A stretch of 51,016 nucleotides of DNA from a virus, in the IMG/VR virus record IMGVR_UViG_3300033571_030110, positions 1 through 51,016 of that record; one strand, given 5' to 3'. Position 1 is the stretch's first letter, and each line of letters opens with the position of its first letter. Under the pieces are notes generated by a model. The model worked only from the letters and a program-made list of their open reading frames with translations, was not told where the DNA came from and made no database searches. This document shows, piece by piece, positions 1-51,016 of this stretch. Both the position numbers and the translations under genes were made by a program.

Positions 1-128
1 ATCTTATAAAAAACAGTAACCTAGTTGATCTAGGTTACGGTTTTAGTTATGGCTTATGTCAAAATTCTCTATATGATTCTAATTCGCTTATTGCCCAGTT
101 GGCATTAGGTGTCAATGCTGGCACTTAA
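1..128 (+). CDS. 3' end of a gene cut by the window edge (unknown product)
   Basis: An open frame runs from the first bases of the window to TAA at 126-128 and encodes 41 residues ending in LIAQLALGVNAGT. The mix of Gly, Tyr, Asn and Leu looks like a genuine protein end. The stop lies 4 nt from the stop of the opposing minus-strand gene, the same tight convergent layout seen at 18694/18697 and 31457/31467. There is no start in the window and I recognise no family. A palindrome at 16-38 lies inside the frame. It could be a chance open frame over a terminator region. Confidence 0.5.
   Translation, partial: LIKNSNLVDLGYGFSYGLCQNSLYDSNSLIAQLALGVNAGT
6..38 (-). terminator. Hairpin terminator for the leftmost minus-strand genes
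   Basis: A perfect 9-bp inverted repeat, GTAACCTAG (16-24) and CTAGGTTAC (30-38), is separated by the 5-nt loop TTGAT. On the minus strand the stem is followed at once by TGTTTTTTAT, a good U-tract. It lies about 95 nt beyond the stop of the gene at 133-531, inside the end of the converging plus-strand frame. Confidence 0.7.
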
Positions 129-132
129 TTTA

Positions 133-531
133 TCAGTAACCATATCCAATGTTTCTAACCTCAACCCAATAATTAGCTGGCGCGTTGCTTTGATTGGGCG
201 CCGAACCGTCCGTTCTTATATACCAAAGCTGTGGAACAGGTATAGAGTTTCCGCCTCCTGTGGACATAATGCAAGTAACCCAATCTGCTTGTCCAGATCC
301 AACCGCTGGAATCTGACGACTCGCATTCCATCTTCTAGCTGGGCTTGGGCATCCAGAAGTAGCAGGTGAAACAAAGAAGTTAGCAGGTCTTGCTACTAAC
401 ATTCCGCCGCTTGGAGACGGACATACGGCGCAAGCCTTTCTAGCCGGAAAAGGTCCTGAAGCAAAAGTAAAATTTACACTTACGTCGGCTATAGCGTTGA
501 ATAATTTGTTGAACTTAGTTTTATCTATCAT
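133..531 (-). CDS. Small Cys/Pro/Ser-rich protein, unknown
   Basis: 132 residues. Not recognised. The ATG at 531 overlaps the TAA of the upstream gene by one base (TAATG), so translation is probably coupled. The N-terminal 25 residues are amphipathic. The middle is rich in Pro, Ser, Ala and Gly with several Cys (two in KACAVCPSPS), and the C-terminus is aromatic and Gly-rich (VEVRNIGYGY). There is no signal peptide or membrane segment. With its two upstream neighbours it forms a three-gene minus-strand unit that ends in the hairpin at 6-38. The composition would suit a virion surface or decoration protein, which is inference only. Confidence 0.65.
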   Translation of the reverse strand: MIDKTKFNKLFNAIADVSVNFTFASGPFPARKACAVCPSPSGGMLVARPANFFVSPATSGCPSPARRWNASRQIPAVGSGQADWVTCIMSTGGGNSIPVPQLWYIRTDGSAPNQSNAPANYWVEVRNIGYGY

Positions 532-770
532 TAGTGCACCTTGTATTTCTTGGGATTATCTTCATAAATAGCCGAAGGGCACGAACACTCGTTTCTTCTT
601 GCGATTATATCGCTCCAATGGAATATGTGATGGCCTCGCCTGTATAGGCAAACTGTTCTGTTGTTTTGACAGTCTTCTAAGTCAGAACAAAACTTATTGC
701 AAGGTGGGTTTGGTGCGGTGTCGTAGCTGATAGCTTTAGCTAGGTTGTTTAATTTTAATCTTAAACCCAT
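531..770 (-). CDS. Small cysteine-rich protein, unknown
   Basis: 79 residues. I chose the ATG at 770, whose first base is the last base of the upstream TGA (TGATG), rather than the TTG one codon earlier. Six Cys fall in two groups, four within residues about 24-41 (PPCNKFCSDLEDC and then a Cys) and a CxC near residue 64. A His-rich stretch (RRGHHIFHW) lies between them. The spacing could bind zinc or form disulfides. No family is recognised. It resembles in style the Cys-rich protein at 31814-32638, but I cannot align the two convincingly. Confidence 0.65.
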   Translation of the reverse strand: MGLRLKLNNLAKAISYDTAPNPPCNKFCSDLEDCQNNRTVCLYRRGHHIFHWSDIIARRNECSCPSAIYEDNPKKYKVH

Positions 771-1690
771 CAATCGACTCCTCTAATGTCATTGCCTTTT
801 TCCATTTCCCCAACAAAATTTCCCGAAGGCGGAGGGCCTTCTCTGTCTGGGGCAGGATTGTCATTAGGAGCTTCTTCAATGGTATCTCCTTGGCACTCTT
901 GTTGTTCTGCCTCAACCAAAATCTCTTGCATAAGATTTAGTGATTGTCCCGGCTTGACCAAGCCTGCAGATTCAAGATCATTCGCCAAAGCTGTTTGATA
1001 CGTGGCTAACAAAGCGGTTAATCCCGCTGCCGCTGCAGTGCCTGGAGATGTAGCTATTAATGCTTTTATGGCAATTATTGCAGCAATCAAATACGCTATA
1101 CCTTCTAATACATCTTCAGCCAACTCAACGCCCGGGAATTTTTGCTTTAAATACTGCGTGTAAATGACAATTTTTACACACTCGCTTACCAAGCACTGAG
1201 CGCCAGTATAAACAGCTCCTATAGCAGCGGCTATTAAGGCGGCATTTGCTGCAGTTTCTGCATTTAAATATCTACCTATAGCATCCCTTAAATCTTGTTC
1301 CATGCCTGGGGTTAACGCATTACCTAGAATATGCTTTAACGCCAACATGGAAGCTTCTGGAGTGCAGTTGCTTAGTTTTGCTATTTTTTCAAGTAATCTT
1401 CGGACCTTTCTAGCGTCGCCTCTTAGAATATTGCTAGGAGAACCCGACCTCATATTACAGTTATATTGATGCCAAAGCTCAAAAAGCTGCTTTAAGGTGT
1501 CTATAGTAATTTTTTCTTGCTTCAAAAGATCTGCTATAGCTTTAGCGCAGGAATTATATCTGTCAACTAGAAGCTTGATAAGAGCGGCGCTTATAGTAGT
1601 TCCTCCTAGCCAAAGCAACCAAGATGTAGTATCATCTGCTGCTACCTTGTTTAAAGCGTGTTTTAATCCTAATGTGTCACGAGATTTCAT
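770..1690 (-). CDS. Membrane-associated protein, possible paralog of 16604-17620
   Basis: 306 residues starting at the ATG at 1690. The frame is open to an ATG at 1717, but the promoter-like GTGTATATTTT lies inside that extension, exactly 14 nt before the ATG at 1690, so the shorter start is preferred. A hydrophobic segment near residues 25-42 (WLLWLGGTTISAALIKLL) is followed by a helical, Cys-containing middle. A long Ala/Ile-rich hydrophobic region lies near residues 195-240 (DVLEGIAYLIAAIIAIKALI), and the tail is Pro-rich and acidic. The DVLE-x2-AY-x-IA segment resembles one in the protein at 16604-17620, and both genes lie next to a glycosyltransferase. Function unknown; a membrane role is inferred from hydrophobicity. 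Confidence 0.75.
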   Translation of the reverse strand: MKSRDTLGLKHALNKVAADDTTSWLLWLGGTTISAALIKLLVDRYNSCAKAIADLLKQEKITIDTLKQLFELWHQYNCNMRSGSPSNILRGDARKVRRLLEKIAKLSNCTPEASMLALKHILGNALTPGMEQDLRDAIGRYLNAETAANAALIAAAIGAVYTGAQCLVSECVKIVIYTQYLKQKFPGVELAEDVLEGIAYLIAAIIAIKALIATSPGTAAAAGLTALLATYQTALANDLESAGLVKPGQSLNLMQEILVEAEQQECQGDTIEEAPNDNPAPDREGPPPSGNFVGEMEKGNDIRGVD

Positions 1691-1695
1691 ACTAA

Positions 1696-1704
1696 AATAT
1701 ACAC
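1696..1704 (-). promoter_or_regulatory. GTGTATA promoter-like element, predicted leaderless start
   Basis: On the minus strand GTGTATATT begins exactly 14 nt before the ATG at 1690, leaving the A of the ATG at about the expected +1 and no Shine-Dalgarno. The opposite strand carries TAAAAT at 1693-1698, 6 nt before the ATG of the divergent glycosyltransferase, so the 15-nt gap may hold both promoters. Confidence 0.6.
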
Positions 1705-2715
1705 ATGCGCATAGCATTCATTAATAACTTTTACAACTTCGGGGGATCCACAAAAACGGCTTACGCTTTAGCGAAGGAATTCTCTAAAGAACATCAAATG
1801 CAATTTTATGGGTTTTGGGACGGCGAGTTCCGTGAAGCCTTCTCAAAGCTAGGAGAGGCTTTTATTTTAAATTCAATCGGTTTTGATTACGAAAAAGATT
1901 TAGACGAATCAATCCTAAGATTTGATCCAGATATAGTCCATATATTCATTCCAGGTTCACAAAATCCGAGCTACTTCAGCAGGCTTCCACCTAGGACTAA
2001 GAAGTTTTTAACAGTTCTTTGCAATCAAAAAATTGGATTTGACCATCTTATCTTTGACAAGATATTTTTTCAATCTGAGTACGGACAGTCTTATACAGGA
2101 CTTAAATACAATGGGGTTGTTGTCAGACCTGGATATGATTATTATTTTGCTCACAGAGAGCAGAAAAAAACACCGACGCTTTCTAGAGTTTCTGCCTTTT
2201 GCCCATCAAAATTAATAAGCCACACAGTTTACGCGGCTTCAATTTTTAAAAATAACAATTGGGTTGTTGCTGGCGAGATACAAGACCCAAAAGAATACGA
2301 AAGTATAGTTCGCACTAAACAAGAAGCGTCAATTCAAAACCTCGCAGTGGTTTCAAACTTGACTGACGAAAAAGTAAAAGCCATAATAGAAACCACGGAT
2401 ATTTGGCATTACCCCACTTCATCAGAAGTCTTTTGTTTTTCAGCACTGGAAGCTATGGCTGCAGCAAAGCCTATTATAAGCTATAAACTAGACGCAGTTA
2501 AGGAGTTCTTTGATACAGACGATTGGCTTGCAGATGGCGTTGCAGACATGATAGCAAAAACAGAGAAAATGATAAATCTAAGCCCTTCTGAAAGGCAAAA
2601 AATTGGGCTTGCAAACTATCAAAACTATTTGAAATATTCTGGTAAAAATTTCGCAGCGAGAATTATGCGGGAATATGAATCGGTGCTGAATCCAAACAAA
2701 AGCGTAACGCTATAA
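1705..2715 (+). CDS. Glycosyltransferase, GT-B fold, GT4-like
   Basis: 336 residues. The N-terminus has the Rossmann strand and Gly-rich loop of GT-B enzymes (FINNFYNFGGSTKTAYAL). The C-terminal domain near residues 240-265 has the GT4 signature SSEVFCFSALEAMAAAKPII, with a Glu in the usual sugar-nucleotide contact region and a helix ending before the conserved Pro-Ile. The family transfers sugar from an activated donor with retention; donor and acceptor cannot be read from the sequence. It diverges from the membrane-protein gene at 770-1690. Its last codons and stop are embedded in the promoter-like element for the reductase gene. Translation may be leaderless. Confidence 0.8.
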   Translation: MRIAFINNFYNFGGSTKTAYALAKEFSKEHQMQFYGFWDGEFREAFSKLGEAFILNSIGFDYEKDLDESILRFDPDIVHIFIPGSQNPSYFSRLPPRTKKFLTVLCNQKIGFDHLIFDKIFFQSEYGQSYTGLKYNGVVVRPGYDYYFAHREQKKTPTLSRVSAFCPSKLISHTVYAASIFKNNNWVVAGEIQDPKEYESIVRTKQEASIQNLAVVSNLTDEKVKAIIETTDIWHYPTSSEVFCFSALEAMAAAKPIISYKLDAVKEFFDTDDWLADGVADMIAKTEKMINLSPSERQKIGLANYQNYLKYSGKNFAARIMREYESVLNPNKSVTL

Positions 2716-2716
2716 T
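2702..2716 (+). promoter_or_regulatory. 15-bp GCGTAACGCTATAAT promoter element before the reductase gene
   Basis: GCGTAACGC runs directly into a perfect TATAAT (2711-2716), 10 nt before the ATG of the ribonucleotide reductase. The same 15 bases with one change occur at 24202-24216 before the SSB gene. No good -35 box is visible about 17 nt upstream. The element overlaps the stop codon of the preceding glycosyltransferase. Confidence 0.65.
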
Positions 2717-2725
2717 AGAGTCACC

Positions 2726-4651
2726 ATGTCAAATCAATTGCCAACACAGTATCAGCAGTTTATTCATCTAAGTAGGTATTCACGTTGGTTGTCCGAAGAA
2801 AAACGCCGAGAAACTTGGGAAGAAACAGTTGATAGGTACTTTAAGTTTTTCAAGGAGCATCTTTCTGAAAAGCATAAGTTTATTTTAACATCAGAATTAG
2901 AAAAGGAGCTTAAGCAGGCTATTCTTAATCTAGAGATCATGCCTAGTATGCGCGCTCTTATGACAGCAGGAGAAGCTCTTAAGAGAGATAATACGGCAGG
3001 ATATAACTGCTCGTATGTTGCAGTCAACAATGTAAAAGCATTTGATGAAATACTGTACGTTCTGATGTGTGGAACTGGAGTTGGGTTTAGTGTAGAAAGA
3101 CAATATGTTGAAAAGCTTCCTACGATTGCTGAGACATTTAGTCCTTCGGACACAACTATCATTGTTCAAGACAGCAAGGCGGGATGGGCTAGAGCTTTCA
3201 GAGAACTCATCTCTTTACTTATTGGTGGGCAAATTCCGAAATGGGACGTTAGTAAGATTCGTCCTGCAGGAGCGAGACTTAAGACTTTTGGCGGGCGGGC
3301 CTCAGGCCCAGAGCCGCTTGATGACCTGTTCAGGTTTACAACTGAAACTTTTAAAAAGGCTGCTGGCCGAAAACTTACTTCAATTGAGTGTCATGACATC
3401 GTTTGTAAGGTTGCGGAAATTGTCGTGGTCGGAGGTGTTAGACGATCCGCTCTTATATCACTCAGTAACCTCACGGACGAAAGAATGCGAGATGCCAAGA
3501 GTGGCGCTTGGTGGCACGAAAACCCACAAAGAGCATTAGCAAATAACTCCGTCGCATACAAGGAAAAGCCGGAGATAGGCACCTTCATGGAGGAGTGGCT
3601 TGCCTTGTACAAGAGTAAGAGCGGAGAGCGAGGCCTATTTAATAGAGACGCCTGCAAGAAGACAGTGTCTAAGCTTGGCGATAGAAGAGACAGCTCTCAT
3701 GAATTTGGAACGAACCCATGCTCTGAGATCATTCTAAGAGACAAGGAATTCTGCAATCTCACAGAGGTTGTTGTCCGACCTGAAGACGACTACAACAGTC
3801 TCTCTAGAAAGGTTAGGCTAGCAGCTATACTTGGAACATTCCAAGCCTCTTTAACATATTTTCCATACCTTTCAACTAGCTGGAAGAAGAATTGCGAAGA
3901 AGAAGCCTTGCTAGGAGTTTCGCTTACAGGTATAACAGATAACCAAATGATGCGTGACCTCAAGTGGATTGAAAAAGCGCTTCCTGAACTTAAGAACGTA
4001 GCTGTAAATACAAATGAATGGTTTGCAAAAGAAATAGGCATCAACTCTGCTGCGGCAATAACCTGCGTTAAGCCTTCAGGAACTGTGTCTCAGCTGGTTG
4101 ATGCGGCTTCAGGCATACATGCAAGACACAACCAATTCTACATCAGAACTGTTCGCGCAGACAAGAAAGATCCGCTTTGTAAGCTGATGGTTGACGCCGG
4201 TTTTCCACATGAGCCATGCGTTATGAAACCTGATCACACTATGGTTTTTTCATTCCCTGTCAAGTCTCCAGACGGGTGCGTGACTAGAAATGATATGAAC
4301 GCAATTGAACAGTTAGAGCTTTGGTTGGCGTATCAACGCTTATGGTGCGAACACAAGCCTTCTGTCACTATAACCGTAAAGGAGCACGAGTGGATGGATG
4401 TAGGCGCTTGGGTTTACGGTCATTTTGACGAAATATCAGGAATTTCATTCCTTCCTCATTCAGACCACAGCTATAAGCAGGCACCGTATCAAGACTGCAC
4501 AAAAGATCAATATGAAGCTTTATTAGCAAAAATGCCAAAGAATGTAGATTGGACAAAGCTTTCAGAATATGAAGTAGACGATAGCACAAAGGGAACTCAG
4601 ACTTTCGCTTGTTCTGGCGACTCATGTGAAGTTGTAGATTTATCTAATTGA
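2726..4651 (+). CDS. Ribonucleoside-triphosphate reductase, adenosylcobalamin-dependent (class II)
   Basis: 641 residues. Makes dNTPs from rNTPs in the cytoplasm, using adenosylcobalamin to generate the radical. The N-terminal part (SRYSRWLSEEKRRETWEETV) matches monomeric RTPR enzymes. The active-site motif N330-P-C332-S-E334 is present; C332 is the expected thiyl radical position, with C95 (YNCSYV) as a likely partner in the disulfide pair. The loop KPSGTVSQLVDAASGIHARH is typical. The tail ends in C629-x4-C634, the redox-shuttle pair of this class. At 641 residues it is about 100 shorter than the well-known Lactobacillus-type enzyme, so the allosteric or insertion region may be reduced. Being class II, it needs no small subunit or oxygen but does need host B12. 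First gene of the replication operon; dUTPase follows 7 nt later. Confidence 0.93.
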   Translation: MSNQLPTQYQQFIHLSRYSRWLSEEKRRETWEETVDRYFKFFKEHLSEKHKFILTSELEKELKQAILNLEIMPSMRALMTAGEALKRDNTAGYNCSYVAVNNVKAFDEILYVLMCGTGVGFSVERQYVEKLPTIAETFSPSDTTIIVQDSKAGWARAFRELISLLIGGQIPKWDVSKIRPAGARLKTFGGRASGPEPLDDLFRFTTETFKKAAGRKLTSIECHDIVCKVAEIVVVGGVRRSALISLSNLTDERMRDAKSGAWWHENPQRALANNSVAYKEKPEIGTFMEEWLALYKSKSGERGLFNRDACKKTVSKLGDRRDSSHEFGTNPCSEIILRDKEFCNLTEVVVRPEDDYNSLSRKVRLAAILGTFQASLTYFPYLSTSWKKNCEEEALLGVSLTGITDNQMMRDLKWIEKALPELKNVAVNTNEWFAKEIGINSAAAITCVKPSGTVSQLVDAASGIHARHNQFYIRTVRADKKDPLCKLMVDAGFPHEPCVMKPDHTMVFSFPVKSPDGCVTRNDMNAIEQLELWLAYQRLWCEHKPSVTITVKEHEWMDVGAWVYGHFDEISGISFLPHSDHSYKQAPYQDCTKDQYEALLAKMPKNVDWTKLSEYEVDDSTKGTQTFACSGDSCEVVDLSN

Positions 4652-4658
4652 GGAAAAC

Positions 4659-5108
4659 ATGTCAAAAAATACAGAAGTAAAGATTAAGTTTTTAGAAAAC
4701 AACAATCTAAAAAAACTACCGGTGTATGCAACTGACGGTTCAGCAGGCATGGATTTTTACGCTTGCGGAAACTACGAACTATTACCAGGCGATGTAAGAT
4801 TAGTAAGGACTGGTATAGCCCTAGAGATCCCTAATGGGTATGAACTTCAAATAAGATCTAGAAGCGGTCTTGCATTAAAGAATCATGTATTTGTTCTTAA
4901 TGCGCCAGGCACTATAGATTCAGACTATAGAGGAGAAGTCGGTGTTATTATATGCAATTTAGGACCGTATGCATATAGAATAAATGAGGGTGATAGAATT
5001 GCGCAAGGAGTATTGTGCGAATATGAAAAGGCTGATCTAAAACTAGTGGAAGATATATCTACAACAGAAAGATCGGTCGGAGGTTTTGGATCCACCGGAA
5101 CCAAATAG
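4659..5108 (+). CDS. dut: Deoxyuridine 5'-triphosphate nucleotidohydrolase (dUTPase)
   Basis: 149 residues, the normal length for a trimeric dUTPase. It hydrolyses dUTP to dUMP and PPi, keeping uracil out of DNA and supplying dUMP. All five motifs are in order: GSAGMDFYA (I), RSRSGLALK (II), GTIDSDYRGEVGV (III), GDRIAQGV (IV) and the C-terminal RSVGGFGSTG (V), which closes over the active site. A clear Shine-Dalgarno (GAGGAAAAC) precedes the ATG. Its stop codon TAG is part of the next promoter-like element, TAGTGTATAAA. Confidence 0.95.
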   Translation: MSKNTEVKIKFLENNNLKKLPVYATDGSAGMDFYACGNYELLPGDVRLVRTGIALEIPNGYELQIRSRSGLALKNHVFVLNAPGTIDSDYRGEVGVIICNLGPYAYRINEGDRIAQGVLCEYEKADLKLVEDISTTERSVGGFGSTGTK

Positions 5109-5116
5109 TGTATAAA
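5108..5116 (+). promoter_or_regulatory. GTGTATAAA promoter-like element, predicted leaderless start
   Basis: GTGTATAAA begins exactly 14 nt before the ATG at 5122. The bases between the two (TCACC) contain no Shine-Dalgarno. The first G is the last base of the dUTPase stop codon, giving TAGTGTATAA, which recurs at 34195-34186 on the minus strand. Confidence 0.6.
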
Positions 5117-5121
5117 TCACC

Positions 5122-5496
5122 ATGAGTCTCAGTGCAGAAAAATATGTAATAAAATTTAAGGAAGAGCTTCTAAGACTTTACTCAGCTTTTTATTCTGGAC
5201 TGGAGCTTGACATAGCGATTTACGATCAAAAGACGGACGACATGCAAAAAAGAGCTTGCCTTCTAGCAAGCCTTTCGCATAGGAACGAAGATAAAGACCT
5301 AGACTTTTCCATAGACAAAAAGGTAAGAATTACCAAAACAGATCTATATACCTCAGACGAGCTTTTTTCAGTTGTTTTATGTGAAGAGCACGTAAAGAAG
5401 GGAAGGCTTACTAGAGAGGGAGATTTCTATATGACTTCATCTTCTGATGAGTTTAAAGAAATACCAAAGTACAAGAAATATATCCGAGTTAAATAA
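5122..5496 (+). CDS. Hypothetical protein
   Basis: 124 residues. Not recognised. The first half is helical with Tyr/Leu-rich heptads (KFKEELLRLYSAFYSGL). The second half is charged and ends in a basic KYKKYIRVK tail. There is no membrane segment or Cys motif. It starts a new unit behind the GTGTATAAA element with no Shine-Dalgarno and overlaps the next gene by one base. A DFYMTSSSDEF segment near the end resembles DLYTTSSSDVT in the protein at 13278-13733, which may be chance. Confidence 0.75.
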   Translation: MSLSAEKYVIKFKEELLRLYSAFYSGLELDIAIYDQKTDDMQKRACLLASLSHRNEDKDLDFSIDKKVRITKTDLYTSDELFSVVLCEEHVKKGRLTREGDFYMTSSSDEFKEIPKYKKYIRVK

Positions 5497-5849
5497 TGCC
5501 AATCTATCCATTCTACTGCAAAAAATGCGGTCATTCTGAGGAACTCTTTTTAAAGATGTCGGATGATAAACCGACAGTTTGTCCTAAAAACGACTGTCTT
5601 GGGGAGTATTGCAGAGACTATGCAGGAATTGGTGCTGTGATCGATTCAAATCAACCAAAAACAATTGGGGATTTGGCCGATGCTAACACGGAACGGCTAG
5701 TAAAGGAAGGAAAGATTCCTAAGTCCACTTTAAGTTGGGACACAAAAAGAAAAGAAATTAGAAAAAAGAAAGAGCACGCAAAGGACATAGCAAAAATGAC
5801 GCCTGCTCAGAAAACCCACTATATTATGACAGGAGAAAAAAAGATATGA
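5496..5849 (+). CDS. FmdB-like zinc-ribbon protein
   Basis: 117 residues. The N-terminus MPIYPFYCKKCGH starts an FmdB-type zinc ribbon: CxxC at residues 8-11 and a second CPKNDC pair near 29-34, followed by basic, helical sequence with several Lys/Arg runs. This family of short zinc ribbons occurs as putative regulators in bacteria and as small proteins in many phages; a specific role is not known. The basic tail fits nucleic-acid binding, which is inference. The start overlaps the previous stop by one base (TAATG), and the end overlaps the next gene by 4 bases (ATGA). Confidence 0.75.
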   Translation: MPIYPFYCKKCGHSEELFLKMSDDKPTVCPKNDCLGEYCRDYAGIGAVIDSNQPKTIGDLADANTERLVKEGKIPKSTLSWDTKRKEIRKKKEHAKDIAKMTPAQKTHYIMTGEKKI

Positions 5850-6145
5850 GCATTAAATTTGAAAAAATAGAAAAAGAAGAATTCGAAGCAAACATGGCTA
5901 CATTATTTTGCGATGAAACTGGCAAAAAGATGTTAGAAATTATAATCATGGACTCAGATAAAAAGAATACTGTTCAAGCGAAATGGAGTAATTTCAACTC
6001 TCAAACCAGTGGAAAGCATGAGATAATTGGCGACATATACTGCAGCCCAATTGAAACTGCTACCCAAAAGACTGCTATAATCAAAGTAATGACCGAAGAT
6101 AAAGGCAAAACCACAAATCATCGGGTGATAGTGAAATCAATATGA
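5846..6145 (+). CDS. Hypothetical protein
   Basis: 99 residues. Not recognised. It has alternating polar and hydrophobic residues suggestive of a small beta-rich domain (KMLEIIIMDSD, HRVIVKSI at the end), two Cys far apart and no membrane segment. The ATG lies in an ATGA overlap with the zinc-ribbon gene, and it overlaps the next start in the same way, so it belongs to a coupled operon of small early genes. Confidence 0.7.
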   Translation: MSIKFEKIEKEEFEANMATLFCDETGKKMLEIIIMDSDKKNTVQAKWSNFNSQTSGKHEIIGDIYCSPIETATQKTAIIKVMTEDKGKTTNHRVIVKSI

Positions 6146-6480
6146 AATTTATAAGCAATGCAGATGAAATGCGGGCAGAAAAAGACGTCAGTGTAAATCT
6201 TGTCACAGAGACAGGAGCTGTTACAAATAGCGAATCTTTAGCTGCTGCTAAATCCGTCTCAACAAGCGGATCGACCAAGTTCTTGATAAGAGCTTCCAAA
6301 AGACAAAGAAGACTCTACAATCCAATAGTAGACAAGATAGATCAAAAAAGCGTAATCAGAACAGAGCTGGAATTTGATTTCCAAGATGTATCAAAGGATT
6401 GCTACGACTCTTATATAGAGTATCTTAAGACAAGAAATAGCTATATGCTAACAAAGGCAGAGCTTTTTGCGAAGAGATAA
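6142..6480 (+). CDS. Hypothetical protein
   Basis: 112 residues. Not recognised. A low-complexity Ser/Thr/Ala/Val N-terminal half (TETGAVTNSESLAAAKSVSTSG) precedes a basic segment, RASKRQRRLYNPIVDKI, and a helical C-terminus with aromatic residues. The N-terminal half looks disordered and the basic segment could bind nucleic acid; both are inference. The ATG is in an ATGA overlap with the previous gene. Confidence 0.7.
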   Translation: MKFISNADEMRAEKDVSVNLVTETGAVTNSESLAAAKSVSTSGSTKFLIRASKRQRRLYNPIVDKIDQKSVIRTELEFDFQDVSKDCYDSYIEYLKTRNSYMLTKAELFAKR

Positions 6481-6481
6481 T

Positions 6482-6736
6482 ATGCAAAAAAATAAAGTTT
6501 TAAAGCTTAAAAAAGCCGTGTTTAGTGCCGTCTTAGACAACTGCAAGACTGAAGACGCAGAGCTTTTATCTGCAAAATTGGCTGTGATTATCGATGACTA
6601 TTTTGAAATGATTGACAAGCCAAAGTCAAAACCTTATCTAGCGCCAACTGGCGAAGATAATCCTTCTAATGGCTCTGTGGTCAGAACGAAAGGACAGTCT
6701 GAAAAAGCAGACGCTTTTAGAGCCGGCAGCGCATGA
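6482..6736 (+). CDS. Hypothetical small helical protein
   Basis: 84 residues. I chose the ATG at 6482, one base after the upstream TAA, over the TTG at 6467, which would overlap the previous gene. The N-terminal 50 residues form an amphipathic helical region (LKKAVFSAVLDNCKTEDAEL) followed by a polar, probably disordered tail. No family recognised. The stop overlaps the next ATG (ATGA). Confidence 0.65.
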   Translation: MQKNKVLKLKKAVFSAVLDNCKTEDAELLSAKLAVIIDDYFEMIDKPKSKPYLAPTGEDNPSNGSVVRTKGQSEKADAFRAGSA

Positions 6737-7161
6737 ACGAATACATAAATTCAAATCTAAGAATAGTTTGGATATTGACGTTGGGTGGCGGAGAAATGAT
6801 CCACGACAACGTACAAAAGCCTGGCGATATTTCTGTTTGGCGCAAGACTCAAGAGTCATTGATAGATAGGCCTAAAAATATAAGACTCGCCATAATAAGC
6901 GAAAATAGAATAGTAAAAGAAGTGATAATGGGTGAAAGCTCAAGTCATTTCTTTTTCTCAAGAAGATCAAGACTGACTCTTGGAGAACATGCATCAAAAG
7001 AAGAGTATGGTATTGGCTATCATGATGGTCAGTCCAATACCGTTAGGATAACTTGGTATGACGAAAATCTAGACCCTGTAGAGCTTGACATACGAGAATT
7101 TGAGAAATGCCAACAGACACTAATACCAAAGATTTCGACAGCATATTCGTTCCAAAGCTAA
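6733..7161 (+). CDS. Hypothetical protein
   Basis: 142 residues. Not recognised. It is beta-rich in appearance with a possible hydrophobic strand near residues 9-18 (LRIVWILTLGG) that is too short for a confident membrane segment. Polar loops contain HFFFSRRSRL and a C-terminal part with VRITWYDENLDPVELD. It starts in an ATGA overlap and overlaps the next gene by 55 nt in another frame, long even for this genome. Confidence 0.65.
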   Translation: MNEYINSNLRIVWILTLGGGEMIHDNVQKPGDISVWRKTQESLIDRPKNIRLAIISENRIVKEVIMGESSSHFFFSRRSRLTLGEHASKEEYGIGYHDGQSNTVRITWYDENLDPVELDIREFEKCQQTLIPKISTAYSFQS

Positions 7162-7565
7162 AGATTCCTATCGAAGCTTTGATCACAGAAACAATAATAG
7201 ACAACAAAATCAAATGGAGAGCTAAATCAGGGGCCAATATAACAAGACCCCTGGTTCCTTTTTGGCGCAAGTCTATTTGCAAAGATTATCCCGAGCTTAA
7301 ACAGCTTGGAGAGGAATACTCTTTGGAAATATCTTATGTTAAAAACCTATTGCACATCTTCGATCAATCAAACGTGCTAGAATACGTGAAGGAGCGAGGA
7401 ATAATAACGTTCAGATTCCTTCCTTTGGACAAGCAAAAAACAGTAGTTTACAATCTGTTCCAAAGAGAATTGGAAAGAAGATCTGATAAAAAGGAAGTAA
7501 AGAAAATAGTGATCCCCAAAGAACAGACATTCTTCAGGGAATCAAAAGGATCATCAATTATATGA
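7107..7565 (+). CDS. Hypothetical protein
   Basis: 152 residues. Not recognised. There is a Pro/Arg-containing central part (ITRPLVPFWRKSICKDYPEL), then a helical region and a basic C-terminus (RELERRSDKKEVKKIVIPKE). The ATG at 7107 lies 55 nt inside the previous gene; a later start would remove conserved-looking sequence, so the longer form is kept. It ends in an ATGA overlap with the RecA-like gene, which suggests a recombination or replication accessory role by position only. Confidence 0.65.
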   Translation: MPTDTNTKDFDSIFVPKLKIPIEALITETIIDNKIKWRAKSGANITRPLVPFWRKSICKDYPELKQLGEEYSLEISYVKNLLHIFDQSNVLEYVKERGIITFRFLPLDKQKTVVYNLFQRELERRSDKKEVKKIVIPKEQTFFRESKGSSII

Positions 7566-8533
7566 GCAAAACAGACTTAACCCTAGAGAACTTCTTGATA
7601 CCCGTAACCTCTCTCAAGGAGGAGCAAGGCAGAACATTTAAGACGACGCTATCTTTAGATATAGCGCTTTCAGGAGGAATACCTGAGGGATCAAGCGTTT
7701 TGATGAGTGGAAAGCCTAAGGTTGGCAAGACAACACTTGCTCTTCACTATGTTCAGCAGTGTCACAGAGAAGATCCAACTAAGAAGGCTTTCTTTTTCGA
7801 TGTAGAAGGCCGCCTGAGAACAGAGCTTCTAGACTGCTTCCCCGATCTTAACAGAGAAAATGTAGCTATAGTTAGATCCAATGAGAACAAAATTCTCAGC
7901 GCCGAAGACTTCCTAAATCTTCTGTATACCACTCTAAAAGACTATCCCAAGTGCATTTGCATACTTGACTCAATCGCCGCTCTTTGCCCTGAAGCAGAGC
8001 TGTCTTCCAACATAGGCGATGGCGTAAAGATGGCTGGTACAGCTAGCTTAATGTACAAAATGTTTAGGCGCGTCAGCCAAATACTTCCTGTAACCAAGAG
8101 CACATTCATAGCTTTGACTCATATGATTGCAAACCCGAATCCTGGGCCTGGCAAAAAGAGCTATGGCGTAGGTGGCAATGCTCCTCAATACGGAGCTTCG
8201 GTTTGGCTTGAAGGCGGATGGAAGCAGGACATAGAAGATACCAATAGCAAGACTATAGGACAAAATGCTCATTTCTACATAGTGGCATCAGCACTTGGCT
8301 CACCAGGTGCGGACGTATCAATCCCGATTATATACGGCAAAGGCGTGGACGAGACAATGGATCTATTTAACCTAGCATGCGAGTTTGGTATCATATCAAA
8401 GTCTGGCGCTTGGTATACTGTGCCCGGAGTAAAAGAAAAGCTCCAAGGGCAAATGAACGTAATAGATTACTTGAGGAAAAATGAACAGCTAAATAAGGAT
8501 ATCTATGAACAAATCAGAACAATGGCGATCTAA
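7562..8533 (+). CDS. RecA/UvsX-like recombinase
   Basis: 323 residues. A RecA-fold ATPase expected to polymerise on ssDNA and carry out strand exchange in phage recombination and repair. Walker A is GKPKVGKTT at residues 50-58, followed by a RecA-like FFFDVEG strand. Walker B is CICILDS near residue 140, and an L1/L2-type loop region with GTASLMYKMF and SYGVGGNAPQYG follows. The C-terminal domain is short, as in phage versions. The neighbours (nuclease, helicase, primase) support the assignment. A DnaB-type helicase is unlikely because a separate, better helicase lies at 10169. Start by ATGA overlap with the preceding gene. Confidence 0.85.
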   Translation: MSKTDLTLENFLIPVTSLKEEQGRTFKTTLSLDIALSGGIPEGSSVLMSGKPKVGKTTLALHYVQQCHREDPTKKAFFFDVEGRLRTELLDCFPDLNRENVAIVRSNENKILSAEDFLNLLYTTLKDYPKCICILDSIAALCPEAELSSNIGDGVKMAGTASLMYKMFRRVSQILPVTKSTFIALTHMIANPNPGPGKKSYGVGGNAPQYGASVWLEGGWKQDIEDTNSKTIGQNAHFYIVASALGSPGADVSIPIIYGKGVDETMDLFNLACEFGIISKSGAWYTVPGVKEKLQGQMNVIDYLRKNEQLNKDIYEQIRTMAI

Positions 8534-8543
8534 AAGGGATAAC

Positions 8544-8858
8544 ATGAAATTTAAAAAAATAGAAACAAGCAAGCAGTCACAAAGCGACGAGTTCACAGTT
8601 GACGATGTGAAAATGGTAAGACTTTCCTTTACATTTCCTGTTTGGAAAAACGCTTCCGTGGAAGACATTCTATCTGAGTTTAATGACGCAGATGCAGTCT
8701 ATACTTTAGCTTTTGGACTAGAAGAAGCCAAGCCTACGTTACAAGACCTAGAGAAATTCAATAAGTCAATTTCAGACGATTGGTATCTTTATCACAGAGA
8801 GCTGGACGTAACAGTTAAGGATATAATCGAAAACTCAAAGAAGAGCAAGAAAAAATGA
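8544..8858 (+). CDS. Hypothetical protein
   Basis: 104 residues from the ATG at 8544, which has an AAAGGG Shine-Dalgarno 6 nt upstream. An ATG at 8505 is in frame but overlaps the recombinase gene. Mixed alpha/beta character with FTFPVWKNASVEDILSEF, several acidic stretches and a Lys-rich C-terminus (KKSKKK). No family recognised. The stop overlaps the endonuclease start (ATGA). Confidence 0.65.
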   Translation: MKFKKIETSKQSQSDEFTVDDVKMVRLSFTFPVWKNASVEDILSEFNDADAVYTLAFGLEEAKPTLQDLEKFNKSISDDWYLYHRELDVTVKDIIENSKKSKKK

Positions 8859-9253
8859 AAGTCAAATCTGTGAACGATCCAACCAAGATAATAACTTGGG
8901 ATTTGCGAGAAAGTTCATGGCCAATGAAGTCTGCCTCAACTTGCAGATCAAAGATACAGCACGAAATAGGAAAGATAATAAGACAGAGATTTCCTTTGGA
9001 TCCTGTTCTTGAGGATGTGACTATTCCTGAAACCAGGCTGTCAATAGACTTTTATATTCCACACAGAAAGATAGCCGTGGAAGTACAAGGAGAGCAGCAT
9101 GACGAAATGAATCCTTACTTTCATAAGTCGAATGCTGAGTTTGAAGAACAAAAGCAAAGGGATGAAACCAAAAGGTTCTTTTGCGAACTTAATGGCATCA
9201 GGCTTTTAGAGCTAAGGACAACAAAAGATGCAAACAAGCACTTCTACATCTGA
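8855..9253 (+). CDS. PD-(D/E)XK endonuclease-like protein (Vsr/DUF559 type)
   Basis: 132 residues. The core RLSIDFYIPHRKIAVEVQGEQHD carries the D...(9-11)...E-x-Q arrangement of the PD-(D/E)XK fold, closest in style to Vsr mismatch nickases and DUF559 proteins. A helix with several Lys/Arg/Glu and the final strand GIRLLELR follow. Such proteins cut or nick DNA at mismatches, junctions or specific sites; the exact substrate is not readable. It lies between the recombinase and replication genes, so a role in recombination intermediates or host DNA breakdown is plausible. The third catalytic position is Gln rather than Lys. Confidence 0.7.
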   Translation: MKVKSVNDPTKIITWDLRESSWPMKSASTCRSKIQHEIGKIIRQRFPLDPVLEDVTIPETRLSIDFYIPHRKIAVEVQGEQHDEMNPYFHKSNAEFEEQKQRDETKRFFCELNGIRLLELRTTKDANKHFYI

Positions 9254-9725
9254 AGACAAGTCATCGGTAAAGTCTAGGATAATTGACAAGATAAACGAAA
9301 TGCAGGGATCTGTAAGGCTGAACTTTACAGTACCTGAAGAGATAGACAACATCATAAACCTAAGCAGAGGCGATTTAAAGACTATGGGTGGTGAAGAGCT
9401 TTCCATAAATTGCGTTAGGCTTGCTCAATATGCTCTATTCATAAAGACAGAGATAAATAAGATGCGTTCTGCCCATAATTGGTGCGAGGCTAATATAGAC
9501 AGCATCATTGGCCGAGAAGCCACAAACACAAGCGGCTATGGCATAGGAGAAAAGAGTTTGATCATAAAGAGAAACGATCCTGTCGCAAAAGAATTAGAGT
9601 CAACTAGAATACAGTTTGCTTCTAGGGTCACTATGCTTGAGGATATAGACAGAAAGGTCGAGTTCTTGGCTAACGCCATGAAGTCCTTGGCTATCGAAAA
9701 GAGAGGGTCATTCCATGACAGATAA
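9228..9725 (+). CDS. Hypothetical protein with helical segments
   Basis: 165 residues. Not recognised. Largely helical with heptad-like spacing (KSRIIDKINEMQGSVRLNF, VAKELESTRIQFASRVTMLE); a coiled-coil in the C-terminal third is likely. It overlaps the endonuclease gene by 26 nt and the following gene by 11 nt. Its position among replication genes suggests an accessory factor such as a helicase loader, but nothing in the sequence shows this. Confidence 0.65.
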   Translation: MQTSTSTSEDKSSVKSRIIDKINEMQGSVRLNFTVPEEIDNIINLSRGDLKTMGGEELSINCVRLAQYALFIKTEINKMRSAHNWCEANIDSIIGREATNTSGYGIGEKSLIIKRNDPVAKELESTRIQFASRVTMLEDIDRKVEFLANAMKSLAIEKRGSFHDR

Positions 9726-10206
9726 AAAAGCACAACTACAAAAAGCCATCATAACAAACGATATGTCCTTAGTAAGGGAGTTTTACGAATATATTTTTAG
9801 CGAAAAAGCTCCTCAAACTTTAGTTCAATCTGAAAACCCAAAGCCGTCCTTTGATCTAGAAAAAGTCAACAAGGCTATTGAGATACTTAAATCAATAGCA
9901 ATAGATGAAGACCTTTCAGTAGAGGAAACTATTACCGAAGACGTTCAAAAGCCCGCTTCTTCAGGAGGCATGCAGTTCATATCAAGCAAAGAGTTTGAAC
10001 TTCCAGAAGACAGTATGCCTAACTACAGCGAGGCTATGAAGAAGATTTCCAAGAGAAAAAAGTCTTCTAGAGAACCTTATCGTCCAAAAATGGTTGATTG
10101 CGGCTCTTGCGGAAGAACCTTCGACTTTAATAAAGAATATCCCGTTGGGCAACTAGAATCAGGCGCCAATGCAAAAGCAAAGTGTAACAACTGCCGCTCA
10201 AAATAA
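9715..10206 (+). CDS. Hypothetical protein with C-terminal zinc ribbon
   Basis: 163 residues. A helical N-terminus and a long acidic, probably disordered middle precede a basic stretch (KKISKRKKSSREPYRPK) and a C-terminal treble-type ribbon: CGSCGRTF near residues 126-133 and CNNC near 158-161. The last 38 nt overlap the helicase gene in another frame. A DNA-binding adaptor of the helicase is a reasonable guess from position and the zinc motif, but it is inference. Confidence 0.7.
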   Translation: MTDKKAQLQKAIITNDMSLVREFYEYIFSEKAPQTLVQSENPKPSFDLEKVNKAIEILKSIAIDEDLSVEETITEDVQKPASSGGMQFISSKEFELPEDSMPNYSEAMKKISKRKKSSREPYRPKMVDCGSCGRTFDFNKEYPVGQLESGANAKAKCNNCRSK

Positions 10207-11632
10207 GTCTGATTTAGAATCAGAACTTTCAGTCATTAAATACGCTATGAACTCTGGATCTCCAGGGTTTTATAGTTATCTAACCGACTTGGATCCTGAG
10301 TATTTCAGTGATGGCAATTATGGTCTTGTTTTTAAGACTATCCAAGCCATATATGAAAAAGAAACGGCCGATTCACTCAGTCCAGAGGCTGTAATTGCTG
10401 CCGCTAGAAATTCAGGTTTTTGGAATGATGTGAATAAAGAACTTTTCTCTGAGATAGTTCAAAGCTGCAAAGACAGCGATGTTTCTATTTCAGAAGTGCA
10501 AATATCAGCAAAGCGCATCAAATATTGGCACATAATAAGGAAGCTGTCAAAGAAGATACGAGACGCGCACTCAATAGTGGCTAGCGCAAAAGGCGACGAA
10601 GATGTCGTAGATCTAATCTCTTCCGTAGAAGAGTCTATCTTTAATTTTATTCCTGAAATCAAAAGAGAAAACGATTTTACCAACATAAGTGAATTTGCCA
10701 TAGAGCACTTAGACTATGTTGCAAAAAATCCAATCACTATGGTTGGAATACCAACAGGTTTTCCAAGATACGATGAATGCATAGGAGGAGGTTTCAGAAG
10801 AGGAACCGTGAATGTTGTTGGCGCTAGACCTAAGGTTGGAAAAAGTACATTCTGCCTCAACATCGCTAAGAATGTTTCTTACGCGAATATTCCTGTGTTG
10901 TACTTGGATACAGAGATGAAAAAAGAGACCCAATCTATTAAGTGGGCCTCTCTTTGCTCTGGAGTGCCTCAAAAAGATATCGAAACAGGAGCCTTTGGGT
11001 CAAATGAAAGACACGCCCTTATGCTTAAGGAGGCTGTGAAAGAATTTTCAACAAAGCCCTTTTATCACATAAGCGTGGCTGGAATGAAGCCTCAGGAGAT
11101 ATTCTCCGTTTGTAGAAGATGGCTATCTAGCGTTGTTGGAAAGAATAAAGATGGTTCGTCAAAGGACTGCCTCATAGTTCTTGATTATCTCAAGACTATG
11201 GACTTGGCAGAGCTTGGAGATTTTCAAGAGTATCAATACCTAGGCGATTTCATAACAAAGCTTCATAATTTTGCTGTTAAGAACGATGTACCTGTTCTTG
11301 CAACTGTCCAGCTAAATAGAGACGGTATTAATAAGGAAGATACCAGCGTTGTGTCAGGAAGCGATAGAATTCTTTGGCTTTGCTCTAGTTTGGCTTATCT
11401 AAAGAAGAAAACCGACGAAGATATAGCCGCAGGTGACAGTAAGGCTAACGGCGATCGGAAAATGGTAGTCATAGAAACAAGATATGGAAAGGGTATGGAT
11501 TCATCTTCTGAGTACATAAACATCATATCTAATATGGACCAGTCCAAGTTTACTGAAGGCAAATTTAACTTTGAAGTGCTAGATCAAAATAACGACAACG
11601 ACGTGGAAGATGAAGATGAGTTTGACTTCTGA
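10169..11632 (+). CDS. dnaB: Replicative DNA helicase, DnaB-type
   Basis: 487 residues, the usual length. A hexameric 5'-3' helicase that unwinds the fork and binds primase. The N-terminal domain (residues about 20-110) contains the DnaB-type EYFSDGNYGLVFKTIQAIY helix pair. The RecA-like motor starts near 190 with the typical GIPTGFPRYDECIGGGF. Walker A is GARPKVGKST near residues 218-227, then VLYLDTEMKKE, and Walker B is CLIVLDYLK near 345. VLATVQLNR is the sensor strand, and the Arg-containing C-terminus ends in an acidic tail. It overlaps the primase gene by 23 nt; helicase and primase genes adjacent in this order are common in phages. Confidence 0.92.
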   Translation: MQKQSVTTAAQNKSDLESELSVIKYAMNSGSPGFYSYLTDLDPEYFSDGNYGLVFKTIQAIYEKETADSLSPEAVIAAARNSGFWNDVNKELFSEIVQSCKDSDVSISEVQISAKRIKYWHIIRKLSKKIRDAHSIVASAKGDEDVVDLISSVEESIFNFIPEIKRENDFTNISEFAIEHLDYVAKNPITMVGIPTGFPRYDECIGGGFRRGTVNVVGARPKVGKSTFCLNIAKNVSYANIPVLYLDTEMKKETQSIKWASLCSGVPQKDIETGAFGSNERHALMLKEAVKEFSTKPFYHISVAGMKPQEIFSVCRRWLSSVVGKNKDGSSKDCLIVLDYLKTMDLAELGDFQEYQYLGDFITKLHNFAVKNDVPVLATVQLNRDGINKEDTSVVSGSDRILWLCSSLAYLKKKTDEDIAAGDSKANGDRKMVVIETRYGKGMDSSSEYINIISNMDQSKFTEGKFNFEVLDQNNDNDVEDEDEFDF

Positions 11633-12674
11633 AGACAAAAAGATCATTTGCTCTTTTGACGGCCTCATCTTAGAGAAGCTAGGGTTTTCCAACATAACTA
11701 ACAAAGGAATTCAGCAGTCTTGTCCTATCCATGAAGGAGACAATCCTCTAGCCTTTTCTTACGACAGGGCTAAATGCTGTTGGTCTTGCTTCACTCACGG
11801 TTGCCATAACAAACACGGAAACGACATACTAGGACTGATAAAAGCGGTCAAGAAATGCTCTTTCAAAGAAGCTGTAGATTGGGCGCGTTCTGTAATAGAC
11901 GATCCACAAATTTCAGCCGGCTATGTTCCTTCAGAAAGAAATATCGAGAACAAGCAATCCAACGATCCAATAGACGAAAAGAATTTAGATAAGCTCATAC
12001 AAAACTTCTCATCTATAGAAGACAGGGGCTTTGAACGAAATACTTTAGAGCATTTTCAATGTGGTGTGACAGATAAAAGTTCTAAGATGTATCACCACAG
12101 GCTGATGATACCTATACGAAACAAAGATGGACTTCTCATAGGTTTTACAGGCCGTAGCATTTATAAAAAATGCGAATCCAGTGGAGCTTACCATCCCGAT
12201 TGGTTCAAATTAGATCCAAAGTTTGCAGGCCTTTTCAGCAAATGGAGACACTACCCAAAAGGCTTGAATAAAAGTGTTGAGCTTTACAATCTACATGAAG
12301 CATGCAATTATATCAAAAGAGTTGGTTTTGCCGTTGTAGTCGAAGGGCCTTTTGATCTATGGAGAATGTGGGAGTTTGGAGTGAAAAATTGCGTAGCTTC
12401 CTATGGTTGCTCAATTTCTGCAAAGCAAGTTGACACGCTAAAATCCATAACAAACTGCATCGCTATTTGTTTTGATTCAGACGAAGCTGGAGAAAATGGG
12501 TATTTAAAAGCTAAAAGCGCGTTCAGCACCAATCTAAAAATAGAGAAAATAGTTCTTCCTTTTGACAAGGATCCTGGATCTTTATCCAAACAAGACTATA
12601 ATGATGCTATAAAGCCGCAACTAACAATACTAAGAAGGCGATATGACACCCAAGATAATAATCTTAACTGGTAA
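11610..12674 (+). CDS. DNA primase, DnaG-type (CHC2 zinc finger and TOPRIM)
   Basis: 354 residues, shorter than cellular DnaG because the helicase-binding C-terminus is missing or minimal. It makes RNA primers at the fork. The N-terminal zinc finger has SCPIHEGDN, then CCWSCFTHGCHNKHG (residues about 36-72). The catalytic domain has RLMIPIRNKDGLLIGFTGR. TOPRIM motifs are VVVEGPFD near 241-248, with the metal-binding Glu, and CFDSDEAGENGY near 288-299, with the DxD. Two possible starts (ATG at 11610 and 11616) differ by two codons. It overlaps both neighbours, helicase and dNMP kinase. Confidence 0.92.
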   Translation: MKMSLTSEDKKIICSFDGLILEKLGFSNITNKGIQQSCPIHEGDNPLAFSYDRAKCCWSCFTHGCHNKHGNDILGLIKAVKKCSFKEAVDWARSVIDDPQISAGYVPSERNIENKQSNDPIDEKNLDKLIQNFSSIEDRGFERNTLEHFQCGVTDKSSKMYHHRLMIPIRNKDGLLIGFTGRSIYKKCESSGAYHPDWFKLDPKFAGLFSKWRHYPKGLNKSVELYNLHEACNYIKRVGFAVVVEGPFDLWRMWEFGVKNCVASYGCSISAKQVDTLKSITNCIAICFDSDEAGENGYLKAKSAFSTNLKIEKIVLPFDKDPGSLSKQDYNDAIKPQLTILRRRYDTQDNNLNW

Positions 12675-13281
12675 GGCGCAGAGCGGAAAAGATACTTCCG
12701 CCATCTTTATAAAAAAGCTTATGGAGTCCAAAGGAGTGAAGTCGAAACTTTATCCTTTGGCTGAACCTTTGAAGAGAATATGCGAAGACATGTTCGGCTT
12801 GTCTGAAGATCAGTGTTGGGGTTCAAACGCTGAAAAAGACACCGACACAAGAATAAAGTGGAAGAGCCTACCGTTATGCAGAGGCAAGTTGGGTAAACTT
12901 ATGATGGATAAGTACCCAAAAACAGCAGACGACTTCATGACTGCTCGCGAACTTATGCAGGTTATTGGGACAGATATATTTAGAAAAATAGATCAAGATT
13001 GTTGGTCTAGAGCTGTTCTCAGCCAAATAAATAAAGATGGAATAGGCTGCGCGATAATCTCAGACGCTAGGTTCCCAAATGAAATTGACTTTTTTGCAAA
13101 GCAAGACCCTATAGTCATTAGACTTACTAGAAATATACTTAACAATACTCATGAAAGCGAAACAGCGCTGGATGGCTATGATTTTTCTAGTATTCCAAAA
13201 GTTCATCTTCTAGACAACTCTAAAATGAGCATGGATGAAAAAAATTCAGAGCTTCAAAAGATTATAAATACATACATATGA
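12643..13281 (+). CDS. Deoxynucleoside monophosphate kinase
   Basis: 212 residues. A P-loop kinase that phosphorylates dNMPs to dNDPs with ATP, T4 gp1-like. The P-loop is GKAQSGKDT at residues 10-18. The substrate-binding region carries TARELMQVIGTDIFRKIDQDCW, a strong family signature. The strand IISDARFPNEIDFF is the Walker B equivalent, and RLTR with NNTHESETALDGYDF forms the lid and end region. It complements the reductase and dUTPase in dNTP supply. It overlaps the primase by 32 nt and the next gene by 4 nt. Confidence 0.9.
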   Translation: MTPKIIILTGKAQSGKDTSAIFIKKLMESKGVKSKLYPLAEPLKRICEDMFGLSEDQCWGSNAEKDTDTRIKWKSLPLCRGKLGKLMMDKYPKTADDFMTARELMQVIGTDIFRKIDQDCWSRAVLSQINKDGIGCAIISDARFPNEIDFFAKQDPIVIRLTRNILNNTHESETALDGYDFSSIPKVHLLDNSKMSMDEKNSELQKIINTYI

Positions 13282-13733
13282 TCGTCACTCTAGGCCAAGA
13301 GTTACTTAATTCCGATATCTACGATGAAGACAGCGTGATTAGGATTCGAATAAGAAATCGAATAGAAACGATTCTTAAGGATCTACCGGCTGGCTATAGA
13401 TGTATTGGTAAATATAAAAATGGCCTGTCAATGGATTTTTGCCAAATCTGCGCCAAGCTCAACATGCTTCAAGAAATAGTCATTCCATATGAAGACAACG
13501 ACAACGCTTGGCCTACCCCAATAAAAAACAGATTTGCAGACATAGTCAAGAAGTCTAAGAAAATAAAGCTTATGCATAAAGGCGGATTCAATCCTAGGAA
13601 GATAAAGGATATGGATCTTTATACGACCTCTTCATCAGATGTGACTATCGATATAACCATATTTAATGGTGTCGAAAAAATAACAGTGATAAAAAACAAT
13701 GAATATAAAATTCCTAAGAGCGTCGTCAATTAA
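13278..13733 (+). CDS. Hypothetical protein
   Basis: 151 residues. Not recognised. A central segment, IVKKSKKIKLMHKGGFNPRK, with a Gly-Gly loop and a Ser-rich loop (DLYTTSSSDVT) could belong to a nucleotide-binding alpha/beta fold, but no diagnostic motif is present. Two Cys (QICAKL and near residue 43) do not form a ribbon. ATGA overlap with the kinase; 35-nt overlap with the nuclease gene. Confidence 0.65.
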   Translation: MIVTLGQELLNSDIYDEDSVIRIRIRNRIETILKDLPAGYRCIGKYKNGLSMDFCQICAKLNMLQEIVIPYEDNDNAWPTPIKNRFADIVKKSKKIKLMHKGGFNPRKIKDMDLYTTSSSDVTIDITIFNGVEKITVIKNNEYKIPKSVVN

Positions 13734-14685
13734 CTCTTACAGAGGTTGTGAGTTTCAGTTTTTCATCGAGCAAATATTAGAGATACCGTCAAAAAGTGGC
13801 AAGAAGGCGCTTCTTGGAACAATCGTGCATCATGTCTTGGAGTTAATGGCTAAAGGCAGCAAGACAGGCAGGAACTTTGGTATTATAACTGATCATGTGC
13901 GCCTTTTGGATATATGTTGGAACAGGTATACAAAGGAAAACCCTGATATGCCTCTTAAGCCTGCAGACAAGAAATTCTGCTTGCAAAGCATAGAAAAGGT
14001 TCTAGGCACACAATACGACCCTAGAAATCTAAAAGTTCTTTTCACAGAAAAACAGTTCAAGATTCCATTGAACACTGAAGGTTTTAAGTATGAATATTAC
14101 AATATAATCAATGGATCATCTGAAAAAGGAAACTACGAGATCAGAGGAACAATAGATCTAATAACAGAAGTGGATAAGGACACAATAGAAATAGTTGATT
14201 GGAAAACCGGTTCTAGAAAATGCTGGAATAGTGGTGAAGTTAAGGAATATGATTATCTGCAGTCTAAGGATGTTCAGCTAAGAATGTATGATTTTGCGTG
14301 TTCTATACTGTTTCCACAATATAAAAACAGGCTGCTTACAATTCATTTCATAAATGATGGCGGCCCTTTTACCGTGGCTTTTGACGACGATCAAAGAAAA
14401 GAGACGGTCGATATAATTAAAAGCACCTTCAATTCAATTAAATGGAATCAGCTGCCAACTAGAATCAAGGAAACCAAGGCCGACGAAAAATGGAAATGCA
14501 AGAGCGTTTGCCATTTTGGTAAGACTATGACGGCTGCTGGGTGCAGTATCTGCGACACTTTGCATTCTTATATGCTTGGAAACGGCATAGACAATACTAT
14601 AAAGCAGATAAATACTATAAAACAATCGCGTTCAGAAGAAAAGGCTAAGCTAACTAGCAACAGAAGAAATACGTTCGAGGAATAA
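13699..14685 (+). CDS. Cas4/RecB-like PD-(D/E)XK nuclease with Cys cluster
   Basis: 328 residues. It has the RecB-family exonuclease layout: the start motif SSINSYRGCEFQFFIE with C17, the helix GTIVHHVLE (motif I His near residue 49), GTIDLI near 150 (motif II Asp), IEIVDWKTG near 166-174 (motif III D-x-K) and a Gln/Tyr motif, VQLRMYDFA. The C-terminus adds four Cys (C267, C271, C282, C285). One N-terminal Cys plus a C-terminal Cys group matches the iron-sulfur cluster pattern of Cas4 and AddB. It would degrade or resect DNA ends. Whether the cluster binds Fe-S or zinc cannot be told. It lies directly before the polymerase gene, 2 nt apart. Confidence 0.82.
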   Translation: MNIKFLRASSINSYRGCEFQFFIEQILEIPSKSGKKALLGTIVHHVLELMAKGSKTGRNFGIITDHVRLLDICWNRYTKENPDMPLKPADKKFCLQSIEKVLGTQYDPRNLKVLFTEKQFKIPLNTEGFKYEYYNIINGSSEKGNYEIRGTIDLITEVDKDTIEIVDWKTGSRKCWNSGEVKEYDYLQSKDVQLRMYDFACSILFPQYKNRLLTIHFINDGGPFTVAFDDDQRKETVDIIKSTFNSIKWNQLPTRIKETKADEKWKCKSVCHFGKTMTAAGCSICDTLHSYMLGNGIDNTIKQINTIKQSRSEEKAKLTSNRRNTFEE

Positions 14686-14687
14686 AA

Positions 14688-16553
14688 ATGAATTACGTAC
14701 CACTACACGTTCACACATGCTGGTCTTTGCTTGACAGCACTTTGGATATCACAGAATATGTTTCCTTCGTAAAGGAAAATGGAGGAAAGGCTTGCGCCAT
14801 CACCGATCACAATAACATAAAAGGGCTTGTACCCTTTTACAAGGCTTGCAAGAACAAAGGCGTCAAGCCTATATTCGGCGTAGAACTTGATGTTTGGCAC
14901 AACGAAAAGTTCATAGGTAGAATAACGCTTTTGGCTAAGAATAAACTGGGCTACAAGAATCTTCTTACCATTGTATCTATAGCTAGATCAAAGGACCGAC
15001 TATCGAGCGACGGTATGGCGAAATCATACCTCAACGAGTTGCACCAATATTCTTCAGGACTAATTTGTCTAATTGGTGATTTAAAAAGTGAAGTCTTTGA
15101 GTCTTCATACGTAAATCCTGAAATGGCTTATCTTTCAGATAGCGAAGAAGAGTGTAGGACTCTACTGAAGAAAGACTTCATTTCTGTAGTATCGTCTGTG
15201 TTAAGCAAGTACAGTAAGGTTTTCAAGGACGTATTTTTATATTTCGATTACTCTAAGTTGCCTTGTCTTAAGGTTTTAGGTGCTGAAATAAAGAAAAGTT
15301 TTCCTGAAGCCATTCCCTGCAACAACGTACACTACCTTAGCCAAAAGGATTTTGACATCCATAGGCTTATAATAAATGATTCTGAGCGTTCTGAGATGTT
15401 AGTCGATGATAAAAGAATATTCGATGAAAGATTTAACTTTTGTCATGTGATGAAAGATATGCCTGAAGGGGAAAAGACTTTTAAGATAGCAGAAATGATC
15501 GAAGACTTTTCTATTGAAGAAAGGCCGATGCTTCCTGAATTCAAGATAAAAGATCATGCTATTCCAGACCAAGATGAATATCTTAAGGGTATTTGCAGAA
15601 AAGGATTTTCTGAAAAGATACTTCCGAAAATAGACTCAAACAAAAGCCTAAGAGAGGTTTATCTAAACAGAATCAAGCATGAGCTTGAGGTGTTCAAGCA
15701 GGCTAAGATATCAGGCTACTTCCTTATCGTAAAGGATATTGTTGATTTTGTAAGAGGGCTTGGATATCCTGCAGACAGTAGAGGTTCGTCTTCTGGATCT
15801 ATCATTTCCTACCTAATAGGTGTGTCTTCAATTGATCCTATCGTGCCTGACCCAACACTTGCTTATTCAAGCGACAGAGAGCTGCCATTCGAAAGATTCT
15901 ATAATGAAGGAAGAAACACTGCTAGCAACGTTTCTCTTCCTGATATTGACATGGATCTTCCTCCATCTGTAAGGTCAGAGGTCATAGAGTACATTAGAGA
16001 AAAATACGGCTTTGATTCTGTGGCTCATATCATAACACACTCCAGGTTCAAAGGTAAAGGCGCCATAAAAGAAGCTTTCAGAATACTAAAACCTGTGTCA
16101 AATTATTTTGACGTGGCAAATGAAATAACAAAGCTATTTGCTGAAGAGGCCAAGATATCTGACGAACTCAGTGAGATTCAAGAAGAAGATCCATCGTACG
16201 GAATAATCAGATGGAATATAGATAACATCAAAGATGTCGCAAAATACTACGAGCAATATAAGGAGGCTTTTGATTTCGCTCTTAGAATAGAAAGACTTCC
16301 AAAAAACGAAAGCGTTCACGCCGCAGGTATAATAATCAGCGACAAAATGCTTTCGAACCACTTTCCAATGACATACTCCTCAAAACTAGACCAAATGGTA
16401 ATTGATGTTGAAGGGGCAGATATCGAGACTTTAGGAGGTGTTAAGTTTGATATTCTTGGTGTTTCCGCATTGGAGAAAATATTCCAAATAGAAAAAATGC
16501 TTAACTTTAAGTTAAATGAAATTAGATTTGGAGTTTTAGCTAATGTCAATTAA
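14688..16553 (+). CDS. dnaE: DNA polymerase III alpha, N-terminal part (PHP and catalytic palm)
   Basis: 621 residues, the first half of a C-family replicative polymerase split in two. The PHP domain is intact in appearance: HVHTCW (HxH), ITDHNNIKG, IFGVELDV and NNVHYLSQKDFDIH. The palm has D419-I-D421 in LPDIDMDLPPSVRSEVIEYI, then the ITHSRFKGKGAIKEAFR region. The third catalytic Asp is D588 in GGVKFDILG. The protein stops about 33 residues later, in the linker where intact DnaE continues to the fingers. The missing part is at 22674-24191; the two sum to 1126 residues, close to a normal DnaE. There is no Cys/Ser intein start at the end. The Shine-Dalgarno is GAGGAATAAAA. The PHP domain may retain hydrolase activity. 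Confidence 0.92.
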   Translation: MNYVPLHVHTCWSLLDSTLDITEYVSFVKENGGKACAITDHNNIKGLVPFYKACKNKGVKPIFGVELDVWHNEKFIGRITLLAKNKLGYKNLLTIVSIARSKDRLSSDGMAKSYLNELHQYSSGLICLIGDLKSEVFESSYVNPEMAYLSDSEEECRTLLKKDFISVVSSVLSKYSKVFKDVFLYFDYSKLPCLKVLGAEIKKSFPEAIPCNNVHYLSQKDFDIHRLIINDSERSEMLVDDKRIFDERFNFCHVMKDMPEGEKTFKIAEMIEDFSIEERPMLPEFKIKDHAIPDQDEYLKGICRKGFSEKILPKIDSNKSLREVYLNRIKHELEVFKQAKISGYFLIVKDIVDFVRGLGYPADSRGSSSGSIISYLIGVSSIDPIVPDPTLAYSSDRELPFERFYNEGRNTASNVSLPDIDMDLPPSVRSEVIEYIREKYGFDSVAHIITHSRFKGKGAIKEAFRILKPVSNYFDVANEITKLFAEEAKISDELSEIQEEDPSYGIIRWNIDNIKDVAKYYEQYKEAFDFALRIERLPKNESVHAAGIIISDKMLSNHFPMTYSSKLDQMVIDVEGADIETLGGVKFDILGVSALEKIFQIEKMLNFKLNEIRFGVLANVN

Positions 16554-16587
16554 AGGAGCTTCAATAATAGCGGTTCAGTTTTCTGAT

Positions 16588-16598
16588 GTGTATATAAA
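16588..16598 (+). promoter_or_regulatory. GTGTATATAAA promoter-like element
   Basis: GTGTATATAAA begins 16 nt before the ATG at 16604. The embedded TATAAA (16593-16598) ends 5 nt before the ATG, so the predicted transcript is leaderless or nearly so. It lies in the 50-nt gap after the first polymerase half and lets the downstream membrane-protein gene be expressed apart from the replication operon. Confidence 0.55.
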
Positions 16599-16603
16599 TT
16601 ACA

Positions 16604-17620
16604 ATGAACAAGGATCTGAAAGAAAAACTAGACAGACTAGTTAAAGTATTAGCTGAGCAGGATGGGCAAACGCCTAAAGATGAAGGCGACGATCCTATTG
16701 CTCAAGAGCTAGCAGACCTTTTAGGTGATATTAGAGAAATACCAGATCCTGATTCTAGTGATGGCAGACCGTGGTGGGATAGCACATTTGGCAGCGTAAT
16801 AATTTTATTAGGATCAACAGCGTTTTGGCAGTTAGTAAAATATTTAAGAAAGAACGGCTGGACTCTGCGGCGTATAGCAGAGTTGTTTATGCGGACAAAA
16901 ACTCGATGCCCGCAAGGCTCAACAGATCCATGTTGCATAGCTTTAAAAAGAATTACGGATGTGCTGCATGATTGGTCTAATGGGCGTGACGGAGATATAG
17001 CGGGACTAATGGACAAAATAAGCGAAATAAGCTCCGTATTATCAGCTATCGCTTCTTGCTCATGGATGAGAGACACGCTACTAGCCGTACTTCAAGCGTA
17101 CCTGAGAGTTTATTTGGTTAATGTTTTAGGTATGACGGAAGAGCAAGCAGCTCAACTCATTAAGAAACTGCTCGAGTGGATTCTTTCCGGCGCAAACCCA
17201 AATAGAAGACCTGTTTTAGCACCTGGATCAAACGATCCATCAGCTGGTGATGAAGGCAACTGCCAACCAAATAAAGGAATAATACAAAAGAGTCTTTGGG
17301 AAAAATTCAGAGATGTTCTAGAAGACTCTGCGTATGTTATAGCTGTAATAGGCGCTATAGCTGCAGTAATAATAGCAGCTATTGTGGCTTGCGGTGGAAC
17401 TTTAGTTGGTTGTGCAGGCTTACCTGCCGCTGTAGCTGCTATAGTAGCGCTATTCGCTAGTATAGGTATAAACATGAGCGAAGATGAAGCCGAGCAGTTA
17501 ATACGAGATCAATCTTTGGCTTCTGGTTGCATTGAAAGAGGAACTGAGGCAGTCATGGCTAGCAGCGAAAGAATAAAAGCCCTTAGATCAGCTTTAAGGA
17601 AAAAACTAACAACCCAATAA
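16604..17620 (+). CDS. Membrane-associated protein, possible paralog of 770-1690
   Basis: 338 residues. An acidic N-terminus (residues 1-55) is followed by a hydrophobic segment near 62-80 (GSVIILLGSTAFWQLVKYL), a helical Cys-containing middle (CPQGSTDPCC near 100), a polar Pro/Asn/Gly linker near 205-225 and a long hydrophobic region near 245-290 (DVLEDSAYVIAVIGAIAAVI). The same order and the DVLE-x2-AY-x-IA motif occur in the protein at 770-1690. There is no signal peptide. It has its own promoter-like element and is followed by a glycosyltransferase gene with another. Function unknown; a membrane-anchored partner of the glycosyltransferase is inference. Confidence 0.75.
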   Translation: MNKDLKEKLDRLVKVLAEQDGQTPKDEGDDPIAQELADLLGDIREIPDPDSSDGRPWWDSTFGSVIILLGSTAFWQLVKYLRKNGWTLRRIAELFMRTKTRCPQGSTDPCCIALKRITDVLHDWSNGRDGDIAGLMDKISEISSVLSAIASCSWMRDTLLAVLQAYLRVYLVNVLGMTEEQAAQLIKKLLEWILSGANPNRRPVLAPGSNDPSAGDEGNCQPNKGIIQKSLWEKFRDVLEDSAYVIAVIGAIAAVIIAAIVACGGTLVGCAGLPAAVAAIVALFASIGINMSEDEAEQLIRDQSLASGCIERGTEAVMASSERIKALRSALRKKLTTQ

Positions 17621-17630
17621 CGTCTTTTAC

Positions 17631-17639
17631 GTGTATTCA
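17631..17639 (+). promoter_or_regulatory. GTGTATTCA promoter-like element, predicted leaderless start
   Basis: GTGTATTCA begins exactly 14 nt before the ATG at 17645, in the 24-nt gap between two genes. No Shine-Dalgarno lies between it and the start codon. Confidence 0.55.
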
Positions 17640-17644
17640 AATAC

Positions 17645-18697
17645 ATGGCAACCCAAAGACTACTTTTTATAGTAAAACAGCGTTATAATTATGGTTCTCC
17701 AACCAAAAGTTATGGGCTTTATAATTCTTGCGACTTCGTTGCAAGAGCGTTGTCTAAAAAAGGAATAGAATCTAAAGTAGTCCAAGTAATTGACAATAAT
17801 TACATCGACGCAGAAGTAAGCAAGTTCAAACCTACTATATGCTTCATCGAAGCCTTGTGGGTAGTTCCATCAAAGATAAAAGAGCTTGCCGCTCTTCACC
17901 CAAATGTTGAATGGGTCATCAGACTTCATTCAATGATACCATTCCTATCAAACGAAGGCATGGCTTTTGAATGGATGAATGATTATATCGAACTTAGAAA
18001 AGAAGGAATAAAGATATCTTTAAGCTGCAATAATCCAAAGCTTTTCCAACATCTTAAACCTTTGTATAAATACGTTTCGTATACACCCAACGTTTATCTT
18101 CCAAACGAAAAAGAAGCAACATTTTCTTTTGATTACTCTGCAGAGAACACTATAAACATAGGCTGCTTCGGCGCCTTAAGACCGCTAAAAAATACTGTTC
18201 AACAGGCTATACTGGCAATAGTTTTTGCGGATTCGATAGAAAAAAATCTTAATTTCCACGTGAACGTATCTGAGCATGAGAACTTGGTTGCTACTCCAAT
18301 ATTAAAAAATCTAAGAGAGCTTTTTTCTAAGACTAAGCATAATTTAGTAGAGCATCCTTGGTATGAGCATCAAGACTTCTTGCAGTTGGTTAAGGCTATG
18401 AATTTTGGAATGCAAATTTCATTTAGCGAAACTTTTAACATAACAGCTGCAGACTTTGTGTATTCAGAAGTCCCAATTGTTGTTTCAAATGAAATAAAAT
18501 TCGTAACAGACCATTGTAGGTCTGATGTTCACGACGACAAAAAGATACTTGAAGCTATGAAAGATGCCTTCTACAATGCAGAGTCAGATGGAAGGCTTAG
18601 CGTCTCAAACGCCAAAACTACCACCACTAATCTAGCCCTGCTGAACGATCACAACAGAATGGCTATGCGTGATTGGTATAAATTCCTAGGGTTTTAA
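17645..18697 (+). CDS. Glycosyltransferase-like protein, GT-B fold
   Basis: 350 residues. The N-terminal Rossmann half begins RLLFIVKQRYNYGSPTKSYG and includes PTICFIEALWVVPSKI. The second half starts with INIGCFGALRPLKNTVQQ, the typical strand and loop opening the donor domain. Near residues 258-280 FSETFNITAADFVYSEVPIVV occupies the GT4 position, with a Glu where the nucleotide-sugar contact is expected; the canonical second Glu of E-x7-E is less clear. Substrate unknown. It is transcribed after the membrane protein at 16604 from its own element and ends convergently, overlapping the minus-strand lipoprotein gene by 4 nt. Confidence 0.72.
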   Translation: MATQRLLFIVKQRYNYGSPTKSYGLYNSCDFVARALSKKGIESKVVQVIDNNYIDAEVSKFKPTICFIEALWVVPSKIKELAALHPNVEWVIRLHSMIPFLSNEGMAFEWMNDYIELRKEGIKISLSCNNPKLFQHLKPLYKYVSYTPNVYLPNEKEATFSFDYSAENTINIGCFGALRPLKNTVQQAILAIVFADSIEKNLNFHVNVSEHENLVATPILKNLRELFSKTKHNLVEHPWYEHQDFLQLVKAMNFGMQISFSETFNITAADFVYSEVPIVVSNEIKFVTDHCRSDVHDDKKILEAMKDAFYNAESDGRLSVSNAKTTTTNLALLNDHNRMAMRDWYKFLGF

Positions 18698-18912
18698 TCC
18701 TTCTTGTCTTTTTTCTTAACAATCTCTTTATATCCCCACATAATGGCTATTGCCGCTAGAGGCACATACCATAGCACCCATCCCCACCCTCCGTCCTTCA
18801 CCACTACTCTTTGAGGAACAGTATGATTCGGCTGCTTTTGAGGCGATATGATTTGAGGGGTTATCGAACACGCCTGTATAAATAAACATGCTGCTATTAA
18901 AAATGATCTCAT
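18694..18912 (-). CDS. Small lipoprotein with a second membrane segment, possible spanin
   Basis: 72 residues. A 14-residue signal (MRSFLIAACLFIQA) ends in a lipobox with C15, so outer-membrane lipidation is likely in a Gram-negative host. A polar, Pro-rich linker of about 27 residues follows, then a hydrophobic segment near 43-60 (WVLWYVPLAAIAIMW) and a Lys-rich end. Lipobox plus C-terminal membrane segment is the layout of unimolecular spanins, which fuse inner and outer membranes at lysis. The linker is very short for spanning a periplasm, so a different small lipoprotein is possible. It follows the holin-like gene with a 4-nt overlap. Confidence 0.65.
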   Translation of the reverse strand: MRSFLIAACLFIQACSITPQIISPQKQPNHTVPQRVVVKDGGWGWVLWYVPLAAIAIMWGYKEIVKKKDKKD

Positions 18913-19340
18913 GACTTATTAGACGCTGCAGCGCTCCCAAAGTAAAAACCTACTATACTCAACAGTACCTGTCTATACTCTTCTGCGTACAAGTATCCAT
19001 TCAATTCAACAAAAAATGTTTTTGTAACAGAAGGTATTATCGAAAGGTCTGGTGTTGCAGCCTCTATTTCAACAAACGTGGGAATGCCAAAAAACGGCAG
19101 TATAAAAGGAGCTGCTAAAGTTGCGAAAAGAACTACCAATACTATTAACTGTCTTACGCCTTTCCCAACGTCGATAGGTACTCTTTTGGCCGCAGACTCT
19201 ATGCTCTTTTCTTTTTGATCGTTGAGCGCTATCAATCGCTCAAACATTTGTTTGTCGTTTTCTCTTTTTTCTGCCAGGTATCTAAAAATGAATCCAGTTA
19301 CACTTCCGCCCAGCATTGATAGGAGTTCAATTGGGATCAT
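18909..19340 (-). CDS. Holin-like membrane protein with three membrane segments
   Basis: 143 residues. Hydrophobic segments lie near residues 5-22 (ELLSMLGGSVTGFIFRYL), 66-86 (LIVLVVLFATLAAPFILPF) and 118-135 (VLLSIVGFYFGSAAAS), with a charged helical loop between the first two. The GG-x-VTGF start and the Ser/Ala/Lys end resemble three-segment holins of the gene-transfer-agent type. A holin would permeabilise the inner membrane at lysis. No endolysin is next to it, so the call rests on topology and on the neighbouring lipoprotein. It overlaps both flanking genes by 4 nt. Confidence 0.55.
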   Translation of the reverse strand: MIPIELLSMLGGSVTGFIFRYLAEKRENDKQMFERLIALNDQKEKSIESAAKRVPIDVGKGVRQLIVLVVLFATLAAPFILPFFGIPTFVEIEAATPDLSIIPSVTKTFFVELNGYLYAEEYRQVLLSIVGFYFGSAAASNKS

Positions 19341-19669
19341 TTAGCGTTCTTATTTATGTGATTGACAAACTTTGCATATCTTCCAGATGTATAATCTGTG
19401 ACGCTCTTTTTCTTTTCCCACATTCTGCAAGACCAATATCTAGCCTTCCATTTAGGACCTGGGTTATCATCGCAGCTGTGTCTTGATCTAAAGTTTTTTC
19501 TTCTGTTAGGACTGTCTCTTTTGATTTCCATCTTGGGGTCGCCAAAAGTGACACGCACAACATTCCCTTTGTCGTTCTTGACATAGACTACGAATTTCTT
19601 CTTTCCGTATCCAGGCTCGCCTTTTCTGATTCTTCTTGGTTTGTTTAAAGCAACTTTTTTCTTATCCAT
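19337..19669 (-). CDS. Small basic phage-conserved protein
   Basis: 110 residues, very basic. The central block, VTFGDPKMEIKRDSPNRRK followed by NFRSRHSCDDNPGPKWKARYWSCRMW, is a pattern I recognise from small proteins or domains in many environmental tailed phages, where it can be fused to head or protease proteins. Two Cys and many Arg/Lys could bind nucleic acid or metal. The molecular role is not known. It sits in a six-gene minus-strand island with other phage-conserved small proteins. Confidence 0.65.
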   Translation of the reverse strand: MDKKKVALNKPRRIRKGEPGYGKKKFVVYVKNDKGNVVRVTFGDPKMEIKRDSPNRRKNFRSRHSCDDNPGPKWKARYWSCRMWEKKKSVTDYTSGRYAKFVNHINKNAK

Positions 19670-19670
19670 T

Positions 19671-20048
19671 TTATTTTCTCTTTTTCTTTTGTGGATGACA
19701 AGATGGAAGCAAGTCTACGTCAAACGGTTTTCTCTTGAAAGAGCCAGTGCGAAGTGCGTGAAGAAAGCCATTAACTCTTCCATATCCCCATTGCTCAGGT
19801 CCTGAAACGTTAGGTCTAACACTTTGCGGATTTGTTTTGTAAGCTCCGACTCCTCTTCTGAATACAGTCATGAGTGTTCTAGAAGACGTATTCTTACAAG
19901 AATCTTTTCCGTATTTTTCGTTGTGTTCGGAAGCCTTCTTTGAAATAGTTTCTTTCACAGACTTAGAAGCTTCAGCGGATGTAGCGAAGAATATTACTTC
20001 TAAAAATGGGATGTTTAATTCTGATTCTGGTATTTCTAAATCTTCCAT
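19671..20048 (-). CDS. Small phage-conserved protein
   Basis: 125 residues. The first 40 residues are acidic and helical. The second half contains RRGVGAYKTNPQSVRPNVSG and then EQWGYGRVNGFLHALRTG, a motif seen in small proteins and in domains of larger virion-associated proteins of environmental phages. The tail is basic (HPQKKKRK). Function unknown. One base separates it from the next gene downstream, and it begins just after the stop of the gene at 20049-20579. Confidence 0.65.
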   Translation of the reverse strand: MEDLEIPESELNIPFLEVIFFATSAEASKSVKETISKKASEHNEKYGKDSCKNTSSRTLMTVFRRGVGAYKTNPQSVRPNVSGPEQWGYGRVNGFLHALRTGSFKRKPFDVDLLPSCHPQKKKRK

Positions 20049-20579
20049 TTAATCCTTGCCTTTGTTATATTTACGAATCTTTGAGTGCATGGTAGCTCTG
20101 TTGCTGCATGGCATGTAATAAGTCTCGTTTGGCTTTAAGCCTTCTTGTTTGCCGTCTATGTTGAAAAACTCTTGAGTTCCCTTACATCCTAGTTTTTTAG
20201 CCATTTTCTCTGCGGAGTCTACGCTTGTAAATGTATAGGATTTGTAATTCTCTCTATCTATTTTCGCTGCAGAAAGTACCTCGTTTATGAAGGCCTTGCC
20301 TGATTTTCTCAGTTTTGCTAAAATTCCTCTTGCTTTTGCTTGCAGTCTAGCCTTAAGCTGGGCTGAGATTTTTGCCTGCGGAATCCTTGAGATGGCGTTT
20401 CTAACGTGTATTGGGTCTATCTTTCCAGAGGCGTCTTTATATGGAAAGTGTCTTAAAGATCTAGGCGTAGTCTTACCCTCAGAATCTTTTTTACCACCAG
20501 TCTCTATATACATGAAAGCTGAGTCTGGTAGATCGTTTTTGTACTTTGTTGTCCAAACAGCAGATTTTGAATTATTCAT
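20049..20579 (-). CDS. Small phage-conserved protein (head-protein-associated domain)
   Basis: 176 residues from the ATG at 20579, which lies in the last codons of the upstream gene; a GTG four codons earlier is an alternative. The N-terminal part has the recurrent phage motif DLPDSAFMYIETGGKKDSEG followed by TPRSLRHFPYKDASGKID and HVRNAISRIPQA, which I associate with domains attached to phage head or protease proteins. The C-terminal 70 residues form a second region with two Cys and a YTFTSVDSAEKMAKKLG helix. Function unknown. Confidence 0.7.
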   Translation of the reverse strand: MNNSKSAVWTTKYKNDLPDSAFMYIETGGKKDSEGKTTPRSLRHFPYKDASGKIDPIHVRNAISRIPQAKISAQLKARLQAKARGILAKLRKSGKAFINEVLSAAKIDRENYKSYTFTSVDSAEKMAKKLGCKGTQEFFNIDGKQEGLKPNETYYMPCSNRATMHSKIRKYNKGKD

Positions 20580-20838
20580 TGTAAACCCCACGCGAAAGTT
20601 GATCTTCTGTCTTACTTATCACATCTCCAGGGCTAAAATTGGATCCTTTATTGGTGACCTTGTAGTGGATTAGATATCCAGAATTATTGCCTAACTCCTC
20701 AATCTTTACCACCTCGCCCATGCTTCCATAGTGCATACATTTTGTGTTGGTATTTACCACAACATCTCCAATCTTAAAGCCCTTGTAGCTAGATTTTGTA
20801 TGCCTGAGGAGTTTATTCATTGCTTCTTTTAAGGACAT
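20572..20838 (-). CDS. Small KOW-like beta-barrel protein
   Basis: 88 residues. The core GFKIGDVVVNTNTKCMHYGS, then GEVVKIEEL, looks like a small KOW/SH3-type barrel widespread in phages. First gene of the minus-strand island, 26 nt downstream of the palindromic GTGTATACAC element; its leader has only a weak GG-containing ribosome site. Function unknown; binding to RNA, DNA or a virion protein is possible. Confidence 0.7.
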   Translation of the reverse strand: MSLKEAMNKLLRHTKSSYKGFKIGDVVVNTNTKCMHYGSMGEVVKIEELGNNSGYLIHYKVTNKGSNFSPGDVISKTEDQLSRGVYNE

Positions 20839-20854
20839 TTTGCGAACCTACAAG

Positions 20855-20864
20855 GTGTATACAC
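20855..20864. promoter_or_regulatory. Palindromic GTGTATACAC, bidirectional promoter-like element
   Basis: The 10-bp perfect palindrome GTGTATACAC sits between divergent genes. Read on the plus strand it is exactly 14 nt before the ATG at 20869 (predicted leaderless). On the minus strand it is 26 nt before the ATG at 20838. A symmetric core lets one site present the same -10-like sequence both ways. Confidence 0.6.
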
Positions 20865-20868
20865 ATGT

Positions 20869-21480
20869 ATGAAGACTTCCAAAGCCTCCAAAGACTTTCT
20901 GAAATATGTCAGAAAAATCTGCAAAGATAACGGCGTAACCCTCAAGTTTGGAAAAGGAAGACTAGTAAAGATGCAGCCTTTTAATTTCAAAGTCGCCGGT
21001 TATTTTGACGAAGAAGAAAAGCTTTTACATTGTGGAAGGGGATTAAATGAATCAGATTTTTTGTCTACTTTGGTTCATGAATTCGCACATGTTCTGCAAT
21101 GGATAGATGGCGACACAACATACAAGAATTGCGATCATGAAAAGTATGGAAGCGTGCAAAGCTTGGTTTGCCAATGGATTAAGGACGAAGTCTCTATAAG
21201 AGATAGAGAGCTTATAAACTATACGAAAAAGATGATAGCATGTGAACTCAATGCTGAGAGAAGAGCTGTAAAACTAATAAAGAAATTTGATCTTCCTATA
21301 GACATCAAGCGCTACTCAGAGCACGCTTCTGCTACACTTTACACCTATTGGATGACGCTTAAAACCAAGAAGTGGGATTTTAAGATAGGAGCAAAACAAA
21401 GAGCTGCAAGCGGTCATTCGCTCAGAAGATCATTTAACTCCTTACCGAAGAAAGTCGAAACATCCTTTCTAGAAGCCTAA
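20869..21480 (+). CDS. Putative zinc metalloprotease-like protein (HExxH)
   Basis: 203 residues. LVHEFAHVLQW near residues 75-85 is a HExxH zinc-binding helix, and CELNAERRAVKLIKKF near 122-137 offers the third Glu ligand, as in gluzincin or SprT/ImmA-like folds. The N-terminus is basic and beta-rich. In phages such proteins may be structural-protein proteases, but the substrate is unknown. It starts a transcription unit behind the GTGTATACAC palindrome with no Shine-Dalgarno; DnaQ-type exonuclease follows after 8 nt. Confidence 0.7.
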   Translation: MKTSKASKDFLKYVRKICKDNGVTLKFGKGRLVKMQPFNFKVAGYFDEEEKLLHCGRGLNESDFLSTLVHEFAHVLQWIDGDTTYKNCDHEKYGSVQSLVCQWIKDEVSIRDRELINYTKKMIACELNAERRAVKLIKKFDLPIDIKRYSEHASATLYTYWMTLKTKKWDFKIGAKQRAASGHSLRRSFNSLPKKVETSFLEA

Positions 21481-21488
21481 AATAGGTT

Positions 21489-22124
21489 GTGGCGAACAAT
21501 AAAAACTTCATCGTATTTGATATAGAAACTAGCGGCCTCAATCCCAAAGACGCAGAGATAGTACAAATTTCAGCTACAGCCTTGAAATATTCGGACTATA
21601 CAGAAATTGAGAACGGCAAGTTTGATCTGCTAATAAAACCGCAAAAACCAGCCCAAGCTAGCAAAGAAGCTATAGCTGTAATCGGAGAATCCCTTTGGAA
21701 TAAAGCCAACAGCTATGGATTGCATCCAAAAGTAGCTCTTAGAAAGTTTAAAGAGTATATCGACTCGATGAATCCAACTAAGAAATTCTGGACAGCGCCT
21801 ATACTAGTAGGCTTTAATATTACAAACTTTGATATACCTTTTTTGAAACATCACATGGCGGATCAAAAGGTTTCTTCTATTGACGAAGATCCAGCTTGGT
21901 CTAATATACAGATAGACATGATGCCTCTTATGTTTTCAATATTTGGCAGGGATGGGTTAAAGAACAATAAAATGGATACTTACGCAGAATTGATGGGGCT
22001 GTCTAGATCTACAGCTAATCATGACGCCTCGGAGGACGTTGAGATAACTAAGAAAATGTTTCAACGATACATGAAGTTCATGGTAAAGATAAGACCAAAA
22101 ATAAACACAAAAATCAAGGAATAA
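21489..22124 (+). CDS. DnaQ-like 3'-5' exonuclease (DEDDh)
   Basis: 211 residues starting at GTG (21489). Exo I motif FIVFDIETSGL with D11 and E13; Exo II region LVGFNITNFDIPFLK; Exo III ANHDASEDVEITKKMF with the DEDDh His. This is the proofreading (epsilon-like) fold. C-family polymerases of the DnaE type lack their own exonuclease, and here the gene lies two genes before the polymerase C-terminal half, so it is probably the phage proofreading subunit. The Lys-rich tail (RPKINTKIKE) might contact the polymerase; this is inference. Confidence 0.88.
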   Translation: MANNKNFIVFDIETSGLNPKDAEIVQISATALKYSDYTEIENGKFDLLIKPQKPAQASKEAIAVIGESLWNKANSYGLHPKVALRKFKEYIDSMNPTKKFWTAPILVGFNITNFDIPFLKHHMADQKVSSIDEDPAWSNIQIDMMPLMFSIFGRDGLKNNKMDTYAELMGLSRSTANHDASEDVEITKKMFQRYMKFMVKIRPKINTKIKE

Positions 22125-22125
22125 G

Positions 22126-22674
22126 ATGAAAAACTTTATCTATGCAAATGATTGTATCGTAAAAAAAACTCGAAACCTAGAGCGTTGCTATAGGGACGAT
22201 ATATTTATTGACGTTCTAAGTAAATTCAAAGAGCTTCCAGTAAAAATATTCCAGGTAGGCGCAATAGAAACTCTTGATTTTCGTTGGCATTCTGGCTCTG
22301 GATGGTCAGATATAATATTTGGCTCTTATGTTAAAAAGCATGGCGGTAAGATAAAAATATGTGATATAGATTTAAATCACATAGCAAACAGTAGTTTTGT
22401 AGCAAAAAATCTAGACTACGAAATAGTAACAGAGCTAGCAGACGCCGCTGAAATAATAGGGCAAGAAGAATACGATATCTATTATCTAGACGGCGGTAAT
22501 GACCCAAAAGAAACAGAAAACCAGTTCAATAGCATAACTAGCAAAAATTGCGTAGTTCTTATTGACGACCTTTTCATAAAAGGAACTACACTACGTGAAA
22601 AAATTAAATTTGATTTAGTCTATGACATTGGTAATGGATTTGGAATCAAGTACATAAATAATAAAAAATCATAA
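22126..22674 (+). CDS. Methyltransferase-like Rossmann protein
   Basis: 182 residues. IFQVGAIETLDFRW is a plausible SAM-binding motif I, KIKICDID an acidic motif II strand end, and YDIYYLDGGND motif IV-like, followed by CVVLIDDLFIKGTT. The order fits a class I SAM-dependent methyltransferase of the Methyltransf_24 type, but motif I lacks the full GxGxG, so binding of another nucleotide is possible. The last base of its TAA is the first base of the ATG of the polymerase C-terminal half (TAATG), so the two are translationally coupled. Confidence 0.55.
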   Translation: MKNFIYANDCIVKKTRNLERCYRDDIFIDVLSKFKELPVKIFQVGAIETLDFRWHSGSGWSDIIFGSYVKKHGGKIKICDIDLNHIANSSFVAKNLDYEIVTELADAAEIIGQEEYDIYYLDGGNDPKETENQFNSITSKNCVVLIDDLFIKGTTLREKIKFDLVYDIGNGFGIKYINNKKS

Positions 22675-24191
22675 TGTTTACAACATCAGACATTTCCCTT
22701 AAAAACGAAAAGACTTGGCGACTAATCCAAAATGGTCACACAATAGGCGTTTTTCAACTAGAGAGTGATCTTGGTAAAAAATGGTCCGCAACCATAAAGC
22801 CTTCAAATATAAATGAACTTAGCGCAGTCATATCATTAATCAGACCAGCCTGTCTAGAGTCAGGGATGACTGATACTTATTCAAAAGTTAAAAACGGTCT
22901 TTCGGAGAAGCCAGACTACAACGATGAGACTGTAAATTCAATCCTTTCACCTACTCTTGGCGTCTTAATTTACCAAGAGCAGTTAATGAAATTCGGCGGA
23001 GACATAGCGTGGAAAGATATGCCTTATTTGGAGCGGTTAGTTATTGTCGATAAGCTAAGAAAGGGTATCGGCAAAAAAGACCAGAAGATTATCATAGACT
23101 TAAAGGATAAATTCATTGCAGGCTGCTTGAAAAATGGCAGATCTAAAGATATGGCCGAAAGGCTATTTTCTCTCATTGAAGGGGCTGGAAGATACGCCTT
23201 CAACGATGCGCACGCTAAAAAGTACGCGCTTTGGGCTTATAAGACGGCATATCTAAAGGCGAACTTTCCACTTGAATTTTATTGCGTGTACCTTACTTAC
23301 AGTAAGGGTAAGCAAAAGCCTAGAGAAGAAATACAAGATTTGATTAATGAAGGTCGAATGCTTGGAATAGAGATCCTGCCGCCATCTATTTCAAAATCAG
23401 AAAATGATTTCTGCATTAAGCAGGACAACATAATTTATGGCCTTTCGCATATAAAGCAAGTTGGAGATTCTGATGCTACAGCTATCGTGAATGTAAGACC
23501 AAAAAGCTTTGTTGAGCTTTTGAAGCTACATTTTGGAAACGGTCAGTTCAAGATAAGATCATTGGCAGTAGAGAGCCTGATTAATTGCGGCGCCTGTGAT
23601 GAGTACGGGTTTTCTAGATCAACCATGCTAAGTATATATCTTATGCTAAGGCAGCTGACTGCGAAAGAAATAGAATTTGTTTTAAGTGAACTGGACGAGA
23701 AGTCTATCGCTGCCGACCTTATAAAAGCTGTTAGGATTTGCGCTGAAACTAAATCGGTTAAAAAACGTAAGGAAATAGTAATGTCTGAGGCAAACTCTAT
23801 AAATCTTTTATCAAACGACTCTGCAATGGTTAAGAGTTCCGCCGAAAAAGACTTGATGGGCTTTGCATTTAGCTATGACCATAATGTCAATACAGAAGAC
23901 GATTGGTCTTGCAAGGACTGTTTCAACAAAACAAAAAACAATAGGAAACTTTCTGCCGTTCTTACTGCAAAAATAACAAAACTAAAACCAACTACCACCA
24001 AGAAGGGTAAAAACCCTGGTCAGGAAATGTGCCAAATAACAATTTCAGATAACACTGGAACGATAAACGTTGTTTGTTTTCCTGAGCAGTACCAAAAATT
24101 AAAGAATGTAATTTCAGAAGGTGCTTATTGCATGCTCAAATTAAATGGCACTGGATTCGGTTGGTCTGTAGAAAGTATCAAAATAAACTAA
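22674..24191 (+). CDS. dnaE: DNA polymerase III alpha, C-terminal part (fingers, beta-binding region, OB)
   Basis: 505 residues, the second half of the split C-family polymerase. It begins, after 12 new residues, at the conserved EKTWRLIQNGHTIGVFQLES, directly continuing where the first half stops in intact DnaE. Fingers motifs follow: SLIRPACLESGM, GVLIYQEQLM, DKLRKGIGKKD, GAGRYAFNDAHAKKYALWAY and KTAYLKANFPLEFY. The C-terminus is an OB domain (LSAVLTAKITKL, ITISDNTGTINVV). It has its own ATG, coupled to the upstream gene by TAATG, so it is a designed separate polypeptide, not a frameshift. Together with 14688-16553 it should make one active enzyme by subunit assembly. Confidence 0.92.
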   Translation: MFTTSDISLKNEKTWRLIQNGHTIGVFQLESDLGKKWSATIKPSNINELSAVISLIRPACLESGMTDTYSKVKNGLSEKPDYNDETVNSILSPTLGVLIYQEQLMKFGGDIAWKDMPYLERLVIVDKLRKGIGKKDQKIIIDLKDKFIAGCLKNGRSKDMAERLFSLIEGAGRYAFNDAHAKKYALWAYKTAYLKANFPLEFYCVYLTYSKGKQKPREEIQDLINEGRMLGIEILPPSISKSENDFCIKQDNIIYGLSHIKQVGDSDATAIVNVRPKSFVELLKLHFGNGQFKIRSLAVESLINCGACDEYGFSRSTMLSIYLMLRQLTAKEIEFVLSELDEKSIAADLIKAVRICAETKSVKKRKEIVMSEANSINLLSNDSAMVKSSAEKDLMGFAFSYDHNVNTEDDWSCKDCFNKTKNNRKLSAVLTAKITKLKPTTTKKGKNPGQEMCQITISDNTGTINVVCFPEQYQKLKNVISEGAYCMLKLNGTGFGWSVESIKIN

Positions 24192-24201
24192 ATAAAGAAA
24201 C

Positions 24202-24216
24202 GCGTAACACTATAAT
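24202..24216 (+). promoter_or_regulatory. 15-bp GCGTAACACTATAAT promoter element before SSB
   Basis: Identical at 14 of 15 positions to the element before the reductase gene (2702-2716), including a perfect TATAAT at 24211-24216. The SSB ATG is 16 nt downstream, leaving a short leader (about 10 nt) with CACGAGACC as a weak ribosome site. The element lies in the 41-nt gap after the polymerase C-terminal half. Confidence 0.65.
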
Positions 24217-24232
24217 CAATCACGAGACCTAT

Positions 24233-24646
24233 ATGGCAAATTTCAACAAAGTTATCGTCGCAGCAAATCTTGTTTCTGATCCCGAGCTAAAGTCAGTTGG
24301 TGACTCAAATGTAGTTAGATTTAGAGTTGCTATCAATCGAAAGTTTACAACCAAGTCTGGCGAAAAGAAAGAAGAGAGCACTTACATCGACGCTGAGATG
24401 TGGGGTGCTAGAGCTTCAGTTATATCTGAGTACCTAAAGAAGGGCGATCCAATTCTAATGGAAGGACATCTAAAGCAGGAGAATTGGGAGACAAAGGATG
24501 GAGAAAAGCGAAGCAAGATCTTAGTGGCAATCGAAGACTTTGAGTTTATGAATGGCAAGAAGGATGCTGACAGCAAGCCTATGCCAGAAGCAAAGTCAAA
24601 ACCAAGACAAAAGTCTGAAGTATCATTGCAGGATATTCCATTCTAA
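24233..24646 (+). CDS. ssb: Single-stranded DNA-binding protein (SSB)
   Basis: 137 residues from the ATG at 24233; an in-frame ATG 105 nt upstream would overlap the polymerase gene and is rejected. The N-terminal OB-fold has the bacterial SSB features: NKVIVAANLVSDPEL, VVRFRVAINRKFTT, STYIDAEMWG, YLKKGDPILMEGHLKQE and SKILVAIEDFEFM. The tail ends in DIPF, the acidic tip used to recruit partners. It coats ssDNA at the fork. The dedicated promoter element and the hairpin at 24692 suggest it can be made in excess of its neighbours. Confidence 0.95.
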   Translation: MANFNKVIVAANLVSDPELKSVGDSNVVRFRVAINRKFTTKSGEKKEESTYIDAEMWGARASVISEYLKKGDPILMEGHLKQENWETKDGEKRSKILVAIEDFEFMNGKKDADSKPMPEAKSKPRQKSEVSLQDIPF

Positions 24647-24837
24647 TGAACGAAAAATTACTTGGAAGATTTCTTCTATTCTTAGATCAAGAGGGGCTTT
24701 TAACCAAGCCCCTTTCTTACAAAGAAACCGTACAGAAATTTTTAGATATCACGAAAACTACAGCTAATGTAGTTCCACCACCAAAGTTTAAAGGATTCGC
24801 AATTGGAGAGAAAGAAAAGAATACTTCTAGTGAGTGA
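24646..24837 (+). CDS. Hypothetical small protein
   Basis: 63 residues. Not recognised. The ATG overlaps the SSB TAA (TAATG). Helical N-terminal half (KLLGRFLLFLDQEGLL), polar C-terminal half. Its codons 16-25 contain the hairpin at 24692-24713. It overlaps the following glycosyltransferase by 35 nt. Confidence 0.6.
   Translation: MNEKLLGRFLLFLDQEGLLTKPLSYKETVQKFLDITKTTANVVPPPKFKGFAIGEKEKNTSSE
24692..24718 (+). terminator. Terminator- or attenuator-like hairpin downstream of SSB
   Basis: AGGGGCTT (24692-24699) and AAGCCCCT (24706-24713) form a perfect 8-bp, GC-rich stem with the 6-nt loop TTAACC, followed by TTCTT. It is 46 nt after the SSB stop and within the coding region of the next small gene, so a partial terminator or an mRNA-stabilising hairpin would separate SSB from the glycosyltransferase genes. 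Confidence 0.5.
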
Positions 24838-26467
24838 GTTCAGTCAGTTAAACACTGGCTTTTCCGTAATGGCAAATGATTTACTTCGTATCATGCACGA
24901 TAGCGGTAAATATGAAGTTGCCGAGCTTGCTTCTTATATTGATGACAAAGATCCGCGAATAGGTTCTGTACCTTGGAAGGTTTATCCTGTAATACCAACC
25001 GACCCTGCAGAGCTTGAAAGATATCAAGCTAATTACCAAACAGCACAATTTGGCAGCCTTAGGTTTGATAGGGCTGTTTTGGATTTCAAGCCAGACGTGG
25101 TTTTCTCTTACAGAGACTTTTGGCATGACGAATGGATATGCAAGGCAGGTTCTAGACACTTGTTCAATTATGTTTGGTCTACTTGCGTTGACTCAGAACC
25201 ACCAAGATCCGAATGGATTGGTGTTTTTTCTACTGTTGACGTAATCTCTTCTTACACAGACTGGGGGCTTTCTGTAATTAAAGAATACTCTGGTAAAAGA
25301 ACTAACATAGCCAATGTTAACACTATGCCTGGTGTAGATCAAGAAGTCTTCAAACCTATGCCAAAAGAAAAGGCTAGGCAGATTCTTGGTATAAAGGACG
25401 ACGTTAATTTAGTTTTGACCGTCATGAGAAACCAACCAAGAAAGCTGTTTCCAGATCTGATGTACGCCTTTGGGAAGGCTCTAGATTCGTGGAAGGCTAT
25501 AGGAAGAGGTGATCTAGCCGATAATACATATCTGTATCTACACACTAGCTATCCAGATGTAGGTTTTGATATCGGTAAAGACATCATAAAGTATAAGCTT
25601 GGCTCAAAAGTTTTAATGACTTACTGCTGCAACCAATGCGGCAACTATTTTGCTTCATTTTTCAATGGAGAAGTATGCTCATGCAATAAGTGCAAGCAGT
25701 ATACCGCCCATCCGCCAAATACGGCATTAGGATTGACAAGAGAGCAGTTAGCTACCGTTTATAACACCTCCGATTTGTACGTACAGCTAAGCGTCGCCGG
25801 CGCGCTTGAAATACCTCTTATAGAAGCCAAAGCCTGCGGCGTTCCAACAATCGCAACCGATTATGCTGCCATGCACGAGTTGAATTCTTTTGGAGGATCA
25901 TACGGATCTGTAAAGGTGGCTGCTTGGAGAGAAGAATCAGAAAGAGAAACCGGCCAAATCAGAGCTATGCCGGATCCCAACGACTGCGCTGACAAAATTT
26001 GTAGCTTCTTCCTAGAGACTCCAAGCTTTAAAACTAATCTAGCTGCAGAAGCTCTTAACACTGCTAGACTAAAGCACACAAACAAGGAGACCTATAATAA
26101 ATGGGACTCTATTTTTGACAGGCTGCCTAAGCTATCCGATGATCGTTGGTATCAGCCTCCAAGATACATAGACGTAAACAATATAAATTTAAACGCCGTA
26201 TATAACGATGATGACTTCATTGACTACTTGATATATAATTTTACTCCGCCAAAGTCCTCAATCAGATCCTATGCAGCTAGAAAATCGATACTAGCTAACC
26301 TTAAGTCAAAGGTTAAGAGTGAAAATGGCGTAAATAGACGCTTGGATAGAAGCGACGTCACAAAGTTGGTTGTTCAAGTAGCTCAAAACTATAACGGCTT
26401 CGAGACTTTTAGATATGAAACTATGAATAATATTCAAAAGAAGCCTAAACTAGTGGAGGTAGTATGA
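24803..26467 (+). CDS. Glycosyltransferase, GT4-like, with an inserted zinc ribbon
   Basis: 554 residues from a TTG at 24803, with AAAGGA upstream. The N-terminal GT-B half starts ILLVSEFSQLNTGFSVMAND. The donor half starts near residue 205 (LVLTVMRNQPRKLFPDLMYA). Near 333-352 GALEIPLIEAKACGVPTIATD is the GT4 E-x7-E-like region. Inside the donor domain near residues 274-300 lies a four-Cys ribbon (CCNQCGNY and CSCNKCKQY), unusual for this family. The C-terminal 130 residues are an extra helical region. Substrate unknown. It overlaps the next glycosyltransferase by 4 nt, first of a run of such genes. Confidence 0.85.
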   Translation: MERKKRILLVSEFSQLNTGFSVMANDLLRIMHDSGKYEVAELASYIDDKDPRIGSVPWKVYPVIPTDPAELERYQANYQTAQFGSLRFDRAVLDFKPDVVFSYRDFWHDEWICKAGSRHLFNYVWSTCVDSEPPRSEWIGVFSTVDVISSYTDWGLSVIKEYSGKRTNIANVNTMPGVDQEVFKPMPKEKARQILGIKDDVNLVLTVMRNQPRKLFPDLMYAFGKALDSWKAIGRGDLADNTYLYLHTSYPDVGFDIGKDIIKYKLGSKVLMTYCCNQCGNYFASFFNGEVCSCNKCKQYTAHPPNTALGLTREQLATVYNTSDLYVQLSVAGALEIPLIEAKACGVPTIATDYAAMHELNSFGGSYGSVKVAAWREESERETGQIRAMPDPNDCADKICSFFLETPSFKTNLAAEALNTARLKHTNKETYNKWDSIFDRLPKLSDDRWYQPPRYIDVNNINLNAVYNDDDFIDYLIYNFTPPKSSIRSYAARKSILANLKSKVKSENGVNRRLDRSDVTKLVVQVAQNYNGFETFRYETMNNIQKKPKLVEVV

Positions 26468-27561
26468 AGAAGGTAGCTTATATATCAGTCTATAAAGACG
26501 GAACTGGTTACGGAAACGCTGCATCTCTGATGATAAAAGCCATTAACAAGGCTGGCTTTACAGTAACCCCTGTTTGGATAAGCTTAAGCAAAATGCCTTT
26601 CAAACACGATTCAGAGTTGGACAAACTCGAATCCAACGGTCTTTCTGATATAGATGTTGTGATACAGCAATGTTTGCCTGACATGTTTGTAAAAATCAAC
26701 GGCGTAAAAAACATAGGATACTTCTTTTGGGAGACTGATTGTTTTATAGGATCGGGATGGAAAAGCGGCTGTGATTTGATGGATGAAATTTGGGTTACTA
26801 CAGAAGAGCAGAAAATGGCTTGCGTAAAGTCTGGATTAAGTTCTGAAAAAATAAGAATTGTAGATCAGCCTAAAGAAGTTTTGAACTATTCAGGCAAATT
26901 TGACTTTTCCCCATACGGAATTGAAAATACTTATAAATTCTACACTATATCAGACTACTCGAATAAGAAAAATGTAAATGCTCTTGTACACGCATTTCTC
27001 ACTGAATTTACTATTCACGATAATGTCTCCTTGGTAATAAAATCATATATAAGTGAGAAGTCTACAGAAGAAAGCAAAGAACACATCAAGATGATGATAC
27101 AAGAGCTTAAAAGACAGATAGGAAAAAACGAAAACGCCTATCCAAAGATAGCTATCATATCAAACATGCTTTCTGATGATGAGCTTTCTTCTCTAGAGAA
27201 CTCTTGCGATTGCTTTATATCCTCATCTAGAGGTGAAGGCGAGGGTCTACCTATGGCGCAAGCTGCCCTAAAAGGAAAGCCGGTTGTCGCTAACTGCATA
27301 TCAGGCATCAAAAAGAACTTTAAAAACCAAGACCTGTTAGTTAAGAGCACGGTTATGAAAAAGGTGTTCGGGATGAATAGTTTTTACTACAATCATAACG
27401 AAAGCTGGCATGATGGATCTACAACTGAATTGTGTGATAGACTTAGATTCGTAGTGGAAAATCCTGATGCTGTTTCAAAGATCGTAGAAGAAAATAAAAG
27501 CTTCTTGGAAGAGAATTTTTCTCTAAGCAGCTGCGCAGAAAAACTCAAGGAGATAATATGA
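26464..27561 (+). CDS. Glycosyltransferase, GT4
   Basis: 365 residues. GT-B start VAYISVYKDGTGYGNAASLM with the Gly-rich acceptor-side loop; IGYFFWETDCF and MDEIWVTTEEQ are typical of phage and bacterial GT4 proteins. The donor half includes YTISDYSNKKNVNALVHAFL and, near residues 255-280, SSRGEGEGLPMAQAALKGKP, a clear E-x-E-G(L/F)-type nucleotide-sugar site. It starts in an ATGA overlap with the previous glycosyltransferase and ends in another with the next, so the three enzymes are co-translated and probably act in one pathway. Confidence 0.87.
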   Translation: MKKVAYISVYKDGTGYGNAASLMIKAINKAGFTVTPVWISLSKMPFKHDSELDKLESNGLSDIDVVIQQCLPDMFVKINGVKNIGYFFWETDCFIGSGWKSGCDLMDEIWVTTEEQKMACVKSGLSSEKIRIVDQPKEVLNYSGKFDFSPYGIENTYKFYTISDYSNKKNVNALVHAFLTEFTIHDNVSLVIKSYISEKSTEESKEHIKMMIQELKRQIGKNENAYPKIAIISNMLSDDELSSLENSCDCFISSSRGEGEGLPMAQAALKGKPVVANCISGIKKNFKNQDLLVKSTVMKKVFGMNSFYYNHNESWHDGSTTELCDRLRFVVENPDAVSKIVEENKSFLEENFSLSSCAEKLKEII

Positions 27562-28574
27562 ATCCCATAGCTTTCTTAGCCAATAAAATTAACCCTAAGA
27601 AGAAAAACAAGTATAAAATAGCGTGCTTTTCTACACACGAAGCCTATCAAGAGGCTTTGGCAAAGACAGGGCATGAATTCTATTTAATCGAGGTGGAAGG
27701 TGTAAAAAAATGGAATGAATCGTTTAGGAAGATTCCGACCAACTGCACTGTGATAGACAGAATTGAAAAAATCCCCTACGATACAGACTTTCTACTTTCT
27801 CAAGATAGGTATTATCAGCTGCAAACGATGATAAATATTTCTAATGATATAAGGCTGCCAATAGTGCATTTAGATCACGTAGAGCCTATACGAGATAAAA
27901 ACTTCGGCAGATTACAGTCAATGAGTGCAGATATAAACGTGTTTATAACAGAGCACAATAAAAACAGCTGGGGTAGTAACAACGGAATTGTTCTTCCTCA
28001 TGGTATAGACATGAACGTGTTCGATGGGTGGAAACCAAACAAATCTAAGTCTGTTGTTTATACTGTTAACTATCTTAAAGATAGGGATTTCTTTTGTGGA
28101 TGGAAAGAGTGGACTTACATAAAAAATAAAGTCGCTTCAATAGATCCAACAATAAACTTTAAGCTTATTGGCGATAACCCAGGCATCAGCACTACCATAT
28201 CTAATCCTTTAGAGCTTTCAAAAGAATTAGTAAAAAACGCCTGTTATATAAACACATCTAAGTTTTCCCCTGTTCCAATGTCTCTATTGGAGGCTATGTC
28301 TTGTGGAATGCCTGTAGTTTCTACTAGATATCAGCAGGTTGCCAATCTGTTGAATGAAGGCAATTCTATATCCTCTAATAATTTAGACGATCTAGCTGAC
28401 GCAGTGGTAAATGTGTGCAATAATAACAGTATGTACTCTTCAATAAGCCTAGGTGCTAGACAAACGATAAAAGAGCAGTTTTGTTTGGAATCGTTCCTTA
28501 AGAATTGGAATTCTATTTTTGACCAAGCCTACAATCTTTCAATAGGAAAGCAGCATGAAATACTTTTTCTCTAA
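27558..28574 (+). CDS. Glycosyltransferase, GT4-like
   Basis: 338 residues. The N-terminal half is reduced (IACFSTHEAYQEALAKTGHE). INVFITEHNKNSWGSNNGIV then LPHGIDMNVFDGWK is the hinge with the conserved His-Gly. The donor domain has SKFSPVPMSLLEAMSCGMPV near residues 234-254, the GT4 E-x7-E region with one Glu replaced by Pro-containing sequence. Substrate unknown. ATGA overlap at the start; 20-nt overlap with the following gene. Confidence 0.83.
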   Translation: MNPIAFLANKINPKKKNKYKIACFSTHEAYQEALAKTGHEFYLIEVEGVKKWNESFRKIPTNCTVIDRIEKIPYDTDFLLSQDRYYQLQTMINISNDIRLPIVHLDHVEPIRDKNFGRLQSMSADINVFITEHNKNSWGSNNGIVLPHGIDMNVFDGWKPNKSKSVVYTVNYLKDRDFFCGWKEWTYIKNKVASIDPTINFKLIGDNPGISTTISNPLELSKELVKNACYINTSKFSPVPMSLLEAMSCGMPVVSTRYQQVANLLNEGNSISSNNLDDLADAVVNVCNNNSMYSSISLGARQTIKEQFCLESFLKNWNSIFDQAYNLSIGKQHEILFL

Positions 28575-28962
28575 CAAAGAGACACAACACATTAACTTTA
28601 AAAAGCTTACTGAAGAAGACTTAAACTCTGAATCATTTAAGATCGAGGAAGAGCTTTTTGTCTACCCTGGTACTATAGAGTCCTACTCTGATACTAAAGA
28701 TATACTTAAAAAGATTAAACGTGCATGCGGTCCTAACTGCGTAGCAACCTTCAACTTCATTAATATGTATCAGCTATTTAACGATGTAGCTTTTCATCGA
28801 TTAGATATAGGCATGGGTCATTTAGTCTGCAAGAGCATAGAAAAGCCATTCAATGTGGTAGCGGCAACTAACAGCCTAAAGGAGGCCGGCTTTAGTATAA
28901 GAAAGACTTGGCTGGAAGACAACTCTAGGTTTATTAGAATTGAGTGCGTAAATGAAAATTAA
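28555..28962 (+). CDS. Hypothetical protein in glycosyltransferase cluster (partial methyltransferase-like)
   Basis: 135 residues. Not firmly recognised. The segment YSDTKDILKKIKRACGPNCV, then ATFNFINMYQLF and a last strand FIRIEC, resembles the second half of a class I methyltransferase (strands 5-7), but there is no SAM motif I, so it would be non-catalytic or a different fold. It overlaps glycosyltransferase genes on both sides and is presumably part of the same modification pathway. Confidence 0.6.
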   Translation: MKYFFSNKETQHINFKKLTEEDLNSESFKIEEELFVYPGTIESYSDTKDILKKIKRACGPNCVATFNFINMYQLFNDVAFHRLDIGMGHLVCKSIEKPFNVVAATNSLKEAGFSIRKTWLEDNSRFIRIECVNEN

Positions 28963-29668
28963 ACCCTTGGTCTCAGTGGTAATAACCACCTATAACGAAG
29001 AAAAGTTTATTAGAAACGCCGTAATTAGTGCAGCCAATCAGTCTATGGATCCCAAGAAATACGAGATCATAGTAGTAGATGATGGCGGGGTGGATAACAC
29101 AGAACAAATTCTAGAAGAGCTTAAGAACGAAAAAAAGATTCCATTTAAATATCTTAAGAAAAAGAATGGAGGAACAGCTTCTGCTAGAAACTTTGGTATA
29201 AGTAATGCCAGAGCCGATGTAATTTCTTTCCTAGACGGAGACGACACTTATCTTCACAATAAATTGGAGTCTTCGTATAAATATATGAGTAAGGGCGAAA
29301 ACATCGGAATTGTTTACAGCGATTATGTGGAAAAATACCCTGATAGAGCTATGGCCAGGCTTAAACAAAATTTCAATCCTGATACGCTATTCAGCCACTG
29401 TATAGTGTCTACAAACTCTATGGTTAGAAAATCTGCTATAGAGCGCGTCGGAGGATTCGATGAAAGCTTTAAATACGTAGAAGATTACGATCTTTGGTGT
29501 AGAATAACACTTTCCGGATACTTCTCACTTAGAGTTCCTGAAATATTGTTTGTATATAACGCGCACCCAAATAGCAAAACAAACTCCACCAACATATCTA
29601 AAATTCAACCAGAGTGGGACAGAATACGCGAAAGGATAAGAAAAAATGAATGGCTTATCAAACAGTAA
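28952..29668 (+). CDS. Glycosyltransferase, GT2 (GT-A fold)
   Basis: 238 residues. A textbook GT2 start, LVSVVITTYNEEKFIRNAV, then IIVVDDGGVDNT, NGGTASARNFGISNARADVI and the DxD-type metal site FLDGDD near residues 93-98. VGGFDESFKYVEDYDLWCRI supplies the acceptor-binding ED and the end of the core. It needs a divalent metal and usually inverts the anomeric centre. No membrane segments, so it is cytoplasmic. The only GT-A enzyme among the glycosyltransferases here, so at least two linkage types are expected in the product. Confidence 0.93.
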   Translation: MKIKPLVSVVITTYNEEKFIRNAVISAANQSMDPKKYEIIVVDDGGVDNTEQILEELKNEKKIPFKYLKKKNGGTASARNFGISNARADVISFLDGDDTYLHNKLESSYKYMSKGENIGIVYSDYVEKYPDRAMARLKQNFNPDTLFSHCIVSTNSMVRKSAIERVGGFDESFKYVEDYDLWCRITLSGYFSLRVPEILFVYNAHPNSKTNSTNISKIQPEWDRIRERIRKNEWLIKQ

Positions 29669-30164
29669 TCCAGTGCAAGAAACCTTTTTATTGGGTGCTA
29701 GATTTTCTACCAAGCCTTCGTTGGCAATATTGCTAGACTCTACAATATCTCAAGAGTATTATGAGATATGCGAAGTTCTTTTCAGTTCTTCAAAATATGA
29801 GTACGACACTCTTATTTTTTCATCTGATAATTCTGCGCCCATATTTCAAGCCCCATGTGCTATATTTTATTACAACTATTTAGAGCAGTACAACGGAAGC
29901 GTTTTAGCTCTCACTCTAAGAGGAGCTTTAAATGCAGCGGAATCCGGATGCAGTCTAAAAAACAAGATATGGCACATATCTGATATCACAGAATTTCAAA
30001 TGGCCGAAACCGTAATACCAAGGCTTTTTGAGTTTTTTGATTCAATATATTTTGTAAACGACTCTGTGAAATCTATATTTTTTGAGGTCTTTCCAAAGAT
30101 TCAATCTGATAAGATCTTAGTTTCATCGATTGACGAGCTACTAGCTAAAAAGCACACGCTATGA
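29646..30164 (+). CDS. Hypothetical protein, end of glycosyltransferase cluster
   Basis: 172 residues. Not recognised. Alpha/beta character with strands such as SLAILLDS, YDTLIFSSDN and CAIFYYNYLEQYNGSVLALT, similar in feel to a nucleotide-sugar or Rossmann half-domain, but there is no catalytic motif. It overlaps the GT2 gene by 23 nt and the following gene by 4 nt, so it is co-expressed with the glycosyltransferases. Confidence 0.65.
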   Translation: MNGLSNSNPVQETFLLGARFSTKPSLAILLDSTISQEYYEICEVLFSSSKYEYDTLIFSSDNSAPIFQAPCAIFYYNYLEQYNGSVLALTLRGALNAAESGCSLKNKIWHISDITEFQMAETVIPRLFEFFDSIYFVNDSVKSIFFEVFPKIQSDKILVSSIDELLAKKHTL

Positions 30165-30976
30165 AAAAAACAGAACTAATCGAATACATAGTTTTAAACT
30201 CTGAAGAGGATCCGCTTTTACTCAGGGACAAGAAAATCTCTGAGTTAAAAGATCTAAAAAATAAAATAGAAATGGACATTAAGATTAACGTTCCAAATAC
30301 TATCGAAGGAAAACCAAACGAGAACAGCCCACTTTGGTCAGATTGGGTAATGTCTCTTTTTAGCGAGCATGAGAAGAGAGAAGACATGCCTACATGCGAT
30401 GGTCTAAGAAGAGTCTTCAAATTGCTGATAGGCGATGTTACTGAAACTTATATTGATGTTGTAAAAGCTCCTACATCTGCAGATCAAACAGCAACAGTTA
30501 GATGCACAATATCTTACTACAAGTATAATGGCGGTTCTAGGATCCGATCTATTAGCGATGCTGTTGATGTTAATCAGGATAACACTCCTTGGCCTTATTG
30601 CAAGTCAAGTGTCGCTACAGCCTCAACAAAAGCCGAGGCTCGAGCCTTGCGTAAGGGTCTAGGTTTAGTAAGAGTCTACGCGGCAGAGGAAATACAAGAA
30701 GGCATGAACTCTGATGAAATTACATCTAATTCCTCCGATGGCAATAAACCAATATCTGACAGTGCAAAAATAGCAATCAATACTATGTGTAATAGACTCT
30801 CAGTGAAGCCTTCCAAGCTATTCGCGTTCATGGGAATTGAAAAGCAAGAAGTCGCTAACCTTAGTTATGCAGAATCTCACTCGGTATTAGCCAAGCTTAA
30901 TTCATTCACTCGCGGAGAGTCAAATGGCGGTGAGTCGGTTCCGGAACAGATTAAATCCCAGGAGATGATATTCTAA
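30161..30976 (+). CDS. Candidate single-strand annealing protein (Rad52/Sak-like)
   Basis: 271 residues. The central domain (residues about 105-185) has TATVRCTISYYKYNGGSRIR, a beta-hairpin-like pattern, then a helix ATASTKAEARALRKGLGLVR, similar to the beta-beta-beta-alpha core and Ala/Lys helix of phage Rad52/Sak-type annealases. A linker follows, then a C-terminal helical region (SAKIAINTMCNRLSVKPSKL, NLSYAESHSVLAKLNSF) like the tails of RecT/Rad52-type phage proteins. Such proteins anneal complementary ssDNA in recombination. Next to an ssDNA-binding candidate. A different DNA-binding protein is possible; recognition is by pattern only. Confidence 0.5.
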   Translation: MKKTELIEYIVLNSEEDPLLLRDKKISELKDLKNKIEMDIKINVPNTIEGKPNENSPLWSDWVMSLFSEHEKREDMPTCDGLRRVFKLLIGDVTETYIDVVKAPTSADQTATVRCTISYYKYNGGSRIRSISDAVDVNQDNTPWPYCKSSVATASTKAEARALRKGLGLVRVYAAEEIQEGMNSDEITSNSSDGNKPISDSAKIAINTMCNRLSVKPSKLFAFMGIEKQEVANLSYAESHSVLAKLNSFTRGESNGGESVPEQIKSQEMIF

Positions 30977-31467
30977 TGAGCAATAAATTTAACCCTAGCT
31001 ATAAAATATATAAACCAAGCAAGGATCCTTCTAAAGGTTCTGCTACTTCTTGGGAATACAACGATAAGACCAAAAATTTCTTTTTAACCATTGCAAAGCA
31101 AGCGGATGGAAAGGACGACAATGGAAATTCCATTTTCCAATGGAAAGACCAATCAGAAACTGTTAAGCTTGATTTGGAAGAGCTTTCAGAGATAATGCTT
31201 GTTATTCATAACAAAAAGCCTCATTTAGGAATGAGTGACGGCCAAAGCAATAAAGGCAAAGGATTATTTCATCAAACCAAAGATGGAAATACAATAGTCA
31301 AACTTTATCAAATTGACTCAAACGATGGCATAACTTTTGGCTTAGAAATTAGCTCAAAGAAAACCGATTGGCAATTTTGGGCCGGACAAAGAATAACCCC
31401 TGCAGAAGCAGGGGTCATTTTAATTATGTGTCAGAGAGCAATATCTGATATGATCTTTAATCATTGA
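30976..31467 (+). CDS. PC4/Whirly-like ssDNA-binding candidate
   Basis: 163 residues. The pattern FFLTIAKQ, then a turn, IFQWKDQSETVKLDLEELSE and helix IMLVIHNKK, then LFHQTKDGNTIVKLYQI and GLEISSKK, with a final helix AEAGVILIMCQRAI, fits the strand-strand-helix arrangement of PC4/Whirly-fold ssDNA-binding proteins found in phages. It would bind ssDNA during replication or recombination, next to the annealing candidate. The start overlaps the previous TAA (TAATG). The last codons contain the hairpin at 31396-31415 and overlap the convergent minus-strand gene by 11 nt. Confidence 0.5.
   Translation: MSNKFNPSYKIYKPSKDPSKGSATSWEYNDKTKNFFLTIAKQADGKDDNGNSIFQWKDQSETVKLDLEELSEIMLVIHNKKPHLGMSDGQSNKGKGLFHQTKDGNTIVKLYQIDSNDGITFGLEISSKKTDWQFWAGQRITPAEAGVILIMCQRAISDMIFNH
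31386..31415 (-). terminator. Hairpin terminator at the end of the tail transcription unit
   Basis: ACCCCTGC (31396-31403) and GCAGGGGT (31408-31415) form a perfect 8-bp stem with the tetraloop AGAA. On the minus strand it is followed by TATTCTTTGT, and it lies about 42 nt past the stop of the last minus-strand gene. On the plus strand it is followed by CATTTTAATT, so it may work both ways. It is inside the coding end of the plus-strand gene. Confidence 0.6.
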
Positions 31468-31804
31468 CTTCCATTTCAGTCATTTCATTCTCATCTAAGT
31501 CATCCATTTCCTTAGGTTCAGTCTGCTCGCTTTTCATATACTCGGCAGCCGCACCAATATAGTCCGCTGATAAAGTGATCTTTCCAGCTAACCACGCAGG
31601 AAGTGTCATGTCTTCAGTCATCATATCATGAAGCTCTTGCGCATTTCTGATAATGGTTCGGAGATCAGACATGGCCATATCTGCATTGGTTTCTTCCTCC
31701 TCATAATCATCCATTGGCTCAAGGCCTTCTGTGATTGGAGCCATTAGGTCTACCGATTCCATTGCTGCTTTTAACTTTTCGATTATTGTGTTTTTGTTTT
31801 TCAT
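31457..31804 (-). CDS. Small acidic phage-conserved protein
   Basis: 115 residues, strongly acidic. The core MSDLRTIIRNAQELHDMM then LPAWLAGKITLSADYIGAAA is a helical pattern recurrent in small virion-related proteins of marine myoviruses and siphoviruses. The Glu/Asp/Met-rich end is probably disordered. A head-core or assembly role is inference. Last gene of the tail unit; Shine-Dalgarno AAGGATAAC. The upstream gene stop is 10 nt away. Confidence 0.65.
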   Translation of the reverse strand: MKNKNTIIEKLKAAMESVDLMAPITEGLEPMDDYEEEETNADMAMSDLRTIIRNAQELHDMMTEDMTLPAWLAGKITLSADYIGAAAEYMKSEQTEPKEMDDLDENEMTEMEVND

Positions 31805-31813
31805 ATGTTATCC

Positions 31814-32638
31814 TTATATACCGCAATCTGCTCCAAAGTCTACAATTAAAGATGGTACGTTTGGATGCTTTCTCTTGCAAGCTAGTTTGGCTTTGTTGTA
31901 TTGCTCGCACAGTCTCTTCAAAGCCTTGTTTACTTCAGCGCAGCTCATTGGAGGATTCTGCGCGCAGAAACGTGTAACTATATTCTTTATGCCTTCTAAG
32001 AACTCTTGCTCTATGTCGCAGTAACAACCGTAAGCGTCTCTAATCTCGTCGGTGATTGGACCAGCTTGATAACCTTGAGGCCATTGGCCGTTTGTCTTGA
32101 CATAGCACATTAAATCCACTTTAGGACATCTCATCGTTCTCCATCCCTTTACGATGCTTTGCAGTCTTTTTCTGCACCTGTCAAGTGGGGCGCTTGTAGA
32201 AGTCGGGCTATCTCCAACATCCATTCTGTTCAAGCAATCTGCCCAAGGCGTTCTCATTACACTACAATCATTGGGAGTTGGGAAGGTTAAACTTCCGCCA
32301 GGGCTTGTTGGAGCTGTTGGCGCTCCTGGAGACCCTGGTGCCGGTGGGGCAGATGGCGGAGGTGTTGTTGAGGGCGACACAGCTGGGCTTGAATCACTTA
32401 GCGGCAACGAAGGAGGTGTCGGCATTTCACTAAAACAAACCTCGTTGCACGGATAGTTTTCATAGAAAGTGCAAAACCAATTGTTAGCAAATGCTTCGTA
32501 TGATTGTCCGCAAACAGATCCTGCGCTATATCTACAATCCTTTACAGCGCCGGAAGAATCCCTGCAGCAACAAGCCCCAAATACTTCACCTTTAGCGAGC
32601 TGCTCTAATTTTTTAATAACTCTATTAAGCTTTTTCAT
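31814..32638 (-). CDS. Cysteine-rich protein with Pro/Ser/Gly linker, probably virion or secreted
   Basis: 274 residues with about 20 Cys. A basic N-terminal helix precedes a first Cys group (FGACCCRDSSGAVKDC to PCNEVC, residues about 20-70), a low-complexity linker (residues about 72-118; repeats of Pro, Ser, Thr, Ala with GSPGAPTAPTSPGG), and a second Cys domain (120-274) with helices and pairs such as YGCYCD. No signal peptide. The pattern fits disulfide-bonded or metal-binding domains on a phage tail tip, but I recognise no family. It lies among tail genes; Shine-Dalgarno AAAGGATAAA. Confidence 0.7.
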   Translation of the reverse strand: MKKLNRVIKKLEQLAKGEVFGACCCRDSSGAVKDCRYSAGSVCGQSYEAFANNWFCTFYENYPCNEVCFSEMPTPPSLPLSDSSPAVSPSTTPPPSAPPAPGSPGAPTAPTSPGGSLTFPTPNDCSVMRTPWADCLNRMDVGDSPTSTSAPLDRCRKRLQSIVKGWRTMRCPKVDLMCYVKTNGQWPQGYQAGPITDEIRDAYGCYCDIEQEFLEGIKNIVTRFCAQNPPMSCAEVNKALKRLCEQYNKAKLACKRKHPNVPSLIVDFGADCGI

Positions 32639-32639
32639 T

Positions 32640-32849
32640 TTATCCTTTAATTAAGTGATCTAAGAAAGTCATTCCTACCGATATTACCACAGCTACTATA
32701 GCTGAACCGAAATACATTTTTGTCTTTAAAACAGCTATTTCTTGCTTAATGTCGCTAAGCTCTGACTCAATTTTAGATAGCCTGTCATTAGAGCGCGTAA
32801 GCTCAGACAATATTAATTTTTTGTATTCAACCCAGCCATTATCTTCCAT
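32640..32849 (-). CDS. Small coiled-coil protein with C-terminal membrane segment (XhlA-like)
   Basis: 69 residues from the ATG at 32849 (preceded by AGGTGAA); the longer frame beginning with a GTG at 32879 would start inside the promoter-like element. Heptad helix LILSELTRSNDRLSKIESEL to IAVLKTK, then a hydrophobic segment near residues 47-64 (FGSAIVAVVISVGMTFL). This is the layout of XhlA/hemolysin-like proteins that accompany phage lysis or tail genes. Membrane location is likely; the role is not certain. Confidence 0.65.
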   Translation of the reverse strand: MEDNGWVEYKKLILSELTRSNDRLSKIESELSDIKQEIAVLKTKMYFGSAIVAVVISVGMTFLDHLIKG

Positions 32850-32857
32850 TAGTTCAC

Positions 32858-33535
32858 CTATAGGTACTCTATTATACACGAAAGAGGTATTAAAGGAATA
32901 GAGTTAAGTGAAAGAGGAGTTATTGTTAACGCTATGTGCCAATCGTGAATGTTAGATGGCACCCCAGTTGATCCGACCCTGGCTGTAGAGCCGCTAGCAC
33001 CAGGGTTTCTTACTAAAGAAACGAAACCTGTAGAGGCCGCTGTGAAGGAAGACCAGCTAGAGACGCCTGATCCTATTACTCCTGTGGATGTGCTGGTATG
33101 GCATATTTCAGCGGAGTATATTAGCGTGGAGTTTGGTTTGGTATTTACATCACCATACTCAGGCACGCTGTAAGCCGCTCCTGAAGCTGTTATAACTGCT
33201 GATGTAATATCGTAGGCAGTTACTCCTGTAGGGTTGCCAAATCTTATGGAAAGAGTTGAAGACCAATTAGGTATATTTACTAACGGCAGAGGTGAGTTTA
33301 AATAGTCGTTTGTTACAAATCCAGATCCTGAACTGTATCTAGTTATGTTATTTGCTGACGAAGATCTTCTAAAAGTCTTTGGATTTAAAACGTTAGTATA
33401 GTCAGGAAATGATCTAACTTTTATTCTAAAGTTTATTCCTGTACCTGCGAATCCTAACAGATTAGTATCTAGGTTTGTGTACCTTATTCCAGACACCGAA
33501 TCGTATTCAGGTATTCTGAATGTTATATTTGACAT
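32858..33535 (-). CDS. Virion structural protein, paralog of the upstream gene
   Basis: 225 residues, beta-rich with many Ser, Thr, Gly and Asn and no Lys-rich tail. It aligns along its length with the product of 33535-34179: GFAGTG with GFFGNG near residue 30, LVNIPNWSSTLSIRF with IKNIPNYKSTLNIRF near 90, VIGSGVSSW with VLGSGSAAW, and HDWHIAL with HDWYVCV near the end, both closing in EYL. Probably a tail-tip or fibre-associated protein that arose by tandem duplication. ATG coupled to the upstream stop (TGATG). Confidence 0.78.
   Translation of the reverse strand: MSNITFRIPEYDSVSGIRYTNLDTNLLGFAGTGINFRIKVRSFPDYTNVLNPKTFRRSSSANNITRYSSGSGFVTNDYLNSPLPLVNIPNWSSTLSIRFGNPTGVTAYDITSAVITASGAAYSVPEYGDVNTKPNSTLIYSAEICHTSTSTGVIGSGVSSWSSFTAASTGFVSLVRNPGASGSTARVGSTGVPSNIHDWHIALTITPLSLNSIPLIPLSCIIEYL
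32871..32879 (-). promoter_or_regulatory. GTGTATAAT promoter-like element with a leader
   Basis: GTGTATAAT on the minus strand contains a perfect TATAAT and lies 30 nt before the ATG at 32849. Unlike the 14-nt sites it leaves about 18 nt of leader containing AGGTGAA. It is embedded in the last codons of the upstream structural gene. Confidence 0.55.
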
Positions 33536-34179
33536 CAGAGGTACTCAACATAAAAATACATTCCAAAAGCAGTGTGAGACCCTATACCTGTTGGAGAAGC
33601 TGACACGCACACATACCAATCATGCGTTGTGTCGTATGTATTTGATCCACTTGGAGAAATACCGCTTGTACCTGGACTGTCTACTAGAGTTAGATATGGG
33701 GAGGATCCGCTACAAGGAACCCATGCCGCAGATCCGGAACCCAATACCGCTTGGCTTGTTTCTGGATGAACGACTTCACATACCTGACAAATGACACCGC
33801 TTGGTCCGTTAGATAGATTTGATCTATCGTATATCTGAACTTTTGCGTTTTGAGTTCTTACTAAATTGGAGTCTGTGAATCTTATGTTCAGAGTAGACTT
33901 GTAGTTAGGTATGTTTTTAATTCCTAGACTTGCGTCTACAGTGCCACCTCTAGATATCATCGCTCCTGTAGAATTTACATATTTTACGTTGTCTATTTCA
34001 GCGCCTACAACTGTTCCATTGGCGTTTGATATAAAAGTTCTGTCTTGATATTCATTTATTCTTACGCTTGAATAAGCGCCACCATTTCCAAAAAATCCTA
34101 ACCCTGAGCCGTTCATGTTTTGAACGCCAGAGTTTATCGCACCAATCCCCTCATTAGCATAGAATGTAATAGTCGCCAT
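33535..34179 (-). CDS. Virion structural protein, paralog of the downstream gene
   Basis: 214 residues, beta-rich, Gly/Ser/Asn-rich. The C-terminus (HDWYVCVSASPTGIG, FYVEYL) is of a type I recognise from structural proteins of environmental phages. Paralogous to the adjacent gene product at 32858-33535. Expression begins at a GTGTATAAG element exactly 14 nt before its ATG, with no Shine-Dalgarno. Location in the tail block makes a tail-tip or distal-fibre role likely; receptor binding is only inference. Confidence 0.78.
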   Translation of the reverse strand: MATITFYANEGIGAINSGVQNMNGSGLGFFGNGGAYSSVRINEYQDRTFISNANGTVVGAEIDNVKYVNSTGAMISRGGTVDASLGIKNIPNYKSTLNIRFTDSNLVRTQNAKVQIYDRSNLSNGPSGVICQVCEVVHPETSQAVLGSGSAAWVPCSGSSPYLTLVDSPGTSGISPSGSNTYDTTHDWYVCVSASPTGIGSHTAFGMYFYVEYL

Positions 34180-34184
34180 AAATA

Positions 34185-34193
34185 CTTATACAC
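34185..34193 (-). promoter_or_regulatory. GTGTATAAG promoter-like element, predicted leaderless start
   Basis: GTGTATAAG on the minus strand begins exactly 14 nt before the ATG at 34179 (TATTT between, no ribosome site). With the upstream stop codon it forms TAGTGTATAA, the same string as before the gene at 5122. Confidence 0.6.
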
Positions 34194-35497
34194 TAGTTGG
34201 TTCTCTTGACGGTTGTCAATTCACCAGCGCCTGTGTCCTGCGTGGTATTATTGAATGGCCATATGCCTCTTTCACAGCCTCCGTCGTGAGCATTAGGCAC
34301 TTGGAAGTAATATAGCGGCCCATATGTAGTTACGCTGCTATCACGCAGGCCTGTCAATCTCTTGCCTTCTACTATTGTGTCGTGTGATATTGGTCTTATA
34401 GCGAATCCTGACGGGTAAGCACTTTTAGCCCCTGCAGGTATGACAGAACCGATATAGTCAAGATTTGGCGTAGAAGCGCTTACAGCGCCACCATTCTCTA
34501 TGGTTATTACCCCTGGTGAAACCATGCCTCTAGCCCCTACAGGATTGCCCCATTCAACCAAATTAATCGCTTGCACAAATATCTGAGGCGTATAGCTTTT
34601 GAATCCACCCCAAGGAGAACCAAAAGCAGGAGAAGATGTATTTGTGGCGTCAAAATACATAACCTCAGCTCTGTATAAAAATCTGTTGCACATTCTAAAT
34701 GTAGAATCCGTATAGCTAGGATCTTCATTAGATAAAGGGGCGGGATAGCCAAAGTTTATGTTCCAATCTATTCTCAAGAAAACGTTTTGATTTGTTGCTT
34801 GATTGAAAGCATATACAGGTTTCAGTGTAAATTCGCCATCGGAAACAGGAGCTAAATATGACTTGAGTTCTACTATTGTGCCTATTGGAACCTCAGAATA
34901 AACAGCGTCATTTGTGTTCGTTGTTAATTCAGAAAGATTTATAGCCTTACCTTTTGCTGGAAAGCTCAAAGCTCTGTCAACAGGAGACTGCGCTGTTCCT
35001 CCGATGGCATCTTTTGTTATCTCGACCTCTTCCCAGTCGTATATATTGTAAAAATTTTTGTTGGATTCTGTTTGTTTCGTTATGGCTGTTATTTTTCCTA
35101 GAAAACCGTGATCTGTTTGCCAAACACCATGTCTTTGATTATATCTTACATCTAAAGCTCCGCCAACATACTTCTCTGCAGGAACCTCTGCGCCATATGG
35201 AGCTGGAGTTCCTCTTGGGTCTTGCACTATACCTGATGTGTTTGCGAATCCATAGTAAGCGCTACTTGTAGCGCTATTCAATGTTTGTAATTTTTCAGCT
35301 TGACTTGGGATTGGACGACCAAACACATCATAGCCCCAACCGGCTATTAGAACTGGAGATTTTATAGCCATGCCTCTAGCGTTGTTGGCGTCATACTCTC
35401 CTGGCTTAGTTCCCATAGAAACATTAGGGGTTCCAGCCTGCCTATTCGGTCTAGCCCTGAAAGGGTTTAATGTGTGCGTGCCTGTTGGATTTATCAT
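34193..35497 (-). CDS. Virion structural protein (tail-associated), unknown
   Basis: 434 residues. Not recognised as a family. Pro/Gly/Asn-rich N-terminus (NPTGTHTLNPFRARPNRQAG), then beta-rich sequence with SPVLIAGWGYDVFGRPIP and GIVQDPRGTPAPYGAEVPAE, and an end with GGCERGIWPFNNTTQDTG. Composition, size and place between the large tail protein and the paralogous pair suggest a tail-tip or minor tail protein. It overlaps the preceding gene by 4 nt (ATGA). Confidence 0.75.
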   Translation of the reverse strand: MINPTGTHTLNPFRARPNRQAGTPNVSMGTKPGEYDANNARGMAIKSPVLIAGWGYDVFGRPIPSQAEKLQTLNSATSSAYYGFANTSGIVQDPRGTPAPYGAEVPAEKYVGGALDVRYNQRHGVWQTDHGFLGKITAITKQTESNKNFYNIYDWEEVEITKDAIGGTAQSPVDRALSFPAKGKAINLSELTTNTNDAVYSEVPIGTIVELKSYLAPVSDGEFTLKPVYAFNQATNQNVFLRIDWNINFGYPAPLSNEDPSYTDSTFRMCNRFLYRAEVMYFDATNTSSPAFGSPWGGFKSYTPQIFVQAINLVEWGNPVGARGMVSPGVITIENGGAVSASTPNLDYIGSVIPAGAKSAYPSGFAIRPISHDTIVEGKRLTGLRDSSVTTYGPLYYFQVPNAHDGGCERGIWPFNNTTQDTGAGELTTVKRTN

Positions 35498-38400
35498 GAA
35501 ATTAACCCGCCTTCTATTGTAGGAACTTTATTCCTTGCTACAGCAGGGCTAATGGTAGAATATGGAATAAAAATAGCGCTCAGTTTAGATTCTGCAGAAT
35601 TTTGATACATTGTTGCGTCAGCTTGATTGGCAAACTTTGTGCTTTGAGGGTTTTTAATTGCTATATCGGGAGCTTGTAGTTTGCTATTTATAGTTGCCAC
35701 GAATGATGAAAATCCGTTCTTGTTATAGATATTAGAATTTGGGCTAGGACCACCCATAGCCTTAGTGTATTGGGATTCAAAATCTTCCCAAATTTTATCG
35801 ATGTTTATGTTAGTGCTTTGATTAGCAGAAACTGAGAAGCTGTTGTATGATATGGTATCTATTTCTGATCTTTTTGTGAAACCGATCGGACCAAAGTAAC
35901 TCTTAAACTTATAGGTTGTTTTTATTCCTTCCAAGCCGAACCCTAAGCTTATGTCTGTCAGATCTGCCATAGAGTTACCGTCACTTCCCAATACCCCGTA
36001 GCCCAAGTTAAATTCAGGATATCCTTCTACTGTAACGGTAGCATAAGCAACCGTATGCATTGACGAGTTGGCTCTTTCAGCTATTATGTTTCCTGCTGCC
36101 GTCATTCTTTCATAGCTTCCATAATTCCATGGAGTTAGTTTTGAGTCTTCTATGAATTGAACAGGTCTTTGGGTGTTAGTTCCATATACCCATGGACCGT
36201 ATTTTATGTAATTCCACTGCAAAGGCAGATAAAAACCACATCCGGGAACTCTGTCAAAATTTGTCAATCTAAACTCAGCTAAATTAAGATGCTCGCTGTA
36301 GTTCAGCCAAGCCGTTATTAAATAATAATAATGGTCTGCTGATATTTTCTTTAGCGCTATGTTGATGTTTTGTTTGGCTCCATTTATAACTAAATCAGCA
36401 TCCGTATCAACTACTATAGTAAAACCATCAGCTGCTCCTATCTTTAGTATTCTTTGTATGAATTCTAGATAACCACCCTTGTTCTCACTCTTGTTTATGG
36501 GAGAATAAGCATCACCTATAGACCAAGTTAGTATCTTATTCGTATTAGGATCAGTAGAGGTGACCACCATGTTCTTGTAAGTGCCTATTCCACACACTAG
36601 AGGTTCGTTTAAAGTTACTACGGCAAATCTAGGATCGAAACGATAAGGCTCTACTGAAACACCAGAGTAGAAAAGTTTGTTTCTAACCACCTCAGCTAAG
36701 TCAACTGCTGCCCAAACTGAATTGTAAGGATTGAACTGTTCGAATCTTACATAATTATAAGTAGATGGTATGCCATTTGTATTGCTAGTGTTGAAGTAAG
36801 CAAACGGTCTAAAAAGACCATTTGGATTTCTAAAGCCTGCAGAATCTGAAAACAGGAGTGAGTTAGGAAATCCTATTGGTGAAGTTGTCGTATAATTAGC
36901 CACGTCAGGGGCCGCATCAACAAGCTCATATTCTATAGGAATCTTTTTCTGATTGTTGACATAGGAGTTTCCTATCTGAGCGCATATTTCAGAGGTTGGA
37001 AGTCTGCATATGAACTTCTTGCCATAATATTCTTGAGCTACTCTAAGAGTGGCTTGATAAGCGGCTTCTTTTACAGTTTCTGCTATAGCGTCAGCTTGGC
37101 TTGTCACTGATGAGGCTGTATGCGATCCTTTTTCTATATCAAAAGGAGGAGCGTATACGCCAACACCTGTAGGAGACATAGTAAAAATTTCTTCGATTTG
37201 AGTTTGACTCGCCCCAAATCCATAGCCTAAATCAAAAGAGTTATACTTGTTGTATCTAACATTTTTTAAAGTTCCAGTAGACAAATCCCTGTATTCATAC
37301 CAAATTGCAGTAGCCCAAGAATCCTTGGAGTGCAGAGCGGCCCTCAAGACAGTTTCTGTAGCTATGTATCCTTTTCTTTGTTTTAAAGGCTGGGTTTTTA
37401 TTCTTGTAGGAAATATTACCTTTGAGTTGTTGTATTGGTCTAGGGCGTTGCCTAATGAAGGATTGGTTTCGGTGCTGCTTACGCTAATTTCAACGGTCGG
37501 ATAATTCAGCCATTGTATGGTTGAAGAAAAATCCAAACTTACAAACGGTCTATCAATAGCTATGCCATTGCCAAGCTCGGTAAATATGTTGTAAGTTCCG
37601 TTTGGTGATGTGTCCCAAAGAGTTCTTACTCTATCACCAGTAACTATAGTCACAGAGGGTTCTTGTCTAAGTTCTCTTCCTATCTCCCAAGAAGAAACTC
37701 TACCGATCCTATCATTTATAAAGCTGTATAATCCATTCGATCCTACGAAGTTATAATCATTTTTTCTCTTTAGTCCTTTTATACTTATGATTTCGAATCC
37801 CCCAGCGGTAACTTGACATGTAGCGTACCAATCTAAGCCGTTGTCTTTTGCTGCTTGAGATATTATTTCCTCTACAGAACCGCTTTGTTGCTTCAGTCTA
37901 TATCCACCTGCTAACTGAGAGTAAAAAGAAGGATCTAGCAACAATTTAAAATTGCGACCATAAAAATTGAATCCTTTGGCTTCTATGGTTTTAAATAAAG
38001 CGGCAAAAGACACTCCTCTTGTGCTCCAGTCCAAGTCTATTGGATTTGGAAATATAGCAGGAGCGCAGAATATGTTCCAAGTTGAGCTATTGAACCCGGT
38101 GGTATTTATATTTAAATTTACATCGTTTATTATCGGTATTTGACTGAGCAAAAACCTTGGATCTGACAAATCCACGTATATAAGGCTTCCCGAGGTAGAT
38201 TTTGTTCTACGATATCCTGTTACTATTCCTTTGAAAATAAAAGAGCCATCTGGAGTTTGAAATGTGGCAAAAGTTCCAGGGTTTCCATTTACAAAAGGAA
38301 CACCTCCATAAGTGGCTTGCAGTTCTGTTTGTACGGTTGTAGGCTCGTGCGAGTCTGCTAAAAAGTTTTCGGCTGGAGTAGTGTCTGGATCTTCAACTAA

Positions 38401-38499
38401 AGTAACGGAAAGAGTAGAAGGATTTGAGTTTAAACCCAAGGCGGTATTGAAGCTTACAACACTGCAGCCTAAAAATTTTATAGGTTGTACGTTTACCAT
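35494..38499 (-). CDS. Large tail protein, probable tail hub or baseplate-like protein
   Basis: 1001 residues. The N-terminal region (VQPIKFLGCSVVSFNTALGL, LSVTLVEDPD, then FIFKGIVTGYRRTKSTSG) looks like the double-barrel start of gp27/Dit-Tal-type tail hub proteins. Further domains are beta-rich with many aromatic residues, and GYGFGASQTQIEEIFT and GFGLEGIKTTYKFKSYFG recur in phage tail hub proteins. Its position downstream of the tape measure and of a smaller tail protein fits the hub. No lysozyme or peptidase motif seen. Shine-Dalgarno GGAGAAATA. Confidence 0.7.
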   Translation of the reverse strand: MVNVQPIKFLGCSVVSFNTALGLNSNPSTLSVTLVEDPDTTPAENFLADSHEPTTVQTELQATYGGVPFVNGNPGTFATFQTPDGSFIFKGIVTGYRRTKSTSGSLIYVDLSDPRFLLSQIPIINDVNLNINTTGFNSSTWNIFCAPAIFPNPIDLDWSTRGVSFAALFKTIEAKGFNFYGRNFKLLLDPSFYSQLAGGYRLKQQSGSVEEIISQAAKDNGLDWYATCQVTAGGFEIISIKGLKRKNDYNFVGSNGLYSFINDRIGRVSSWEIGRELRQEPSVTIVTGDRVRTLWDTSPNGTYNIFTELGNGIAIDRPFVSLDFSSTIQWLNYPTVEISVSSTETNPSLGNALDQYNNSKVIFPTRIKTQPLKQRKGYIATETVLRAALHSKDSWATAIWYEYRDLSTGTLKNVRYNKYNSFDLGYGFGASQTQIEEIFTMSPTGVGVYAPPFDIEKGSHTASSVTSQADAIAETVKEAAYQATLRVAQEYYGKKFICRLPTSEICAQIGNSYVNNQKKIPIEYELVDAAPDVANYTTTSPIGFPNSLLFSDSAGFRNPNGLFRPFAYFNTSNTNGIPSTYNYVRFEQFNPYNSVWAAVDLAEVVRNKLFYSGVSVEPYRFDPRFAVVTLNEPLVCGIGTYKNMVVTSTDPNTNKILTWSIGDAYSPINKSENKGGYLEFIQRILKIGAADGFTIVVDTDADLVINGAKQNINIALKKISADHYYYLITAWLNYSEHLNLAEFRLTNFDRVPGCGFYLPLQWNYIKYGPWVYGTNTQRPVQFIEDSKLTPWNYGSYERMTAAGNIIAERANSSMHTVAYATVTVEGYPEFNLGYGVLGSDGNSMADLTDISLGFGLEGIKTTYKFKSYFGPIGFTKRSEIDTISYNSFSVSANQSTNINIDKIWEDFESQYTKAMGGPSPNSNIYNKNGFSSFVATINSKLQAPDIAIKNPQSTKFANQADATMYQNSAESKLSAIFIPYSTISPAVARNKVPTIEGGLIS

Positions 38500-40014
38500 T
38501 TATTTCTCCACATACCCAACGTTTATTGAGTATCTTCCACCAACAATGTCCAAATTATGAGAGAATGATGTCTGCCAATAATCAGTATTTCCAGTTCCGG
38601 TCGGTGTGGCGCCTAAGTTCCCTAAAAAAGTCATTCCGCTAGATTTCAAGCCAGGCATTATGTCAAAAGTGCTTCCAGATTGAGAAAGAATGAAATTGGC
38701 AGAAACATTCCTCTTTTTGGTTTGCTTTGTTTTTATATCTTGTATAACAGGCCCATCAATTCTGCCTGGCACCTGAACCTCAGCAATCACTCTCTCCTCG
38801 TTGTTCTGAGACATGTTCAAATCAACATCCAAGAAACAAGCGGGAAGCGTGGCTATTTTCTTGTAGAAGTCGTATTCGTAGTTTATCGTTCCTGCGAAGT
38901 CGTTATGGGTTTCTACGGAGTTCAATGGTCCTAATATAATCGATGTTGGAACTATAAAGGCATTGGATATTCTATTTTTAAGGCCTGTTGGGTTTATTCT
39001 TTGAGAAAAGTAAGTAAGGGCTGCTTCATAAGCATCTCCTTTATCATTTGACCTAGTCCCCTTTACAGATCCAGAAATCTTAAAGTTAGTTTTGTTACCT
39101 ACGATGCTATCGGTTTTTGTTATGCTATATTCATCTGAGGCGTAATAAGTGCCGCTAGCATTCAATGGAGCATACACCCACGTAATGCTCATTCCATAAT
39201 CACCGCTAAGCTTATCTATGTCCTCTGATACTGTCGCTCCAACATAACCGTATGATGACGGTAGAGAAAACATCGAAACGCCATTCATCGCAGTAGTTGG
39301 AGAATCTTTAGGATTTGCCGGAAACTGAGATTTTACCCATTCTTTTGCGAACTGCCAACCGCTTGATGCTGATATATTACGCTGAACTTCATTGTCATAG
39401 CTTTTGTAGCCTTGAGCCTTTACTGATCTTGTTACGTTTATGGTAGAATCTCTGTCAGGCTGCCATGCTATGTTGAATGTGTCGCTTGCTGATCTTAAGT
39501 TGTAATCTTGATAAGATCCTGAGGCCGGATTTATGCTTCTGCCGTTTAACCTAACATCATTAGCAGTGAAAGTTATTACGTAATTTGATACGTTAGTAGT
39601 TGTAGAAGGCTCGAAATCTATGTTTGCAGAAAGATAGTTAAATTCTATCTTGTCATCAGTTTGACCAGCAGCTCCGCCTGTGCTGTTTATTATTTGAACA
39701 GTTCTGCTGTCTGAATAGGAAGTTCCCTCAAGTAACACCAATTCCTTAAGCGCTGCTTGCTTGTTTAAAAGAGATCTAAAGCACTCTTGCTCGGTTATTA
39801 TGGAAGATTCTATTAAGTCTAAGTTGTACGCGGTTGATTCTGAAAAGGCTCCGGTACTTGACGGATAACCTCTAGTCGGCAATATACTTCCGGTGAGAGT
39901 TATGTTGTAAACACAAGAAATTATAACGCCTCCGGCTGTTCTGTTTATCTCATGAGAGATACCATATAGCGGCGCTGGTACTATTCTTTTTCCTTGTACG
40001 TATACGTTAGCCAT
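38500..40014 (-). CDS. Tail structural protein, unknown
   Basis: 504 residues, beta-rich, with several Ser/Thr/Asn strand-turn stretches (VIISCVYNITLTGSILPT, NITLTG, FTANDVRLNGRSINPASGSY). The pattern LYGISHEINRTAGGVIIS near the start and YSINVGYVEK at the end suggest a tail tube-like or distal tail domain, but no family is certain. It is the same length class as phage distal tail proteins with insertions. It overlaps the upstream gene by 8 nt. Confidence 0.72.
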   Translation of the reverse strand: MANVYVQGKRIVPAPLYGISHEINRTAGGVIISCVYNITLTGSILPTRGYPSSTGAFSESTAYNLDLIESSIITEQECFRSLLNKQAALKELVLLEGTSYSDSRTVQIINSTGGAAGQTDDKIEFNYLSANIDFEPSTTTNVSNYVITFTANDVRLNGRSINPASGSYQDYNLRSASDTFNIAWQPDRDSTINVTRSVKAQGYKSYDNEVQRNISASSGWQFAKEWVKSQFPANPKDSPTTAMNGVSMFSLPSSYGYVGATVSEDIDKLSGDYGMSITWVYAPLNASGTYYASDEYSITKTDSIVGNKTNFKISGSVKGTRSNDKGDAYEAALTYFSQRINPTGLKNRISNAFIVPTSIILGPLNSVETHNDFAGTINYEYDFYKKIATLPACFLDVDLNMSQNNEERVIAEVQVPGRIDGPVIQDIKTKQTKKRNVSANFILSQSGSTFDIMPGLKSSGMTFLGNLGATPTGTGNTDYWQTSFSHNLDIVGGRYSINVGYVEK

Positions 40015-40801
40015 TTCTTAGTATTCCTGAAGCTGTTCTTTGAGCAAACCAGTTTATTCCGTGATCGTAAGACCAAAACTCAAATACATCCATTTCGCCA
40101 GAGGTTGGAGCGTAACCACTTACAACTAGTTGAGGTCTTCTGTTAGCGACTGAAGTCCATTGCCCAGATGGGAAATGTATATTTCCATTCGCTAATCCTG
40201 TTGCAGGCCAAGATATATCTCTGCTTCCGCTGGCATCTTGCACAACTACAAGGCGCATATAGTAAGCTCTATCAGCTGAAGAATAGTAATCATTCAACAT
40301 GAACTGCGGCATAAATATATTAAGCGCCGTTGTGGCCGAGTTTATCGTGGCCTTAAATACAGATCCGCTTCCTGGATTTATATTTATTGTACTAACAGTA
40401 CCTAGGTTGTTCATAACGTACCCGAATGGGCCAAAGCCTAGGTTTTCTATAACTCCATTTGAAACGCCTCCTCCATTGGAAATCAGATCTATGTCTCCTC
40501 CCAGTGTAAAAAGACCTCTGTTATTATCAGCAGTAAGAACTTTATTTGCTTGAACTATACCATCAGAAGATGATCTGTTCGTTTTATTTAGGTCGGCAAC
40601 TGAAGCGATTAATGCCGTTCCAGACATTGATATCGCGCCACTAACATCAACTCCAGACACTGATATGCTAACTATCGAGTCTCTACCTCCTCCGTCGCAT
40701 ATTCTTTTTAGGTCTGAGTTAAGTCCTGCGTTTGAATTGCTTATCCTTAGCAAATCAAAGTAAGTTTCCGCTGGCGTTTGTCCTGTTAGTGGTGTTCCCA
40801 T
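40007..40801 (-). CDS. Virion structural protein, unknown
   Basis: 264 residues. The N-terminus (PAETYFDLLRISNSNAGLNS) is followed by a segment of the kind that phages place before a head- or tail-fibre beta domain (RDSIVSISVSGVDVSGAISM), and the rest is beta-rich with VVVQDASGSRDISWPATGLA and FEFWSYDHGINWFAQ, typical of phage appendage proteins that end in a compact beta domain. The ATG is 16 nt from a TATATAATT-containing string at the end of the upstream gene, which may be a weak promoter. Confidence 0.75.
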   Translation of the reverse strand: MGTPLTGQTPAETYFDLLRISNSNAGLNSDLKRICDGGGRDSIVSISVSGVDVSGAISMSGTALIASVADLNKTNRSSSDGIVQANKVLTADNNRGLFTLGGDIDLISNGGGVSNGVIENLGFGPFGYVMNNLGTVSTININPGSGSVFKATINSATTALNIFMPQFMLNDYYSSADRAYYMRLVVVQDASGSRDISWPATGLANGNIHFPSGQWTSVANRRPQLVVSGYAPTSGEMDVFEFWSYDHGINWFAQRTASGILRNG

Positions 40802-40807
40802 ACTTAA

Positions 40808-40817
40808 TTATATACCC
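40808..40817 (-). promoter_or_regulatory. Weak GGGTATATAA promoter-like string
   Basis: GGGTATATAATT on the minus strand begins 16 nt before the ATG at 40801, like the site at 16588. It also encodes the final Gly-Ile-stop of the upstream gene, and a Gly-Ile-stop also occurs before 31804, so coincidence is possible. Confidence 0.3.
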
Positions 40818-41437
40818 GACACAAATAGTTTTATAGTTTCGTAAGCGTCGCCATAAGATTGACAGAATATAGTGATTGAACCACTTGTTGAAGGGTTTTG
40901 TCCAAATATGGTTATAGGAATGTTCGAGTTAATATTCGTATGGCCGCTCATTGCCATTGTAATAGATCCTGAAGAAATATATTCATTGTTTTGAGCATAT
41001 AAAAACAGTGGTATTTCGTCAAAAGAAAGACCGTTTCCGCTACTATATAAAAACAACGGCATGGCCCCTAGACCGTTTCCTCTGTGAGCGCCACTGGCAA
41101 ATAGAGTCACTGAACTTTGTATACCACTTGCCTGAGATCCGTTATAAGGTATGTATTCCCAATCTTGACAGTAACTAGGAGCGCCTATCGAGCATTGAAC
41201 GCTATAAGACTGCCAAGGGTTTCCTAAAGACTCCCAAGAGCTTGTTTTGGCTATAGAAGCTAGATAAAGGGAAAGCGTTGAAGACTTTTCTTCTTTGGCT
41301 TGAAGAAAAAGCGGCATTGCCCCGGATGTTGCATTGGCAGTTCCTGATATGAAAAGGTTTGCAACACCGCTAGCGGAATCAAAAGATCCCGTAAAATAAA
41401 GATAAGCGGTATTGTCTCTTCTAGTCGGTGCTGCCAT
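40808..41437 (-). CDS. Beta-repeat virion protein (LF/IF strand repeats)
   Basis: 209 residues made of about 11 short strand motifs of the form (L/I)x(L/I)F or LF followed by a Gly/Ser turn: YLYFTG, ANLFISG, MPLFLQA, LSLYLAS, TLFASG, MPLFLYSSG, IPLFLYAQ, ITMAMSG, ITIFGQ, ITIFCQ, IKLFVSG. The first three are about 15 residues apart. This suggests a regular beta-solenoid or sandwich appendage. Function unknown; a tail-fibre component is likely by position. It has its own AGGAATTTGA ribosome site and follows the tape measure gene by 13 nt. Confidence 0.78.
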   Translation of the reverse strand: MAAPTRRDNTAYLYFTGSFDSASGVANLFISGTANATSGAMPLFLQAKEEKSSTLSLYLASIAKTSSWESLGNPWQSYSVQCSIGAPSYCQDWEYIPYNGSQASGIQSSVTLFASGAHRGNGLGAMPLFLYSSGNGLSFDEIPLFLYAQNNEYISSGSITMAMSGHTNINSNIPITIFGQNPSTSGSITIFCQSYGDAYETIKLFVSGI

Positions 41438-41450
41438 TCAAATTCCTATT

Positions 41451-44400
41451 TTATTCTGGTAGAGGCATGTTGTTCTTAGCAAAGGCCGCTCTTAGTCTGT
41501 TAGTTATTTGTATAAGGACTTGATCTCCAATCTTCTTCATGGAGGCGTCTACATTAGTCAGATCAAATCCTACGTTTATGTTTTCTAGACCTCCTATAAC
41601 TATTCGTATCTCTTTTGGAATCGCAGCGATAGCCTTTGTGAGATTTGTAACTTCTGTGCTCATTATCTGAGCGTTATTTTTTACTATCTCAGTCAATTCT
41701 GTTCTTGCCTGAATTAAATCAGCATTTACTTGCTCCGCTCTGGCTAGAACTGCAGTCGCATTGTTTACATTAGCTTGTATGTCTTTAAAACCTACATTCA
41801 ATCCAGTCAGACTAGCAGTTATGCTAGCAAAACCACTCTGCAGCGCAGCGATTCCTTGAATTCCCGTTACTCCAGTTCCAGTGAATTGGTTTTCTCCAGC
41901 TATGGTAAGAAGTTCTTTTATGGCGTTGAAATCTATTGGGGCCAACTGTTGGAAGCTTCTTTGTGCTATTTGTGCTACATCTTGATTTGCTAATATTTCA
42001 GAAGCGCTTAGCTGGGCAAAATTTGGAACTTTAGATAATATTTCTTTAAATATACTATCAATGTTTTGCGAAGCTCTCTGCAAGGTTGCTTTTGCGGCAG
42101 CTGACTCAGCTCCTGAACCGCTAAAAACCTTATTGATAACGCTATCTATAACTGATCTTTGAGACTGTATTTTTCGAGATACATTGTCTAATTCTTGGCC
42201 TAACGCCTTAAATGCTATAGTTCCTCTAGTCTCAAAGTTTCTAATCTCATTCTCTAGAATCTGTCTGGCGCCGGCTATATTAGCGATAGTCTCTATATTG
42301 CTGCCACCAAAAAGATTGAAGGCATAACCTAGATCATTTATCAATGTTTCAACGTTTTGAACTCTTTGGCCTATATCTCCTGCTGTTTGACTAGGTATTG
42401 AGACTCCTGCAGCAGAGTTCAGTCTGAATCTGTCGAACTCTATTTGAACATTCTTTAGTTCATTTATCGCATCAGCAAAGCCTGTTATATCATTTCCGAC
42501 AAATTGATTTGCCACCGATACGGCAGACTGTTGTGCGGCAGCATTAGCTTCTCCAGCCTGTTGCGCAGTTAAGAATCCTGCTGAAAGCTTGTAGCTATTG
42601 AGTGCAGAAAGATTGTCTGCTATGAATTGACCAAGAGAAATTTCAGTGTTAACTCTTTCTTGATTTGCAGATATCAAAGATTCTACGGCCCTTAGCTGCT
42701 GGTCTAGCTGCTCGTTTTGAGCGGCTATAAGATTATTTGCCTGTTCTATAAGGTTGTTTCTAGTTTCTGTTATATTGAGTATCTTGTCTGCCGCATTTAT
42801 ATCGCCAGACTGCAATGCCTCGGCTATTTTTTGTATATCAAACGGAAGAGCTGATTTCACTCCTGTTCTTTGTATCAAATCGAATAATTGCTTGCCTGCA
42901 TCTCCAGTCTCTCTTAAAGGACCAAAAGTTTCTTCAATCTGCTTAGCCAATATCGAAGGACTTAACCTAGCTGTCTCTCCTCTAAATCTAGTATCACCAC
43001 CTTCTTCTCCAAGGACTCCTGTCGAAATTACTGTAGAAATATTCTTCAAGGACTCATCTGAGAAGGCCTTAATTATTGTAGATCTAAGCTCTGGGTTTAT
43101 GTTGCTTGTGAACTCTCTGAAGAAACCATTTAATAATCCAGAAAGTCTAGTTATCTCCTCTGAAACAGGGTTTATTGGAGAAACGCCTGTTATAGTTTCT
43201 ATTGCTGTTACTGCTCTAGCGGCATTTTGTTCGGTAGGAACGTTTTGTATTTGTTGTACTTGAGTGAATCTAAAAGGAGATGTCAGCAGGCCTTTTATTG
43301 TCTCGAAATTAGCAAAAACCTTCTTCGAATCGTCAACTATGCTTTGGACAGAGAAGGTTTGTTTTTTAATGGCGTTAGCCAACGCATTTCCTAAAGTGTC
43401 TAAAACCTTGCCGGCCAATTCACTTTGTTCTTTGAAAGACTTTATTCCAGCGGAGAATCCTAATAGCTGCTGCTGAAATCCTGAAAGGTCTTTAGCCGCA
43501 ACTCTTTGCCCATTAGCCAAAACCGCCGTCCCGTCTATAAGAATCTTGGTCTGATCTTCTAGAACTAGGAATGTTCCGGCCAAATTCTCTTCTATGAGGC
43601 TCGCATCAAGCTGCAATCCTGATACGTCAAAAAGACCTTTGTCTTTTGAAAGCTCTTCTGCGGTTTGTTTTATTACCGCTATTCTATTTTCCGCCGTATC
43701 ATTTATTATTGATTCGGCGTTTTTCAAAAATCTTCTCTCTATAAAATCTCTAGCGCGAGAAGAAGTTGTCTGAAATCCTTCTCTTATGGTGGGGACTTTA
43801 GCCTTGTCGAATCCTGCCAACTTAAGCGCGGCTAATGCAGTATTTTCTTCAAATTTAACTTTTTCTTCCCTAGAGGCAATGCCTAAAACATTTCTTTGGG
43901 CATTTACTAAAGCCTTTTGCTGCTCAACGTTTAGACTGCCTTGCTTTCTTAGTTTTTGAAATACGCCGATAAGCGCTTCAGACTCATCTGTAGCGGCTAC
44001 AACGCTGACACCACCGGTTCTAGGAAGTTCGCCTGTGCTTAATATTCTTTGGAATTCCTCTTGTTTTTGCGCCCTTCTTGTTTCTTGTTCTAGTTTCTTG
44101 AGTTCTATTTCTCTATTTTTTTGTTCTGCTGCTGCTGAAGCTCCGCCTAGGAGAGCACCTCCTACAGTTACGCCCGCTCTAACGTACGGATTTGCCGAAG
44201 CCAAAGCTCCGATCAAATACCCAAACGATCCTCCCATAACTGAAGAGGATATTATATTCTGATTATCTTGAGATATGTTGGTGTAAGGTAGAATAGAGTT
44301 GGTCAACGCAGGTATAACCGATGATATTATGATATCTCTTATTGGATTGTTAAGGCCGGTTAATCTTGATAGAACTCCTCTGTTTACACCTCCTACTGGC

Positions 44401-47400
44401 GCGCCTGCTACTGGCGGCAATACAGTTCCGCCTAATCTAAACTGCAACTGCTCTACAGCAGTCCTTAGAGTATTTAAAGCTTGAGTGTTTAGTCTTACAG
44501 CAGTTCCATTTTGAGTAAATGCTTGTATTGCCCCTCTTATTACTCCAACCAAACCTACTACTAAACCTGATTGTATCAATGGATTTACAAAGTTACCTAC
44601 AGTGAAATTTCCTAAGCCAACTTCAGGGGCTTTTGAAAGAACGGCGCCAATACCTGAAGGTATTCTTAGTATTGCTTTTGTGGCCGGGTTATTGTATATT
44701 CCTTCAACCAATCTAAAGTAGCTAGCTCTGATTCTGTCTAGAGTTGGTCCAATGTCGTCTAAACGCTTTCTTGCATCTCTAACAATTGATTGTACGGCGG
44801 ATTCTCGCAAAGAATCTATATCAGCTCGGCCTTCTTTAACGAACGCTTGTATTCCTTCTAAAAGTGAATAGAGTCTACCTACGGATCTGGAGTCTACTAT
44901 TTTAGATAGTAACTGTGTTGATCCAGGTCCCAAATTCTGCTGCTGCAGTTTTTCTGCTAAAATGAAGAGTCTTTGGGCAGGATCGATAGCTTCCTCAAGA
45001 TCTATTCCAAGCTGCTTGAATAGAGTTTCTGCTTGAGGCGTGTAAAGCCTGCCGCTAAGAGTCTTTAAGAAGGTTCCAATTACAGGAGCTGCCTCTCTTG
45101 TCTTTTCTCTAGCTATGGTGACTAGAGTCAAGAATTCCTCAAAGCTTCCGCCTACTGCGGCAAAAGCACCACCGCCTCTTTTCACAGCCTCGAATAAATC
45201 TTGAGCTTCAACTGCGTAGGCCTTAGAAAACTCGTTCACAAGACCTAAAACATAAGGGGTTGCTGTAAGCGATTGGTTGAACTGATTAACAGACGCGATC
45301 AAGCCGTCAATTATTTGCTCTAAAGAACCGAAGCTTGGGCCTAATTGCGCAAATGATATAGCTCTTATTGTTTCTTCGAATCCAGGCGTTCCTCTTCCGA
45401 AACCTGCAGCAGCCAAATCCTTAGCCGCCTTTGCTATCTCTATAGCTGACTGACCAGTGACTGATGATATGTTTAGTATCGCGGTTTTCGTGCTTTGACT
45501 AGCCGCAAAAGCTGCTTTAGAAGAAGATGTTGCCAATTCCTCTACGCTAGCAGTTCCTTTTTCAAATGCTTCTCCTATAGTTCCAGCGTCAAAGATCTGT
45601 TCTATGTTAGTTATCTCTTTTTCTAACAAAGCGGTTTCAATCACAGCAGCCCTAGTGGCGCTTATGACTCCGTAAAGACCAGCACCTCCAAACGCGTATG
45701 CTGCTAGCTTCTCTGTGGCATATCCAATTTTTCCACCCAAACGCTCGAAAGCGTTTTCTCCATAACGGGCCATTATCTCAAAGCCTGACTTTGAGCCTTG
45801 AGTGACCGCCCTTACATCGTCATTGAATTGTCTTAATTGAGCCTGAGAATTTCTTAAGCCGCGCTGACTACTTTGGTCTAAATCCCTAAGAGCATCTGGA
45901 CTCATAGATGCTAATTGCTCTTCTGTTCTGTTTCCTACTACAGACCTTCTTGCGGTCTCTCTAAGCTGTTCCTGATTTATTTGGATAGGTCGCAGCGCAT
46001 TGTTTCCGCCGGCGCCGGCCCGAGCTAGTCTATTTACAGCCCTGACTTGCTCTTCAAGCGCTCTAGTAGTTTGCTCTATTGTTCTGTTTAGTCTATCAAT
46101 GTATCTTGCTCTGTCTCTGTTAACTCTCTCCTGCTGTTGCTCTAAATTTCTTTGCGCTCTAAGAGCCTCGTTTTGAGTCTCAGTTGCTCTTGTAAGTCTT
46201 TGTGTTGCAGCAGTTTCCTCAGCCAAAGAAAAAGCTCTGGCTCTGTCTCTTGCTTCAGAGATTGTTCTTGCGCCGCCACCGGCGGCTTGACCAACCACAT
46301 CTGCTGTGATAGCCTCTGCGCCTCTAGCGACGGTTCTTGTGGATGCAGCTCTTCTATTCTCCAAATCAATCTGTCTTCTTACCAATCTTCCAAGTTCTGT
46401 TACAAAAGACTCTACTCTTTGCTCTTGGTCTGCAAAATTTCTAGCGAACTCCAATTCGGATCTTCTTTGTTCTGCAGATGTACCAGTTTCTCGTCTTAAG
46501 GACGCTTCTTGACCCCTTAAGTCGGCTACAATCGGCGCTCTACGACCTTCAGCAACGCTCTCGTCATAATTAGGAATTCCTAGTCGTCTTAGAACACCCT
46601 CACGTATACCACCTGCCTGCGACGAGAATTCAGCAGGAATTATCTGACGAGCAGGACCTAAACCTTGAGCTGTTACTTGTCTAGCCTGTCCTGTGCGAAT
46701 ATCAAATTCATACCCTTGTCTTTGGAGCGCATCTCTGATCTTTATTCGAGCCGCCACCTCCTTTTTCATTTCGTCTTCTATTATTTTCTCAATACGCTGA
46801 TTTGCCTTGTCAACCCTGTTGCGCTCTTGCGCATAAGCAAGCTCTTGTTCCTGTTCGGCTTTTCGTCTTCTTAAAAGACTGTTTATTTCACGCAAAAGCT
46901 GCTCAGACTGAGCTAAAGTAAGAGAATTTAAGTCAGGAAAATCAAAAGTAGCTGATCCCATCCTCGATGCTAGCTCGTTTCTATTGCTTAGCATTCGATC
47001 CTCAGCCTCTTGAGCCGTTCTATTTTCTCGCACGCTTAACTCATCTGACCCTCCGCTACTTGTTATTATCCGTCTTCTTGCGGATTGAGTTTCAAATCTA
47101 TTTAAATCCTCTAAGCGTTTTTGTACTAAACGCTGTCTTTCTCCTTGATCTAAACGCGATAATGTCGCAACAAGCTCTTCATCTCTTGAGCCTCTTATTG
47201 TCTGCCTTGCGTTTTTTAACTGTTTAACTAGGTCAGGAGTTGGAGACTCAAGTGACTCGCGGGTTATACCTTGCTCTGCTAATCTCTGCAGCGCTCTTTC
47301 ACGAGGATCTGGAAGATTAGGTGTTATTCCAACGTTTGAAAGACTTTTGCCAACTCGTCTTTGAAGACCTTTTTCCTCTTGCACTGTTTTTTCAACAAGA

Positions 47401-50400
47401 GCAAGTATTTCTTGGCGCAGAGCCTTATCTTTCTGAAGGTTTCCATTAAGATCAGCCCTAGCCTTTTTTTGGTCCTCTTGCAGTTTAACGAAATTAGCTT
47501 CTGCAGAAACCAATCTCTTTTGAGTTTCTTCAATCTCTCTGTCAACTGCCGCAACAGATTCTCTAGCGCTTTGCTCATCTCTAGCAAGCTTTATCAACGC
47601 GAGTCTCTTGGCTTGCAGCCCACCAAGCTTTGCTGATTGGTCTTCAAGTTCTATTCTTGCTTTTGTCGCCGCCTCTAGATCGGCCTTGGCTTGAGCGACC
47701 CTATCAACTGGCTGCTTCAAAGGAAGCGTGCTGGCAGCACCACCAGTCAATTCACCCAATCTTTTTTCGGCGGCCTGCCTAGCGGCGGGAGTCTTGGCTG
47801 CTTCAGCCTCAACTACTACCTTTGTTATCTCCGTGACTACCTGCTTTATTCCCTTTTCAACCTGCAGGTCTTTTCTAGATTCATCTACCCTGCTTGCTAA
47901 CGTTTTGTTGAGAGCTTTCTCGGCATTGATTCTTCTATTTACGGCCTCTGTCTTTGCCTGCTCTGCAGCGACTGCTTTCTTTTGTCTATCACCTTCAATA
48001 GCACGCAAGTTTTCTTCATAATTTGTAACTCTAGCCAAGTTGGTAGCAGTAGCCTTTGTGACGGCTTCTTGCTCGCTCATGGCGCTAGTTGTTTGTTTGG
48101 CTATATCCAAAGCCTCTTTGGCTTTATCAACAGCTTCTTTAGCCGCAGCATATCTTTGTGCTATCGCAGCCGTTTCTCTTGGATCAGAGCCTCCTCTTGA
48201 TGCAGAGAAAACGGCACTCTCTGCCTTAAGCAATCTGTCACGCTCTGGACTTGCTTCTAGTTCTGCTCTAAGTCTGTCTTTTTCAGGCTGTCTCTTTCTA
48301 AACGAATCTTTCCTGAACTGTTCTAGTTTTTGGTTGTAGGCTTTCTGAGCGGCTTGAAGTTCTTGATTCGCTTTTTCTATGGCATCTTTTTGCTTATCTG
48401 ATCGAGCTTTGTCGTCATCTACAACAGATTGCATCGCAGCTGCAGCTTTATCATAATCCGCCTGCCTCGCTTGAACCTCTGAGCCTAACAAGGCCTTGTA
48501 CTTTTCTCTAGCTCTTTGTTGTTGTATAGCAAGAATTTTTTGTTCTTGCGCCAATAAAGCCTTGGCTGTTTTAACTTGATCGTTATAGTCGGCTTCTTGC
48601 TTTGCAATAGCTAGTTCTTTTTCTTTTTCAAGAGCAACGGCTTTTTGCAAGTCTGCAATAGCAGAACCCAATTCGGTTTTTAAAGTGTCTGAGGCAGAAG
48701 GCGTAACTCCACCAGCTGCTGATTTTTCTGCCGCAGCAAGCCTAGATTGAGCTTGCTTTTCAGCTTTTCTAGCTCGTAATAATTGCTGATCAACTCCACC
48801 GACGTCTACTATTCCTACCCTGGCCTCTGCTAATTTCAGAGCGGCTTTTGCTTCGTCGCGTTCTTTAACTGCAGTTGAATACGCAGGAGAAGAGGTATCT
48901 TTTGACCGCTTCCTTAAATCCTCTACTGTGTTTCTTGCGCTTATTTCAGCACGAGATGCTTCTTCCCATTTTTTACCCAAAGATGACACGCTGGCATTTG
49001 CTTGAGTCAAAGCTTCATTGTATTTTTTTGTGGCTGCGGTAGCCGCTGTAGTTTCTTTTGCTATGTCGGCAGCCTCAACTGATATATTAGCTGCGGTTAT
49101 AAGGGTTTGTTTTTTAGCATCAAGCTCTCTTTGGGCTTCTGCTACTAGTTCGCTGGCTGCTTTTTTGTTAGACTCAGCCGCCGCTATTCTAGCTGTATCT
49201 ATTTTTGCCGCATCAAGTGCCGCTGTGGCTTCACTTTTCACCTTAGAAACATCAGCTAAGGCTGCAGTTCTTTGTGGTATGTTTTTCTTTTTTCCTTGAT
49301 TTGCAGCATCATATTTTTTAGCAGCTTCATCATACGCTGCAGCCGCATCTTTCGCCGCCTTTTCCAAAGCGGCTATTCTTTGATTTCTTTCCCTTGATAT
49401 TTTTTCAAATTCTTGTTCGGCTCTTTTTAATTCAGTTTCAGCTGCACCAACGGCTTTTATTTGTGGACGTAATTCTTTTTGCTGCGGCTTAGCCTCTATA
49501 AATTTTTCTTGTTTTGTCTTAAGAACAGCCTGCTCAGCGGCAGCCTTGGCTTTATCTGCAGCTTCTTTGGCTTGTAGCAATGGTGCTATATCTACAGCCT
49601 GTTTAGCCTGCGCTTTTTCAAACGCAGTTTTTGCCGCTTGAGATTCTTGATATCTTTTTGTTACATCAGACTCTGCTATCTTTATTGCTTTTTCTGTTGG
49701 TCTTGATTGAGACAGTTTTGCCTCGGCGTCTCGCAAAGCCTTGGCTTTTGCTTCTGCTTCAGCTTTTAGCTCGGCTACTATTTTTGGCCTGTCAGCTTCA
49801 GTAGTTTTGGCAATGCGTATCTTTTCAGAGAAAACTTGGCGGCCAGCAGAGCTGGCGCTAGATGCCTTTAGCGCATCGGCAGCCGCTTTTATTTGATCTG
49901 CTTTTAATTGCTCTATTCGTTTTTTAAGATTCTCAACGTTTGATACAGCTGCAATAATTTGCTGATCAAATTTTCTTACAGGCTCTAACTCAACAGATGT
50001 TTGTATTTTTATGCCTTTGTCTGCCTCTTGCCTTAGACCTTTAATTACACGCTCAAGCAAGGCTAATCTTCCGAATTCCTGTTTGGCATTCGGTATGAGA
50101 TTGCTATTTTTTTGTATAGCAAACATGGCAGCCCTGATCGACTCTAATACAGGCTTGACCAAACCGAGCTGACCAAGAGCGTCAGTTAACTCGCCTTGAT
50201 CCATTATCTGCGTCGGGCTTATTTTTGTCTTAGATACTGTTTTTTGCAGACCTTCTATAAGTTCATTTGCGGCGCTAGATACTTTTCCAATGCTGCCAAC
50301 GTCAAAATCTAGCTGGTACTTTTGTTTTATCGTACTACTTGCATTTTTTGACAGAGCCGCTAATGTATTTTTAATGGAGGGGCTTATTGCTACGGCACTT

Positions 50401-50441
50401 AAATTAAGCTTTGCCCCAATATTAATGAAAAAGTCCGACAA
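41451..50441 (-). CDS. Tail tape measure protein
   Basis: 2996 residues from a TTG at 50441 with GAGG 6 nt upstream. It sets tail length during assembly and is threaded through the tail tube. Residues about 130-1560 are Ala/Lys/Glu/Gln-rich with long heptad stretches (a very long coiled-coil). A TP901-type tape measure core follows at about 1560-1830 (TGQSAIEIAKAAKDLAAAGF, LTLVTIAREKTREAAPVIGT). Hydrophobic segments lie near 1960 (GLVVGLVGVIRGAI) and 2080 (GYLIGALASANPYVRAGVTV), then another long helical region to the end. By the usual proportion of about 0.15 nm per residue the tail would be near 450 nm, which is inference. No peptidase or lysozyme motif seen. Confidence 0.93.
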   Translation of the reverse strand: MSDFFINIGAKLNLSAVAISPSIKNTLAALSKNASSTIKQKYQLDFDVGSIGKVSSAANELIEGLQKTVSKTKISPTQIMDQGELTDALGQLGLVKPVLESIRAAMFAIQKNSNLIPNAKQEFGRLALLERVIKGLRQEADKGIKIQTSVELEPVRKFDQQIIAAVSNVENLKKRIEQLKADQIKAAADALKASSASSAGRQVFSEKIRIAKTTEADRPKIVAELKAEAEAKAKALRDAEAKLSQSRPTEKAIKIAESDVTKRYQESQAAKTAFEKAQAKQAVDIAPLLQAKEAADKAKAAAEQAVLKTKQEKFIEAKPQQKELRPQIKAVGAAETELKRAEQEFEKISRERNQRIAALEKAAKDAAAAYDEAAKKYDAANQGKKKNIPQRTAALADVSKVKSEATAALDAAKIDTARIAAAESNKKAASELVAEAQRELDAKKQTLITAANISVEAADIAKETTAATAATKKYNEALTQANASVSSLGKKWEEASRAEISARNTVEDLRKRSKDTSSPAYSTAVKERDEAKAALKLAEARVGIVDVGGVDQQLLRARKAEKQAQSRLAAAEKSAAGGVTPSASDTLKTELGSAIADLQKAVALEKEKELAIAKQEADYNDQVKTAKALLAQEQKILAIQQQRAREKYKALLGSEVQARQADYDKAAAAMQSVVDDDKARSDKQKDAIEKANQELQAAQKAYNQKLEQFRKDSFRKRQPEKDRLRAELEASPERDRLLKAESAVFSASRGGSDPRETAAIAQRYAAAKEAVDKAKEALDIAKQTTSAMSEQEAVTKATATNLARVTNYEENLRAIEGDRQKKAVAAEQAKTEAVNRRINAEKALNKTLASRVDESRKDLQVEKGIKQVVTEITKVVVEAEAAKTPAARQAAEKRLGELTGGAASTLPLKQPVDRVAQAKADLEAATKARIELEDQSAKLGGLQAKRLALIKLARDEQSARESVAAVDREIEETQKRLVSAEANFVKLQEDQKKARADLNGNLQKDKALRQEILALVEKTVQEEKGLQRRVGKSLSNVGITPNLPDPRERALQRLAEQGITRESLESPTPDLVKQLKNARQTIRGSRDEELVATLSRLDQGERQRLVQKRLEDLNRFETQSARRRIITSSGGSDELSVRENRTAQEAEDRMLSNRNELASRMGSATFDFPDLNSLTLAQSEQLLREINSLLRRRKAEQEQELAYAQERNRVDKANQRIEKIIEDEMKKEVAARIKIRDALQRQGYEFDIRTGQARQVTAQGLGPARQIIPAEFSSQAGGIREGVLRRLGIPNYDESVAEGRRAPIVADLRGQEASLRRETGTSAEQRRSELEFARNFADQEQRVESFVTELGRLVRRQIDLENRRAASTRTVARGAEAITADVVGQAAGGGARTISEARDRARAFSLAEETAATQRLTRATETQNEALRAQRNLEQQQERVNRDRARYIDRLNRTIEQTTRALEEQVRAVNRLARAGAGGNNALRPIQINQEQLRETARRSVVGNRTEEQLASMSPDALRDLDQSSQRGLRNSQAQLRQFNDDVRAVTQGSKSGFEIMARYGENAFERLGGKIGYATEKLAAYAFGGAGLYGVISATRAAVIETALLEKEITNIEQIFDAGTIGEAFEKGTASVEELATSSSKAAFAASQSTKTAILNISSVTGQSAIEIAKAAKDLAAAGFGRGTPGFEETIRAISFAQLGPSFGSLEQIIDGLIASVNQFNQSLTATPYVLGLVNEFSKAYAVEAQDLFEAVKRGGGAFAAVGGSFEEFLTLVTIAREKTREAAPVIGTFLKTLSGRLYTPQAETLFKQLGIDLEEAIDPAQRLFILAEKLQQQNLGPGSTQLLSKIVDSRSVGRLYSLLEGIQAFVKEGRADIDSLRESAVQSIVRDARKRLDDIGPTLDRIRASYFRLVEGIYNNPATKAILRIPSGIGAVLSKAPEVGLGNFTVGNFVNPLIQSGLVVGLVGVIRGAIQAFTQNGTAVRLNTQALNTLRTAVEQLQFRLGGTVLPPVAGAPVGGVNRGVLSRLTGLNNPIRDIIISSVIPALTNSILPYTNISQDNQNIISSSVMGGSFGYLIGALASANPYVRAGVTVGGALLGGASAAAEQKNREIELKKLEQETRRAQKQEEFQRILSTGELPRTGGVSVVAATDESEALIGVFQKLRKQGSLNVEQQKALVNAQRNVLGIASREEKVKFEENTALAALKLAGFDKAKVPTIREGFQTTSSRARDFIERRFLKNAESIINDTAENRIAVIKQTAEELSKDKGLFDVSGLQLDASLIEENLAGTFLVLEDQTKILIDGTAVLANGQRVAAKDLSGFQQQLLGFSAGIKSFKEQSELAGKVLDTLGNALANAIKKQTFSVQSIVDDSKKVFANFETIKGLLTSPFRFTQVQQIQNVPTEQNAARAVTAIETITGVSPINPVSEEITRLSGLLNGFFREFTSNINPELRSTIIKAFSDESLKNISTVISTGVLGEEGGDTRFRGETARLSPSILAKQIEETFGPLRETGDAGKQLFDLIQRTGVKSALPFDIQKIAEALQSGDINAADKILNITETRNNLIEQANNLIAAQNEQLDQQLRAVESLISANQERVNTEISLGQFIADNLSALNSYKLSAGFLTAQQAGEANAAAQQSAVSVANQFVGNDITGFADAINELKNVQIEFDRFRLNSAAGVSIPSQTAGDIGQRVQNVETLINDLGYAFNLFGGSNIETIANIAGARQILENEIRNFETRGTIAFKALGQELDNVSRKIQSQRSVIDSVINKVFSGSGAESAAAKATLQRASQNIDSIFKEILSKVPNFAQLSASEILANQDVAQIAQRSFQQLAPIDFNAIKELLTIAGENQFTGTGVTGIQGIAALQSGFASITASLTGLNVGFKDIQANVNNATAVLARAEQVNADLIQARTELTEIVKNNAQIMSTEVTNLTKAIAAIPKEIRIVIGGLENINVGFDLTNVDASMKKIGDQVLIQITNRLRAAFAKNNMPLPE

Positions 50442-50459
50442 TGAAATCCTCGCTTAATT

Positions 50460-50468
50460 AAGATACAC
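50460..50468 (-). promoter_or_regulatory. GTGTATCTT promoter-like element before the tape measure gene
   Basis: GTGTATCTT on the minus strand starts 27 nt before the TTG start at 50441 and follows the stop of the upstream gene (TAATAGTGTAT). It leaves a leader with the GAGG ribosome site. It would give the tape measure gene its own transcript. Confidence 0.5.
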
Positions 50469-50470
50469 TA

Positions 50471-51016
50471 TTATGTATTGGCATCTAAATCAAGACTTTT
50501 CTCGACTTCTTCTGTTTTTTCTTCTTCTGCGACTTCTTTCTGTTCCTCTAGAGAAGGGGTCAGATCTTGTGCGTGATCTTTGTACCAAATGTTTTCAGGC
50601 CTGATTTTCTCTAGTTCTGCGAGTATTTCTTGAGTCCCATCATATATTATGTGAATCATTTCTGTCGCGAATTTATTCGCTAAGTCTGAAATATCGTCTT
50701 TGTATTCGTTCAGATTATTCCAAATCTTTTCGCCGTCTTTGGTGAACGAGCAAGCTGATATGAAATATGAGAATCTTTCGTTTTCAGCGAATATGGTTGC
50801 TGACTGAGTTGAAAGTTCTCTTTTCGCTTTGTCTAGATCTTCTAGCGATCTTCTTAAAAGGCTTATTTTTTCGTATGCCTCATAACCCTCGGCAGAAGAC
50901 TCAAACGAATCATTTACAAACTTCAATTCCAAGGATTTTATCTCCTTTTCAAACTCCTTTTTCTCCTTGTCGTTGTAAGCCTTTATGCCGCGCTCTTTTA
51001 TTATGTTGTCTATTTC
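50471..51016 (-). CDS. Gene upstream of the tape measure (5' end outside window), possible tail assembly protein
   Basis: At least 181 residues; the frame is open to the window edge, with the 28 codons before the first visible TTG (50932) still coding (KEKKEFEKEIKS). Strongly helical and charged, with coiled-coil stretches (KISLLRRSLEDLDKAKREL, FATEMIHIIYDGTQEILAEL) and an acidic end (EEEKTEEVEKSLDLDANT). Genes in this place commonly encode tail assembly chaperones, but I see no certain family motif and no in-phase slippery heptamer. The 5' end and true start are outside the window. Confidence 0.65.
   Translation of the reverse strand, partial: EIDNIIKERGIKAYNDKEKKEFEKEIKSLELKFVNDSFESSAEGYEAYEKISLLRRSLEDLDKAKRELSTQSATIFAENERFSYFISACSFTKDGEKIWNNLNEYKDDISDLANKFATEMIHIIYDGTQEILAELEKIRPENIWYKDHAQDLTPSLEEQKEVAEEEKTEEVEKSLDLDANT

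Follow-up and report, generated by a model that had tools for sequence, protein, structure and literature searches.

A DNA polymerase III alpha gene divided at the palm-fingers linker, with a dnaQ-like gene between its halves, in uncultured phages

Introduction

The alpha subunit of DNA polymerase III is the bacterial replicative polymerase and is almost always made as one large chain. The window analysed here (the whole stretch of DNA, 51,016 bases, one IMG/VR virus record and probably a fragment) carries the parts of a DnaE-type alpha not in the usual single polypeptide but in two open reading frames 6.1 kb apart. The locus raises the question whether these frames are a genuinely divided polymerase gene and, if so, how their products could serve as one enzyme. 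An earlier note on this DNA had proposed a DnaE split into two polypeptides, with neither an intein nor an intron at the break.

Features of the two half-genes

Both reading frames described in the earlier note are present where it had placed them (Table 1). The dnaE-N product, alphaN, matches the Pfam families PHP (7.6e-33) and DNA_pol3_alpha (1-260/260, 1.2e-58), and the dnaE-C product, alphaC, matches DNA_pol3_finger (22-166/166, 1e-32), HHH_6 (2.9e-16) and the OB fold (3.1e-6). When aligned by profile to 5fku, the first residue of alphaC corresponds to about residue 585 of E. coli alpha, just ahead of the fingers, and alphaN ends within the palm-fingers linker. Residue 588 of the 621 in alphaN is the third catalytic Asp, 33 residues short of the end of the chain, as had been counted previously. 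The Pfam domains and the 5fku alignment agree in placing the predicted division between the two polypeptides at this linker, where the earlier note had put it. Profiles compared with E. coli Pol III alpha showed nothing of the polymerase core to be absent or doubled across the two halves; the family C (DnaE) domain set (PHP, palm with three catalytic Asp, fingers, HhH and OB) is complete and is spread over two chains.

AlphaFold2 models of the single chains reached a pLDDT of 87 and a pTM of 0.86 for alphaN, and a pLDDT of 90 and a pTM of 0.80 for alphaC. Foldseek matched alphaN to Taq/E. coli Pol III alpha with an E value of 6e-39 and alphaC to Pol III alpha with 1e-22, and the alpha-epsilon chimera structures 4gx8/4gx9 were among the alphaN matches. 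Assignment to PolC was rejected: the PHP domain is uninterrupted by Pfam, the exonuclease is a separate gene, and DnaE structures match better than PolC. Judged from sequence and predicted fold, the polymerase of the window is a genuinely split DnaE, its two halves complementary and complete.

Table 1. Genes of the divided dnaE locus and its flanks (window positions)
Feature	Position	Strand	Match or remark
RecB/Cas4-like exonuclease, directly upstream of dnaE-N	13699..14685	+	phrog_69, 1.2e-21
dnaE-N (alphaN), 621 aa: PHP and palm/thumb of DNA polymerase III alpha	14688..16553	+	
Membrane protein, 338 aa, putative cargo	16604..17620	+	Same position in L002, L016, L025, L031
Glycosyltransferase-like protein (by eye), 350 aa, putative cargo	17645..18697	+	
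Opposite-strand island, six ORFs (72, 143, 110, 125, 180, 88 aa), putative cargo	18694..20838	-	
203-aa protein, putative cargo	20869..21480	+	Weak metallopeptidase-like (DUF6782) match, 4.8e-4, below cut-off
dnaQ-like 3'-5' exonuclease (epsilon-like)	21489..22124	+	phrog_192 'DNA polymerase exonuclease subunit', 7.5e-22
182-aa ORF, methyltransferase-like (by eye), between dnaQ and dnaE-C	22126..22674	+	
dnaE-C (alphaC), 505 aa: fingers, HhH and OB fold of DNA polymerase III alpha	22674..24191	+	
Single-strand DNA-binding protein (SSB), directly downstream of dnaE-C	24233..24646	+	phrog_44, 1.3e-34

All tested catalytic residues are intact in the halves of the window. The palm Asp residues D421, D423 and D588 are kept in 53/53 homologues, and the fingers residues (FQ-E, RP, YQEQ, LRK-GKK, RY-FN--H) are essentially invariant across 56 homologues. 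Some PHP residues are missing from one relative, L036. The dN/dS ratio is about 0.015-0.07, mostly < 0.07, for both halves in the usable pairs, which exclude the N-half of the window/L002 pair (saturated at synonymous sites, hence no ratio) and the L003/L013 pair (too few changes). These values rule out pseudogene halves and indicate strong purifying selection on both. Pairwise distance matrices of the N and C halves are correlated (r=0.96, a value reached by 0/999 permutations), which points to co-inheritance of the two. Each of 17 records (the window and 16 large relatives, 51-205 kb) contains a single palm and a single fingers domain, so that no hidden intact dnaE was found elsewhere in them. 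A beta-type clamp gene was not found in the 17 records, nor was a canonical clamp-binding motif seen between the HhH and OB parts; the host clamp or some other factor may serve these phages.

The junction between the halves

The absence of an intein or intron from the break, as claimed earlier, was borne out. Pfam detected no intein/Hint domain, Rfam gave no match anywhere in the window, no tRNA was found in the window, and the edges lack intein residues; intein sequence was likewise absent from both edges of the palm-fingers break in every relative inspected. The cyanobacterial DnaE is divided at a site further downstream than the break described here, and the corresponding region of alphaC (RYAFNDAHAKKY) is uninterrupted, in line with the earlier note. 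A split-intein DnaE of the cyanobacterial type was rejected on these grounds (no IntN/IntC, no Hint match, site region intact), as was an intron at the break, given the lack of any Rfam match in the window. The ATG of dnaE-C shares one base with the preceding stop codon (TAATG), which confirms a separate start coupled to the upstream gene. A third frame joining the halves, which the earlier note had allowed for, was looked for and not found. In the relative L073, dnaE-N is interrupted at another place by a split intein whose parts flank an endonuclease-like ORF.

Distribution and phylogeny

Relatives were sought in viral contigs with each half as query and then with profiles; their identity to the window is about 33-89%. 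Pooling of both sample sets and collapsing at 99% identity gave 136 distinct loci with both sides readable, to which six further clusters without upstream sequence were not counted. The earlier note had proposed a search for the same break point in other phages: dnaE is split at the palm-fingers junction in 136/136 distinct relatives and fused in none (0/136), and the reading frames are mostly intact. A DnaQ-like gene lies between the halves in all of them, and chance is excluded by the constancy of these two features. Nearly the whole layout of the window recurs in L002, a contig from another metagenome that is 85-89% identical.

In a FastTree phylogeny of 231 C-half sequences, for which long-branch warnings were issued, a branch with support 100 separates 143 split rows from 86 fused DnaEs; similarity sampling favours query-like sequences, and the clade size and the nearest fused relative are thus provisional. 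The Rossellomorea phage phiT1 and the Corynebacterium phage P1201 represent separate split events in this tree. An earlier tree of 164 rows agrees, with P1201 weakly placed beside the split clade. A scan built around Moorella phage MTATph1 yielded DnaEs that, almost without exception, were fused at the palm-fingers junction, some of them being broken elsewhere, at the PHP/palm border. No clade member was recognised among the deposited phages searched, the identity being < 40% among the matches listed; records that closely resemble that of the window may be absent from these. Only one clade member was found in bacterial genomes, on a 9.4-kb contig of a Flavobacteriales MAG (L214), which may be mis-binned phage DNA. 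The tree topology indicates a single origin of the split, in the ancestor of a large clade of uncultured phages.

Gene content of the gap

The gap contains what the earlier note had listed, from the membrane protein and the glycosyltransferase to the opposite-strand island, the proofreading exonuclease and others. Only the exonuclease is constant among the relatives. In the first set a DnaQ-like gene separates dnaE-N from dnaE-C at 68/68 distinct loci, and in the second, by script, at 76/77; for the exception, L312, a position filter had dropped the ORF, and reading of the sequence located dnaQ at 3466-4164. Over the distinct relatives this amounts to 136/136 (135/136 scripted, L312 by eye). 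In 64/68 loci the start of dnaE-C and the stop of dnaQ are <=30 nt apart, with an overlap as the commonest arrangement, and the gap between the halves has a median of 864 bp (range 603-9299). The DnaQ of the window carries recognizable DEDD motifs (FDIETSG, FDIPFL and HDASED, by eye).

The other gap genes are specific to subgroups. Much of this content is syntenic in L002, L016, L025 and L031, part of it in L008/L010/L012 and none in L003. The glycosyltransferase-like gene, which has no Pfam or PHROG match, occupies the same position in L002 (80%) and L031 (60%), and the 203-aa ORF is also syntenic in relatives. Most members of the minus-strand island are syntenic in L002, L016, L025 and L031, and some in L008/L010/L012. 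Homologues of the 182-aa ORF were found at the same place only in L031 (60%) and L023 (36%) among 18 loci compared. Most of the gap genes other than dnaQ are best read as cargo inserted in the subgroup of the window, and the 6.1-kb distance as cargo that comes and goes, because these genes vary among relatives while the exonuclease is constant. For the same reason the gene order alphaN - epsilon - alphaC is the conserved core unit, with the proofreading exonuclease as the constant partner between the halves, which goes beyond what a single sequence could show.

The flanks are conserved as well. Homologues of the RecB/Cas4-like exonuclease, 40-90% identical, are in the same place in relatives, and the SSB gene follows dnaE-C there too. 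Upstream on the + strand lies a replication cluster with genes for ribonucleotide reductase, dUTPase, RecA, DnaB-like helicase, primase, dNMP kinase and the RecB/Cas4-like exonuclease.

Proposed assembly and alternative explanations

The phage very probably encodes a DnaE-type alpha that was fissioned once in the clade ancestor and works as a non-covalent assembly of two chains. The single cut in the alpha gene, at the palm-fingers linker, would date back to the common ancestor of this large group of phages. One co-directional replication cluster would give two distinct products, the N chain (PHP and palm) and the C chain (fingers, HhH and OB), which would join, without a covalent link, across the palm-fingers boundary into a working alpha. 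We infer this physical assembly of alphaN with alphaC, and its activity, from sequence and by analogy. The DnaQ-like exonuclease is probably also bound by the chains, giving an alphaN-epsilon-alphaC core. Since the PHP domain is where bacterial epsilon attaches to alpha, the DnaQ-like protein plausibly joins alphaN, and would by analogy contact the same domain. A further proposal, that the fixed order reflects a three-chain core whose epsilon, made between the two alpha chains and with its translation coupled to that of alphaC, would bridge the chains or act as their assembly chaperone, the split being functionally maintained and not just tolerated, is rather doubtful; aid by epsilon in assembling the halves is speculation.

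The halves might be joined after all into one chain, by an unrecognised split intein, a trans-splicing intron or ribosomal bypass. Cyanobacteria do join their DnaE in this way, with a split intein, and inteins do exist in the clade, as in dnaE-N of L073. However, such joining is highly improbable for the present locus: neither break edge carries intein sequence in the relatives inspected, Rfam has no match in the window, alphaC has its own coupled start, and 6.1 kb with minus-strand genes intervene (0.6 to 9.3 kb in relatives). The chance that the split is an artefact of assembly, frameshift or rearrangement is practically negligible, although P1201, with overlapping frames and a fused relative of 60% identity, may be such a case. 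Against it stand 136 distinct contigs with the same break, dnaQ between the halves and mostly intact frames; an assembly rearrangement, which the earlier note had considered, is excluded because independent contigs share the layout, including L002 from a different metagenome.

A two-chain polymerase would also be illusory if one or both halves were decaying or had taken separate roles (alphaN as a PHP nuclease, alphaC as a DNA-binding factor) while the host polymerase replicated the phage. The PHP residues missing from L036 and the lack of a beta-type phage clamp in the 17 records are compatible with this, but neither polymerase half-site has been lost from any of the aligned sequences, dN/dS is mostly < 0.07, and both halves lie within a cluster of RecA, DnaB-like helicase, primase, exonuclease and SSB genes, so that we regard it as very unlikely. 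A different matter is how the fission arose. It may have begun as the insertion of a homing endonuclease that later decayed (compare mobE in Aeh1 nrdA), with dnaQ moving in afterwards; this is compatible with two-chain assembly, as it concerns origin and not function. Phage splits driven by endonucleases are known (PMC2988022), and the KLEB27-3 dnaE is broken within the fingers by an HNH gene. A recent insertion was rejected, as no endonuclease gene was found at the junction in the relatives examined, and dnaQ occupies the junction in all relatives, the most divergent included; an old insertion is possible but less likely than not.

Comparison with known split polymerases

The replicative polymerase of Aeromonas phage 25, gp43A/gp43B, is likewise encoded by two complementary ORFs and has no ligation element; its halves co-purify and polymerase activity is present, and NrdA of Aeh1, also split, keeps its full function (PMC2988022). 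Unlike the enzyme of the window, gp43A/gp43B is of family B, has a seg endonuclease or an untranslated spacer, and is not tied to a separate proofreading gene, whereas the split DnaE has dnaQ between its halves. The cyanobacterial split DnaE is also a family-C alpha from two distant genes, but its break is further downstream and its halves are ligated by an intein.

Among phage DnaEs, phiT1 gp20/gp18 has the same palm-fingers break, and its C half starts MFDILDIPLDD...; it differs in having only a 49-aa ORF between the halves, without dnaQ, and its split is independent because phiT1 is placed among fused phage DnaEs in the tree. The P1201 genes gp59/gp58, both annotated as DNA polymerase, are broken at the same linker but overlap; since the relative Zion is fused (1097 aa), this split is recent or a frameshift. 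In the Microbacterium cluster EF phages, dnaE of AnnaSerena is split too (gp56/gp57; PMC7302621), but into adjacent genes of 345 + 767 aa, with the break near the PHP/palm border as judged by lengths. Split dnaE genes are thus already annotated as isolated cases (phiT1, P1201, AnnaSerena). What appears to be new is one ancient fission that a large clade has inherited, with dnaQ always between the halves; a word-based search of open-licence papers found no publication describing a clade-wide dnaE split.

The clade indicates that a cut at the palm-fingers linker is viable and has survived divergence to about 35% identity, and it offers a natural system for studying replicase assembly and the relation of the proofreading subunit to the break. 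Automated annotation would report two partial dnaE genes, and surveys that rely on full-length DnaE to mark phages could overlook this uncultured clade or count it wrongly.

Variant architectures of the dnaE loci

The dnaE-N gene (the PHP and palm half of the phage DnaE) of the relative L073 is itself interrupted by a split intein, so that dnaE is present in three pieces in this locus. The IntN part follows ...GPGRG/C, the IntC part ends with ...IGVHN/S, and an endonuclease-like ORF is located between them. This layout is similar to the arrangement called 'fractured genes' (Dassa et al. 2009, as cited in PMC10448857). In two other loci dnaE-N extends over two overlapping frames, which probably reflects a frameshift or a local assembly error. 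A second recurrent break point of DnaE in phages falls either on the border between PHP and palm or slightly within the palm (loci L121, L127, L133, L134, L147, L205 and L212). The region of the phage record OQ572403 (Pseudomonas phage Y1, 'UNVERIFIED'; locus L120) carries lpxA-, lpxB- and rnhB-like genes and what looks like a full bacterial dnaE, and is apparently bacterial chromosome.

In L034, L037, L038, L040, L091 and the greater part of their subclade, the N terminus of dnaE-C (the fingers, HhH and OB half) is extended by approximately 25-40 residues ahead of the fingers. This extension contains a conserved F-x-C-G-C-x-F motif as well as one more Cys (LxCxKTW), and may bind metal. The window's subgroup is without this Cys-motif extension. 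Between dnaE-N and dnaQ, the proofreading exonuclease gene, many relatives have a conserved small ORF; it is about 57-72 aa long and contains an SCC motif (e.g. ...ERVSCCK...). The window also contains a very long minus-strand ORF (2996 aa).

Coordinates of features in the window and in the compared loci (each in its own numbering)
Feature	Locus	Position	Remark
dnaE-N interrupted by a split intein	L073	4912-8042	
Endonuclease-like ORF	L073	6422-7228	between IntN and IntC
dnaE-N in two overlapping frames	L118	3148-4930	
dnaE-N in two overlapping frames	L009	5709-7438	
Small SCC-motif ORF	L091	8018-8215	between dnaE-N and dnaQ
Small SCC-motif ORF	L034	9068-9247	between dnaE-N and dnaQ
Very long ORF	window	41451-50441 (-)
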